Below are positions 1-64,000 of a DNA stretch of 64,000 nucleotides, one piece after another. Position 1 is the stretch's first letter. Each line of letters begins with the position of its first letter. Origin of the DNA: Apostichopus japonicus (lineage: Eukaryota > Echinodermata > Holothuroidea > Aspidochirotida > Stichopodidae); contig NC_092572.1 in assembly GCF_037975245.1 (NCBI RefSeq), positions 18,123,489 through 18,187,488 on the forward strand, written 5' to 3'. Below the pieces are notes generated by a model that was given only the letters and a program-made list of their open reading frames with translations, did no database searches and had not been told where the DNA came from. The position numbers were made by a program, and so were the translations under genes.

Positions 1-387
1 TCTAAAGAATCTTGACAACTTTCTTTCAAACTGTTAGAACAAGAAGCAAGTGAAGAAAAAGAGTGATTTAATATTTTAGTTTTAGCAGTTTCTATTCATT
101 CCAAGACTTTCATATGCAAGGTAATCACATGGTCACATGAACTGGTGTTATAGAAGTACAACCGGTCTGCTTGAGAGTATTAGTTTCATAACTGATTTAC
201 AGAGCCAGACGAAATCATCAAAGTTACATGATTAATAAGAAGATCAAAAGATGATATTTATCAATGTATGATGTCACCATATCAAGAGACAGTTAATTCA
301 CTCTGGAGATCTTTATACACATCTGTCCACATGTACCTGGCAATAGCTGCAAATCAGTACGATATTTTCCTTACATTTTATTTTATT

Positions 388-594
388 TTAAGTTTTTGAA
401 CCAACACAGCCATGGAAGAAGGTTTTAATATTGTACCTCAAATATTCTCTTGAAGTTTCTGTCAGGACTTCCTTACAAAGCCTTTTTTTACTTAATATGT
501 GCGCTGTCTCTGCAAGTGAAGAGTCACAAACATATATCTGCCAAGGTGTCTTTATCTTGCGTATCTGCAACCACTTCTTGAGATTAGCGTCGTC
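388..594 (-). CDS. Terminal coding exon of an unrecognised minus-strand gene
   Basis: On the minus strand a good acceptor (pyrimidine-rich tract, then TTTTAG) precedes 68 codons starting DDANLKKWLQIRKIKTPWQ and ending VGSKT before TAA. AATAAA hexamers follow the stop almost at once (about 376-383), which suits a 3'-terminal exon in phase 0. The sequence is rich in charged residues, with no membrane segment and no motif I recognise. Upstream exons would lie at higher coordinates, but I could not find convincing ones. An exon this open with acceptor, stop and poly(A) signal in order is more than chance, but the gene is unidentified. Confidence 0.35.
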   Translation of the reverse strand, partial: DDANLKKWLQIRKIKTPWQIYVCDSSLAETAHILSKKRLCKEVLTETSREYLRYNIKTFFHGCVGSKT

Positions 595-3281
595 CTAAAA
601 GCAACAAGGCAAATGTCTTAAACCCAACCAAGACATAATATGTCCATTATTATCTTCTCTGTTATGTATTGCAAATATTTCTCACTCAGAGTCTGCTTTG
701 ATGTTCTTTCCCGAGCGTCCTTTGTTTTTAACTGTTCATTCATTCAGATTCTTATATTTTTCTGTTTTCCTTTTCTCTCATTTCATTCTTTAATATTACT
801 TTTACTCTCGTATCTATGACTTGATTTCTTCCATATTTAAATATTTAACTATTTATTGAGAGTGTGAAAATGTCTTTTGTGGTTTGAGTAGCTTTAAGTG
901 AGAATACAACAGGAAAGCTGATGAGGTAGTAAAAGTGGGTGAAGGAGAGGGCGAAGAAGCGGGTGAAGAAGAGGGTGCAGAAAAGGGTTGGACAGATGAC
1001 TTGCAACTACTGGAACTGAACATTCAGTAATTACAAGTTGAGCTATTCAGTTTTGATTCATCAGATTTGTATGCCTTCCAAAATACCAGCAAGAACAACA
1101 AAAACAGCCCAAAAAGACAAAAAATGCAATATCAGAAATGCCAGTGACTGATCCATTATATGAATATTGTGACATGGAAGTTTAACTTTCCTATAGTCAT
1201 TGGTAAAAACACCTCTGAAAGGTCAAAGGTAATCATAACTGTGTCATTCCATTACTCAATATACTTCCTACCAGTCTTGAATAATTTTTCCTTCCCACCT
1301 TCATTTTGCCGCTGAAATCAATATTATTTTTAGAGCTATGCCACCCAATCGATCAAACATTTTTTTCTTTGTCAATAAATATTCATAACTGGTTAATAAT
1401 TTCTATGAAATAAAAATTAATACATAGCCTACGAAGAATCATAAGGTGTTGGGTTCTCTCTATTAATATCCATGATCACAATTACTTAGGTTTAGTATTC
1501 TCTTACTGTGGATCTTACCTACGTTTTTTCATAACTATTCACAATTATGTTACAAACGTGTTTCTTCCTTAATGAATATTCATGATCTGGAGTTGCAGCT
1601 GTTACTCCTTATTAAGTATACCCTTTCACACATATTCAAATCTAGTTACTTGTTAATCATATTAAGTCATATTTACGTGATAGTATCCTACTGAGGGAGA
1701 AACTTTTAGTCATTTATTCAAGACACAGATGTATTCTACTTGCTCTGACAGCAGTGACTGTTATTTATTCAAGGTTTAAATATTCATTAAATAATTATGC
1801 ATACAAATGACATTAGTCATTATCATCCATTGCTAAATGTTTCGTGGCTGATGAGTAATAAACAAATCGATGTTACCTAACGTTTCTTATTTTTTTGAAA
1901 AACACTCTTCTTTATTGTCCAAGATTTCAGCGTGGGGTATTTTGAAATGGGAAAGTATAAAATTCCATCGTGGGAGCGTTTGAGATATGAAGATATGAGT
2001 CGTAGCAATTGAAGGTGGTTCATTGAACCATAGTCCCCAATGTCCAGGGACCTTCAGGGATTGATAAGCCAACGGATTACAACTGTCAGTCAAAGTAAGA
2101 TAGGAAAGCATAACGTCGAGGTTGTTAAATCTATGTGAAGTGAAGTTTAAATGAAGTGAGGGTGGAGGGCCTCAGCTTTTCCGGTTGACTGGAATTATTC
2201 CACCCACTATAACACATACATCCATAGCCACTCCTTTGCTCATCAAAGAAACTAGGGAATAGCTTTATTATAGCTGCCATGAAGTATTTCGGGCTGTTGT
2301 TGACATTAATATAGATGAGAAACCAACTTTTTAAAGCATTCGTTTTCAAATGTTTACCGCCAATTGTTTACAGTAGTTCGTGCGGGTGTATATGCATGCT
2401 GCAAAATGGTCAATTGCCACCAGAATCAGCTGCTAATGAAAAATGTTGTCAGGTGGTTTACATTGCACAGTCTAAAAAGTATTACAAAACAGGTCAAACA
2501 TCTATAAAGAGAAAATAGCTTCTTTTAGGAATTTTGGTGGTCGTGACGTTCGTTGCTTTTGTATGAATCGCTATGCTCACAGCCTGTTCACAGTACTAAC
2601 TGACCAATTCACTGAGAGCTTACACAAATCAAAATATTATCACATGTTACAAAATCCTCATCCGGGGTTAAATATGGGCAGAGATCACCGTTATGCCACT
2701 TTGGTAACGCTTTTCATACGAAGTGTCATATTTTTTGCGTTGATAACGGCCAGATTGAATAAATGAATAAACGCTGATGACGCGACGCGTGAGCCCCTTC
2801 CATTGACAAGTAAAATAGGGTTAGTCAGTCCGTATATGAACGAGAGGGGAAAGAGTGCGTTACAAACAAAGATTTTGTATTCCTAATAAGGCAAAAACTT
2901 ATAGAAAGGCTTCACTGTCAGTTAGAACTCAAATATCAAGCGCCTTCGGCGCTGTCACATCTCTGGTAGCAACAACCCGTGCGCGTGAATACTGCGTAAC
3001 TGCAGCGACACGTCTGCGCGTATCATTATAATTATAGGGACTGGTTGTACCCATTAGTATCCACACTGCATCTCAAGTACGGCCAAAGGTTTGCTGTTGA
3101 TACATTACATATATATTCTTTGCTTAACGCGCGCATATTCTAAACACGCTATACATTATTATTGCGTAACAAACAAAACCCTTAGTTTTGTGTACAAGTA
3201 AAGCTTACCATGTACTAAACAAGCACTTCATATTGATCCATACAGCGATCTAGTTGTGTTTTATCTCGAAGAGCTTTAACC
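595..3281. other. No recognisable gene
   Basis: AT-rich sequence with short open frames on both strands (for example minus 1887-2349) that have no family motif and no consistent splice sites. A GAAGAAG-rich stretch lies near 930-990. I see no transposon ends or RNA genes here. Confidence 0.4.
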
Positions 3282-3384
3282 ATGATACTGCTTATTGAGC
3301 TATTAGCGATATTTCTTGCCTTGCTTTACTTTCTCGTTGAGGCAATTCTGATCTACATCCGAGAAAGATGGAGAGACCGAGCCG
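3282..3384 (+). CDS. Orphan first exon encoding a membrane anchor, possibly short-chain dehydrogenase type
   Basis: ATG in a good context (ACCATGA) opens 34 codons, then a strong donor (G|GTGAGT) in phase 1. The peptide begins MILLIELLAIFLALLYFLVE and continues with a basic, charged stretch (IRERWRDRA). One hydrophobic helix followed by Arg/Lys resembles the N-terminal anchor exon of RDH10/HSD17B11-type dehydrogenases. That is only a resemblance in composition: the expected TGxxxGxG nucleotide-binding exon was not found downstream. It could equally be a signal-anchor exon of another protein or a leftover of a duplicated gene. Confidence 0.3.
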
Positions 3385-5467
3385 GTGAGTTATCGTATTA
3401 TTGTTGTTTTATGGTTACGTTGACAGCATACATTAATCAAAAAGCTTGATCGATGTTTGATGTCCGGTTATGTTAGGGAGTAGAGTTACAGTGACCTTTA
3501 AAAGTAAAGAAAATGGATTGGTGGGGGTGGGTTAGCAATGCCGGATTAACACCTTATGGTGCTCTAAAGTACCATATACTTCCCACCCCCCCCCGTCCCC
3601 CACATACACACATTATTACGTTTTGCAGACACAACCCGAAACTGAAAGGTCGTCATGCCTTGCATGGAAGTGATCACGGAGTTCCCTTGATCCTGGAGTC
3701 CCCTTGACACGTACCATTTTTTATCTATCTTTTATTTTAATCCGGTAACCTGGTTGGGATCACTCTTGTATGGCGGCCTTGTGGAGACAGTATACCGTAG
3801 TTCGGTTAGCGTTATTTTATTTCGCCTCTTCGGTGACAGATTTGGTTAATTCTTATGAAAGACTATAGGGTCCCTTCCTCCATGGTACCTTAATGGAATG
3901 ATAGACAGTTCATATAGCTCTGATTTTTAAGTAGTTTTTCAATACTGAACTGTTGATGTATCTTATTTATCTTTAAATACACGAGGATCATAGACAGCAG
4001 CGTAAAACTACAACAAAGATGAGAGATGAGAGGTCACTTTTACCTCCAGTTATCAATAGACTGATTAAACAAGATAGTGTCCTGAGTATTTGTACTTCTC
4101 ACACAACATTTGACATACCGCCCATACACCCTCGGTAGACACATTGAGTGTGACGTCACTATTGATATTAATCTTTAAAGGAAACGACCCATGCAAGACT
4201 CCATATTGGTTGTTGAAACAACAGCTTCGTCAACTTCTAGGCGGTAAGTTTAGTTTATTTAATTGAATATTTTCTATGTCAATTAGATACTCATATAACC
4301 AGCTTTTCTTCTCCGAGGAGAGAATTGCATAATCAGCCTGTGTAATCCGTATTCGTAGCAAGTTGATTATATTAATCGTTTTCAATGAATAATTAGCAAA
4401 GAATAATCTGGATCAATAAAACTACTGAAGTTAAACTCCAATTCGAGGATACCTTCGTTTACAGATTGAAATAAGAAACATCACTCTGAACGCAACGTTG
4501 AAAGAGATGGCGCTATAGCTTTAATCAATCATAGCTCAATGTAAGTTAACATACGTCGTTGTTTAAGACTATAAATCAATGTGAGGTTGAATGAAAAATA
4601 GTAACTTCGTTAATACTGTGGATGATTCAAGACAGATTAGTGCTTGTCGAGATCATGTCTATTCTGTATACTTGATTTCTGTTAATCGACCTCCCCTGTA
4701 ACCCTCCATCTAGCTCTCATCCACCCACCCTAATCACAGGGTAAAATTAGGTAAAATAATTTCATTTTTGTTTCTAACAACCATGACTTGCAAGTTTTAT
4801 TTGTTTGTAGGGATGAGTCGTGCTCAGCAAATAAGAGAAATTCGTAAACTGAAGATAATCAGAATCAAGAAGATGATGACCTTGGCATCTGAAGTATAGA
4901 AGATCTTTCTTAAATCCTGGTAATGTTACATGTTGTATAGCCGATATAGGGAGAATAATAGATATATATGTACAATTCCTGATGATGTTACAAAATGTAT
5001 CTTAGACAGAATTGTGGTAATTCATCAAAAGAGAAATTACCCCCCCCCCCCTAACACAAAACCCCAGACAACAAGGAAACCAAGAGTGTTAGTGAGAGCT
5101 TAGGGTTGATGTCACTGGTGAGATTGTTTATGTTTATTTAAACGATGTTGAATATGTTACAGCTTACCTGGCATTTCACATGTGAGGGGACTGAGGGTTC
5201 AGTGGGTGAGGTGGAATGCTGTGATTGGGTATTTGATTCGATTCTTTGTTACCATCATAGCTGCCATGAGAATACTTCAAGAGATGGAAAGAAAACTCGA
5301 AGCTAACGCCGTAGTTATATCATCTTGTTGCAAGGGGAAACTTACTCTTAACTGTGAGGGCGGTGTTTTAGAAATGGATGTTACATTGATGATAACTCGT
5401 GATACATATTTCGTGTTAACTCAACTTAGAATATTTAAAATCAAGATATTTCTTTTCTATTTGATAG

Positions 5468-5542
5468 GTTGTCGCTGATGAAACAATTTTATGTGGACAG
5501 CGAAGAACAACTGATAGAGAGAAGTGAATCAACTGATAACAG
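5468..5542 (+). CDS. Candidate internal exon, upstream member of a duplicated exon pair
   Basis: A pyrimidine-rich acceptor (TTGATAG) and strong donor (AG|GTAAGG) bound 75 bases that are open in phase 2 to phase 2, reading LSLMKQFYVDSEEQLIERSE and then STDN. A diverged copy of the exon with its acceptor lies about 1.2 kb downstream at 6662. The product is unknown. Position suggests it could belong to the ataxin-2-like gene whose terminal exons are at 7418-7955, but its phase does not join them directly. Confidence 0.3.
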
Positions 5543-6661
5543 GTAAGGAGGAACCATGGTAATGACTAATGGTTCTATTGATCACATCAACGTTAAACCA
5601 TCATGTTAACTGGTAACTTAAAATATAATAGAACTTTTCAAACTATTTGGGCTTATTTGTGTTAAGTAATTGTAAGTAGTAAACCAGACAGGTTCTGGCA
5701 ACTTTAAAGGGCAAAAAAATAATAAAAAAATAAAAAAAAAAATAAAAAAAGGTACTGCTGAAGATATATAATACAAGAATTAGTAAATTTTTAAATTATA
5801 GTGGAATCTATTCATGATCACTTATCTTACAGCCATGCAATATAAACGATGGCCGGAAGTGATGCTTTGTCGCCCTCATTTTCCATTGACCATGAGGTGT
5901 GGATTGTCAGGTGAGCTTGCAAATTATCGTCGAGAAGATTAAAATTGATTCAGTCTGTTCCATTCTCTGGGTAAATAACAGCGTATAAAAATATTTTAAA
6001 TATCCATTATTTACCCCAAAAACTCATACTACTCTTTTTCGTCTTTTCAATAGCAGCTGGTGACGTTGCTCTTGTGATCCAAACCATGATTGCCGTCCTC
6101 TATTTAAGCCAATTGCCTCTCAAATACAAAGGAAGGATTTCACATCAGGAATGGAAGTTGTGCCTTATCGACCCAGGTTCTTCTAAGGATTGACCCTTGA
6201 CCTCACAGGTACGTTAACACACTCTCAAATTGATAAAATTCTCGACTATGACGTCATCAAGTTGGAAAACAAAATTAACAAACATATTTAAAGACAGATA
6301 ACACGATTGATTGAAGATAAAAATCATACTAATATTATAAAAATGAATCATACGGTATTTTGTAAAATGTTGTACGAAACGCAACTTTTTTTAATGTATT
6401 TAGAGTACAAGGTTCTAATGGCGAGTATTAGTGTACAATTAATGTTGTACTATAGTATCTAATATTTATACTATGTATACAAATACCCCGAATAACGAGG
6501 GTTACGATTACAAATCCACGGCAGAGTGTGTGTGAGTACAGAGCATATAGTTATGGTAAAACGTGAGTATGAGTACAATTATGTACTATTAATAACAGAT
6601 TGTATAACAATGTATGTCCTTTCTGGGGATGAAACTGATTTATTCTTTCAATTTTTGACAG

Positions 6662-6734
6662 ATTGTCGCTGATGAAACAGTTATTGTGGACAGCGAGTAA
6701 AAATTTATGAAGACACCTTCTCATTCAGTGAAAG
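6662..6734 (+). pseudogene. Decayed duplicate of the 5468-5542 exon
   Basis: Shares the block TTGTCGCTGATGAAACA and then, after a small deletion, GTGGACAGCGA with the exon at 5468. It keeps an acceptor (GACAG) and a donor-like GTAGGG. The indel shifts the frame, and all three frames contain stops within 73 bases, so this copy cannot be a normal coding exon. Confidence 0.45.
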
Positions 6735-7417
6735 GTAGGGGAAAAAAACAGCTATTTACTGCAGTATAGCTTAGGTCCGATACTTGTCTGTCCGTTGTTA
6801 ACCTTTACTAGCCTATCTCTGAATGTAATCGTAACTTCATTCCCACAACAAGGACACAGAATAACGTGTTCCAAAATTTAATTTTAATTTTAGTGTTGTT
6901 AATCTCCTATATATACATATAGATATATTATGTGTTTATCGTGGCCAATAGGAGCGGATATGGGATAGGGAAATAATATTATCATTCTTTATTGATTTGT
7001 GTTATTAATTTATTTTGGTCAGACAAGGCTTGTATTTTTCGACTATCATGCATGTAGTGCCAACCGTTAAAGTTAGAAAACGTCAGGCAATAGCGTTCTT
7101 AAAGTACGATCTTTTCGACATTCCGGGACTTCCTACGCACAATACAGTCCTGTAACCAGTACGGGCACAGATGTACCACCGCCCCCCCCCCCTATAATCA
7201 TGTACCATCACCCTCATCTATGACCCAATCATAGATAAACAAACTTCATAAATCACAGGATACGAGCTATGGGCCCTTAGAACTCAGATTTCTTGCTACG
7301 GGTCTGGCACAATAACTCCATAATATGGTATCTAGGATCAGATAAAGAAATGCTCTGCTAATGAAATGTTTCTAAAAAAGTGAAACTAAACTTAAGTCAT
7401 TATTATTGTACTAACAG

Positions 7418-7955
7418 GGTGAAGGCTGGGACGTCACCAATATGTTTGTTACTAACGAGGCTGACTTCGGCTACAAATCAACCTTTGATGAGACCCTGTC
7501 TGAGTACACGTAAGTTATTCTATTTGTATGTAACCGTCATGGAAAATATTTCAATCATGGATTTTTTGGTAGTACAAGAAACAACGAATTTTCAATCTAT
7601 TTACAGATCGCTCGATGTGGAGTATTTTGACGATTTTTAAGTCTTTTCCTTCATTTCTTTATATTTTTTATTTTCCTTAGATTTTCCATAAATGAAACAA
7701 AATTAACGGAAAAGAAGCTACAGATTTTCCTTTTTTTTTTCTTTTGAATGTCTTTTCCGCAAATATTTGTGACTAAAATATTAACAAAAATGTTCCTTTT
7801 CTGTTTCACTCAGGACTGTGCTGGTAGAGGACACTTCACCAGAGTACAAGCTCAGATGGGAGAGGGCCTGTCGTCTTGTTAATGAGATCGAAGCAAGGAT
7901 CAAGCTAACCAGGCCAAACAAACAAAGCAGCGCAAAAAGGAAAAACCGTCGCTGA
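7418..7955 (+). CDS. Ataxin-2-like LsmAD domain, two terminal exons
   Basis: Exons 7418-7509 and 7814-7955 join in phase 2. The first reads GEGWDVTNMFVTNEADFGYK and then STFDETLSEY; the second continues TTVLVEDTSPEYKLRWERAC, RLVNEIEARIKL and a basic tail (KRKNRR) before TGA at 7953. This matches the order of the LsmAD domain of ataxin-2 and Pbp1 family RNA-binding proteins: a GWD..MF motif, a Y...S.(Y/F)D..LS.YT motif and an acidic/basic helix ending in an EIE motif. Ataxin-2 normally continues for hundreds of residues to a PAM2 motif, whereas this gene stops right after LsmAD. The Lsm domain was not found upstream. This is therefore a short paralogue or the 3' remnant of a partial duplication. 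AATAAA follows at 8057. Confidence 0.7.
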
Positions 7956-8056
7956 AAGAAATCAGGCTGTCCTTATTAAATCCAATTGTTTAAAGATCAT
8001 GTTTTGCAAAACATCTCAGTATGTATTTAATGTTTATATCCAAAACGACTCTCCAA

Positions 8057-8062
8057 AATAAA
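8057..8062 (+). terminator. Poly(A) signal of the LsmAD gene
   Basis: AATAAA about 100 bases after the TGA of the LsmAD terminal exon, in the expected position. Confidence 0.45.
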
Positions 8063-8733
8063 TTTAAATTATACTTGTATAATTCGGTGGTATTGTGGTT
8101 AGTTTGTTTTGTTTTGTACGATTTATCTGTGATACCCCCTCAACTGTCCCCTTGGGATTTGTTAGATTACTTGGCACAGCCAGTGTATATATTACCCGTG
8201 TATGCGGCTCTATTCCTTTATTGGTATCCATGAATATTAAATTTTACGAAAAATATGACCACGTGTAAATGAGGGTAAAGGTCAAAGACTTCCAGATTTT
8301 CCACAAACACAGCAAAAGTTGACTAAGGAGAAATGTAGAGAGAAATCACAATACTCCTGAGACCACCAACTCGACCAAAGTATACTATGTGAGTAATTCC
8401 AAATATGCTAGTCGATACAATAAGTGGTCACTGATTTTCAAACTTTTACAAGCACTTGACAGCCACTGGCAAATATTTCCCTCTCTGCTCAGGGCCCCTG
8501 ATGCCAGTGAGGCCATATCCCTCGAATTATTATTGCGAGAGAGATTATTCACTTGGGCGCATATTTCAACATCACTGAATATGGGTGTAACTCTAGCCCC
8601 CCTCCCCCCTCCCCCCTCCCTTTCCCAAGTTCTACAAATACCAATTTCAACCTGTGACGGAGTCCCTGCTGATACGTACTTTGGACGACACTCTGGTAAA
8701 AGGTCGATCAATGTCTTGGAATAATGCCTATCG

Positions 8734-8767
8734 ACAAGGCATATGCTATATATAGCATATGCCTTGT
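8734..8767. repeat. Perfect 34-bp palindrome
   Basis: ACAAGGCATATGCTATA is followed immediately by its exact reverse complement with no spacer. It could form a cruciform or be the centre of a small inverted-repeat element. No function can be assigned. Confidence 0.8.
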
Positions 8768-8950
8768 TTGTAAGTATATGTTCTAGTTAGCCCACTATTG
8801 GCCCGAAAGCCGGACACTCAAGGTACTCTCTCGGATGATTTTGCGGACTAAGGGAGGATATGGAATTGGGATCATATAGACCCGTATAAAAATCAACCTT
8901 GGCAATGGAATTACGGTAAACATTGCAGTGCCTTGCATCCGATCGGCGCG

Positions 8951-9165
8951 ATTCACACAACCTCCAATCGATCCAAATCAACCGTCATTGAATTACACAC
9001 CTGTCTCGCTCTCTGACTTGACAGAGATTATTAAAGTCAGGCTGTTTAACAATAGTAATTCGGTTAGATTTGTAAACTTCATTAAACAAAGTTACATTAC
9101 TGAGATACTGTGTACACAAAAATTAAACTGCTACGACGTGAAACACATTGACATTGTAATGTAAC
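8951..9165 (+). repeat. Dispersed repeat, copy A
   Basis: This block (ATCGATCCAAA, then ACAGAGATTATTAAAGT, CTGTTTAACA, ACTGAGATAC and GTACACAAAA) recurs in the same order and orientation at about 34,749-34,930. The copies are diverged, with small indels. No coding content is evident, so it is probably an old uncharacterised interspersed element. Confidence 0.6.
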
Positions 9166-12100
9166 GAAATTCAGCATTATTGCTGCTTGCCTGGAAGTCA
9201 ACAATAACATTGTAGCGTAAGCGTATATTATACAGTTCGATCTTTGAAAGTAAACTATATTCAACTCCATATAATTCAGCAACTGAAAGAGGGTTAAGGA
9301 AAAACCAAAGAAATACGGGCACAATCTAGCTATTTATTTTTACAATTGATCCCCGTACAATGCAGCAATGAGGGGGGAGGGGGGAGGGGGGGTTGAGACC
9401 CTGGACTAGATTTGTTGTAGTGCCAAGTTGGCCTGTGGGGCTAAAAAATCACAATAAAAAAGATGTAACCTGTTGCTTACGTCGCTCTGCTAACATCACC
9501 TTTACCTCATTTTTATACATTTACCTCAACATATTTTCTTGATGTTAGGCTTCAACACTTTCTCTACATTAATCGTAAAAACTGTCTACATTTCGAATCC
9601 ATTGGCTTTTCCAGAGTGATGTTGCAAGGAAGTTGTGACCCTAAAGTGCTAGAAGTTTGAGAAATCCAGGTCAGTTTGGTTTCATTTTCGCCAAAAACAA
9701 AGGAGAGAATAAAAAAAAGGAAGAAAAACATGTCAATTATGACACCAAGGCTATAATGTGCATTGGCATGGAATATTACTATTAAAAACCTAATTTATAT
9801 TTTAATGATATTTATCAACTTGAAAACGAAACAAGGAAGTTATACATCAATGACCCTTGAATAGCACGAGATATCGTCAAGTGAACGGATTTTTTAAGTA
9901 AAAGAATACATTGGTTGATGGTACCGAACGAACGTATTACTCGTTAGTTTATTTCACTTCAGTTCCATGCTTTATTCTAGCATAAGCCATGAGGCTATGG
10001 ACCCCTGGGTAGATACGATTATAAATATCATATTGAAACTTCACATGTAGTATAATTCATCGATATAAAATATCCATATATAGTTTTGGACTTGCATTTC
10101 TTTGTATAACTCATATTGATATATTTCATTTCATTACAATGATTTTGGTAGATTCTGAAATCCTGTCTTAGAATAGACTGACACATATTAACGCATCCAC
10201 TTCTGATTACCTATAAAACGTTGGTGCATACCAGTCATATCTTTAAAAAAAAGTTACATATTTGACAAATAACCAGTTATGAAGAAACACGTGATTCACC
10301 ATTAAAAAAGCTAAGTTGAGCCTTCGTTTAAAGTTCATATCATACAAGGAGATACTTGAAGCAAAAACCTTAACAATACCTGGACAAGACTTTGAGATCA
10401 ATTTATCACGTCAATGTAAACTATAAAATGAAGCTAGTATGTACTTCAATATTTAACAGTGCATACTTAGGGACAAAGTGAAACCATTGAACTACTCATA
10501 TACATTGTTATACAATAGTGATAAAGCAGACACAGACATGCCTGTGTATCTTCAGCACTATTTAGGCAAATACTATATACTAGTCAAATACCTTCAAAGT
10601 TCTATCCTTGTACATATCACCAACGGCAATTGATACCCTGCACTAGACAATTTCTTTTGGCTGTATTTTGAAGTTTAAAGAAAAGAATATTTACAAATAT
10701 ACACGTCTCATGTGAATGGCACGAGTGTCATGTTTGTCTTTCAAGATTGAATGCTAAGGCATGATAGAGTTGTTTTTCAGATAATATTACCAAATATACT
10801 GTTATTAGTGTATGGAGATGACAGAATGAGACGGTTTATCTCAAATAACGAAATGAAATGTTACAAATTGTATGATTTAATTAACATTGTGTTCCACTTT
10901 AAATTTCTTTAAGATGGCTGACAAAAATCCTTATCCAGAAGAAGATGTTTTATTTACTTAAATAAATCCACACATTATTGTTTCGGATTTATAATACAAA
11001 TATGTCAAAAATTCAGTATATATATGGAACGCAATGCTAAACAGTTTGTGGATTGTTATTTGTCCAATGACCATTGTACCAAATAAATGTAGTCTATGCC
11101 ACAAACTTTTAACATACTATATCATATCCACACAAGGAAGCAACGAATTGCATTACCAAGCCGTAATCGCAATGACGTTGTCAAATTTAGTGTCAAGTTT
11201 TATTTTGTTTCATGGATATAGCACCTGATGACAAAGTAGCTATCCTCTGGGTTTCTTGTGTATTCTTGTTCATGTTACGATTTTTCTTGCTTAAGATACA
11301 GTGTGGTTAGAATAGAATCGTTTTTCAAAACGCCTAGTCACGTATAATAACATCACTCTGTAGTCAATGTAAGGAAATGTAAGGGAAATGTTTGCCTAAA
11401 CAATGATTAATAATGAATGTCACTGCATGCCAATGATGAACTAAGACTGGCAACGATTTCCTAAGCCGGATGAGTCCCGCAAGAGTATTATTCAAAATAT
11501 GGCTTTAACTTCCACGTTATAGTAGATGTCTACTTAATAATTGTCATTGTTTAAATAAGGTTGCTTGAATAACTAAGCTAAATATTAAGTAAACTGAAAA
11601 TAGTAAGTTAATTAAAAGTTAATGACTTTTTTAGGTTGCAGCAGTAATATATTTGTTAGTACTTTTGTCAATTAAATTTTGAGAAACATGATATTCTTTT
11701 GTATGTAACACACGTTGTATTCCTTTCACTATAATGATAGCGGTACAATGATGTTATTATTCCTTTCTTGAAAGTCTATTCGCTCTTATGTGAAGCAAAA
11801 CAACCGAAAGTTATATCTATGATTGAAAAGATAACACACATATGCAATAAGGCTATATGTTTTTTGGTATAACTGATATTGAATTAGACACAGGAGAAAT
11901 CTAGTCATCTCTCATGATTGTTGGATAGTAAGATAGAAAATGAAAAATAAGCTTGTGTAAAATATGCAATGGTACGAATAACGATAACATTTTGCTCGAA
12001 AGGTTTATCTACATTGTCATCAATCTGCGTTGCTGTTTGAATGTCTTGCTGGTAATAATGTTTTATGACTGTAAATATTTGGTAAATCACATGTTAACTC

Positions 12101-12906
12101 TAAATGAAATAATTCATTTTCCTCTACGACTCAGTTAGCAATTGATTCCGGCTGGTAAACTTATTTACATTAATCAATTTGGCTTTGGCTACCGGGAAGG
12201 CGATGAAACTATATAAATAACGAACTTATCATCCAATGCAACATTTAAATACGAGTTGCCTTTCAATGATGCTTACAGTTGTTATTTAACACTTTTAATG
12301 TTTACTAAATAAGCAAATCTCATTACTTCAAAGCGGCTAATTCTTTTCAGCGAATTCAATTCCTCTCGAAGAATTCAATTCAGTTACATGACATGATTGT
12401 TTATTTCTTTCTATTTCTAAACCTTGAAAAATATCCGTCACCTAAGTGAAACAGATATCACCACGGCTAATTTACGATGTGTTCAAAGACGTGTAGCAGT
12501 CTGATTCTTTGCATGTTAGAACTTGTTCTTCCTACAGAATGAGAAAGAAAGTAGATATAAAGTTAGTTGACAGTTCGGTATGTATATTTTGAAGTTTCAG
12601 TAAGTATTGCATTTTCAGAGAACCATGAGTTAAAGTGCAGGAATTGACTTACTAATTTAACGTTTTCAAAAGCGTTGATACCTTTTCAAGAATTGTTTGG
12701 AAGTTTGGTCGGCAATCTTTTGTTGTGTTCCAACACAATAACATTATGCTACACCTTCGGTAAATTAGATCAATAAAATGAGAGATAAATCATTCATGGA
12801 CGTTTGTTTTTCAATAAGTGATCACTAACTTCAGATGACTGTCTTTGATCCTAGCTAAGAGATTGTATAAATGAAATCGAGGTAAGAGAAGGGACATATA
12901 CCTTAC
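9166..12906. other. No recognisable gene
   Basis: AT-rich and without open frames that carry domain motifs or a consistent splice structure. It includes a G-rich run near 9371-9392. I see no RNA gene or clear element boundary. Confidence 0.45.
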
Positions 12907-13129
12907 CTACACCCTGCTACACATATCATGGAATAGTAAACGGTGGTATACAAACTTCGAGCCCTTTCGCTGGTATTAGTAACGAAAAATATATATGATA
13001 GTGGAAAGACAGATTCAAACTAGAATACTCACAAGGCACCTGGGCAGCATATTGGCTGAGCAAGGAGAATGGCCTGTCTAATCTTTTCTTCTAACTGTTG
13101 TTTACTGAGTCCCGCAGAAGGTACTTCTC
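12907..13129 (-). CDS. Two candidate exons, possibly continuing the minus-strand Ig gene
   Basis: Minus-strand exon 13033-13129 (acceptor ATTAAG, donor GTGAGT) is open from phase 1 to phase 2, reading EVPSAGLSKQQLEEKIRQA and then ILLAQPICCPGA. Exon 12907-12969 (acceptor ACCAG, donor GTAAGG) is open from phase 2 to phase 2, reading ERARSLYTTVYYSMICVAGC. The phases fit each other and also fit the phase-1 end of the Ig exon at 14599. No transmembrane exon was found between them and no domain is recognised, so membership in the Ig gene is a guess. Confidence 0.25.
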
Positions 13130-13700
13130 CTTAATGTGTGAATGTGATACGATGCATTAGGAAACACGTGCTTGTTTATTAAAAAAAAAAACCATAACAA
13201 GTCTGGTAGCATATTGATGAATATAAACTGTTATAGTCATTTTTGAAAGCAGGATTGTAGCAATTGTATCATTTACCCAAAGAAAACACTTCCCACAGGA
13301 ACGTGCCATAGTTCCAGACATTGCTGTCAACTGAGTATTGTTTCAAAAATACAGCCTCGGGTGGCATCCACATTATTGGCGGGTATTCCTGTAAAGTGAT
13401 TGGCACAACTATAGAGGTTGCAATGTAAATCAGTTGCTCCTACAGATGTATCAATGAATTAGGTGTTTAAGCATAACCAACTACAAGAAAAAAACATCTA
13501 ATTTTGCTATCGTTTAACACCTTCCCTGTTAGACATTAGAAATATTTCATAGTCTCGCATTGTCTCGCATTTTTGAATGATTGGGTATAAAATACATTTA
13601 AATTACTAAAAAATATTATCAATTAACCTCAAAACCAAGTTTTATAATATATATTGAAATTGTAGTGCTCAACCACGGGATGCCCCATAAACATACAAAA

Positions 13701-13702
<2 letters not shown>

Positions 13703-13751
<49 letters not shown>
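13703..13751. repeat. (TA)n microsatellite
   Basis: Uninterrupted TA dinucleotides for about 45 bases. Open frames of Tyr-Ile repeats over it are artefacts. Confidence 0.9.
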
Positions 13752-13754
<3 letters not shown>

Positions 13755-13859
13755 ACGAAAATCCACGTTTACTCCAAAAGAAGTTATTATTAGAGAAAAC
13801 CAGAGAAATAAGATATGACTCATAATTGACAAATAAGGAGTAAGCTTTAGAAAATATAT

Positions 13860-14360
13860 TGGAATTTTCGGTCCCCCTTGGGCCTTCGTCAGCAATACTT
13901 GGCAGTCGAATGAAAAGTACAAAATGTAACACAATGAAAGTATGACGCTAGATAAGTGTAAGTTGCAATGATAGAATTAAAACAAAACAAAAAACATGAC
14001 TATACAGGAAGCGGATTAAGGGGCAAAGAACGGATTACATATGCTTGTAGAACTGATAGTTGTTAAGGGGTCCCAAGTCTATGTTGAGGCCGGTGATATG
14101 AGACTTAATACGAAAGATCCAATCGATTTCTATACGTTTACGTTCAGTAGTTGATTTGAAGTTCGAGACAATTAAAGTACATGTTAGGTTTTTTAGAGAA
14201 TGATTGTGATTCTATTAATGTTATTTACATTTTCTATTGTGTACTTTGCAAAGAGGGCAATTATGTAGGTGAAACAGGCTCCCGGTTCCGGTTACGTTTT
14301 AATGATCACAAAAAAAATCTATTTGTGATAATTTTGCAGGATTCCCAGTTTCCGAACATT
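13860..14360. mobile_element. Penelope-like retroelement fragments, rearranged
   Basis: On the plus strand about 14,199-14,355 reads VIYIFYCVLCKEGNYVGETG, then FRLRFNDHK and, after a frame change, GFPVSEHFN. This is the GIY-YIG endonuclease signature seen at the C-terminus of Penelope-like elements. The adjacent stretch 14,045-14,152 is coding-like only on the minus strand, reading TERKRIEIDWIFRIKSH and ITGLNIDLGP, which resembles the segment that normally follows GIY-YIG in these proteins. The two parts are in opposite orientation, so the element is broken and inverted. A (TA)n tract interrupts the 3' side from about 14,370 to 14,465. Confidence 0.6.
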
Positions 14361-14403
14361 TCAATCTATATATATATATAGATAAATATAGATAAATAAA
14401 TAA

Positions 14404-14435
<32 letters not shown>

Positions 14436-14598
14436 TTATATATATATTTATATATATATATATATTGCAAAATGTATTGAAATGTTGTTTAACGAGCATT
14501 TTGTGATTTGTTTGCAAAGTTTAAAGTAATTCAGCAATATTTTGTTGGCTTTGTCTTCAGTTTCGTATCAGAAGTACTAAGATAAGGAAACTTCTTAC

Positions 14599-15756
14599 CC
14601 GGACCCGAGGTTGTGTAAGTCAAACTTGCAGGTTTGATGTGAGAACCGTTTACTTGACATTTCACTGTGGTTGCGTTTACATACTGGTTGAAGCTGAATG
14701 TAGATGTTACACTGTGATCATTCGTTTCACTGAATAGTTCCTCACTTTCTCTCTGTTCATTTACAAACCAAGTTAAGGTTATAGGCGCCAAAACGTTATC
14801 TGCTCTGCATATCAGTGATGTTATTTCTTCGTCCAACTCATTGCGTACATTATTCTCAATGGACAAAGATGGATAAGCTTGATATAAAAGTATAAAAAAG
14901 TAAAAAATTTTAGATGACATTCGTACATCTTTGAAGGCAAGAAGTAAAATGCAACTATGGATAACCTAAAAATGCGACTCTCAAGGTAACTATGAAAACA
15001 TAATCAATATTATTAATCGTTACATCATATTGAATACCTGGATTTTATTTTAATTGCAAGACTTTCGCTGCGTTTCATCACTACATAATTACATTGAAAA
15101 GCTTAGAAGCTAAAACAAGACATGTATAGTAAACAGTTTAGAGATGATTTTTTTTTGGTTAAAGAGAAAAGTAACATTGATCATTGAGTGTAAATGACGT
15201 ATACAAAATCCATTGGAACAGAATAAATAAGTATAGTAATAGCAAAATATAATCTTACTGGTTATCTTCAGGATGTATGCCGTTACCAATTCTTTGTCAC
15301 TGAGACATTCATATGCATCGTTGAATTGATCGAGTGAGATATTCTTTAACTGAATCGATGATAACACGGGATCGCACGTGTTTTGAAGTATCGTTGCTTC
15401 TTCATGAAGTTTGTTCAAACCAGAGTAAATAAAGTTTCCATTTCTCGACCATGTGACTGGATTAGTTGATATTTTCACAGGACAAACAAGACACACATCA
15501 TCTCCAGGTTCTGCATCGCATGAAATATTCACCTCGGAAACATTACCGGTTTTGAAACATAATACCGGACTAGTCGATGAAACGAAACCTAGATAGCAAA
15601 AAAAAAGAAAGGAATTTGTTTCTGGAAGAGGTGTCATTTAAATGAAATTTATTTCACTTACTTCAAATACATAGAAATACTTAATATAGCTAGTGAACAC
15701 AAACCTTTATATTCATGACACACAAGGAGAATTAGAAGCATAGCCATATAATCCAT
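14599..15756 (-). CDS. Ig-domain receptor, minus strand (signal peptide plus two Ig exons; 3' end not resolved)
   Basis: Three minus-strand exons, all splitting in phase 1 as is usual for Ig-domain genes: 15705-15756 (signal peptide MDYMAMLLILLVCHEYK), 15259-15588 and 14599-14877. The first Ig exon shows the B-strand Cys (VCLVCPV), core Trp (VTWSRNG) and F-strand motif (NDAYECL). The second shows SLICRAD, LTWFVN and TVKCQVNG. Several N-x-S/T sequons are present. The 220 residues seen would be secreted or extracellular. A transmembrane exon was not found before 13.1 kb, although candidate exons exist at 12.9-13.1 kb. It lies head to head with the Ig-NACHT gene starting at 17,389, and the shared exon plan suggests an old duplication. 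A membrane receptor is the likeliest role, but the ligand is unknown. Confidence 0.65.
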
Positions 15757-17074
15757 GCTGCAATGCTGCTGTAGCGATGTCTGTCTTCCTCAGTTGTCCT
15801 GCCAATGACTAAATGACATGACAGTGAATCAATGACATGCTTCCTTTAACCGAATCAAAAATGAAAGTAACGAGTCTGCATTATACTTGCCAATATTAAC
15901 ATATAATAAGTTCATAAAAGAATATTAACTGGTCTACAAATTAGTTGGTCGGTTTGTAATCAACCTGATTTAAAAAAATAAAAAACAGATTATTTTTTAT
16001 TGTCAACCGGTTATTCTTCAAACAGAGCGAAAAGGGAAAATATTTTACCTAAAAGGGAAAACAGGAAAGTCACGTGATCATCACAGCTCGTGTAATGTTG
16101 ATATGTAGGCCACACCTATTATCATTGCCAAACACCAAACAAACCTTTGGGCATCGCTCCAATCAGATCTAGATTTAATATTCAATGATAATCATATGTT
16201 CAGAATACAACAAATAGAGTTAAGGCGACCGACCTTTGTAACCACTACTACGGTGGTAAATATAAGTGGCGTTACTACTTATAGTCGATGTAAATATTAT
16301 CATAACCTAACGCATAGCTTCTCTTTACATGTCACAATATCACGGCTGGTATTTTTTAGGTAAGCAGCAGTCTCGAATAATATTTTCTTGTTTTCATCAT
16401 TATTCACGTCATATTTATTAGAATTGATATAATGATATAATCAATAGGGTTGACAAGACTCAAATTTCGAAAAGTCTGGTTATTCTTGTTTCCTAAAATG
16501 CTATAACTTAAGGTACGAGTTGCAGTTACCAATTGTCATCATGTGACCGTCAACTATACAAAGTGGCCGACGACTTATTGTAGGCCTATAGTTATATCTG
16601 CAGTAATTTGTTATAACGCCATTCTCTTTACTGATCGACCAGGAAACTGCAGTTCTGTTTCCCTTCATTACCAATGGCGTAATAACAACTTAATTGAGGG
16701 TAATTGGATGTCTAAATTAAACAAGTATTATAAAGAATTGAATAAGAACGAATGAACTAAAACTTGATGTTTTTGCGGTTGATCGTGTTTATATTACCTG
16801 GGATGTACCCCTGGTGAATATGGTGCACAAGTTAAACGTTGAACTTATGTCTACTAGGTAAAGTTGACATAAACGTACTGTGAAAAAATGGTTACTTTCA
16901 TTTCACATCTTAAATAGTCTACACAATTAACAGTCAATACTCTCTTATTCAATATACCACCTAGTGTTAAAAAACCAAACAAGCCAATGCGGTAACCATT
17001 ATGTCTATGGATATGTCTCATAACCAGAGTATTTATATTTATATTTACATGTATATATATATAAATTTATATAA

Positions 17075-17158
<84 letters not shown>

Positions 17159-17159
17159 T

Positions 17160-17191
<32 letters not shown>

Positions 17192-17388
17192 CTTTTGTAG
17201 TGAATATTAATATACTCAATGAGATGTTCCTCTTAATTTCTAAATTAAAATTAAATTCTTCTTAACTAATTACTGAAACAATGAAATAAAGACAAACATG
17301 TGTATCTTGTAGCGATATATTTCGGGCGATGCTATATCTTTTTTCCATTTCAGCCTCACACTGACAGCAATCGATGAAAGAAGCAAGG
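15757..17388. promoter_or_regulatory. Shared intergenic region between two divergent Ig genes
   Basis: About 1.6 kb between the minus-strand start at 15,756 and the plus-strand start at 17,389. It contains an interrupted (TA)n tract (17,035-17,192) and no supported exon. Promoters of both genes should lie here, but I cannot point to a specific TATA box or factor site with confidence. Confidence 0.35.
17035..17192. repeat. Interrupted (TA)n microsatellite
   Basis: TA dinucleotides interspersed with TATATTTATA and ACATATATAT variants. It lies just upstream of the signal-peptide exon of the Ig-NACHT gene. Confidence 0.9.
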
Positions 17389-19978
17389 ATGGAAATAAAA
17401 AAGATTATTTTGTATCTAGAGGTATCGATGATACTAAGTTTAGGTGAGATTAAATGAGCCATTGTCCAACTATGTTATGTATTATGACGTAAACCAATTA
17501 ACGTAGTATAATGTATATTTCGTTTGCAAATGAAAAAGTTGTTTTTATAATGCATAAAGCATTAATCCGATCAAAAATCATTCATTAGTAAAAAATAAAG
17601 CAGAATTACATTAATGTGTACATGCGTGATTGTAAATATATTGCTTATAACAGAAGAAAGTCCCCCCCCCCCCTTCCTTCTAGTGTTTTCTCGCTAAATT
17701 TGGCATGAAAACGTTGATGTTATTGCATACAAGCTTCTTGTTCGTAAGAGGGTGGATCCATATGAAAAGTATAATGTGCAATCAAGTTACGTGTTCAGAC
17801 TGAGCTATGTCAATCTCACATAAACTTTGACCACAAAAAGCGAAAGTGTTGTGTACCCACATAGTATGGACTTACATATGATGTCTCAACATTATTGAAG
17901 CTTTCTTGGTTTCATGTTTACAAATTTTTCAAACCTATGTTTGCAGCAAATGGACATTGAACTTCGATTGTAATATGGTTCTTGTACTTACCACATACTT
18001 AGTTTCAGTATTAGGTTATTAAGCTTTGTTTACCGGAAACAATACTTGACCTCAGAGATTTGATCTACATACCATTCATTAGTTCATCCCAGGTTTCATT
18101 TTTAAGATGTTGTGTTTACAAGGATTTCTGGCTTTCATCTATCTTGAGCTCGAATGACTTTGACTTCCATCAATTTAAATATGTTCTTGCCTCCTTAATC
18201 TGTTGTGTTTGGCGATGTGGAGAGTCTGTGACTTGGTTGGGTTGAGTTCCATTCTCCAGTTATTGCACCAGTTGTGTATTCGGTTGTCTGGTTGTAGCTG
18301 GCCCATTTTCATCAGCATATTGCTAAATGTTGATGCAGGCGTTGTCTGGTTGAGTGGTTTTTCCGACGTACAGGATGCATTGGATGGGGCTGATGATGCT
18401 TTCTAGAGACGTACCAGTGATGAGTTGTAGTAGTGAATAAGGTGATGAACCAATTTCGAATTTGATGATTCGATGAGACAGGAATCTGGCAATCCATCTT
18501 GTTAACTTTGCCGGGAAATGATATTTTTTGGTTTTGAGTAGTAGGCCTTCGTGCCACATTCTGTCGAAGGCTTTCTCTGTATCGAAGAAGCCTGCTACTG
18601 TATGATGACACCTGGCTTAAGGCGTTGACGTGTCTTTTAAATCCAATGATATAAGAAGCCATTATGTTGTAACAGCTATATGCAAAATATCTTTTTTTTT
18701 ATCAGCTCATGGCCTACATTGCAATGAGAAGGAGTATGCCACATTCGGCCAAGATGTCGTTATTGATTGTCAGCTAAGATTTGTCAGTAATGTATACTGG
18801 TACAGTGAGAAAACGTCGTTTGACAGTCCCCTTGTAAAACTTGAGAACAAGCAGAAAGTAATCCTAGAATCTGGAGAAGGAAACTATGACATTTCGGAGA
18901 CAGGAGCTTTGTTGATCAAAGACGTAGTGAAAGAGCGCTGTGGTTTATACAAGCTCGTAAGTTTTAACAAGGATGGAATCTACGAAGAAGCTTTTGTTCG
19001 CTTAGAACTTTCAAGTAAGTGTATTTCCCTGAATGAAAAGTAATGTTTATGTAAATCTCATTTTGTCTGATGACGAATGAACTCGTACACTGAGGCAAAC
19101 ATTCTTCAAATATCAAAATATTCAATAGTGGATTGTCACGAGTACCTTGAATATTAACTCATTCTACATCGACAGTTTTGGTTCCATGTCAAGTTACTAT
19201 AACGCCGATTGAAAAAATAATCTCTGCAGGCAGGGAAGTTTGCATAAATAATACATAATAATGGTGTGATCATTTTGCTACACAATGGTAACAAACAACA
19301 TTCCAAAGTCAAGGATCAGTTAGTTTGTGTTGATTATTATAGAATCCAAATTTGAGTTAAATTGTTCAATTGGAAGCCACCCAACGTGTAAGTTGTATTC
19401 CGTAATCCCGTTCGGGTTTCTCCAACAATAACTTCTGATTTTTATGATACAATTGATGCATAATGAGGCTTCAAGTTACTATTTGTTAATTTTTCGTCAC
19501 AGATAAGCCTCGACAAGAATGTCTGGTGGTTTCTCTTTGTGATTCCTGCTACTGTAGCTCTGACGCAAAGACCAACCACAATGTTTCTTGCAGTGTCATT
19601 GGTGCTCGTCCTCAAGTAAACGTCAGCATAATCATTAAAAACGAAGACCTCTACAATGTTACCGTCAGACATAATACAGATACGGATACGTTTGATACTA
19701 TTGCTTACATGGAGGTTTCTATGGATACATGTGGTTCAAAACTATCAGTGAGATGTTCGGTCGTTGGAAAAAACATATTTGGGATCAAGGACAGTTCTAT
19801 GGATCTTTATTCAGGTAAAATGTTGTATAAAACCTTTTTGTATGTTAACTAGAACGCCAATAAGCTAAGTGATTCCATGCAAAGTTTCAAATGCCTGCAC
19901 ACACATGGTCTTCTAGTTATAAGCTTTATTCACTTCAAATAATGAATAAGGTTTACTCATGGTGTCAGTATGTATAGT

Positions 19979-20015
<37 letters not shown>

Positions 20016-20069
20016 AATATATATATATATATCTATATATATATATATATATATATAAATATATATATA

Positions 20070-20147
<78 letters not shown>

Positions 20148-21309
20148 TAGGGTGTCCGCGTACAGAGCGGGAGGCCCGTGGTTCGAATTCCGGTGGAGTC
20201 TGGAAGTTTTTTCACCGTTCTTGATTCTCCAAATCATTACGATTTTCATTTATATATATTCATTTGCCTTTGTCGTTTACCTCCATTGCATTAACATAAA
20301 GTCTGTTCAAAGTATCTCTTTCGAGATCCGGCTTTAGGAATCACAAATGATTTTCGAGTTGGTTAGCATCATGTTTGATCTCTAGAGTAAGGCAAAGTAT
20401 GTCACCAAAAACAGAGCTAGTATTGTTCGATACAGGTGACAAACGCCTACAGTGGAATTACGACCTTCCTTACCGGTTTCGAACCTCTGGACATACAATC
20501 AGTGCCCATAGCCTAGTGGTAAGGGTGTCCGCGTACAGAGCGGGAGGCCCGTGGTTCGAATCCCGGTGGAGGCTGAAAGTTTTTTCACTGTTCTTGATTT
20601 TCCAACTCATAACGATTTTCATTTATATATATTTATATATATATATATTTATATATATAGACATGTATTTCCCATGTGACCTCAACTGACTGAATGTCAA
20701 GGGCCAACTTTTTTCTCCGTTGCACTTGGTTTGTTAAGTTAAACGAAACATGCATTAATTTTGTATTCACTTAGTACTCAAGTACGAATGAAAACATAAA
20801 TAAATAAAATGTTAACAAAGCGACAAAAAGGAATAGCAAACTTGAAGCTTGTTTTTCTTTTGTAATTAATTCCTTGTAGCACCATGCATACAAACCACCG
20901 ACACACTCACTGACGCCACAGCGAAGGATGAAGAAATATTTGCTTTTTTCGATGGTTTTAGATTAGTAATTGTTGTTGTCTTCGTCGTGACAGCGGTAGT
21001 GATATATTTGGTCGTTATCGTCTGTGTTACTGTATGTAAAAGAGGTAAGAAATAATTCAATATACATGTACATTTAGAAAATTTTAGATATATGTGATCA
21101 TAAAAATAAATTGTATTTTGTTGTAATTTTCAAACGTAGCTCGCCAGACACTGCAACGGTCTTCTGAGCACCCCTTGAGAGACGGTCTTTCCAGGCTGCC
21201 AGGTTGCAAGCTTCAACTGCCAAATGTGCTGAAAATACTCGCAAAATCCAATAGCAACGTTCCAAATGACAAAATAGGTTACAGTACTGAACTAAAATCT
21301 GGAGAATGA
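17389..21309 (+). CDS. Ig-Ig-transmembrane protein, short isoform (336 aa)
   Basis: Five exons, all joined in phase 1: 17389-17443, 18706-19014, 19503-19814, 20880-21044, 21140-21309 (1011 nt). The signal peptide is [19 protein letters not shown]. Ig1 (about residues 19-121) has VVIDCQL and VYWYSEK but reads CGLYKL where DxGxYxC is expected, so the F-strand Cys is displaced. Ig2 (about 122-225) has NVSCSVIG and LSVRCSVVG but no core Trp. The next exon has one hydrophobic helix ([20 protein letters not shown]) followed by CKR. The last exon encodes a 56-residue cytoplasmic tail ([20 protein letters not shown] at its start) ending GE-stop. AATAAA lies about 100 bases after the stop. This is a type I cell-surface protein of unknown ligand, and it shares its first four exons with the proposed NACHT isoform. 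Confidence 0.65.
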
Positions 21310-24300
21310 TTCCAGACAGCGGCGTGACTTGTACTGAAAAGTATCTAAGTCGACCCTCTTAAGCAATTGATAAAATTCTCTCCGGATACCCTTCAAACTG
21401 CGATATCAAAATAAAACCTGACCTCAACAGCGAATGCCAGAAAGTGTCACACCCGGTCATCTAGTGGCACAAAATATGAAACAATTGTCACCATGGTTGA
21501 GCTTTAACAAATGTGGACTTTCCTTTTGGGGCGTATTTACATTGCTGCACCGCTCCTTGCTACGCCACATCCCCCAGCCCCAGAACCCACCAATCCTGGC
21601 TCAATTTCGACTGTTATTGTACCTCAGTAATTGCTATGCACTGCCTAAGTTCCCGTTATTAGAATCATGGAAATGTGGTTCCCACATGCTGCCTGTCTTC
21701 TGTGTGTGAGTGTGTGTAATTTACGTCTATGGGGTTGATTATAGGTAGTTTAATCAGTTCTCGTACCATCAATAATGGACTTGGAACAGAGATATCACTG
21801 TAACTAGTAACTAGATCTTATTTTTATACTGGAAAGCAGATCAATATTTCAGCAGTCATACAATGAAACCATCTTCTTACATTCAACGCTGTGATTTTAA
21901 CAGTGTATATATATCGTCCCCGTTCTGGCGTAGTGACGAATGTTCAAAATGTGAGTTTTGATGAAACGCGCTCTAAACATTTTCACATTTTGACTTTAGT
22001 ATAGCGTAATTAAAAAAGGATCTTTTGTACCGAAAGTTGTCAATATTTTAAATATAACAAATAGAACTTTGAGTTCTCATATTTGTTGCTGATCGAAAAA
22101 TTTCTTACAAAGTAGTAATTTTAGTGTAAACATATTCGTCGTTATGTCATGTCATTTTCAGTTAATTTTAGACATTCGTCAAGCATTCGTCACTATGCTA
22201 GAACTAAATTTTGAAGTTTCGTCCTGTCACAGACTTGTATTCGTCACTTTTGTGTGTAGTAGCTAGGGTACACCGTGATTGTTCACTGTCACATGGGGAG
22301 AGGAAGGGGAAGGGATATGATGAAATTTGAACACACGCAGTTGCAAAAATAATAATTCCAGTGGCGTAATCTGTTAATTCGGAACTCTTATAAAGCTTAC
22401 AGACTACGGAAAATTGTGTGCAATTCTTCATTTTCAAGTTAGTGTATTACGTGAAATGTCTCTGACAATAGTTTCTAAGTATCTTTCAAATGCTTTGGGA
22501 AGCTTTTCCACTGTAGGCCTACTATCCCCTTAAACGGAATGTGAAATTTTTGTTACGCTCACAGGCACATTCATAATATCCAACCCAACCTCGTGTGAAT
22601 CCTCAAATTTAAAGAAGGAAAACAACTGTGCAATTGTTCAAGTGTTTCCAAGTTGTACTGTAGTATGTTGTTCCTTCTTTTTATTTCCTTCCAGTATACA
22701 TATAAAATTTATAGAGAGGAGTCATATAATACCTCAACAAGAAGAATAACTCATATAACAGGTTTTTTTTAAGATGAATGGATACCGAACAGTCCAAGAA
22801 TAACTAATATAAAAGGGGAGAAAATTTCAAGATGATAGGATATCATAGAAAATACATCTACTAATACAAAAGTTAATACATAAAACGATATAACAAACAG
22901 ACTTCAACAAACATTCTAAGTGCTCGAATGGAATGTATAAAGCAGCACGGTAAATAAATGAGTTGCTGTAAACCTACGTTCGGTATTTTGTGGGGATTAC
23001 TTACATTTCCGCTCGATTTGTGCAGGAGACTTTCTAGTACAGTATACAAAAGGTTATTTTGATCACTGTTAATCTTATTAGCCATTCTTGTAAACTCAGG
23101 TCTTGCAGCAGCATTTACTTTTTCTAAAAGTATATTGTATTCTAAATTAATATAGATGATGTGTATTTAAGAAACTTCATTCTACTTTTCTTTGCTTTTT
23201 TTTGCAATATAAAATGGTACCAGACAGGTACTGTATAGATCACATGTGCCAGGTTGTATAATAAAATTGAAAACATTTTCCTTAGCATTTTGGTTAAAGA
23301 AAGACACAACGTAAGCCACACTAGATACTTTGTAATATACTTTTTTAATACCTTGATGCTTTGCAAGAAAAGGTCAAACTGTCGTCGCTGTATACTCCCA
23401 GTACTCAGTTTTGGAGGTTCTAGCCACATCAGATCCCTCAATAATAATAATAATAATACGTTGCGACCTTGATAGAATGAGACCTTCATGTTATATGGTT
23501 TATTTTCAAAAACGAATTTCCTTTATTTTTTTTTTGAGGGGGGGGGGGGGGGTTACGCAATGAAGTCTTGCGGTCACATGTTGGAACTATGTCATTTACA
23601 GAACACTGAAAATTTCATTGGTCAGTTTCAACAGACCTCTTATGAATTGTACATGATACAGCAATATCATTGGCATATTTTGTTATAGAAATGTGTGAGT
23701 TTGACCTAATTTCATCAGTATATATAGTAAATAATATAGCATATAATGGACCCCCCCCCACCCCAAGGCACACCAACCTTTATTTCCAATATTTCCGATA
23801 ACCCTTTATCCAACTTTACTTGTCTGGGCCATCCTTGAAGAAATTGTGTCAGCCAATGAATAAGCCATGTTTCTTTGATAATTCGTAAAAGATTTGGCAA
23901 GAGAGTATTAAACGCACTTGAAAAGTCAAGAAAAAGACCCTTTGTTATAATTCTTTCCTTACAATCTTAATGAGACACAATATCATGGATTAATCAATCG
24001 TTTGATATGGATATGGACTCTTCAAGTGGCTTGAAACTTCCGTTCTGGAACAGCAAGTGCCTTCTCCTTTCTTATGTCAAGCAACCTTTATGGGTTAATA
24101 ATCCCAATGTATGGAAACCAGGGCTGAGGGTGTATCAGTTTGGTGATGTTCATTTGGTTTCTGTGTCCATGTTTTGACTTGGTGTATTTTTCCAAAAAGT
24201 CTGGTATAACTTCCCCTTATGACCCTGGACTTCTCAGCATGTGGAAGAAAACATCCAAGATTCTCTCATTTCTAAATGGTGCTATACAGATGTTCTACTA

Positions 24301-27300
24301 AGTCTGTCTAACGCCGCAACTCCCACCCCATCCCCCGACCCCGCAACCCGACCTCCCCGTCCTTTGTAGCATATTTTCTATACTTAGTAGAAAAACTATG
24401 CTACTACCTTCCAAAGTTTCATGTAAAAGTGTGTGACCTATATCTATGTCACTAGGTATTACTTAGCCAGATAAAGGTAGTTATAAATTAGGCTAGACTA
24501 ATGTTTATGAAGAGCAGAGCCGCCAATAGCTATGAAACTGAAGACTGGAGGAAGTCTAAAGTGGAAATGAGCTGGTGTTTTGATGTTTTAACTTGTCATA
24601 ATACTGGTACTTGTGTATTGGACTGTTAACATTTACATTGAGACTGTGACAGAAAACCAAGAGAATTAATGTATACTACACCCTCCTCACTCCATCCCAA
24701 GTCTCACTATATGACATCAAACATTGGCAAAAAGGTAGCTCCATGCCAATTTATTCCTGTACCGTGCAAGATAAAGGTCTTAGATATGTTCGGGATAAGT
24801 TCATCACAAGGATCTCCGTTACATAAGTTCATTACGATGGTTTGGATTCCTTCTATTTAATCCTAAGGTATTGTTAGGCTGACACTAAGAATGGCTTAAA
24901 TTAATTAACCTTGGTCTAAGTATTGTGGTCTTGTCGGTCACAATTACAATTTGAGTGGTTTTTCATAATTTTTATACAAGTTACATCCATGGTCATCATG
25001 CTCCTGACTTACACCATGGGTTTCCTCATTTACATAACTCTAATTAAATGTACCGACACTGTTGTTACACTGATTCAGTAGAGAAATAGCGTTACTGTAT
25101 TGTCTATAGCTACTCGCGCAACAGGTATAAGCATCGAATGTATTGCAATCATAACACTAGGCTGCTATTCAGGTATACTATTGTTGACCCACTGGTCATT
25201 CCGTTTTCACGATTGAGGCTATCGTGTAGGAGATACTGCATTAATTAATTAATAGATGAGGTGAAAATAATAAAGATATTACCTTCCCATAGTCCGGGTG
25301 CTTTCAAATGGATGTATGTTGGTTCTAAAATCAGTATGACATGGTTGTTATGTTCGACTTGTCCCAAAGGGTAATATTCGTCGTTATGCAAAAACGCAGA
25401 AACTTTGACAAATTGTGTTACTGAGTCTGAGTGGTCATAATGACGAAATTATAATTCGTCAGTATGTGAAAACGAGAATGCGCCTTAGATGGACATTCGT
25501 CAAAAACCAGTCAGAAATAACTAAGAAACTAGACATTTTTTGAACTTCTAACCCGGCTCAATCGATTTTTCACCCTCGAAATGGGTAAGAACATTATTTA
25601 ACTCAATTTCGCCAAAAGTGCATATTCGTCACTACGCCAAAACGGGGACGATATGTTACATAGTATAAATTACATTTTTCTTTTGATTGGGTTTAATATG
25701 TCATATATTTGTACTCCGCTTAATATAAAGCTAGTTGAACGTTTCGTAAGATTGAGGGAATATAAATATCATTACTGATGTCATCTTTCGCACATAGTTA
25801 TTACGGGGCTTAACGATATTATTACTTTCTGATATGGAATTTCAAATTATAAAATTGTTAAACGTAAATTGGAAACATTTTTCTTTCTAAGGAAGGAATA
25901 ACAACTCCAGAAATGAACATCAGGAAAGGGACATTGGATTGGTATGTATAATATTAATACAGTACTAACTATTTAAATGATGATATTAAAACATTTCAAG
26001 AACCAATTATTGTGCTTCATGAATATTGCTTTATTACAATGTTGAAATTATACTATACACAAAACCACTATAACAAATATTGATAGATTTTACCAATCAA
26101 ATATAGCCAGATTTTACTTGTAATAAATGTATAAATAAAGTGGCTCTTAGATCTTTTGGAGTATCAGCATGTAGGCTGTATTTCCCGACATTGGTGATAG
26201 CGATTCGTTGAATGGGACTTTGCATTGCTAAATATTAAAGTACACGACTCGCTATATTTCATGCAACAGGTAAATTTATTATCAATAACATTCAACCATC
26301 AAATTGATTTCTTTGCAGAAAAGGCTATTATTTCCAACCTTTAATTGTCATGTTTTTATCGTCCACAGAATGCAGCAGAACCTCTTCTTACACATTCATC
26401 TCAAATACCAGAAGGTATTGATGTAGTGCATTATATTCAGTCTTGATAATTTTATTTTTTTTCTCCTAACATGTAAAGGCAAGACAATCAACAAGGGCGG
26501 ATTGTCCCTCTACAGAAATGCTACAAAAATGTCGTATAAGTATGTAAATGATGTTACATGACTAATTCAAATCCTGTTTTCAAAATCGATTTAATTTATA
26601 AACAAAATTATCAATTTGTTATAACCAATGTTAATTTTTAACAATTATTATGAATGTTATTAAGAATGTTGATGAAACTTAATACTAAACTAACGTGACT
26701 CTTGTGTGACTTTTCTTGTTTAAGGAGAAATAGAAAAGTTGATAAAACATCTTCAAGATCGATATCAGTCGATGAGCTACATAAAACCACTGCCATGGGG
26801 AGAGAAGGTTCTCATCGATGAACTCTACACAGAAACTATATGTCACGTTACTTATCCGAATAGACCCACAGAAACCAAGACCAGCAAATCCTTGCTCGAT
26901 CCAAAGGTCTCTCAAGAAATAAAGAGGGCGTTGTTTATTGCAGATATTGGTCATGGGAAGACAACACTTGGTCAGTATCTAGCGTGTCAGTGGTCAAAGA
27001 AGAAACTAAAGGAACAGAAGAAAGAAATGCTTTTTATCCTGCCACTGACAGGAATCGATATTAATGCCGGTATTGGAGAACAATTACATAAAACTTTGCC
27101 AGGAGATATGAATATCTCACGTGAACAACTGTGTGACATTATACTGAAAAGAAAATGTCATCTACTGCTGGATGGATTAGACGAAATAAATCAACATGAA
27201 AATACTAGCAATACAGATGTTGTCTCAGCTGGTGATATTTCATTGAAACGTTTATTGAGCGAGTCCATGTTGAATCAATACCCACATCTGAGGTTATGGG

Positions 27301-30300
27301 TTACATCACATACGATAGATCAGTCAAAGTGTATTTACGGAAAGCCATACGTTGAAGTGGAGATTTTAGGATTCAATACAGACGGAATAAAAACATACGT
27401 TCGTAAAACATTGGATTATTACAAAAGAATGAAGCCATGTGAGAAAAGAATGATTCATAGAGATGGTTTCAATGATTCATCTTACGTTCCAAAAAATAAA
27501 GAAACAAATGAAGAAAATGGTGCAGAGATAATAGAAAAAACAATTTCTACCTTAGACCAAAATGACTTAGTGCAAATCTTTAAAGATACACCGTTGTATA
27601 TTGTTATGTTTATTCATATCATAATGTCGAAGCTACTTCAAATCAATGGGGCAATCAATGAGTTGAACATTAACAAGATGTCTTCATTAGTTAGTTCAAT
27701 CATAACTTGCCTCGACAGAAGGTTCCAGGAGAAGCAGGGTAACGAAACTAAGTTAACAGAGCTACTACCGTTACGTATGAAACTCGCGATAGCATCTTTA
27801 AATTATGATTTAGAAATAGGTGAGTCGATTACAAACTTTGATCTTAAGGAAGCACGTCTTCAAGCTCATGAAATAGAAATGGCTCAATCAATTGGATATA
27901 TAAAACCTATCAAATCGTTGCATAGTGTTGGCGTGTCAAAATCAGACTACAATGTGTTCTCTCATGATTATATTCAAGAGTTTTGTATTGCGGAATATAT
28001 TGTTTCAGAGGATTTAGACGCTTTAAAGAAGATCCTAAAAACTTTAAAAACCAACAAGACAGAAGAAAATATAAGAACTTCCCGAATATTGCGATTTATA
28101 TGCGGTATTTCTACAACTAGAAAGAGAGAAGAAGCATTGAAGTTCTTATTAAAAAATGAATGCTGGAATACATTAACAGATTGCATGTACGAATCGGAAA
28201 ACGTTGAGGATATTCTTGATATTCACCTTAATGCAGAAGCTGTCAAACCGTCGACTCTTTTGCAGAACTATACGTCACATTCTAAGATGAAAGTTGTGCG
28301 TTTAGATGAGCGATATCATCAGAATGCTTTTAAACTGTTTATGGGAAAGTGCTTATGTTCAAATGTAAGTTTAAGTTATTTTTTATCCACATATGTATTA
28401 AGAAGTCATTCCCATCAAATCACCAAAAGGCTTAATTGATACAAACTGGTCAGAATAACTTGAAATCAAATGACAGTTGTCAGCGGAGGGTAATTTACAC
28501 TCAGCAATGTTACCTTGTTTATTTTTTGTAATGTTTGTTTATTTTCGATGCATTTGATTTCACAAATGTTATCATCTCGGCTTTTTAGTACCAAATTGAT
28601 TAACCCTTGAAACTTCACATGGGCCCATTGGGATCTCGGCAATCTTTGGATACTTACATAACCGTGTATTTGATTTCATTGTTGGTGTAATGCCATAGTA
28701 TTGAACGTGTTAATTCATCGTTTATTCCGAACAATTCTCGCTTCTTATCTCTGATATTGTTTCATTCAAAATTACTCACTGCCTTAGTAATGCAATGCCA
28801 GTTTCATAGATAACATTTTTCACATTAAAAGTGCATAATTATGCGGATAGGGAGTGGTGTCTTAGACTGGGACCACAGTGACAGTTTTTGTTATACTTTT
28901 ACAAGCAGTTTAAAGCTACTGCTAAAATTTGTTCTACAAAAATCTGCTGCGGAATCTGTGCTCAGAAATGATATAAATATATAGTAACAGTGTAGACTTT
29001 GTGTAACTTTATGTTTTATGCAAAGTGGCCTTGAATAGCATTCATTATTAGTAGTACAAAACTCTTTCTGTCAATGGCATGTTTCATCAATATAATGCAA
29101 TATAGGTAAAGGCTTAGACATACAAAGAATTAACTGGGTTTCGGCAGGAAAGTTTGCTGGTTGGGATGTAACTTCTTCTCTACACACAACAACTGCACGA
29201 TTACATAATAACCTGTCCTTCACGATAAGGAAGTGAAAGGTAAAATTTAACAGGAAATAATTATACAACCGTTGAATCCGTATCCTTGCCGGCTAGTCCC
29301 GATAATACACGTGTATTAAGTTAAGCAAAACAGGCCTCCTTACGGCCCAATGCTTTTTCATATAGATATCTAGCTGACTTCTTTTAATCTAATATAATTT
29401 ATATTCTGCTAGTCTAGAAAATCTAATATAATATTAATTCGGCTATTCTAGAAATGCAGGTCAAATGGCCCTGTAATGTGTCATTTGTTTTTGTCACACT
29501 GAAAAGAGAGGTTTATTTTGTTAATAGTGAACAATTACAAGGAATGATTTGGTGTGTCTCTTAATTGGGTATGTGAGTCGTTTATGACATTACATATAGA
29601 GAAAGTAAGTCACCATCTAACGTAACGCTCCGCATAATATCACTTTAATTAGATTTGCTTATACCTTTTTAAGCATTGTAGAGGGTTTTTGTTTTTTTAA
29701 CTGGAATTAGCAGGCTGTTGATTTTATTGACCATCTCTGTAATTGTAAATCTTGCATTCAGAGAATAGTTAAACTGACGACTAATCCCATTTTTTCCAGC
29801 TATGCTTTGATTCACCTAGAAACCGGTTATCAATCAGTGCATATAGAATGATGTTGTGAATAACACACACAGACACATATTGTATTGCAAACCAATTACA
29901 CTTATTAATACCATGTCGTGAGAGGAATACGTCAGCTATAATATATTTAACAATTTTCATGTGAGTTATTCCATTATGAGTTGGTCGACGTTTTATTAAA
30001 ATTTGTATTATTTTTATTTTTTCGAAGCTACACTTTGACTCAATATCTATCGGTGCAGAGTGCCCATTGAAATTCCTGCTGTCACTGACGTTGCCTATGG
30101 TCGACACCGTTGAATTGCGTAATCTCTCCTACGTCAATAAAGAAAGTAGTCATACGGTCGTGAACATTATTTTGTGGGCGATGGCCACAAATGTCAATAA
30201 TCGGATCAGGTAAGATAGATTATATTTATCATTAGCCTTCCTTCAAGTTTGGTTGTGACAGAAGAATTTATTAACACCAACTAACAGCCAAACACATGAT

Positions 30301-32521
30301 TTTTTAAAACAAACTTGTGCCATACTTAGTGGCTACATAGTATGACTAACTTTAATATTATTTTGTAATTTGCTAGGTATTCCTAACTATCAACCAACAG
30401 TTTTTTCTTTGTGCTATTAATTATTCATTTTTGCAGATTTTTGAAAGGCAATGTTCCTGCAAAGATTGACTCCGAATTGATAATCAAATGCAATACTACA
30501 AGTAAGTTTAAAAGTTACGTAACTTTAATCCTCTGTTTATAACGGTAAGTGGTGTTCAATATTGGATGACTAAATTTAAAAGGGAATTTATCTGATTTAA
30601 TCATCAACAAGTTCAACTGCGGGTTAATCATTTCATGTCAAAGTTCTAACTATATTTGTCAATAACATGGGATTTGTTTGTCCGAAAATATCATTAAAAA
30701 ACGACTACTTTCTTAATCACTTTCCACACAGCCACTAGATAAAGATTTTCCATCGTGTTTCAGGCTTGTTTATGAGACCCATATTTACAACTTCATAAGT
30801 TTGATGATAATTGGCGCGATTCGTTTTCTTACCAGCTGAGTAAGAAGTCTCATTTCAGGAGAATACCAAAGACAGGACTTAATAGCTGTCCATCGTGCAC
30901 TATTACTTATAAGATTTGTTATAAATGACTTTCGTTTCATGTTGCTGTCTTATTATTATCTTTAAAATTAAACTCTAGTTGAAGATTAAACCAACTGAAA
31001 GATCATAGGGATCTGCGTGATTATCTCGATGAAGAATTCAATTTTACACGAGGCACGCTAAAGTACAATATTTGCATATAATGTGCGTGTATGGAACAAT
31101 GCGCGCGTCGTTATTCCTCAGCCAGCATGTATACTCATTACATTATTCAGTGGATATGTAAATTACATTTGAAAGACAATGTTTCGTTTTGGATGTATCT
31201 TTATTTTAATAGATCATTGTCCATGTTGTCTAAGATTCAAAGAGTGACTTAGACATCGCATTGGATTCAAGGTTTATAATATCAGGCCATCATATCTGAT
31301 AATGTCATATTTGGAGAATGTATGTAATGTGAATATTTGCCTTTGTATACTGTGGCCAATATGCACATTACCGATGTATGTACATATGTAAGGAAGCGCG
31401 TTGAGCGTGAAAGTTCACCGGTGGTTTAGACACACCCGACGACCAGTTAGGCTGGTAGAGCAGTTCATACTGTAAACACATAAATGCGTGACGTGTTATT
31501 GACATATAAGATGGAAATATAGGTGCAATTTCGTTTAATAAAACTAATTAATGTGAAACAATGTACAGATAACATATGATGCTTTTCCACAAAAGCTTTA
31601 CTAATTATCTAACTGTAGTTATTATACAGCTACTATTATGACTGCAGATGCTACATTTACCGACCTTGAAAGGTGAAAAAGCTAGGCCGATCATTGATAT
31701 CAAATGTGAACTTGTTGTTGATCGATGTTGTGTTATAGTTGCGTATAACTCTGATGGAAGCGACAGAGGAAATGACCAAATTTTGGACCTCGAAAGCGGG
31801 ACTTGGATGAAACCTTCCGGAACAGCTATTGCTAAAGGGTAAATACGTGGGTAACCTTTTCATATGGTAATCTATACCGCACAGAATCAGAGTAGAATCA
31901 GGGAATGATGTCATGAGGGTAAACCTTACATGCCCAAACAGTGTTTTTAGAATAGTTTACGTCTACTTCCATCGTTTATGTAAATGGATATAAGCGTGCA
32001 TATTACATACTTTAGCTTTTTACAACTTATTCAACTGGACTGCAAATATAACTGAACGGTGATTATCTTTCATTATCCTTGACGTATGTTTGAGGCATCT
32101 GAAACATAATTTGAACTACTGACACCATTGCATATGTGATACAAACTGTTACTTGGAGTTATTGCAATAAGATAGATCTTACACGAGATACCTACAATTT
32201 TCGCTGTATTCATTTGAAATATTAATTCATGTGATATTGATTGTGACTACCATATTTTATAATGTCATATGACCATACAATGTTTTGATTAAAACTTTGG
32301 AAGTTAATAGAAATTTATCAGTACTTGATATGATGGTACCCAGGTGAACGAACTCCGTAAACGAAGTTGTCATTTTCATAGCATATAGAATACAGTGTCA
32401 CCTCGTGTAAGCTGTAATTAAGGACCTAGTTGATACACTTATTGAATCACGAGAAAGCATATTGGCATAAATTTATTGATTTCTTTTATCTTTCAGGCAA
32501 TTTTTTTCAGCTTATACGTAA
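17389..32521 (+). CDS. Proposed Ig-Ig-TM-NACHT receptor, long isoform (1001 aa)
   Basis: Proposed exons: 17389-17443, 18706-19014, 19503-19814, 20880-21044, 25892-25941, 26369-26414, 26725-28364, 30028-30209, 30437-30501, 31682-31838, 32497-32521. The sum is 3006 nt with every junction in phase. Exon 25892-25941 accepts phase 1, exactly what the TM exon donates, and gives [19 protein letters not shown]. The exons from 25892 to the NACHT exon contain no early Met (the first is at 26,772), which argues that NACHT is fused to an upstream leader. The NACHT segment has Walker [10 protein letters not shown] (K391) and Walker [10 protein letters not shown]. Later exons encode an LRR-like patch ([20 protein letters not shown]) and a short C-terminus. 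Expected role: a plasma-membrane receptor coupling Ig recognition to STAND-type nucleotide-dependent signalling. If the junction is not used, there are two genes. Confidence 0.5.
18060..18625 (-). pseudogene. LINE reverse transcriptase remnant in intron 1
   Basis: Minus-strand reading gives [20 protein letters not shown], then [17 protein letters not shown] and later [12 protein letters not shown]. These match the conserved order of non-LTR reverse transcriptases: F.D.EKAFDRVWH, then RWI..FL..R, then a degraded GVPQGSVLSP..Y.LY. Frames are broken. It lies antisense within intron 1 (17,444-18,705) of the Ig gene. Confidence 0.7.
19979..20142. repeat. Long (TA)n microsatellite in intron 3
   Basis: About 160 bases of nearly pure TA with occasional TATAAATA and ATCTATAT interruptions. 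It abuts the truncated SINE copy at 20,145. Confidence 0.95.
20145..20290 (+). mobile_element. tRNA-derived SINE, truncated copy
   Basis: Contains GGTGTCCGCGTACAGAGCGG and a B-box (GTGGTTCGAATTCC), followed by the body GTTTTTTCACCGTTCTTGAT. The A-box end is lost into the (TA)n tract. A fuller copy lies 360 bases downstream in the same orientation. Confidence 0.7.
20505..20640 (+). mobile_element. tRNA-derived SINE, fuller copy
   Basis: A-box-like TAGCCTAGTGGTAAGG and B-box GGTTCGAATCCC at tRNA spacing, then the same body as the copy at 20,145 (GTTTTTTCACTGTTCTTGAT) and a (TATATT)-rich tail. The acceptor stem does not pair as a functional tRNA, so it is a SINE head rather than a tRNA gene. 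Confidence 0.7.
21410..21415 (+). terminator. Poly(A) signal of the short Ig-TM isoform
   Basis: AATAAA about 100 bases after the stop codon at 21,307. It supports the exon at 21,140 as a genuine 3'-terminal exon. Confidence 0.55.
21911..25654. mobile_element. 3.74-kb element with terminal inverted repeats
   Basis: The left end (21,911-21,943, ATATCGTCCCCGTTCTGGCG continuing TAGTGACGAAT) and the reverse complement of the right end (25,622-25,654) match over 33 bases with two differences. Both ends carry scattered sub-terminal ATTCGTC motifs: on the left near 22,134-22,245 and on the right near 25,376-25,630. No transposase is visible. The interior holds a degraded antisense LINE and AT-rich filler, so the element is a non-autonomous DNA transposon or a pair of flanking MITEs. 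It fills most of the intron separating the TM exon from the NACHT exons. A target-site duplication cannot be fixed because of the AT-rich flanks. Confidence 0.65.
23150..23945 (-). pseudogene. Degraded non-LTR reverse transcriptase nested in the TIR element
   Basis: Reading minus from 23,945 gives [20 protein letters not shown], then [20 protein letters not shown] (degraded GVPQG), [10 protein letters not shown] and [10 protein letters not shown] (a variant of the Y.DD catalytic box). A C-terminal part ([18 protein letters not shown]) follows to about 23,150. The order is that of LINE reverse transcriptases. Frameshifts and a poly-G run (23,537-23,553) break it. Confidence 0.7.
26725..28364 (+). 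CDS. NACHT ATPase exon, copy 1
   Basis: A 1640-nt exon (acceptor TTTAAG, donor AAT|GTAAGT) that is open throughout and has the same length as the exon in copy 2. The order is an N-terminal helix with [14 protein letters not shown], a Walker A loop (GHGKTTL), an [10 protein letters not shown] strand, Walker [10 protein letters not shown], a sensor-1 region reading LRLWVTSH, then a helical region with [15 protein letters not shown] typical of the winged-helix part of NACHT proteins. Copy 2 has the usual TSR where this one has TSH (codon 27,309-27,311). Canonical LRRs are absent from this exon. Function: nucleotide-switched signalling ATPase, by family knowledge. Confidence 0.85.
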
Positions 32522-32628
32522 ATGATTGCAAGAAGACCTGTCTAAATATATGGAGTGATGTGGAATGCCCCCATCTCGATAACGGGTAACTGGTGAACCA
32601 AATCGGGCATTTCAAAAGGAAAAGAAAC

Positions 32629-32634
32629 AATAAA
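32629..32634 (+). terminator. Poly(A) signal of NACHT copy 1
   Basis: AATAAA 108 bases after the proposed TAA at 32,519. The homologous position in arm 2 also has AATAAA, which supports this 3' end. Confidence 0.55.
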
Positions 32635-33526
32635 GCTATCTTTCCAAATAATAACACCGTTGTTTTTATGTCACACTCTGAAGGGACGAACATTATATCG
32701 TGATCCGATGTGACAGGAATTGCCATACATCGTGCAAGAAACTTCACAATTTGCAGCAAACAAACTGTTGTGGACGATTCAGTGCATCGCAAGTCTATTT
32801 CGAGCATGAGCGCCTTTGAAAGTGTTTTCATATAAATGCATTACACAGCTTAACTGAGACATTTATAACGTTATGTGACTGTTGACTTTTATAAAGTATA
32901 GACTCTTTCGATAATGTTTTGTGAAGTAATTACCATAACTAGTGGCGTGCGCAAGCTGTCAAAATTTGGCTGGCCAGATTGCTTAAGGCATGAACCTGTA
33001 CAGAAGGCCAGAGGCGAGTATTTGAGGTCCTCCATCAAAAACATAACAAAGGATTAGCCGTAAAATGTTACATTCTAAGGTATATGTTGATCATCAATTG
33101 AGAAATAATTCTTGCCTGACTTAACTTTTACACAAATGTGGATAGGAGGTGGTGAACAAAGTGAGACGAAAACAGAAAAGACTCATTAAAACTAGAGAGA
33201 TGGAATTTCTGTTAATTCGAGTTATTGGGAATGTTCGACATGTAAATAGAAATGGAAAACACATCAGAAGGGAAACCGCTTATCATAATCATATTTAGAG
33301 CTTATAAACTATATATTACATCAACTTACTAACACTTTTAGTGTTGAAATTGGTTCATGAAAATGAACCAACATATAAGTTCAAGAACTAATGTGAATAT
33401 TTTGATTTGCAAAGGCAATTTTGATACAAAAGAAAGGTAAGCGTTTAATTTTTTATTTGAATATACTTCAGTAATATTTAGAATAATGTTTTTCCTTTCA
33501 GCATGTTCATTCACTATACTTTAAGC

Positions 33527-33919
33527 CATAGGCGTACGAGGCGGGTTACTGGGGGGGGGGGGGCTGCAGTCCCCCGACCAATTTTTTGGAATAATTCGGA
33601 CAATATGCTGAGAATTTTTCGGGCACCAACTGAAAGAAAAATATTTTGCAATGTTTTCCAATAGTTAAACTTATATTATTATTATCATTATTATTGTAAC
33701 GACTTCCTTAATAATTAAAACCAATATGGAAGGGTAACAACACGGAAAATGATTGCTGTTATTGGCAGGTGATGTAATAACCGATGAATGCCTATATGAT
33801 ACGCACATTGTGATGTTGAACACGCGCGGAGCGCGCGAAAAACTTTGGTTATATTTTTCGGACAAGTCGTTACAGCCCCCCCCCCCCCCCCCAAATCAAA
33901 TTACGCTCCTACGCCTATG
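33527..33919. mobile_element. 393-bp hAT-like MITE with 8-bp target duplication
   Basis: The ends are CATAGGCGTACGAGG and the rc of CTCCTACGCCTATG, flanked on both sides by CTTTAAGC (33,519-33,526 and 33,920-33,927). Arm 2 of the inverted duplication has a single uninterrupted CTTTAAGC near 56,284, i.e. the empty site. An 8-bp duplication with CA..GGCG-like ends fits the hAT superfamily. There is no coding content; poly-G and poly-C runs lie near the two ends. Confidence 0.8.
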
Positions 33920-34149
33920 CTTTAAGCTATGTAGTACATAAATCTCATCCAAACATTAGCGTCAAGTTATATCTCATGTAAACATTTTCAAGCATATCCA
34001 GGTGTATACGTGAAGATTTCAAACATTAGAATACATATAATAATAACCATTGTATGTCCTCTTTCTCTTTCTCAATAGCATCAATGTAATATATTCAGAT
34101 ACAATATCTAATAAAATAAAACTGAGAACAAACTGCTTATCCACTAGAG

Positions 34150-34600
34150 AGCCTGTGTAAGAGAAAGTGTAAAAGTAAGTTGGCCTGACGTTTCGATCCT
34201 AGCAGGATCTTCTTCAAAGGCTAAATGACAAGTAACAGTAACAGAAGGGACAAAAACACGCAAAAAATACAGACAGGTTAATGAGCATGGTGAACACAAA
34301 GAGATAAATGTAAGGGGATTAGTAGACAACGGATGGAGGGAAGAAAGAAAGAAACCAACAGGGGAAGAGGAGAGGTAGGAGATATACAGTGGAGGGACAA
34401 AGAGAGTATTAAGCGAAGGGGGTAGGGAATAAACTAGAGAAGGAAAAAGACATTCCCTGTAGGGACAATTAATGATATGTTGGGAAGGTTAACGTGGTCT
34501 CCAACTGGGGTCTCAGTTTTTGTTCTGAAGGACAAAGACAAAGACAGAACAAAGACTGAGACCCCAGTTGGAGAACATTTTAACCTTCCAACTTTTGTAC
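34150..34600. repeat. Dispersed repeat with long hairpin
   Basis: Contains GACGTTTCGATCCTAGCAGG followed by ATCTTCTTCAAAGG, a terminal motif commonly seen in Penelope-like and related repeats (from memory). It also contains an inverted repeat at 34,479-34,593: outer arms GTTGGGAAGGTTAA / TTAACCTTCCAAC and inner arms CTCCAACTGGGGTCTCAGT with its exact complement. No ORF with a known domain is present. Confidence 0.55.
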
Positions 34601-34748
34601 ATTACTAAATTATATGCTACATCAGATTTTAGTTCAACAAAAAGTACTCTAGTTTTAACTTTCAAAACGTCTCACGGACCCCCTGAGATGGACTCACGCA
34701 CCCCCTTATGATTCATGTACCCCAGTTAGGGAACCCCTGACTAAGAGT

Positions 34749-34930
34749 TCCTAAAATCGATCCAAAATAACCGCGATTGTATACACAACAATCTCGTTTT
34801 GACTTTACAGAGATTGTTAAAGTTAGTCTGTTTAACATTAGCATTTGTAAACTTGATCAAATAGTTACAAAATTACTGAGATATATACTGAGTACACAAA
34901 ATTTAAAATATTACATCCATGGCGCAAGTG
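34749..34930 (+). repeat. Dispersed repeat, copy B
   Basis: Diverged copy of the block at 8951-9165 in the same orientation. Shared words include ATCGATCCAAAA, TTTACAGAGATT, AAAGTTAGTCTGTTTAACA, TTGTAAACTT and GAGTACACAAAA. Confidence 0.6.
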
Positions 34931-35360
34931 AAGTTAGCATTTACCTAGCAGGTGCCTTTAGCTTCTACCTTGAATTACATTTCATGTTCTTATGTAGTAC
35001 GTGATTATAGGTTAACGGTCGTCAAAAGTGTCAATAAAATATTAGAAGTAGGGATATAGTTACAAATAGCAAAAGGTAGGTTAAGATAGAGTTGACAAAT
35101 TTGAGAAATTCATTCCATAATGAGTAGAGTTTGCCGTTAGAAAGCTCAAAGTGTGGCATAATTGAATCCCACACGCAAACGTTTTTTTTTTCTTTTCTTC
35201 TCAGGGATATCTGGTGTATCGACACTAGTGTTCTTTGTCCATAGTGTCATTAATTTTCGCATCTTTCGATCTTTTTCTGAGGATGGGATCAACTAACACA
35301 GTTTTATATTTCTATCTATACAATAAAGTTACACCAGAAACGTGCAGCTATTTCAACCAG

Positions 35361-35418
35361 ATTCCCATACATGTTCAGATTCCCACACATGTTCAGATTC
35401 CCACACATGTTCAGATTC
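35361..35418. repeat. 18-bp tandem repeat, three copies
   Basis: The unit ATTCCCACACATGTTCAG is repeated three times with one substitution, followed by a partial unit. Confidence 0.85.
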
Positions 35419-36005
35419 CATTACATTGTTCATAACGGCACAATCTTTTGTATCGTACTGTCTTTCAAAGGCCTGCCTCGCGTAGGAAATATGTAGTAGT
35501 TCTAACTGGAGCAAATCTGTTTCCACACTTAGTCATAGTTAATATGCTAAATAATGACAGAACATTCGAGCCAAATGGTTCAGACTGGCATTTTTTTTCA
35601 CATTCATCCTTGGAACTTGAAGAGTTAAATTACTTCTATAGCACACCGCCTATTCAACCCTCCCCCTATTCAACACCCTATTTGACCCTCTCTTCAATCT
35701 CAACTTAACATGTCGGAGGAATTTACAATCTCCTCCTTTCCCTCTCCCCCTTTTGCCCGTCGACCCGCCTTCCACTTCACCCGCTCCCCATCTTTGAATG
35801 GCCGCTGATTTTATCACTGCTGACAAAACAAGGCTTCAAGTGAAGGATATTGACCACAGTAACTCAGTGAGCACAGACGGCCAACCAAAACGTACATAGC
35901 TAACATACGTATAAAAATTTAGTACTTTTTAAGACAAAGTCGCCCAGGAAAGAACCTGGTCACGAAAACCAAACTACCGACTGATCCGCTCTCAACCCCA
36001 GTCCC

Positions 36006-36050
36006 ATTGCTTCTCGGCCTTTTGGCTAAGATCATGTGTAGTATCTGTTC
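36006..36050 (+). ncRNA. U2 snRNA 5' domain-like sequence, truncated
   Basis: ATTGCTTCTCGGCCTTTTGG then CTAAGATCATGTGTAGTATC then TGTTC matches the 5' end of U2 snRNA, including stem-loop I and the GTAGTA branch-site recognition segment, with about two differences. After TGTTC the resemblance stops: a short hairpin (TTCCC / GGGAA) follows, and stem IIb, the Sm site and stems III-IV are absent. It is most likely a truncated U2 pseudogene or a U2-headed retroposed repeat. It lies about 490 bases upstream of the PAFAH2-like start codon. Confidence 0.65.
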
Positions 36051-36535
36051 CCTTTCGAGGGGAATGGTGATGCACACCCGACGATGATCACGTATAGAAA
36101 TTAGTAGAAGAACATGTCCAAATAGTAGTAGTACATGTCAAGTAAGTAATAGTACACTTCAAGTTAGAAGTAGTACATAGTAGTACACTTAAAGTTAGTA
36201 GGAGTACATACCACTGTGGTCCTTTTGGCGTTCCATACATACGCGTATACCAATATAGGAAGTCCGATCCAACATTACATTACGCAATGTAGACTTTCGA
36301 ACATAGGTCTGGTGAGTTTCCTGTATTGAGACCCTCATTCATGAACAACGTTCTCCCTATTTCGCAGAACTGTGTCGTTCAACACATGTTTACACATTGT
36401 CATTGATATGTTTTTCAAACGAAAGTTAGTCACTTACAAGTTACAGTACTAAACGCGAGCTATTGTACGATAGCGATATACGATTTCTTTCAATCTTTGG
36501 TTAGCATCGGTGCTAGTTTTAGAAGGCTTGGCCCA

Positions 36536-39500
36536 ATGTCTTCGAACGGTTCTTTCAAACGTCAGATTCCGATTGGAAGCGGTAACTATGGCGTTGGCTG
36601 TACAGATTTCATGTCTAATTCTTCAAAAGCAGACATTGGGTAGGGTTTAACTTAGACAAGTTAGACTAGACCTAGCCTATAGGCCTAGGCTAATCCAAAT
36701 CCTTCCTGTAAAGTGTGATTTTAGGCCCTTATGTTTCGAACGTATTACTGGCAACAGCCCTAGAGTTTGATCTATGTGAGGTCTAGAATCCTACGTTGAA
36801 AAGTGTGACTACCATGGAGTACTGTACAAGTACGATTACGTTATTTTGTAAGATTACCCACAACAGCGAGGCCTAACGTTACTAGGAAGTTTAGCAAGTC
36901 AATAGCATCTCCCAACCAAAGCCTAGGTTGGCCTGCTCATTCTAGAGATATTTTTAGAATTTGATGTAATCATACTTCATTTTCATTATATTATTCATTG
37001 CCATTCTATCAAATTTTCATTCTATTATCAACATTGTTGAACCAAACTAAAGTAGGCTTCACACAAGGTACATAATCTAGGCCATATTTTATTGTCCCCG
37101 TAAGTTCTTTAATCAAGTCTAATTTTATAGTTAAAAGTGAGAGTACAATAGTTTTATGCCAAAGAGAATTTGCATGAGTTTGCCATTTTAAAACTTTTTT
37201 TTATCATGCATTGGGTTTTGTACCCAATGACTGAGCAGTGTCATGGGTGATAATGAGTGGAGACGAGGAGCCAAATGACCCCCATAACCACAGATACTCC
37301 TAACAATGTGATGATTTATGTGATAATATGGTCAAATGTACAGTAAGTCTCATTGATTGCTCCTAACCTAGTTTATGTAAAATTATGAGTGAACCTGATC
37401 TCTCTTAGTGTTATAGGTCTGTGCAATACTGCCATAACCAGAAATCTATGGTTGATAAGAAACTGTAGGTCAGTGAGGTACAGTACAGTATGTGTTAAAT
37501 GCAATGAAAGAGCATCACACTGTTTTGGAAAAGGAATATATACTGTACATAAACTATGTTTGTAGCTGTAAAGTACATATACATTTTAAGGAAGTCACCA
37601 TCTCAACCAACCATTCCTAGACAATGAAAAGGATTAAATAAGATTCTAGCAATGTAATCAGTGAAGTAAGTGCTATGAATGAGGTGACAAAACTCAAGAA
37701 TGATCATGTACTATAAATTGGTCTTTCTGGCAAGTGATTTGGGGATATGGGGACATGTGGGTGGGTTGGGGGGGGGGGAGGTGGATGGAAGTTGACAACT
37801 TTGTGAATGAACCACACATGTATAGCTCTAGATTGATAGTAATTTCATTGAATGCCCTTTTACCAGACTCTGGTTTCTTGTTTGTATTCGGTGTAATTAT
37901 TTCCTTTTCTTGTTTTTTTTTTTTTTTTAAACCTACAGATGTTTCTTCAGGTTGTTTTATCCCATTGATAAAGATCTCTTAGATGGAGACCAGAGCAAGA
38001 GAGCTCTATGGCTTCCTGGCTCAGAATATGCAAAAGGTTACGCAAGTGTCGTGAACATCCCAGGGTTTGCACTCTGTGCAAAGATCATTGCAGGTAAAGT
38101 GTAGTTCAGTTATCAGTTATGAAACTTCACGGTGTCCTCTTATTTCCCCTAGTTTGCAAACAAATGAAACAGTTAACTGTAGATAGTGAGAAGGTTGTGT
38201 TGTTAGAGAGAGAGGGGGGGGGGGCAGGTGGAGGGATGGGTGAGGGGGAGGTTGGGTGTTATGGTTTGTTAATAAAAGATGACTTAAACAGAGTTCCCTG
38301 ATTTTCAATGATTAATTATTTTAGAACTCTTGGTTGCCTTGTTGTTTTCTGAAAAGCCATGTTTTGACAACCATGGTAGAGGGTGAACTTCTTTATCTAC
38401 TATTAGATTACTTATTTATCTACTATATTCTTTATCTAACTTCTTTATCTAATCTTATCTACTACCTTCTTTATCTACTCTATATACTACTATTAGATTA
38501 CTACTATTAGATTACTATGGCGGAGGTAAAGCTTAGTGGTTAACGCCGGCGTCTCCCAGTCATGAGATCCCCGGTTCGATTCCCCGCCGACAGCAATGTG
38601 TGTCGTCTGGCAAGGGTGTTGTTCAATAAACAACTTCCCGACATGGACGTTAAATGGATGTGTGCCGAGAAATTGGCTTCGGTCAGCTTGCGAGTCTAAA
38701 AGCCTCCATGGCTTCTTTCACGAGTTCCTGCTTGCGGGAAGATCACATGTACATACATACATACTTATCTTTACAGTTGTATGAATGGTGGTTACATGAA
38801 AGACAACCTTTGTTAACCATCACTTTCTCATGGTAGAACTTAAAGAAGGTTTTCTGTTGATGTACAGGGTATTTCCAGACCTAGTTTGGATCAACTTAAT
38901 TGACAAAGATTACAGAAATTGATCTGAGCTCTTGGACCAAGTAGAATTAAATGGAAAGGTCTCATTCTTGCTACAATTTTTTAGGGGTGAAGGAATACTT
39001 CTCTGTCATTTGTAAAGAACATTGTTGAGGTGAAATTTTACTTCAGTGGATCTGCAAGAAAATATCTCTTTGGTATTAGTTTTAAAGTTAGAAGTTAGAA
39101 AAAAAAGTTGTCTGTTGTTTGCAATCAGAGATAATAGTTTTTTTGCTTTCATGAACAGGATCCAGACGAATTCCGGCGGTATGGAATGCCCCGTTAGCAT
39201 CATCAGAGAGCCCCTTCCCCGTTATAGTCTTCTCACATGGCTTGAGTTCCTGTAGGACCACCTACTGTTGCATATGCATAGATCTAGCTTCACATGGCTT
39301 CATTGTTGCAGCTGCAGAACATAGGTGAGAGCCAAAAAAAATTGTTTTTTTTTTATTTGGTATTTTGTTTGATAAAGGGTCCGGGAAAATGCTATTTCGT
39401 GTTATTGGAATCTTTGACTTTGAATAATTTTCAACACAATTTAAAGACCAAAATGAACTATTTTGTCTAATAGTGACATTAAGAGGACAAACCTTGTCAT

Positions 39501-42500
39501 GGGGTTGTATGCACAGGATTTTAAAGGTGGAGGAGGGGCCAAATTCTAAAATTACTGCGACTGATTTGGATGGACTCTGAACCTATATGGTAGGGCCAGA
39601 GGTGAATGAAGGATTTTATAATGGATGAGTTGTAGCCCTGTGGTCATTGAATCTGACTCACATATAGGGGGATCTGGGCGTTCTTTAAAGGTGTAAATTA
39701 GGGTGTACAAATAAATTTTTTGTGTTTATTTTGTGTGTTATCTTTTGAGTGGTTCAAAAGGGATGTACACTCCTAGCAGTAGTGTAATTCTTCTCCGACT
39801 GAATGTGAGATATCTCCAGACTGAACCATTTCCCCCAAACTGACAATGGAAGGTGGTGGACCATGGCCCCCCAGTTCCCCTCCCCCACCCATCGTGCAGG
39901 CCACTGGCAGTGTTGGAGGTGTTTCTTATTTATTAACTTTCCCTTGTGAGGGGGGAAGAGGTGGCTATCAGTCTTATGAGCAATCTTGTGTTTAAATATT
40001 CAAAAAACTAGGTTGAAGGATTTTTTTTTCATTGCTTGTTCTCAAAATAGCATGATGCAGTGCATCTTTCTTTAAATGACTAACACTAATGTTTACATAC
40101 AATTTATACATGTTTCTCTCTTTACATAGAAGTTTGACCATGGTTGCATAATACTGTAGCTATACAATACTGCATCAATAATTCCCTGATGCTATACTGT
40201 ACATGTCTGGGTCATCTTTAGCTACTTCTGTTGGTTGTTTCTTTCATTTTTTTTTTCTTGTAAATAATCAATGAATATTTATTTTCTTGTCTATTTCATG
40301 TTTTTTTTTTCATCTTTAAAGGGACGAATCTGCTTGTATAAGTTATTACATCAAGAACAATAATTCTGATGGAAAGTTTGTGAAAGAACTAGTGAAGCAC
40401 AAGAAAGCCCCACACGATGACTTTGAATTGAGAAATTATCAGGTAAAGTGTCTCAAAAGGGACTTCATTTCCTTGCTCAGCTTCGATTGGCATTTATATT
40501 AAGTCACAGATTTGACTTCCTGGATCCTTCATGACTTGTTTTCATTTTGGAACGTTCTAGGTGACCTTGTAACAAACAGAATTAATTATGATTTACCATT
40601 GTATTTGTTTTAATAATGTCTTTGTAACAAAGCTAGGGGAGGAGGGGGGTATGGATGGGTATGTGAGGAGGTATGTATGTAGTGCTCTCGGGCCCCAGAT
40701 GGTTAGAATCCAGCACTGTAGCCAGTGATTATTCATGAACATAACATGGATCACATTTCAGATGTGCTAGCAGTATATGATGTGGTTGCTCTGAACACCA
40801 AGTAAGGTTCACTACACTAAACTGATGTCCATGTGGCATGTAGAGAATATATGTGAAGACACACATTTCTCATGAATATCTCAAAACGAAACATATGTAG
40901 TCATAAACCTTAAGACTAGTTTGGTCTAAGTCAAACACTGATACTACACTAGGTAGACCAGCAACTTTTCTTAATGAAAATGCAATGTTAAATTCCCTTT
41001 TTTCAAAAAATTGAAAGTAAAATTGTAATGCTAAAACCACATTGATGTCTCCATATAAAATGTTTCCATGATTCAATACTTAATGATCTTTTTTTTTCTT
41101 TCTCATATTTGCAGGTAAAACAAAGAGCAGACGAATGTATAGCAACTCTAGACACACTAACTGCTATGCATGATGGGAAGGAAGTAAAAAATATTATGCC
41201 CGACAAATTTGACTTCACTCAACTACAGGTATGAAACAGCATTTATAGATTTTACATTTTTCATACTGTAGCAGGCAAAAGAAATGTGTGAAAATTCTGT
41301 ACTGGTTTCTGACGGCCACTCCAGTCTTTGGTTTCCTGCTCAGGTGTGTAACTTCTGTTCGCTGAATCATTAGTTCATATATCAAGTCAGATATGCTTTA
41401 TATTTTTCATACTCATTTATATTGTATTTTATTCTGCACTTTTACTACATATTTTGTGTCATGTAATTTTTATCTCAATACATTACATGTATAGAGATAT
41501 TGTAACAGTAAGTGGGACTCTCTCTTCTCTTAAAAATTTTTCAGCGTCTTCAAACAAAGTTCTTTTTCTCTGGAATTTCCAGAGCAAGAATATATCATAT
41601 AGACCAACAAAAGTTACTATTTTTTATTCCAGAATTGTATCTCATTCTGTGACTTTTTCACCGATTTATGTCCAAATCGGGCCAATTTGGACTGAAAACA
41701 CACTTTGGCAGACCTGTTTTGCACACGCTCCAAAACTTATGTTTTATGAAAGAGAATAGAATAGAACTGTCTTTCAACAGTGGTATCGTCTAAGATAGGG
41801 TCCTATGTATTATATATTTTATTAACATTTTAAACTTTCATTTGTTGTTTACAGGTAGGTATTAATAAGAATTTTACTACATGTATATGACATTTTATGG
41901 CTTTTATTTGCTGTATTTGATGGTTAAATGATTTTTCTTTCTTAAAACAACACTGAGCTGCCGCCCCTACTATTAGTAAAAAGATCCGTTTTTGATGATT
42001 AAGCCCCGCCCCCAAGTCTGTTTTGTAGCAGATTGGCTATGACTCATAACAGCTACACGAAAATGGCTACGCTCGCGACCAATTTCTGTAGTGTAGTTAG
42101 GTACGCGAGGTGTTAGTGTATTGCATGCTAATTACATTCTGTACTGCTGAATTCCATTTAAGGATAGTACTGGTGTTCAGGTAGCTTTTCAGAGCAAGGG
42201 CCATGATAAGTTTGTTTGATTGCCCTTCATGTATTTTGTATAATTACGTATACACATTCTTGTATTTCTGAAGGCTACTTACTGTAGGCCTAGTGCATTT
42301 AAAAAATATATATATATAAGCCTAGGCCTATTAGGCTTTCAGTGATAGCCACATTAGCATTGTACTGGTGTTCAGACAGCTTTTCCTAGGAAGGACCAGG
42401 GTAAGTTTGTTTGATGGGTACGTATAAAAGAGGAGCCGGCCATAGCATCACAACTTTTATAAGACTATAAAAATTGTATAAGGTTATGTTTTATTTATAA

Positions 42501-44236
42501 GGATATAAGATGTATAAGGTTATATGAAGTATGTTTAGCTTTCTTTTGAACCTGTAATGTTTGACATCAGATGTACAAAGAATTAAAATAAAATAACAAA
42601 ATGGAGAGGAACTGAGGTGGCTATTAGGGGAAGAGGAGGCCACTAGGCCACCCATCACTTGCATATAAAAACTTGTAACCTTCTTTTACATTATTTTTTT
42701 CCAAGTCATAAATCCATGAAATCTTCATGTCCAAAAATTGAGATGGAAAAACGTGGGTTGTTTTGATATCTAGAAATGGACACAGTTTTGATGGTAGTCA
42801 CCACTACAGTAACATACATAGTTCAATAGGCCTAGCTCTCAAGGCAGGCATCAAGAATATGGTCGAGTTGTTCGCCTCTTCTAATTTGGCTGTTGTCATT
42901 GACGTCAAACTATATGACCAAAAAGTCCAACAGAGACTGACCTAAGATGAAGGATACCACATAAAAAACAAGTTCTTAGGTATTCTATGACATTACTAAA
43001 CCTTGCAATGTCGTTCTTTCGACTAACAGGCAATGAGCGCTAAAGGCAAGACTAGCAGGATAAAGTGTAACCTGCAGAGACTATTCGTGGCAAAGTAGCA
43101 AAAATGCAAGTTATGTATTTGTTGTACCATGATTGATATTGATAATTGTAGAGACAGAGCAAAGATTTGAAATTAGGAATCAAAATTAAAACTTCCAGTA
43201 TTGAGATACTGCATCATTGATGCTCTTGTTTATTTACTGTTACATAGCAATCTAGAGCACTTTTGTGGATTTTACGCTTTATAAAATAAATTATTAAATT
43301 ATTATTAGATACAAGTCCTGGTATTGAACTCCCATTTTGAGTCTTTTGTTCAAATTCAAGATGTCTGATTCCTAATGGAAAGCTTCATTTTTCATTTCTG
43401 AGTCTGAACTCAGTCCAAACTCTCTCATTATAGTGCAAGTGCAGGCCTTTAGTTACTGTGCAAGTCAGCCTTAATTCTGTAAAGATGTTTTACTACTTTA
43501 CTTCGTTTTGGACTGGACTCTTTCTCTCAGCCTTGAAGTCAGTCCAGGTCATAATTCCACAATCCATGTCTCTACATAGGTACAATACACGTTAGTCCAG
43601 TTTCTTCAAAGGATAACCCATAATTAATATTAATCATTCAACAGGGTAAATTAGATTTGGAAAGAGTTGCGATTTGCGGACATTCTTTTGGTGGAGGAAC
43701 CTCTATCGTTGCCATGTCAAAGGATTCTAGATTCAAGTTAGTAATTGAACTCTTTATACCGTAATGGGTCCAGGTTTCAGAAATTTTTATTTTGCCATGG
43801 TTGAACTTATTGACCATGGTTGCTATTTTCACTTTGCTCTGTAGGAAGACTTAAGCTTGTTTAACAACAAAAGTTTACTTGCTGTGGCCAATTGCATTGC
43901 TGAAAGCAGTAGAGATGACAGGGAGAGGGAATGGGGAGGAAGGGTGGTGTTATCATGATGCATTATGGAAAATGCTCTGGGAAAAGAAGGTAGTGGTGGG
44001 ATGGAGGCGGGTTGCAACGTACTGTGTAAGCAACTATTAACAGATATATCTCATAGTTGAAGAAAGTTGAATAACATTTCTGATAGATAGATGGACGGAC
44101 GGACGGATGGATGGAATATGTATATATATTATACAGAAAATAGTATAGTTCTATATGTATACATATTATATCGTATACAGAAATAGTGTAGTTCTATATT
44201 ATATATATTGTATATTGTATACAGAAAATAGTATAG

Positions 44237-44284
<48 letters not shown>

Positions 44285-47200
44285 TATCGTTTACAGATAA
44301 TAGTAGAGAACATAGTATACATAAAATAGTGTAATTCTATATATGAAATGAAAGTACTGCTATACAGTATATCTTCTCATGTTTGGAGCATTTTAACATA
44401 GCGCTCATAAATGCAACATCAGATAAAATTTTCCTTCCAGTAGTTAGAATGAAACAAAAAGGGGAAATAAATTGTGCTGAATTTTTAGTTTTGATGTATT
44501 TTTGGAAACAAAAACTGCTATAGCAGCTATCTCATGATATGTTGTATCATTTCTCCTCATTGATGAGTAGTTTTGTTTTCAGTAGATGAGACAAATTTTT
44601 CAAAGATATTTTTCTTAACTGCTTTTAATGTGTTATTACTCACACTTCCTACTGCAGATGCTCAGTTCCATTAGATGCCTGGCTCTTTCCATTGTCAGGA
44701 GATGTGTATGAGAAGGTCCAGCAGCCAATTCTGTTCATCAACACGTACTACTTCCAGTGGAAGGAGAATATTTCAAAAATGAACAAACTGATGCCTTCAG
44801 AGTACAATGATGCCCGTAGGATGCTTACGATAAGGTCTGTGGTCAAACTTATGACTTTTTACAAAGTTAGCAGCTAGAAAACCGAAGCGAGCACATATTT
44901 CTCAATTGATTGCAGTTGATTGCAGTACACTATGTTATGCAAATTTGATACTGTGAATATTTATGGCCTTGTGTCGATTCATGCGAGATATGAATATTTA
45001 TGAAGCATAAATTGAAGGGTATATCTGGCATAAAATTTCATATCCATGAACTTGTTCCTTTGCACTTATCTTTCTCAATTAAGCACATTTCCTTTGTATA
45101 ATTTGCAAGTGAAGATACCAATAATTGGGTAAAATTATGATAAGATTTGAACATTTTGTGTGTTTTAGTTAACACTTTATTAGTATTAACACTTACTACA
45201 AGTGTTACAATTATTACAATTTAAACTTTATTACCAAAGTTAAGCATAAATTGAAATTAACATTTATTACAAGTATTACAATTATTACAATTACAATTAT
45301 TACAATTAACACGTTATTACCAAAAGTTATGCATAAATTGATAGGCATATCTGATGCAAAATCCATTTTCATTAAAAAAAAGAGCACGCGTCCTAGGAAT
45401 ATATCATAGAATACGTCGTCTATTGATCTTCGGAAGTAAAGATACAGTTCAGTACATTTGTAAGAATTGCTGGAAATTGACAATCAAAAGCAGATATGTG
45501 GCATTTTGAAATAGATGGAAAAAGACGTTAACTAATTATTCTTGTTTCTCAGAGAGACAGTACATTTCAGCCAGTGTGACGCACCATTACAGTACTTCTT
45601 CTTTTCAGTTTACTGTTTATTCTTGTTTCTCAGAGAGACAGTACATTTCAGCCAGTCTGACGTACCATTACTTCTTCTTTTCGTTTACTGTTTATTCTTG
45701 TTTCTCAGAGAGACAGTACATTTCAGCCAGTGTGAGGTACCATTACTTCTTCCTTTCTGTTTACTGTTTATTCTTGTTTCTCAGAGAGACAGTACATTTC
45801 AGCCAGTGTGATGTACCATTACTTCTTCCTTTCCGTTTACTGTTTATTCTTGTTTCTCAGAGAGACAGTACATTTCAGCCAGTCTGACGTACCATTACTT
45901 CTTCCTTTTCGTTTACTGTTTATTCTTGTTTCTCAGAGAGACAGTACATTTCAGCCAGTGTGATGTACCATTACTTCTTCCTTTCTGTTTACTGTTTATT
46001 CTTGTTTCTCAGAGAGACAGTACATTTCAGCCAGTGTGACGTACCATTACTTCTTCCTTTCCGTTTACTGTTTATTCTTGTTTCTCAGAGAGACAGTACA
46101 TTTCAGCCAGAGTGACGTACCATTACTTCTTCTTTTCAGTTTACTGTTTATTCTTGTTTCTCAGAGAGAGAGTACATTTCAGCCAGAGTGACGTACCATT
46201 ACATCTTCTTTTCAGTTTACTGTTTATTCTTGTTTCTCAGAGAGACAGTACATTTCAGCCAGTGTGACGTACAATTACTTCTTCCTTTCCGTTTACTGTT
46301 TATTCTTGTTTCTCAGAGAGACAGTACATTTCAGCCAGAGTGACGTACCATTACATCTTCTTTTCAGTTTACTGTTTATTCTTGTTTCTCAGAGAGACAG
46401 TACATTTCAGCCAGTGTGACGTACCATTACTTCTTCCTTTCTGTTTACTGTTTATTCTTGTTTCTCAGAGAGATAGTACATTTCAGCCAGTGTGACGTAC
46501 CATTACTTCTTCTTTTCAGTTTACTGTTTATTCTTGTTTCTCAGAGAGACAGTACATTTCAGCCAGTGTGACGTACCATTACTTCTTCTTTTCAGTTTAC
46601 TGTTTATTCTTGTTTCTCAGAGAGACAGTACATTTCAGCCAGTGTGACGTACCATTACTTCTTCCTTTCCGTTTACTGTTTATTCTTGTTTCTCAGAGAG
46701 ACAGTACATTTCAGCCAGAGTGACGTACCATTACTTCTTCTTTTCAGTTTACTGTTTATTCTTGTTTCTCAGAGAGACAGTACATTTCAGCCAGTGTGAT
46801 GTACCATTACTTCTTCCTTTCTGTTTACTGTTTATTCTTGTTTCTCAGAGAGACAGTACATTTCAGCCAGTGTGACGTACCATTACTTCTTCTTTTCAGT
46901 TTACTGTTTATTCTTGTTTCTCAGAGAGACAGTACATTTCAGCCAGTGTGACGTACCATTACTTCTTCTTTTCAGTTTACTGTTTATTCTTGTTTCTCAG
47001 AGAGACAGTACATTTCAGCCAGAGTGACGTACCATTACTTCTTACTTTCCGTTTACTGTTTATTCTTGTTTCTCAGAGAGACAGTACATTTCAGCCAGTG
47101 TGACGTACCATTACTTCTTCCTTTCCGTTTACTGTTTATTCTTGTTTCTCAAAGAGACAGTACATTTCAGCCAGTGTGACGTACCATTACTTCTTCTTTT

Positions 47201-50200
47201 CAGTTTACTGTTTATTCTTGTTTCTCAGAGAGACAGTACATTTCAGCCAGAGTGACGTACCATTACTTCTTACTTTCTGTTTACTGTTTATTCTTGTTTC
47301 TCAGAGAGACAGTACATTTCAGCCAGAGTGACGTACCATTACTTCTTCTTTTCAGTTTACTGTTTATTCTTGTTTCTCAGAGAGACAGTACATTTCAGCC
47401 AGTGTGACGTACCATTACTTCTTCCTTTCCGTTTACTGTTTATTCTTGTTTCTCAGAGAGACAGTACATTTCAGCCAGTGTGACGTACCATTACTTCTTC
47501 CTTTCCGTTTACTGTTTATTCTTGTTTCTCAGAGAGACAGTACATTTCAGCCAGTGTGACGTACCATTACTTCTTCTTTTCAGTTTACTGTTTATTCTTG
47601 TTTCTCAGAGAGGCAGTACATTTCAGCCAGTCTGACGTACCATTACTTCTTCCTTTCCGTTTACTGTTTATTCTTGTTTCTCAGAGAGACAGTACATTTC
47701 AGCCAGAGTGACGTACCATTACTTCTTCCTTTCCGTTTACTGTTTATTCTTGTTTCTCAGAGAGACAGTACATTTCAGCCAGTGTGACGTACCATTACTT
47801 CTTCTTTTCAGTTTACTGTGTATTCTTGTTTCTCAGAGAGACAGTACATTTCAGCCAGAGTGACGTACCATTACTTCTTCCTTTCCGTTTACTGTTTATT
47901 CTTGTTTCTCAGAGAGACAGTACATTTCAGCCAGAGTGACGTACCATTACTTCTTCCTTTCCGTTTACTGTTTATTCTTGTTTCTCAGAGAGACAGTACA
48001 TTTCAGCCAGTGTGACGTACCATTACTTCTTCTTTTCAGTTTACTGTTTATTCTTGTTTCTCAGAGAGACAGTACATTTCAGCCAGTGTGACGTACCATT
48101 ACTTCTTCCTTTCCGTTTACTGTTTATTCTTGTTTCTCAGAGAGACAGTACATTTCAGCCAGTGTGACGTACCATTACTTCTTCCTTTCCGTTTACTGTT
48201 TATTCTTGTTTCTCAGAGAGACAGTACATTTCAGCCAGTGTGACGTACCATTACTTCTTCCTTTCTGTTTACTGTTTATTCTTGTTTCTCAGAGAGACAG
48301 TACATTTCAGCCAGTGTGACGTACCATTACTTCTTCCTTTTCGTTTACTGTTTATTCTTGTTTCTCAGAGAGACAGTACATTTCAGCCAGAGTGACGTAC
48401 CATTACTTCTTCTTTTCAGTTTACTGTTTATTCTTGTTTCTCAGAGAGACAGTAAATTTCAGCCAGAGTGACGTACCATTACTTCTTACTTTCTGTTTAC
48501 TGTTTATTCTTGTTTCTCAGAGAGACAGTACATTTCAGCCAGAGTGACGTACCATTACTTCTTACTTTCCGTTTACTGTTTATTCTTGTTTCTCAGAGAG
48601 ACAGTACATTTCAGCCAGAGTGACGTACCATTACTTCTTCCTTTCCGTTTACTGTTTATTCTTGTTTCTCAGAGAGACAGTACATTTCAGCCAGTGTGAC
48701 GTACCATTACTTCTTCCTTTTCGTTTACTGTTTATTCTTGTTTCTCAGAGAGACAGTACCATTACTTCTTCCTTTCTGTTTACTGTTTATTCTTGTTTCT
48801 CAGAGAGACAGTAAATTTCAGCCAGTGTGACGTACCATTACTTCTTCCTTTCCGTTTACTGTTTATTCTTGTTTCTCAGAGAGACAGTACATTTCAGCCA
48901 GTGTGACGTACCATTACTTCTTCCTTTCCGTTTATTGTTTATTCTTGTTTCTCAGAGAGACAGTAAATTTCAGCCAGTGTGACGTACCATTACTTCTTCC
49001 TTTTCGTTTACTGTTTATTCTTGTTTCTCAGAGAGACAGTACATTTCAGCCAGAGTGACGTACCATTACTTCTTCTTTTCAGTTTACTGTTTATTCTTGT
49101 TTCTCAGAGAGACAGTAAATTTCAGCCAGAGTGACGTACCATTACTTCTTACTTTCTGTTTACTGTTTATTCTTGTTTCTCAGAGAGACAGTACATTTCA
49201 GCCAGTATGACGTACCATTACTTCTTCCTTTTCGTTTACTGTTTATTCTTGTTTCTCAGAGAGACAGTACATTTCAGCCAGAGTGACGTACCATTACTTC
49301 TTACTTTCTGTTTACTGTTTATTCTTGTTTCTCAGAGAGACAGTACATTCCAGCCAGTGTGACGGACCATTACTTCTTCCTTTCCGTTTACTGTTTATTC
49401 TTGTTTCTCAGAGAGACAGTACATTTCAGCCAGTGTGACGTACCATTACTTCTTCCTTTCTGTTTACTGTTTATTCTCTTGTTTCTCAGAGAGACAGTAC
49501 ATTTCAGCCAGAGTGACGTACCATTACTTCTTCCTTTCTGTTTACTGTTTATTCTTGTTTCTCAGAGAGACAGTACATTTCAGCCAGTGTGACGTACCAT
49601 TACTTCTTCCTTTCTGTTTACTGTTTATTCTCTTGTTTCTCAGAGAGACAGTACATTCCAGCCAGTGTGACGTACCATTACTTCTTACTTTCTGTTTACT
49701 GTTTATTCTTGTTTCTCAGAGAGACAGTACATTTCAGCCAGTGTGACGTACCATTACTTCTTCCTTTCTGTTTACTGTTTCTTCTTGTTTCTCAGAGAGA
49801 CAGTACATTTCAGCCAGTGTGACGTACCATTACTTCTTCCTTTCCGTTTACTGTTTATTCTTGTTTCTCAGAGAGACAGTACATTTCAGCCAGAGTGACG
49901 TACCATTACTTCTTCCTCTTGCTGTATCAAAGAAGATAAAGTACACCGGCAGCCTGAGGCCAGACATTGCTTTGGAAATCAGCAACAGAGCCATGCTGGC
50001 CTTCTTATGGCAACATTTAAGTTAGAATTAATTATGTTTTGAAATAATTTTTGTAAAGAATTTATGCAATTTTTATGTAATTTATGTAAAGAAATAATTT
50101 AATGTAAAGTAGAGGTTGCATTTTGTAATGAATTGACCACAAGTTGCTATACTGGAATGTTAAGGGCAAGATGAGTAAGTACTGTGGATTTTGATTGGAC

Positions 50201-50569
50201 CCCCCCTCCACACCCCTCCAGCAAAGCAATGGTTTCATTATTATACACACAAAAAACGATATAAATCCATGTATGAAAAGTCCAGTCTTAATTTTGTTTG
50301 ACTAGTGTAAGATTTTTTCACAGGAGATTTTGGAGATCCCTTCATGAGATGGAAATATAATGCAATATATATTTTTCAGTAAGAATGTAAGAAGTGTGAA
50401 TTTCCACATTTGCAGGATTGATATCAGTTTTGTCATTAAAATAACCGACCTTATAATAATGATTTGACTTCCAGATATCGAACCGAAGGCAGACTGGGGA
50501 GATTACGCCGCCGGTAAACATGAAGAACTTTTAATTGGTACCAATGTCAAACTCGAAGCTGCCATGTGA
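36536..50569 (+). CDS. PAFAH2: PAFAH2-type platelet-activating factor acetylhydrolase (390 aa)
   Basis: Nine exons in phase: 36536-36639, 37939-38093, 39159-39324, 40322-40442, 41115-41228, 43645-43736, 44658-44834, 49872-50020, 50475-50569 (1173 nt). It hydrolyses the sn-2 acetyl or short oxidised acyl chain of PAF-like phospholipids. Motifs in order: IPIGSGNYGVGCTDFM, FFRLFYP, VWNAPL, VIVFSHGLSS, AAAEHRDESA, ICGHSFGGGT (Ser234), PLDAWLFPL (Asp257), ETVHFSQSDVP (His314), then RAMLAFLWQHL and a C-terminal tail. Length and triad positions fit PAFAH2 (about 392 aa). No signal peptide is present, so it is the intracellular form rather than secreted PLA2G7. The start MSSNGS lacks the Gly2 needed for N-myristoylation. 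Oddities are a SINE in intron 2 and a 4.4-kb tandem array made from the start of exon 8. Confidence 0.9.
38520..38768 (+). mobile_element. tRNA-derived SINE in PAFAH2-like intron 2
   Basis: tRNA-like head with A-box-like GCTTAGTGGTTAACG and B-box GGTTCGATTCC, body containing ATGGACGTTAAAT, GGCTTCGGTCAGCTTGCG and TTCCTGCTTGCGGGA, and a tail of ACAT repeats. A diverged relative lies at 58,955-59,190. Confidence 0.75.
42160..42420 (+). repeat. Diverged direct duplication, about 195 bp apart
   Basis: The segment GTACTGGTGTTCAG followed by AGCTTTTC and AAGTTTGTTTGAT occurs at about 42,170-42,222 and again at about 42,362-42,416, in an intron of the PAFAH2-like gene. Confidence 0.5.
44090..44345. 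repeat. Compound microsatellite/minisatellite
   Basis: A GGAC/GGAT run, then repeated modules of ATACAGAAAATAGTATAG plus TTCTATAT, with a (TA)n stretch at about 44,241-44,282. It lies in intron 6 of the PAFAH2-like gene. Confidence 0.8.
45541..49916 (+). repeat. Tandem array of about 58 units copied from the intron 7/exon 8 boundary
   Basis: The main unit is 76 bp with a common 73-bp variant and two 78-bp units near 49.5-49.6 kb. Each unit contains a pyrimidine tract ending TTGTTTCTCAG, then AGAGACAGTACATTTCAGCC and a version of AGTGTGACGTACCATTACTT. This is the 3' splice site plus the first roughly 45 bases of exon 8, encoding ETVHFSQ(C/S)DVPLLLP with the catalytic His. Unit lengths are 1 mod 3, so reading from any upstream unit hits TGA in the next one. 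Only the last unit, at 49,872, continues into the true exon. One unit near 48,750 has an internal deletion. The 73-bp variant adds a second acceptor-like CTTCTTTTCAG. Confidence 0.95.
49872..50020 (+). CDS. PAFAH2: PAFAH2-like exon 8 (catalytic His exon), fused to the last array unit
   Basis: The acceptor TTTCTCAG is identical to those in the array. The exon is open from phase 2 to phase 1, reading ETVHFSQSDVPLLLPLAVSK then ending AMLAFLWQHL. The donor is A|GTTAGA; if it is not used, the frame stops after HLS. His314 completes the hydrolase triad. The exon departs from the repeat unit after CTTCTTCCT, where unique coding sequence begins. Confidence 0.85.
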
Positions 50570-53500
50570 ATAATGTGACATGGAGTTAAGAGTAAAGGCT
50601 TTAACTACTGCAAACTGAAACCAAATATCTCTGGAAATCAGTAGAAGAGTAAGAATAGAGGACAAAAGTCTGGTTCAAAGCAGGTGCAAAAATTATCCTT
50701 TGGGTACAGGTGAAGTAGGCATGGCATGGAAAGGGAGGTGCACCAACCCAACTTTTTTTCATTTTTTTATTTATTTTTATATTTTATGTGTAAATGATAA
50801 TTGTAATGATCAACTGCCAAATACAGTTGAGAATTTTTTTTCAAATGAATTTTGGAGGGAGCAATTATTAAATATTAGGGCGCTGCCATTTTGTCAATGC
50901 ATGATGACTGTTTAGTGTACCTTCACGAAGTGAATTTTTTTATCAATTTTGGTACATATTTTTATGATTAATGCAGACAATATTTCTTATAGAAACAATG
51001 CCAGTATTGCAACAGGAATGACTTTTGCAAATTTCTGCCGTTACAAAAGATTATATCCTAAAGCAATTTACTTAGAAATAATGACACATTCACACAATTG
51101 TGTATCTGTGTTATCATTTTTTGCTTCAGGTCTAGCATAAGGCCCAGTAGAAACATGGCATCTACCAAATGGAAAATCATATTTCTTAATTTTCTATTGG
51201 AAGTTGTACATTGCAAGTAGCTTTACCACAAAGGTTAATGGTGATATTTGGAAAGAAATTAATAAGTATTGTTTAATGAAAAATATATATCAAACATGGT
51301 ATTATAATTCCTCGTTTTTTAAAGAAATGTATTTTTGTGTCTTGTTTCAAGAGATAAATACAATAGTCCCAAAATTGCCATATGTGCTAAGATTTGCAAA
51401 AATTCTGTAAAATTGCAACACACATTGTAAGTTCTTTTCATTTATTTATTTATTTATATTTTTGGTGTGGTTTTGAAATGATTATATTAATGATATTTTG
51501 TTTCATCATAGAGGGCAGTTTGTCTTTATACAGATGTTATAGTGGCATTATTATGAATACATATGACTACATGAATTAAGAGCAAGGCAGTGTTTGGAAG
51601 AATGGTGGGGCTGTCAAGAGATGATATCTTTCACTCGGCATTATAGTCTTTCTAATGCAAAATATATTTTTGATTTCATTTTTACTGTGAAGAAATTTTG
51701 AAAAGGTTTTGTAGGATTTCACTTAATTTGGTCAGGGTAAGAGTTCGTTACCAGAGTTACGGAAGTATCTTTTGAAAACAAATATGTGATATTTTCAAAG
51801 AAATAATCTTCGACAAGACTGTATTTTTTACAGATATCAGCGTTTATTTAGGGTTTATTGATTGGTAGATAATGTGGCTTGTGTTATATTTACGTATAGC
51901 CGCTTCACATAAGTTTAATAAAATAAATTTTATATGGAACTTTCGCCATTTGGAACATTGCACTGTGCTACAGTTGCATTACGTTTACATTGACAAACTC
52001 TGCTTGGAAATAGCAAACTTTGTCCACTGATCAAATTGTGAGAAATCTGCAGAACTTGTCTAAACTTATGTTCAGTGACAGATTCTTTGGGGTTAATTAA
52101 CAAAAGTTCTCATTGATTAGACACTGTTGGTCGTTTTACTTTCGTAGAATGTAGATTTCGTCTGTGTATAACTGAGATTTTGTTTGAAAACGAGACATTT
52201 TGTCTGTACTTGTAACGAATTACCACCTGCCTTAAGGAAGTTGTAAGAAAACCTGCCATTTGGCGCTTTATATTTATACATTTTCCCAATATTTTGTATT
52301 TCTTATTTCTACAATTTCTTTCTAATAAATGGTTTTATACATTTTGCAGAACTTCCTATTTGTAATTCGCATGGTATCTTTTGGTAGACTGATAATATTT
52401 TATGTATTTGTCTATCAGTAATGCTAGTTTGGACTGCCTAAAGAAATCTTCATTTTAACGGTGGTGTGATAAATGACTTATTATTTGGTCCGCGATTTGT
52501 TCATTATTACTGTATGGTAGATAATGATATTTATATAGTTTATCAACTTTACTTTTAAATTTCCCATTTTGATGAATATAGGTAAACAGTCATCTTCACG
52601 CCAGGTTTATCAGATGACTTTTTTCTTTTTCTTTTTTTATATGCATTATCCAGGTTTCCGAGATGTAATATTTAACCAACAAGCCAGATATTTTATCTAT
52701 TTAATTACCAAATTCAGAAGATGTAGCTCTCTTATTTACTGACCAAGCTTAGAAGATGTAGTATCCTTATCCATCTATCCATCTAGTGTTAGCTTAGACA
52801 CTATTATAAGCAAAGATTCCAGTATTGTTCTACAGAATACTGTAAACAATGATATTGAATCCTGATGTATTATTACCAGGAATTCAAGTCACACACTTTA
52901 ATTTTTTGCATTGCATTGTATTTGTTAATGTTGTCCAAATTTGCCCTACTTTTTGGATTAAATAGACCCTTCTCTCTTAATTATAATAAAACGAAAGCTG
53001 CCGGATGAAGTATGATGCGATGTGCTTTATATTGTACACATTTGAACTTAACACCTTAAGGTTATGTATTGATAACAAATCTATTGATAAATATATATAT
53101 ATATTAAAACCGAGGATAACCTGTTTGTGTAGCTGTTTTTTTGTCTTGTTTTTTTAAAATTCTCTCTTCCAGTGGAACTGAAAAGTATAATTCCATCGGC
53201 ATTTAACAATGACTATTTTACACGACATGATAATAATAGGCCGGGGGGGGGGGGTGACATGGTCCCCTGGTCTCTCTTTGCGCACTGCACAGAAGAAACT
53301 GCTTCATAAACATTTTAGGTGTTTCTAAGTTTTGAATGTGTATTTAATCTTGCGATCAATATGCAAATATATATTATTTATCTACTCAGGGTTTCCCATT
53401 TTAAGTCTACCGTCACTATTTGGTCAAATAGTCTCTTGGTTTAAGTTTATTGAAAACATTTTAAAAATCACTTTCTTTTAATTTCGAATTGACGTAATTA

Positions 53501-55200
53501 TTTTAAGACATTTGTGAACTTTTATGCAGAGTATCCTAGGTAGCCTACGTATCAGCAGGGATACCAGCTCAGGTTTGATTTTGTCTCTTACTTCTTTGGA
53601 GGTGAGGGATAGAGTCCACCAATGTTAAGTGATGTTGAAATAACCACCCGCATGAAGACTTTCGTAATAATGATTGGAGGGTTTTAGCCTCACTGTTATT
53701 GGGGACCCTGGGCAAATAAAAACTAATAAAATGCTGTTACGTGACCTTTCTCAGACTTAATGTGGAGAACAGATCACGTGACATAAAAAGGAGAACACGA
53801 GGATGAAAGTAAGTTTAAAGCATTTAATAAGCTATTTACATGGCAGAACAAAGTATAAATATGAACATAATACATAATTATAGATTCTTAATTCAATTAA
53901 CGTCTTTCTGGACTTGGAGAGCCGGGGAGACTTTCTGCTTATTCTTGAGTTACCTTAGTGCTAGGTGGATAATGTCCAGGTTTGCTTTAGAAGTAGTTCG
54001 GCTGGATGTAGATAAAGTTCAGGTAGAGCGACGAAAATCCATTAGAGTGAGTAGGTCGGAGTTCCGACAAAAGTATAGAGTTAAATATTTACTGTGTTTA
54101 AAATGGGCACAGTAATCAAGCCAAGGAACCATCAGAGGTGTGGCGACAACCTCTGAACGGAACGAACGGAGAAAACGGAGAGGGCGCTCAATCGGGCGTC
54201 TGCGGCTTTTATACCCGGAGTGTAAAGGAATTTTCCAGTAGGCTATGAATATTCACGAAGTCTGCGAAACACTTTGTTTGCGAGTTCCAGTTATGTAGAA
54301 TGCGTGAGCGCATCTGGGATCGTAACAATCGGAAGACTCGGAGACTTGAATGGTAACTTATATTACGTAATAGGGTAGGTGAATAAGTGGGTTACATAAC
54401 AATATTCTTCTGCTTAATTGTGGATATCATGTTTGATGCATCTCATCAAAACGTCAATTTACATGTCCTTTTTTGCATAACCACGTTATTTCATTACTGT
54501 GCAAGAAGGCTAGCTACGATGTATTCCCCTCTCGTACAAGAATCTCAGCGAGACTACGAGTACTTCATCTTTATCTATATCCAATCACGAGTATAGGTTA
54601 TGCCAGAATACTTTTTAAGAAAAGTCAACCAGGATAGTGGAGTAACCGGCGGGGTGGGGTCCCAAGTAAATTTCTTGCTCGCCAACCCCCAAATGGCATT
54701 GGTATTCCACAGAAACTTCCAAAATTAATTAACATAAACTTGTCCAATCTGTTTGTGGGTACATGCACCAATTAAATTATGTACCTTATACTCCACATTA
54801 CATATTGCATTAATACTTATATCAGCTTCACTACAGCTCATCGTCACACTATAAAATCGCAGTAGCCTCAATGAGAATATCACTGGATGAGAAATATCAG
54901 GCTGATAAGAAAATATTCATTTTGACAACAATAATATATATAATGGTGACAAACACGTATAATATGTTATAAGCTATATATCAACGTTAAATCTTGTACT
55001 GTACATTGTAACAACCGTTGGAATGTTTCAAAATGACTGAAAAAGACTTGTAATTTTATAATGATCACTTTGATAAACTTTTTGCACTGTGCCAAAGTTA
55101 CATAGTTTTGTAAAGGATAATGTAATTTTTGACAAAATTACTGTGAGTGCTAATAGTAACAGCTGTACGATTTCCGTTTAAACCTTTAACTATGAATAAA
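50570..55200. other. 3' UTR and intergenic sequence, no further gene recognised
   Basis: AT-rich sequence after the PAFAH2-like stop. No poly(A) hexamer is obvious close to the stop; AATAAA occurs near 51,917 and again near 52,324, so a long 3' UTR is possible. A poly-G run lies at about 53,243. An open frame at 53,840-54,115 has no domain motif. I see no RNA gene. Confidence 0.4.
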
Positions 55201-55218
55201 CATCTCATAGCATTCTAA

Positions 55219-55480
55219 GCATTCAGTATGACTACACACACACAGTATGAATGAAGATACACAGAATGAAACTTAGCATTCAGTATGCCTACACGCACAC
55301 AGTATAAATGTATAGACATACTTAATAAAAACTTAGCATTCAGTATGACTACACACACACAGTATGAATGAAGACATACACAATGAAACTAAGTATTCAG
55401 TATGCCTACACGCACACAGTTTAAATGTAGATATAGTCTACTAAATGAAACTTAGCATTCAGTATGCCTACAGGCATGCA
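55219..55480. repeat. Dimeric tandem repeat, about 117-bp higher-order unit
   Basis: CATTCAGTATG(A/C)CTACAC blocks recur about every 57-62 bases. Two monomer types alternate: one with ACACACACAGTATGAATGAAG and one with CGCACACAGTATAAATGTA. This gives a little over two dimers, followed by a diverged end. Confidence 0.8.
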
Positions 55481-57142
55481 GGATGACTGTCAGCACATTT
55501 TGTAACTGTAAGCAAAAAACGTTCTTGTACCTTAACCGTTGATCTTTGTTAAGCCTAAATCAATAGTATGACTTTAGAGGTTCATATAACTATAATTGAT
55601 TGCAATGAAATTAAATGACTTGTACTTCAACGATGATATCAAGGCGAAATAGACAAATGAATAATGTTATTTGAAAATGTTTATCTAGTCGGTACTATAT
55701 GTTTCCAGATGTCCATACAGATTTGCATAACTACTAAACAATATAAATACTATTCTACGATACTCTGCAAAGTTTGATAAAATAGTTTCAAAGAAATGTT
55801 TTGAGAATTGAATTTATAAAGATCTAGTCAATAAAAAGAAGAGTAACATGATCTGTGAAATCCTTTAAAAAACGTATCAGTCATTAATTCACAGAACAAA
55901 TGTTCTTTTCAAAGGATCTAGATTATTAAAAATGCATTGTGAAAAAATTGAGAGATAATATTAACAGAAAATGGAAATTTAAATACGACTTTTCAAGAAA
56001 GCGAGTAGTGATCACATCATATAGTGCAATATATTGCAGGTGCAGGATTGGCTAGTGTACACTATCTAGGGAGCACTATTTCCATGGAGACTGATACAGA
56101 CATATATTGTATCTGAATATATTACACTGATGCTATTGCAAAAGAGAAAGAGGACATACAATGGTTATTATTATATGTATTCTAATGTTCGAAATCTTCA
56201 CGTATACACCTGGATATGCATGAAAATATTTACATGAGATATAACTTGACGCTAATGTTTGGATGAGATTTATGTACTACATAGCTTAAAGTATAGTGAA
56301 TGAAACAAAAAACATTTTAAATATCACTGAAGAGTATATTCAAATAAGAAATGAAACGCTGACCCTTCTTTGTATTCAAAATACCTTTGTTCTTGAACTA
56401 ACGTGTTGGTTCAATCTCATGAACACATTTCAAGTCTAAAAGTGTAAGTTGATGTAAAATATATTTTATAAGCTCTACATTTGATTATTATGAGCGGTTT
56501 CTCTTCTGAATGTGTTTTCATTTCTATTTACATGTCTTGTAACTTGTAAACATTCCCATTTACTTGTCTCTCCATCTCTCTATAGTTTAAATGAGTCTTA
56601 TCTGTTTTCGTCTCACTTTGGTCACCACCTCCCATCGTCATCCAAATATTTGTACAACTTAAGCCGGGAAAAATTATTGCTCAATCGATAATCAACATAT
56701 ACATTAGAATGCAATATTTTATGTCTAATATCTTATTAGTTTGCGAGGGAGGACCTCCACACTCGCCTCTGGCCTTCTGTACAGGTTCATTCCTTAAGCA
56801 ATCTGTCAACCAATTTGACAGCCTGCGCACGCCACCAGTTTTATCAATTGATTCACAAAATAAGGAACGAGTCTATACTTTATGCAAGTCAACGTTATAA
56901 GTGTAGTTATTAGTGTCTCAAATGGTTGTGTAACGCTTTTATATGAAAACACTTCCAAAGGTCGATAAGGCTCGAAATAGTCTTGCGATGCACTGAATCT
57001 TCCACAACAGTTTGGTTGCTGCAAATTGTGAAGTTTTTGTGCACGATGGCTGACAATTCCTGTCACATCAGATCACGATATAATGTTCATCACTTTAGAT
57101 TGTGACATAAAAACAACGGTGTTATCACTGGGAACTGATTGT

Positions 57143-57148
57143 TTTATT
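57143..57148 (-). terminator. Poly(A) signal of NACHT copy 2
   Basis: AATAAA on the minus strand about 100 bases after the proposed TGA (57,251-57,253), at the position homologous to 32,629 in arm 1. Confidence 0.5.
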
Positions 57149-57250
57149 GTTCATTTTCTGTTGAAATGCCCGATATGGTTCATCAGTAACCCGTTATCGA
57201 GATGGGGGCATTCCACATCACTGCATATATTTAGACAGGTCTTCTTGCAA

Positions 57251-60200
57251 TCATTTACTTATAAGCTGAAAAAATTGCCTGAAAAATAAAAGAAATCAAT
57301 AAATTTATGCCAACATATTTTCTCGTGAGTCAATAAGTGTATCAACTAGGTCCTTAACTTCAGCTTACAAAAGGTGGCACTGTATTCTGTGCTATTAGAA
57401 ATGACAACTTCGTTTAAGGAGTTCGTTCAACTAGGTACCGTCATATCAAGTACTGATAAATTTCTATTAATTTCCAAAGTTGAATCAAAACATTGTATGG
57501 TCATATGACATTATGAAACATGGTAGTCACAATCAATATCACATGAATTAATATTTTAAATTAATACAGCGAGAATTGTAGGTATCTCGGGAAAGATTAT
57601 CATATCGCAATAAGTCTAAGTAACACCTTGTATCCCATATGCAATGGCGTCATTAGTTCAAATTGTTTCTGATACCTCACACCTACGACACGGATAAAGA
57701 ACCATAATCATCGTTCAGTTATATTTGCAGTCCAGATGAACAAGTTGAACTGAGCTAAAATATCTAATGCGCACGCTTCTAACCCATTTAAATAAACGAA
57801 GGAATGTAGACATTAACTATTCTAAAAATAAAAATAAAGCAAACAATAAACACTCTTTTTGTACATATAAGGTTTACCTTCATCACATCATTCCCTCTTA
57901 CTACTCTGATTCGTGTTGGGTATGGAATACCATATCAAAAGGTTATCCACATACTTACCCACTTGTAGGTATAACGGCTGGTTTCTTCCAAGTCCCGCTT
58001 ACGAGGTCCAAAATTTGGTCGTTTCTGCTGCCGCTTCCGTCAGAGTTATATGCAACTGAAACACAACATCGATCAACAACAAGTTCGCATTTGATATCAA
58101 TTATCAGTCTATCTTTCACCTTTCAAAGTCGGTATAAATGTAGCATCTATAGTCATAACAGTTATTCTAGTAACTACTGTTAGATAATTAATTAGATTGT
58201 TGGAAATACATCATATGTTACCTGTGCAATGTTTCATATCAATTTGTTTTACAATGGGAAATCGTATTATTATATTTCCATCTTATATGTCAATAACTCG
58301 TCACCTTTTAATGTGTATACAGTATGAACTGCCCTAACAGCCTATAATTGGTCGTATGGCTGTGTCTAAACCACGATGATTAAGTAACTCTCTGAAACCT
58401 AGACAAAATGTGCTATGATTATTAAAAGAAAAATACATCCAAAATGAGAAATATAAAAAAAAAACATATCCAATGCATAACGTAATATCTATACATTCTT
58501 GCGGAGGAATAACGACGCGTGCAGAGTATGCACATCTTGTACGCTATAACGTGCCTTATGTATGACATTAAATTCTTAATCGATAAAATCACCCAGGTCC
58601 CTATGATATTTCAATATTTAACTAGATTTTAATTTCAATGGTAATAATAATAAGACAGCAACATGAAAACGAATGTCATTTATAACAAATCATTTACGTA
58701 ACAGTACGCGATGGACAGCTATTAAGTCTTGTCTTTGCTATTTATTGAAATGAGACTTCTCATTGAGGTGGATTGAAAAGGAATCACGCCGAATATCACA
58801 AAAATATGGATATGTCCAACTTGTATATATAGGTCTATATATATACAAGCCTGAGCCATGATGTGCAATCTTTATCAAGAGACTGTGTGTAAAGTAATTA
58901 AGCAAATTGTCCTTTCGTTCTGTTCATGAAGTTTACAAACAAAGTTTTCGAACTTGTCTAGTGTTAGCTCATTGTTTAACGCCGGTGTCTTCCAATGATA
59001 AGGTCCCCGGTTCGAGTCACTTCAAGATTAATGTATGTGTCCAGTTACAGAGTTGAAGACAATTGACAATTCATAATCATGGACGTTAAATATGAATGTA
59101 AGAGACTGACTTCGGTCAGCTTGCGGCTTTGATAAGTCAAGGATAGCTTCTCCGCTAGTTCCTGCTTGCAGGAGGATCTAAAATACATACATGCAGACAT
59201 ATTCCATGTTGTTCACAAATATAATTAGAATTTTGATATGAAATGATTAACTCGCAATCTACATTGTTAATGTGTAAATCAGTTAACTTCCCTTTAAATT
59301 CAGTCGTTCATTTGAAATGGAAATGTATCCTTTAATTCAGGACTTGTTGACACACAATCTTGCAAACCACCTACCCTAACAAACACAGTACCTTATGAAA
59401 CGTGTTCAACTCTACACTTACTTGTAATTTTGCATTGGTCTAACCATTGGGGCTCAATTTTTTCCGGAACATTGCCTTTCAAAAATCTACAAAAATGAAT
59501 GATAAATAGCGCAAAGAATAATCGGTTGCTTGAAAGTTAGGAATGCTAGCTTTCTTACTTTCCTTAGCTAATTACAAATAATATTTAAGTTAGTCATACT
59601 ATGTAGCTACTAAGTAAGGCACAAGTTACTTCAAAACTGTTCATTGTGTATGCTGTTAGTTGTTGTCAATAAATTCTTTGTCACAACCAAAACTGAAGGA
59701 ATCCTTATGATCAAGATATTTTATCTTACCTGATCCGATTGTTGACATTTGTGCGAATCGCCCAAGCAATAATTTTCCCGACCATTTGACTACTTTTTGC
59801 ATTGACGTAGGAGATATTACGCAATTCAAAGGTGTCGACCATAGGCAACGTCAGTGACATCAGGAATTCCAATGGGCACTCTGCTCCAATAGATATTGAG
59901 TCAAAGTGTAGCTGTCAAAAAACGAATAATAATACCAATTTTAATAAAGATTCGACAAACTCATGATGGAATAACTCTCATGAAAATTGTTAAATGAGCT
60001 AATGCTGACGTATTCCTCTCACGACATGGTACTACAATTCGTAATTGGTTTGCATTACAATGTGCGTCTATATTGTGTGTTATTCACAACTTCATCATAT
60101 ATGCACTGATCGATAACCGGTATCTAGGTGAATCAAAGCATTGCTGAAAATAAATGAGATTACTCGTCAGTTTAACTATTCTCTGCATGCAAGATTTACA

Positions 60201-63200
60201 ATTACAGAGATGGTCAATAAAATCAACAGCATACTAATTCCAACTTAAACCAACATTTGCTAAAAAAAATATTAAAAAAAACCTCTACAATGATTACAAA
60301 GGTATAAGCAAATATATTTTAAAGTGATATTATGCTGAGAGTTACGTTAGATGGTGACTTATTTTCTTTATATGTAATGTCAAAAACGACACACATACCC
60401 AATTGAAAGACACACAAAGTCATTCCTTCTAATTGTTCACTATTAACAAAATAAACCTCTCTTTCCAGTGTGACAAAAACATATGACACATTACAGGGGC
60501 CATTTGACCTGCATTTCTAGACTAGCTGAATTAATATTATATTAGATTTTCTAGACTAGCCGTATATAAATTATATTAGATTAAAAGAAGTCATCTAGAT
60601 AGATATGAAAAAGCATTGGGCCGCAAGGAGGCCTGTTTTGCTTATCTTAATACACGTCTATAAACGGTACTAGCCGATTCGCCGACAAGGATACGGATTC
60701 ACCGGTTGTATAATTATTTCAAGGTAATGATCCGTTAAATTTTACTTTTCACTTCCTTATCGTGAAGGACAGGTCATAATTTAATCGCGCATTTGTTGTG
60801 TGTAGAGAAGAAGTTATCCAAACCAGCAAACTTTCCTGACACAACCCAGTTAATTCTTTGTATGTCCAAGCCTTTACAACTATTTTATTATATGGATGAA
60901 ACATGCCTTTGACAGAAAGGGTTGTGTACTACTTATACAGAATGCTATTCAATACCAGTTTACATTAAATATAAAGTTACAAAAGGTCTTCACGGTTACT
61001 ACATATTTATATCATTTCTGAACACGGACTCCGCAGCAGATTTGTGTAGAACAAATTTTAGCAGTAGCTTCGAACTGCTTGTAAAAGTATAAAAAACTGT
61101 CACTGTGGTCCAAGTCTAAGACACCACTCCCTACCCGCAAAATTTTGTACTTTTAATATGAAAAATGTTATCTATGAAACTGGCAATGCATTTTTTAGGC
61201 AGTGATTAAATTTAAAATAAACAATATCAGAGATAAGTAGCGGGAATTGTTCGTAATATATACGATGAATTAACACGTTAAATTCTATGGCATTACACCA
61301 ACACTGAATCAAATACACGGTTATGTAAGTATCGAAGGATTGCCGAGTTCCAATGGGCTCCTGTGAAATTTCAAGGGTTAATCAAGTTGGCACTAAACAG
61401 CCGAGATGATAACATTTGAGAAATCAAATGCGTTGAAAGATAATCAAACGTTACAAAAAATAAACAAGTTAACATTAGTGGGTGTAAATTACCCTCCGCT
61501 GACAACTGTCACTTGATTTCAAGTTATTCTGACCAGTTTGTATCAATTAAGCCTTTTTGGTGACTTGATGGGAATGACTTCTTAATACATATGTGGATAA
61601 AAAAGTTACTTAAACTTACATTTGAACGTAAGCACTTTCCCATAAACAGTTTAAAAGCATTTTGATGATATCGCTCATCTAAACGCACAACCTTCATCAT
61701 AGAATGTGACGTATAGTTCTGCAAAAGAGTCGACGGTTCGACAGATTCTGCATTAAGGTGAATATCAATAATATCCTCAACGTTTTCCGATTCGTACATG
61801 CAATCTGTTAATGTATTCCAACATTCATTTGTCAATAAGAACTTCAATACTTCTTCTCTCTTTCTAGTTGTAGAAATACCGCATATAAATTGCAAAATTC
61901 TGGAAGTTCTTTTATTTTCTTCTGTCTTGTTGGTTTTTAAAGTTTCTAAGATCTTCTGTAAAGCGTCTAAATCCTCTGAAACAATGTAGTCCGCAATACA
62001 AAACTCTTGAATATAATCATGAGAGAACACATTGTAGTCTGATTTTGACACGCCAACACTATGCAACGCCTTGATTGGTTTGATATATCCAATTGATTGA
62101 GCCATTTCTAATTCATTAGCTTTAAGACGTGCTTTCTTCAAATCAAAGTTTATAATCGATTCACCTATTTCTAAATCATAATTTAAAGATGCTTTCGCGA
62201 GTTTCATACGTAACGGTAATAGCTTACTTAACATAGTTTCATTACCCTGCTTCTCCAGGAACCTTCTGTCGAGGCAAGTAATGATTGAACTAACTAATGA
62301 AGACATCTTGTTCATGTTCAACTCATTGATTGCCCCATTGATTTGGAGTAGCTTTGACATTATGATATGAATAAACATAACAATAAACATCGGTGTGCCT
62401 CTGAAGATTTGCACTAAATCATTTTGGTCTACGGTAGAAATTGTTTTCTCTATTTTCTTTGAATAATTTTTTTCACTTGTTTCGTTATATTTTGGAACGC
62501 CTGATGAATTATTTAAACCATCTTTGTAAATTATTCTTTTCTCACATGGCTTCAATCTTTTGTAATATTCCAATGTTTTACCGACGTATTTTTTTATTTC
62601 GTCTGCATTGAATCCTAAAATCTCCACTTCAACGTATGGTTTTCCGATAATGTACTTTGACTGATCTATCTTACGTGATGTAACCCATAACCTCAGATGT
62701 GGGTATTGATTCAACATGGACTCGTTCAATAAACGTTTTAATGAAATATCACCAGCTGAGACAACATGTGTACTGCTAGTATTTTCTTGTTGGCTTATTT
62801 CGTCTAATCCATCCAGCAGTAGATGGCATTTCCTTTCCAGTATAATGTCACACAGTTGTTCACGTGAGATATTCACATCTTCTGGCAAAGTTTTATGTAA
62901 TTGTTCTCCAATACCGGCATTAATGTCGATTCCTGTCAGTGGCAGGATGAAAAGCATTTCTTTTTTCTTGTCATTTAGTTTCTTCTTTGACCACTGACAG
63001 GCTAGATACTGACGAAGCGTTGTCTTTCCATGACCAATATCTGCAATAAACAACGCCCTCTTTATTTTTTGAGAGACCTTTGGGTCGAGCAATGATTTGC
63101 TTGTCTTGGTTTCTGTGGGTCTATTCGGATAAGTAACATTGCAAACAGTGTCAGTGTAGAGTTCATCGATGAGAACCTTCTCTCCCCATGGCAGTGGTTT

Positions 63201-63610
63201 TATGTAGCTCATCGACTGATATCGATCTTGAAGATGTTTTATCAACTTTTCCATTTCTCCTTGAAACAAGAACAGTCACAAAAGAAAATTTGATAGGTTT
63301 AGTCTTAATTTTCATCAACATTATAGCGAAGAGAATAACTTTTAAATATTTGTTAAACATTGGTTACAACAAATTGATAATTTTTTTTAGAAATGTTTTC
63401 GTTTTCGAAAATAGGATTTGAATTAGTCATGTAACATCATTTACATACTTATACGCGATTTTTGAAGCATTTCCTTAAAAGGACGATCCCCTGTTGTCGA
63501 TTGTCTTGTCTTTACATGTTAAGAGAAAACTACAATTATCAATACTGAATCATGCACTAAATACCTTTTGATAAATGTGATGAATGTTTGAGTAGAGGTT
63601 TTGTTGAATT
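57251..63610 (-). CDS. NACHT ATPase gene, copy 2 (5' part outside window)
   Basis: Minus-strand exons: 63565-63610, 61620-63259, 59730-59911, 59422-59486, 57959-58112, 57251-57278. They total 2115 nt (704 codons plus stop) and all are in phase. Walker A is [11 protein letters not shown], Walker [10 protein letters not shown], and sensor-1 WVTSRKID keeps the Arg that copy 1 has lost. The LRR-like exon reads [20 protein letters not shown]. Its 46-nt first visible exon accepts phase 0 like copy 1, so a leader (probably TM/Ig) should lie beyond 64,000. The two copies differ mainly by substitutions, with no frameshift in the 1640-nt exon. Both are therefore probably functional, and this copy is likely another receptor of the same family. 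Confidence 0.8.
58955..59190 (+). mobile_element. tRNA-derived SINE, diverged copy in arm 2
   Basis: Contains GTTTAACGCCGGTGTCTTCC, B-box GGTTCGAGTC, ATGGACGTTAAAT, GACTTCGGTCAGCTTGCGGC and TTCCTGCTTGCAGGA, then ACAT repeats. It is the same family as 38,520-38,768. It lies in the intron between the 65-nt exon and the next exon of NACHT copy 2. Confidence 0.7.
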
Positions 63611-63840
63611 CTGTGGACGATAGAAACATGACACTTAAAAGTTGGAAATGATAGTCTTTTCTGCAAAAATAAATCAATGTAACTAGTAAAATCTGGCAAT
63701 ATATGGATTGTTAATATCTATCAACATTTTTTCTAGTGGTTTTTGCGTATAGTATATTTTTAACATTGTAATAAAGCAATGTTCTAATAGCACAAGGAAT
63801 GGTTGTTGAAAATTTAAATATCATCATATAAATAGTTATT

Positions 63841-64000
63841 ACTATATTGATATTGCCTACTATATTGATAATGCACACTATATTCATATTGCCTACTATA
63901 TTAATATTGCATACTATATTGATATACGCACTATATTGATATCACACATTATATTGATATTACACACTTTATTGATATTACAAACTATATCGATTTACAC
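63841..64000. repeat. Tandem repeat at the outer edge of arm 2
   Basis: Variants of ACTATATTGATATTGC, 15-18 bp each, repeat to the end of the window. Homology with arm 1 ends where this array begins. Confidence 0.85.

Follow-up and report, generated by a model that had tools for sequence, protein, structure and literature searches.

A PAF-acetylhydrolase gene of the sea cucumber Apostichopus japonicus carries, at the boundary of intron 7 and exon 8, a tandem array in which a splice acceptor and the start of the following exon are repeated 58 times. A normal protein results from the last copy alone, and thus the cell must tell the true site from many near-identical false ones. The array is probably a boundary-spanning minisatellite or 'mirage', a term used for the exon-intron boundary minisatellites of the amphioxus genes Adh3, BflGb6 and BflGb9, the latter two encoding globins (PMC3087553). 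The last acceptor would be picked by exon definition and the other 57 removed as intron, and the array itself is probably neutral. Positions are those of the window, i.e. the whole stretch of 64,000 nucleotides of contig NC_092572.1 that was analysed.

The gene model is intact, with nine coding exons, GT-AG introns and a product of 390 aa (a slash marks a splice junction):

36536..36639, + strand: PAF-acetylhydrolase coding exon 1 (ATG; MSSNGSF...), from gene model and protein homology
37939..38093, + strand: exon 2, from gene model
39159..39324, + strand: exon 3, from gene model
40322..40442, + strand: exon 4, from gene model
41115..41228, + strand: exon 5, from gene model
43645..43736, + strand: exon 6, with GHSFGG, which we take to hold the nucleophile Ser; from gene model and alignment
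44658..44834, + strand: exon 7, ending ATAAG/GTCTGT in phase 2, with LDAW, which presumably holds the catalytic Asp; from gene model and alignment
44835..49871, + strand: intron 7, 5037 nt, of which 718 nt lead to the first acceptor; from gene model and copy coordinates
49872..50020, + strand: real exon 8, 149 nt, with TVHFSQSD, assumed to hold the catalytic His, and donor TTTAA/GTTAGA; from gene model and alignment
50475..50569, + strand: exon 9 with the stop codon, from gene model

Sequence comparison places the predicted protein in the PAF-acetylhydrolase isoform II family (PF03403), with a near full-length match that includes the catalytic region (E=2.2e-114, residues 8-371 to profile positions 6-364 of 372). 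The alignment with human PAF-AH covers residues 8-385, running into exons 8 and 9. Given the intact gene and these alignments, the last acceptor is presumably used. No second PF03403 locus was found in the genome among the best candidates scored; as PF03403 matched at the array locus only, a paralogue acting as backup was dropped from consideration.

The array and its landmarks are as follows:

45536..49917, + strand: mirage-type array of 58 copies, mainly of 76 bp, at the intron 7/exon 8 boundary; from TRF and copy search
45532..45536, + strand: CTAAT, branch-site-like, only before unit 1; from unit contexts
48749..48803, + strand: unit 43, 55 bp, without the His codon; from copy spacing and unit translation
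49871..49871, + strand: last acceptor AG base (unit 58), sole source of full protein; from gene model
49929..49936, + strand: AAAGAAGA, a purine-rich, putative enhancer-like block in exon 8 outside the array; from composition analysis

TRF reports a period of 76 at 45536-49917 in two adjoining rows (96% and 95% matches), and TTTCTCAG/AGAGA, counted with up to two mismatches, occurs in 58 copies whose last acceptor base runs from 45552 to 49871. Together with the PF03403 gene model, this bears out the sequence-only reading, which had proposed some 58 splice-acceptor units in a working gene. Its unit lengths of 73–78 bp need revision, as there are no 73-bp units: the 57 spacings comprise 52 of 76, two of 78 and one each of 81, 75 and 55 bp. 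Each unit consists of the end of intron 7 with its AG and about 46 nt of exon 8. The same reading had the catalytic-His codon amplified along with the acceptor; this is correct for the array units in general, but the codon is present in 52 of the 57 decoys (four have Asn, and unit 43 lacks it) and the AG in 57 of 58 units (unit 22 has CAA). A second acceptor-like site, TTTTCAG/TTTA, does exist in 16 of 57 units, although these are not 73-bp variants but fifteen 76-bp units and the 81-bp unit 1.

The matches to the 76-bp unit reported genome-wide, at least 58, all lie at the array locus. Recurring unit types (7, 6 and 5 times) and the odd 81-bp unit 1 would fit concerted evolution inside the array with boundary units left aside, but neighbouring units resemble each other no more than distant ones do (mean difference 2.92 at lag 1 against an overall 2.84). 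Assemblers struggle with tandem arrays, and an amphioxus array was apparently mis-assembled in a draft genome, according to the authors of that work (PMC3087553). It is nevertheless extremely unlikely that the present array, or its copy number, is an assembly artefact. The genome paper reports a HiFi assembly at 64x with a mean read length of 14.7 kb, long enough for an array of 4.4 kb, and the 52 units of 76 bp fall into 28 distinct types, the longest exact internal repeat being 249 nt. The runs given for this genome are SRR22799261 (HiFi) and SRR17056084 (transcriptome, named in the genome paper).

Splicing predicted from the gene model gives the full protein from the acceptor of unit 58 only, and the claim that the last unit alone joins real exon 8 is upheld. 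Each of the other 57 acceptors leads to a premature stop, which precedes the last junction by 124-4211 nt. The stop does not always fall in the next unit, as had been supposed: 51 of the 57 yield a predicted product of 343 aa, with other lengths for units 1, 2, 42, 43, 52 and 54. The choice among decoys would therefore hardly matter. The closely similar tails of the 343-aa products might be taken to indicate a real isoform whose tail is hydrophobic (for example PLLLPFRLLFILVSQRDSTFQPV) and which would keep Ser, Asp and usually His and lose the C-terminal part. This is very improbable, since decay would be expected with a stop so far ahead of the last junction; moreover, the tail is encoded by repeat sequence, partly in another frame.

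Exon length differs greatly with the acceptor. Exon 8 measures 149 nt from the last acceptor, within the range of exons 2-7 (92-177 nt), 225 nt from the next one back and 4468 nt from the first. It should be pointed out that the exon-proximal place of the last site stems from coding logic and is no independent sign of use.

The choice cannot rest on local sequence: units 8 and 16, both decoys, are identical to unit 58 over -60..+44 (104 nt), and the deciding information must lie outside this stretch. GAA does not occur in the 4382 nt of the array and is found in exon 8 outside it, where AAAGAAGA begins at 49929. UCUU is dense in the array, at 3.06 per 100 nt vs 0.29-0.97 in three comparison sets; no enrichment of UCUCU was found there. 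GA[AG] shows no depletion in the array either (3.13 per 100 nt vs 2.85-4.31), because AGAGAGA or a close variant sits in each unit.

These properties are consistent with the following course of events. A segment of about 76 bp, with the branch region, pyrimidine tract, AG and about 46 bases from the start of exon 8, would have been duplicated in tandem and would have grown to 58 copies via slippage or unequal exchange, the final copy remaining attached to exon 8. In the pre-mRNA, exon 7 is most likely spliced to the last acceptor, which would be chosen because it has a normal exon distance (149 nt) to the exon 8 donor and an exon body with the putative enhancer-like block. The 57 upstream acceptors, in pyrimidine-rich, GAA-free and UCUU-dense repeats, would stay intronic, and rare use of decoys near the array end should give transcripts that are cleared by nonsense-mediated decay. 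The sequence-only reading had offered two options, a rule not yet known and output control through nonproductive splicing; it omitted what appears the likeliest one, a boundary minisatellite with the exon-proximal site chosen by exon definition.

Unit 1 speaks for a different outcome. It alone has CTAAT at -18, which is branch-site-like; all later units have GTTTACTGTTT or close variants at this position, where agreement with the intron flank still holds at 7 of 10 bases (as good a match is found in 0.4% of 676 intron-7 windows). Work with duplicated acceptors often favoured the one closest to the upstream exon. The first acceptor could therefore win, through scanning or proximity, and transcripts would then be mostly defective, with a predicted product of 395 aa and an altered tail, from a weak or failing allele in this haplotype. 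We consider this improbable: exons 8 and 9 are still open and conserved, and the search for a second locus gave none among the best candidates scored.

Folding models add little. Over four folding settings, the acceptor of unit 1 ranks 41-58 out of 58, in the less accessible part of the set, which is a weak, model-based point against its use. RNA structure as the selector of the last site was rejected, as the accessibility rank of unit 58 shifts with window settings (49, 2, 3 or 7 of 58). A local hairpin of -9.2 to -12.0 kcal/mol is predicted in units 2, 15, 30, 57 and 58, and a weaker one (-5.7) in unit 1. Of three 146-nt stretches, units 57-58 fold with a z value of -3.01, a pair of inner units with -1.76 and unit 58 plus exon 8 with -0.56.

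The decoys may be under constraint in their acceptor signals, given the AG in 57 of 58 units and the cell counts: 3 of 884 cells are off consensus in the 17-base acceptor stretch vs 93 of 3068 in the rest, though the cells are not independent, since most of the 93 represent a few variants common to many units. This raises the question of a splicing rheostat, in which some transcripts join decoys, meet a premature stop and decay, copy number setting PAF-AH output. The early stops from every decoy and the 343-aa product shared by most of them fit such a role, and the second acceptor in 16 units would yield a product without His. The proposal is unlikely. By columns, acceptor signals show no excess conservation (3 of 17 variable vs 15 of 59 in the rest of the 76-bp units; Fisher p=0.75), and for amphioxus the authors say that Adh3 data and their own globin RT-PCR suggest that mirages leave regular splicing undisturbed (PMC3087553).

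Similar arrays occur elsewhere in the genome. Boundary-spanning tandem copies, donor- or acceptor-side, were found at six of 88 hand-judged exon loci, five in myosin genes and one in a kinesin gene; this is a plain count with no claim of enrichment over chance, as introns are array-rich and arrays long relative to loci. Eight loci (L014, L019, L024, L035, L039, L041, L085 and L092) were read base by base, in part, and the remaining arrays were judged by TRF consensus and flanks. Loci L013-L072 have 19 merged arrays in 216,906 nt, four of which span an exon edge. At 30 P450 loci, many of whose matches are long single exons, no boundary-spanning arrays were found. L092 was rejected because its array begins about 10 nt past a donor and has no exon sequence, and L041 because it has a single degenerate donor-boundary copy, not in tandem, ahead of the exon. 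Also left uncounted were L032 and L069, whose arrays come close to an exon edge and were judged by TRF consensus and 40-nt flanks only.

L019 is a myosin-head gene with three acceptors identical over -54..+5. The true exon is 149 nt; from the earlier acceptors it would measure 273 and 398 nt, and the true frame would then meet stops; the folding model barely distinguishes the three in accessibility. This like layout argues against first-acceptor use in the PAF-AH gene, and the myosin and kinesin copies suggest a general by-product rather than a rheostat.

How a true splice site is told from its look-alikes is an old question, mostly approached with built constructs. The array is a natural test case in which two of the 57 decoys match the true site exactly over 104 nt, and other genes of the genome supply smaller cases. 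RNA-seq can settle the choice, because true and decoy transcripts diverge by the 47th exonic base (CTTGCTG vs TTCCG, TTCTG, TTCAG or TTTCG). A bolder conjecture, to which we give rather little credence, is that holothurian genes commonly contain boundary minisatellites, with identical sites resolved by the exon body alone, and that the PAF-AH array is a length-dependent mRNA dial varying between individuals. If true, sea cucumber genes carry naturally occurring groups of identical splice sites in competition with one another.

Among known systems, decoy or poison exons cause nonproductive splicing that is regulated and often conserved, and the upstream acceptors of the array would likewise yield premature stops. 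In globin work of the 1980s with duplicated 3' splice site constructs, near-identical acceptors were found to compete, exon context and proximity deciding between them. The array differs in being natural, in having 58 copies and in the identity of its true site and two decoys over 104 nt. Among openly licensed papers, no literature was found on PAF-AH in A. japonicus, nor, by titles and abstract starts, on sea cucumber intron minisatellites.

Judged from listings of such papers, the amphioxus work is the only precedent found (PMC3087553). In that paper, mirages are minisatellite-like tandem repeats of 10-160 bp that span the junction of exon and intron, many copies carrying splice signals, and they lie on either side of an exon. 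The host there is a cephalochordate and here a holothurian; BflGb6 haplotypes have 6 and 3 units vs 58, and length polymorphism and somatic instability are reported in amphioxus (PMC3087553). The sea cucumber array was analysed in one haplotype. The PAF-AH array is itself a tandem minisatellite with a boundary-spanning unit that carries a splice signal, and unit 58 is continuous with an intact exon. The survey of exon loci further suggests that mirages reach beyond amphioxus, to an echinoderm.

The sequence-only reading saw an array of splice acceptor copies inside the PAF-acetylhydrolase (PAF-AH) gene of Apostichopus japonicus. This is sound and striking: a direct scan (two mismatches or fewer) counts 58 acceptors of the form TTTCTCAG/AGAGA, from 45552 to 49871. 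They are numbered here as units 1–58, 5′ to 3′; unit 58 is joined to the real exon 8, and units 1–57 are termed decoys.

45536–49917: 76-bp tandem array, in two adjoining rows with 96% and 95% matches (TRF)
49872–50020: real exon 8 (gene model)
50475–50569: exon 9 (gene model)

Fifty-two of the 57 unit spacings are 76 bp, two are 78 bp, and there is one each of 81, 75 and 55 bp; the 73-bp units also proposed in that reading do not appear among them. An extra acceptor-like site, TTTTCAG/TTTA, is present in 16 of 57 units. Searches with the 76-bp unit against the whole genome (671,581,487 bases in 35 contigs; match counts are lower bounds) give at least 58 matches, every one at the PAF-AH locus. 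The A. japonicus assembly is described as 671.60–671.64 Mb in 34 scaffolds, with 23 chromosomes of 18.21–46.02 Mb, from HiFi reads of mean length 14.7 kb at 64x (PMC10344927). Two primers published for A. japonicus (PMC6721757, PMC8635487) have exactly one match each in the genome, which supports this species well.

The PAF-AH gene model has nine exons and GT-AG introns, and translates into 390 aa without internal stops. The protein matches PF03403 over residues 8–371 (E=2.2e-114). Its alignment with human PAF-acetylhydrolase spans residues 8–385 and takes in the catalytic-triad sites GHSFGG, LDAW and the TVH His. Among the best candidates scored, a genome search with the PF03403 profile gives four exon matches, all within this gene. 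At 44116–44344, intron 6 has tandem repeats that are rich in AT and have a period of 44 bp, among others; they lie away from exon edges. In the region searched for U2 snRNA (36000–52500), a match just 5′ of the gene (36006–36082, plus strand; 52.4 bits, 77 nt against a 192-position model) is probably a remnant.

Elsewhere in the window, two similar long open reading frames lie in opposite orientation (26724–28439, plus strand; 61524–63275, minus strand); the first, the one scanned, has a NACHT domain. Tandem repeats of 34 bp near 29386 and 60514 (TRF) look like near reverse complements, and together with the opposed reading frames they suggest an inverted duplication.

In translated models, the full PAF-AH protein results when exon 7 is joined to unit 58, and splicing to each of units 1–57 gives a premature stop 124–4211 nt 5′ of the exon 8/9 junction. 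The product is 343 aa for 51 of the 57 decoys; units 1, 2, 42, 43, 52 and 54 give 395, 368, 356, 336, 369 and 369 aa, respectively. The His codon is retained in 52 of the 57, and the 16 secondary acceptors would yield products lacking it. By the usual decay rule, decoy-spliced transcripts would be degraded. The likeliest working of the locus is that the exon-proximal acceptor, unit 58, would be chosen and the array taken out as intron. Less probably, the array may act as a splicing rheostat, with decoy use and array length setting PAF-AH output.

Local sequence sets the true site apart hardly at all. Units 8 and 16 are identical to unit 58 from −60 to +44 relative to the acceptor, and eight of the 58 units, unit 58 among them, share the sequence from −60 to +20. 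Unit 1 has CTAAT at −18, where later units have GTTTACTGTTT or close variants, and the first acceptor of the array may, less probably, be the one used. The branch region still matches the intron flank at 7 of 10 bases, as only 0.4% of 676 intron-7 windows do, and therefore probably belonged to the first duplication and changed afterwards.

Unit 58 leads into exon 8; this exon holds AAAGAAGA at 49929 and has its donor 149 nt along. Exons 2–7 are 92–177 nt in length; the exon would be 149 nt from unit 58 and 225 nt from unit 57. On established knowledge of splicing, exon definition and enhancer proximity would favour unit 58. GAA is absent from the 4382 nt of the array, and UCUU reaches 3.06 per 100 nt vs 0.29–0.97 in three comparison sets. 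Two counts speak against reading composition in this way: GA[AG] shows no depletion (3.13 vs 2.85–4.31 per 100 nt), and UCUCU shows no enrichment. Predicted RNA structure was rejected as a selector, as folding fails to single out unit 58.

Among the 52 units of 76 bp there are 28 types, of which the commonest occur 7, 6 and 5 times. Two units differ on average by 2.84 bases, with no trend over lags 1–20 (2.37–3.12), and the longest exact repeat inside the array is 249 nt. These properties fit growth by slippage or unequal exchange in which blocks were copied across long distances. Acceptor signals are not less variable by test (3 of 17 variable columns vs 15 of 59 in the rest, p=0.75). Their fewer non-consensus cells (3/884 vs 93/3068) mostly reflect a few variants elsewhere that recur in many units; some constraint on the decoys may still be present.

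Similar arrays are found in other genes of this genome. The survey comprised 88 exon loci: the best 30 of 70 myosin-head matches and the best 30 of 96 P450 matches (1500-nt flanks), plus 28 of 126 kinesin matches hand-picked out of ranks 1–38 (500-nt flanks). TRF and self-BLAST were run on all 88, and eight were read in part. Boundary-spanning tandem copies are present in six of the 88 (myosin 5/30, kinesin 1/28, P450 0/30), counts that come from a small, hand-judged, non-random sample in which several loci share genes, and are not enrichment figures. Coordinates are local to each locus.

L014, 1729–2709: myosin-head, donor side; 53 bp x17, with 19 CTAG/GTA donor sites
L024, 1833–3026, gene on minus strand: myosin-head, donor side; exon end and donor, 47 bp x25
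L035, 1589–2010: myosin, donor side; two copies of exon end, donor and following intron
L039, 2110–2771: myosin, donor side; 163 bp, four extra copies (decoys) of the exon's last part and donor
L019, 252–623: myosin-head, acceptor side; 124 bp, three copies of intron end and ~70 nt of exon
L085, 163–480, gene on minus strand: kinesin, acceptor side; two copies of intron end and exon start

Six peptides from the six loci are all assigned by Pfam to Myosin_head or Kinesin. The L014 repeat begins in the final 7 exon bases and occupies ~1 kb of intron; the second copy in L035 is 91% identical over 206 nt. The three L019 acceptors have the same sequence over −54 to +5. Splicing to the true one gives an exon of 149 nt, whereas exons from the two before it would measure 273 and 398 nt and run into stops in the true frame. 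A self-BLAST filter on matched exons only flagged four of 80 loci (L014, L035, L041, L092), and L041 and L092 were discarded after the sequence was read. L019, L024, L039 and L085 came via TRF, since their arrays are at a neighbouring exon. L041 has a degenerate, non-tandem copy of its exon's donor boundary 5′ of that exon (1868–1922, gene on minus strand).

The literature searched for sea cucumber cases and similar arrays gave no precedent other than amphioxus. The boundary array is of a class already known from that animal, the boundary-spanning minisatellites termed ‘mirage’ (PMC3087553). New here are that the copies are so many, that the host is an echinoderm and that such arrays recur in other genes.
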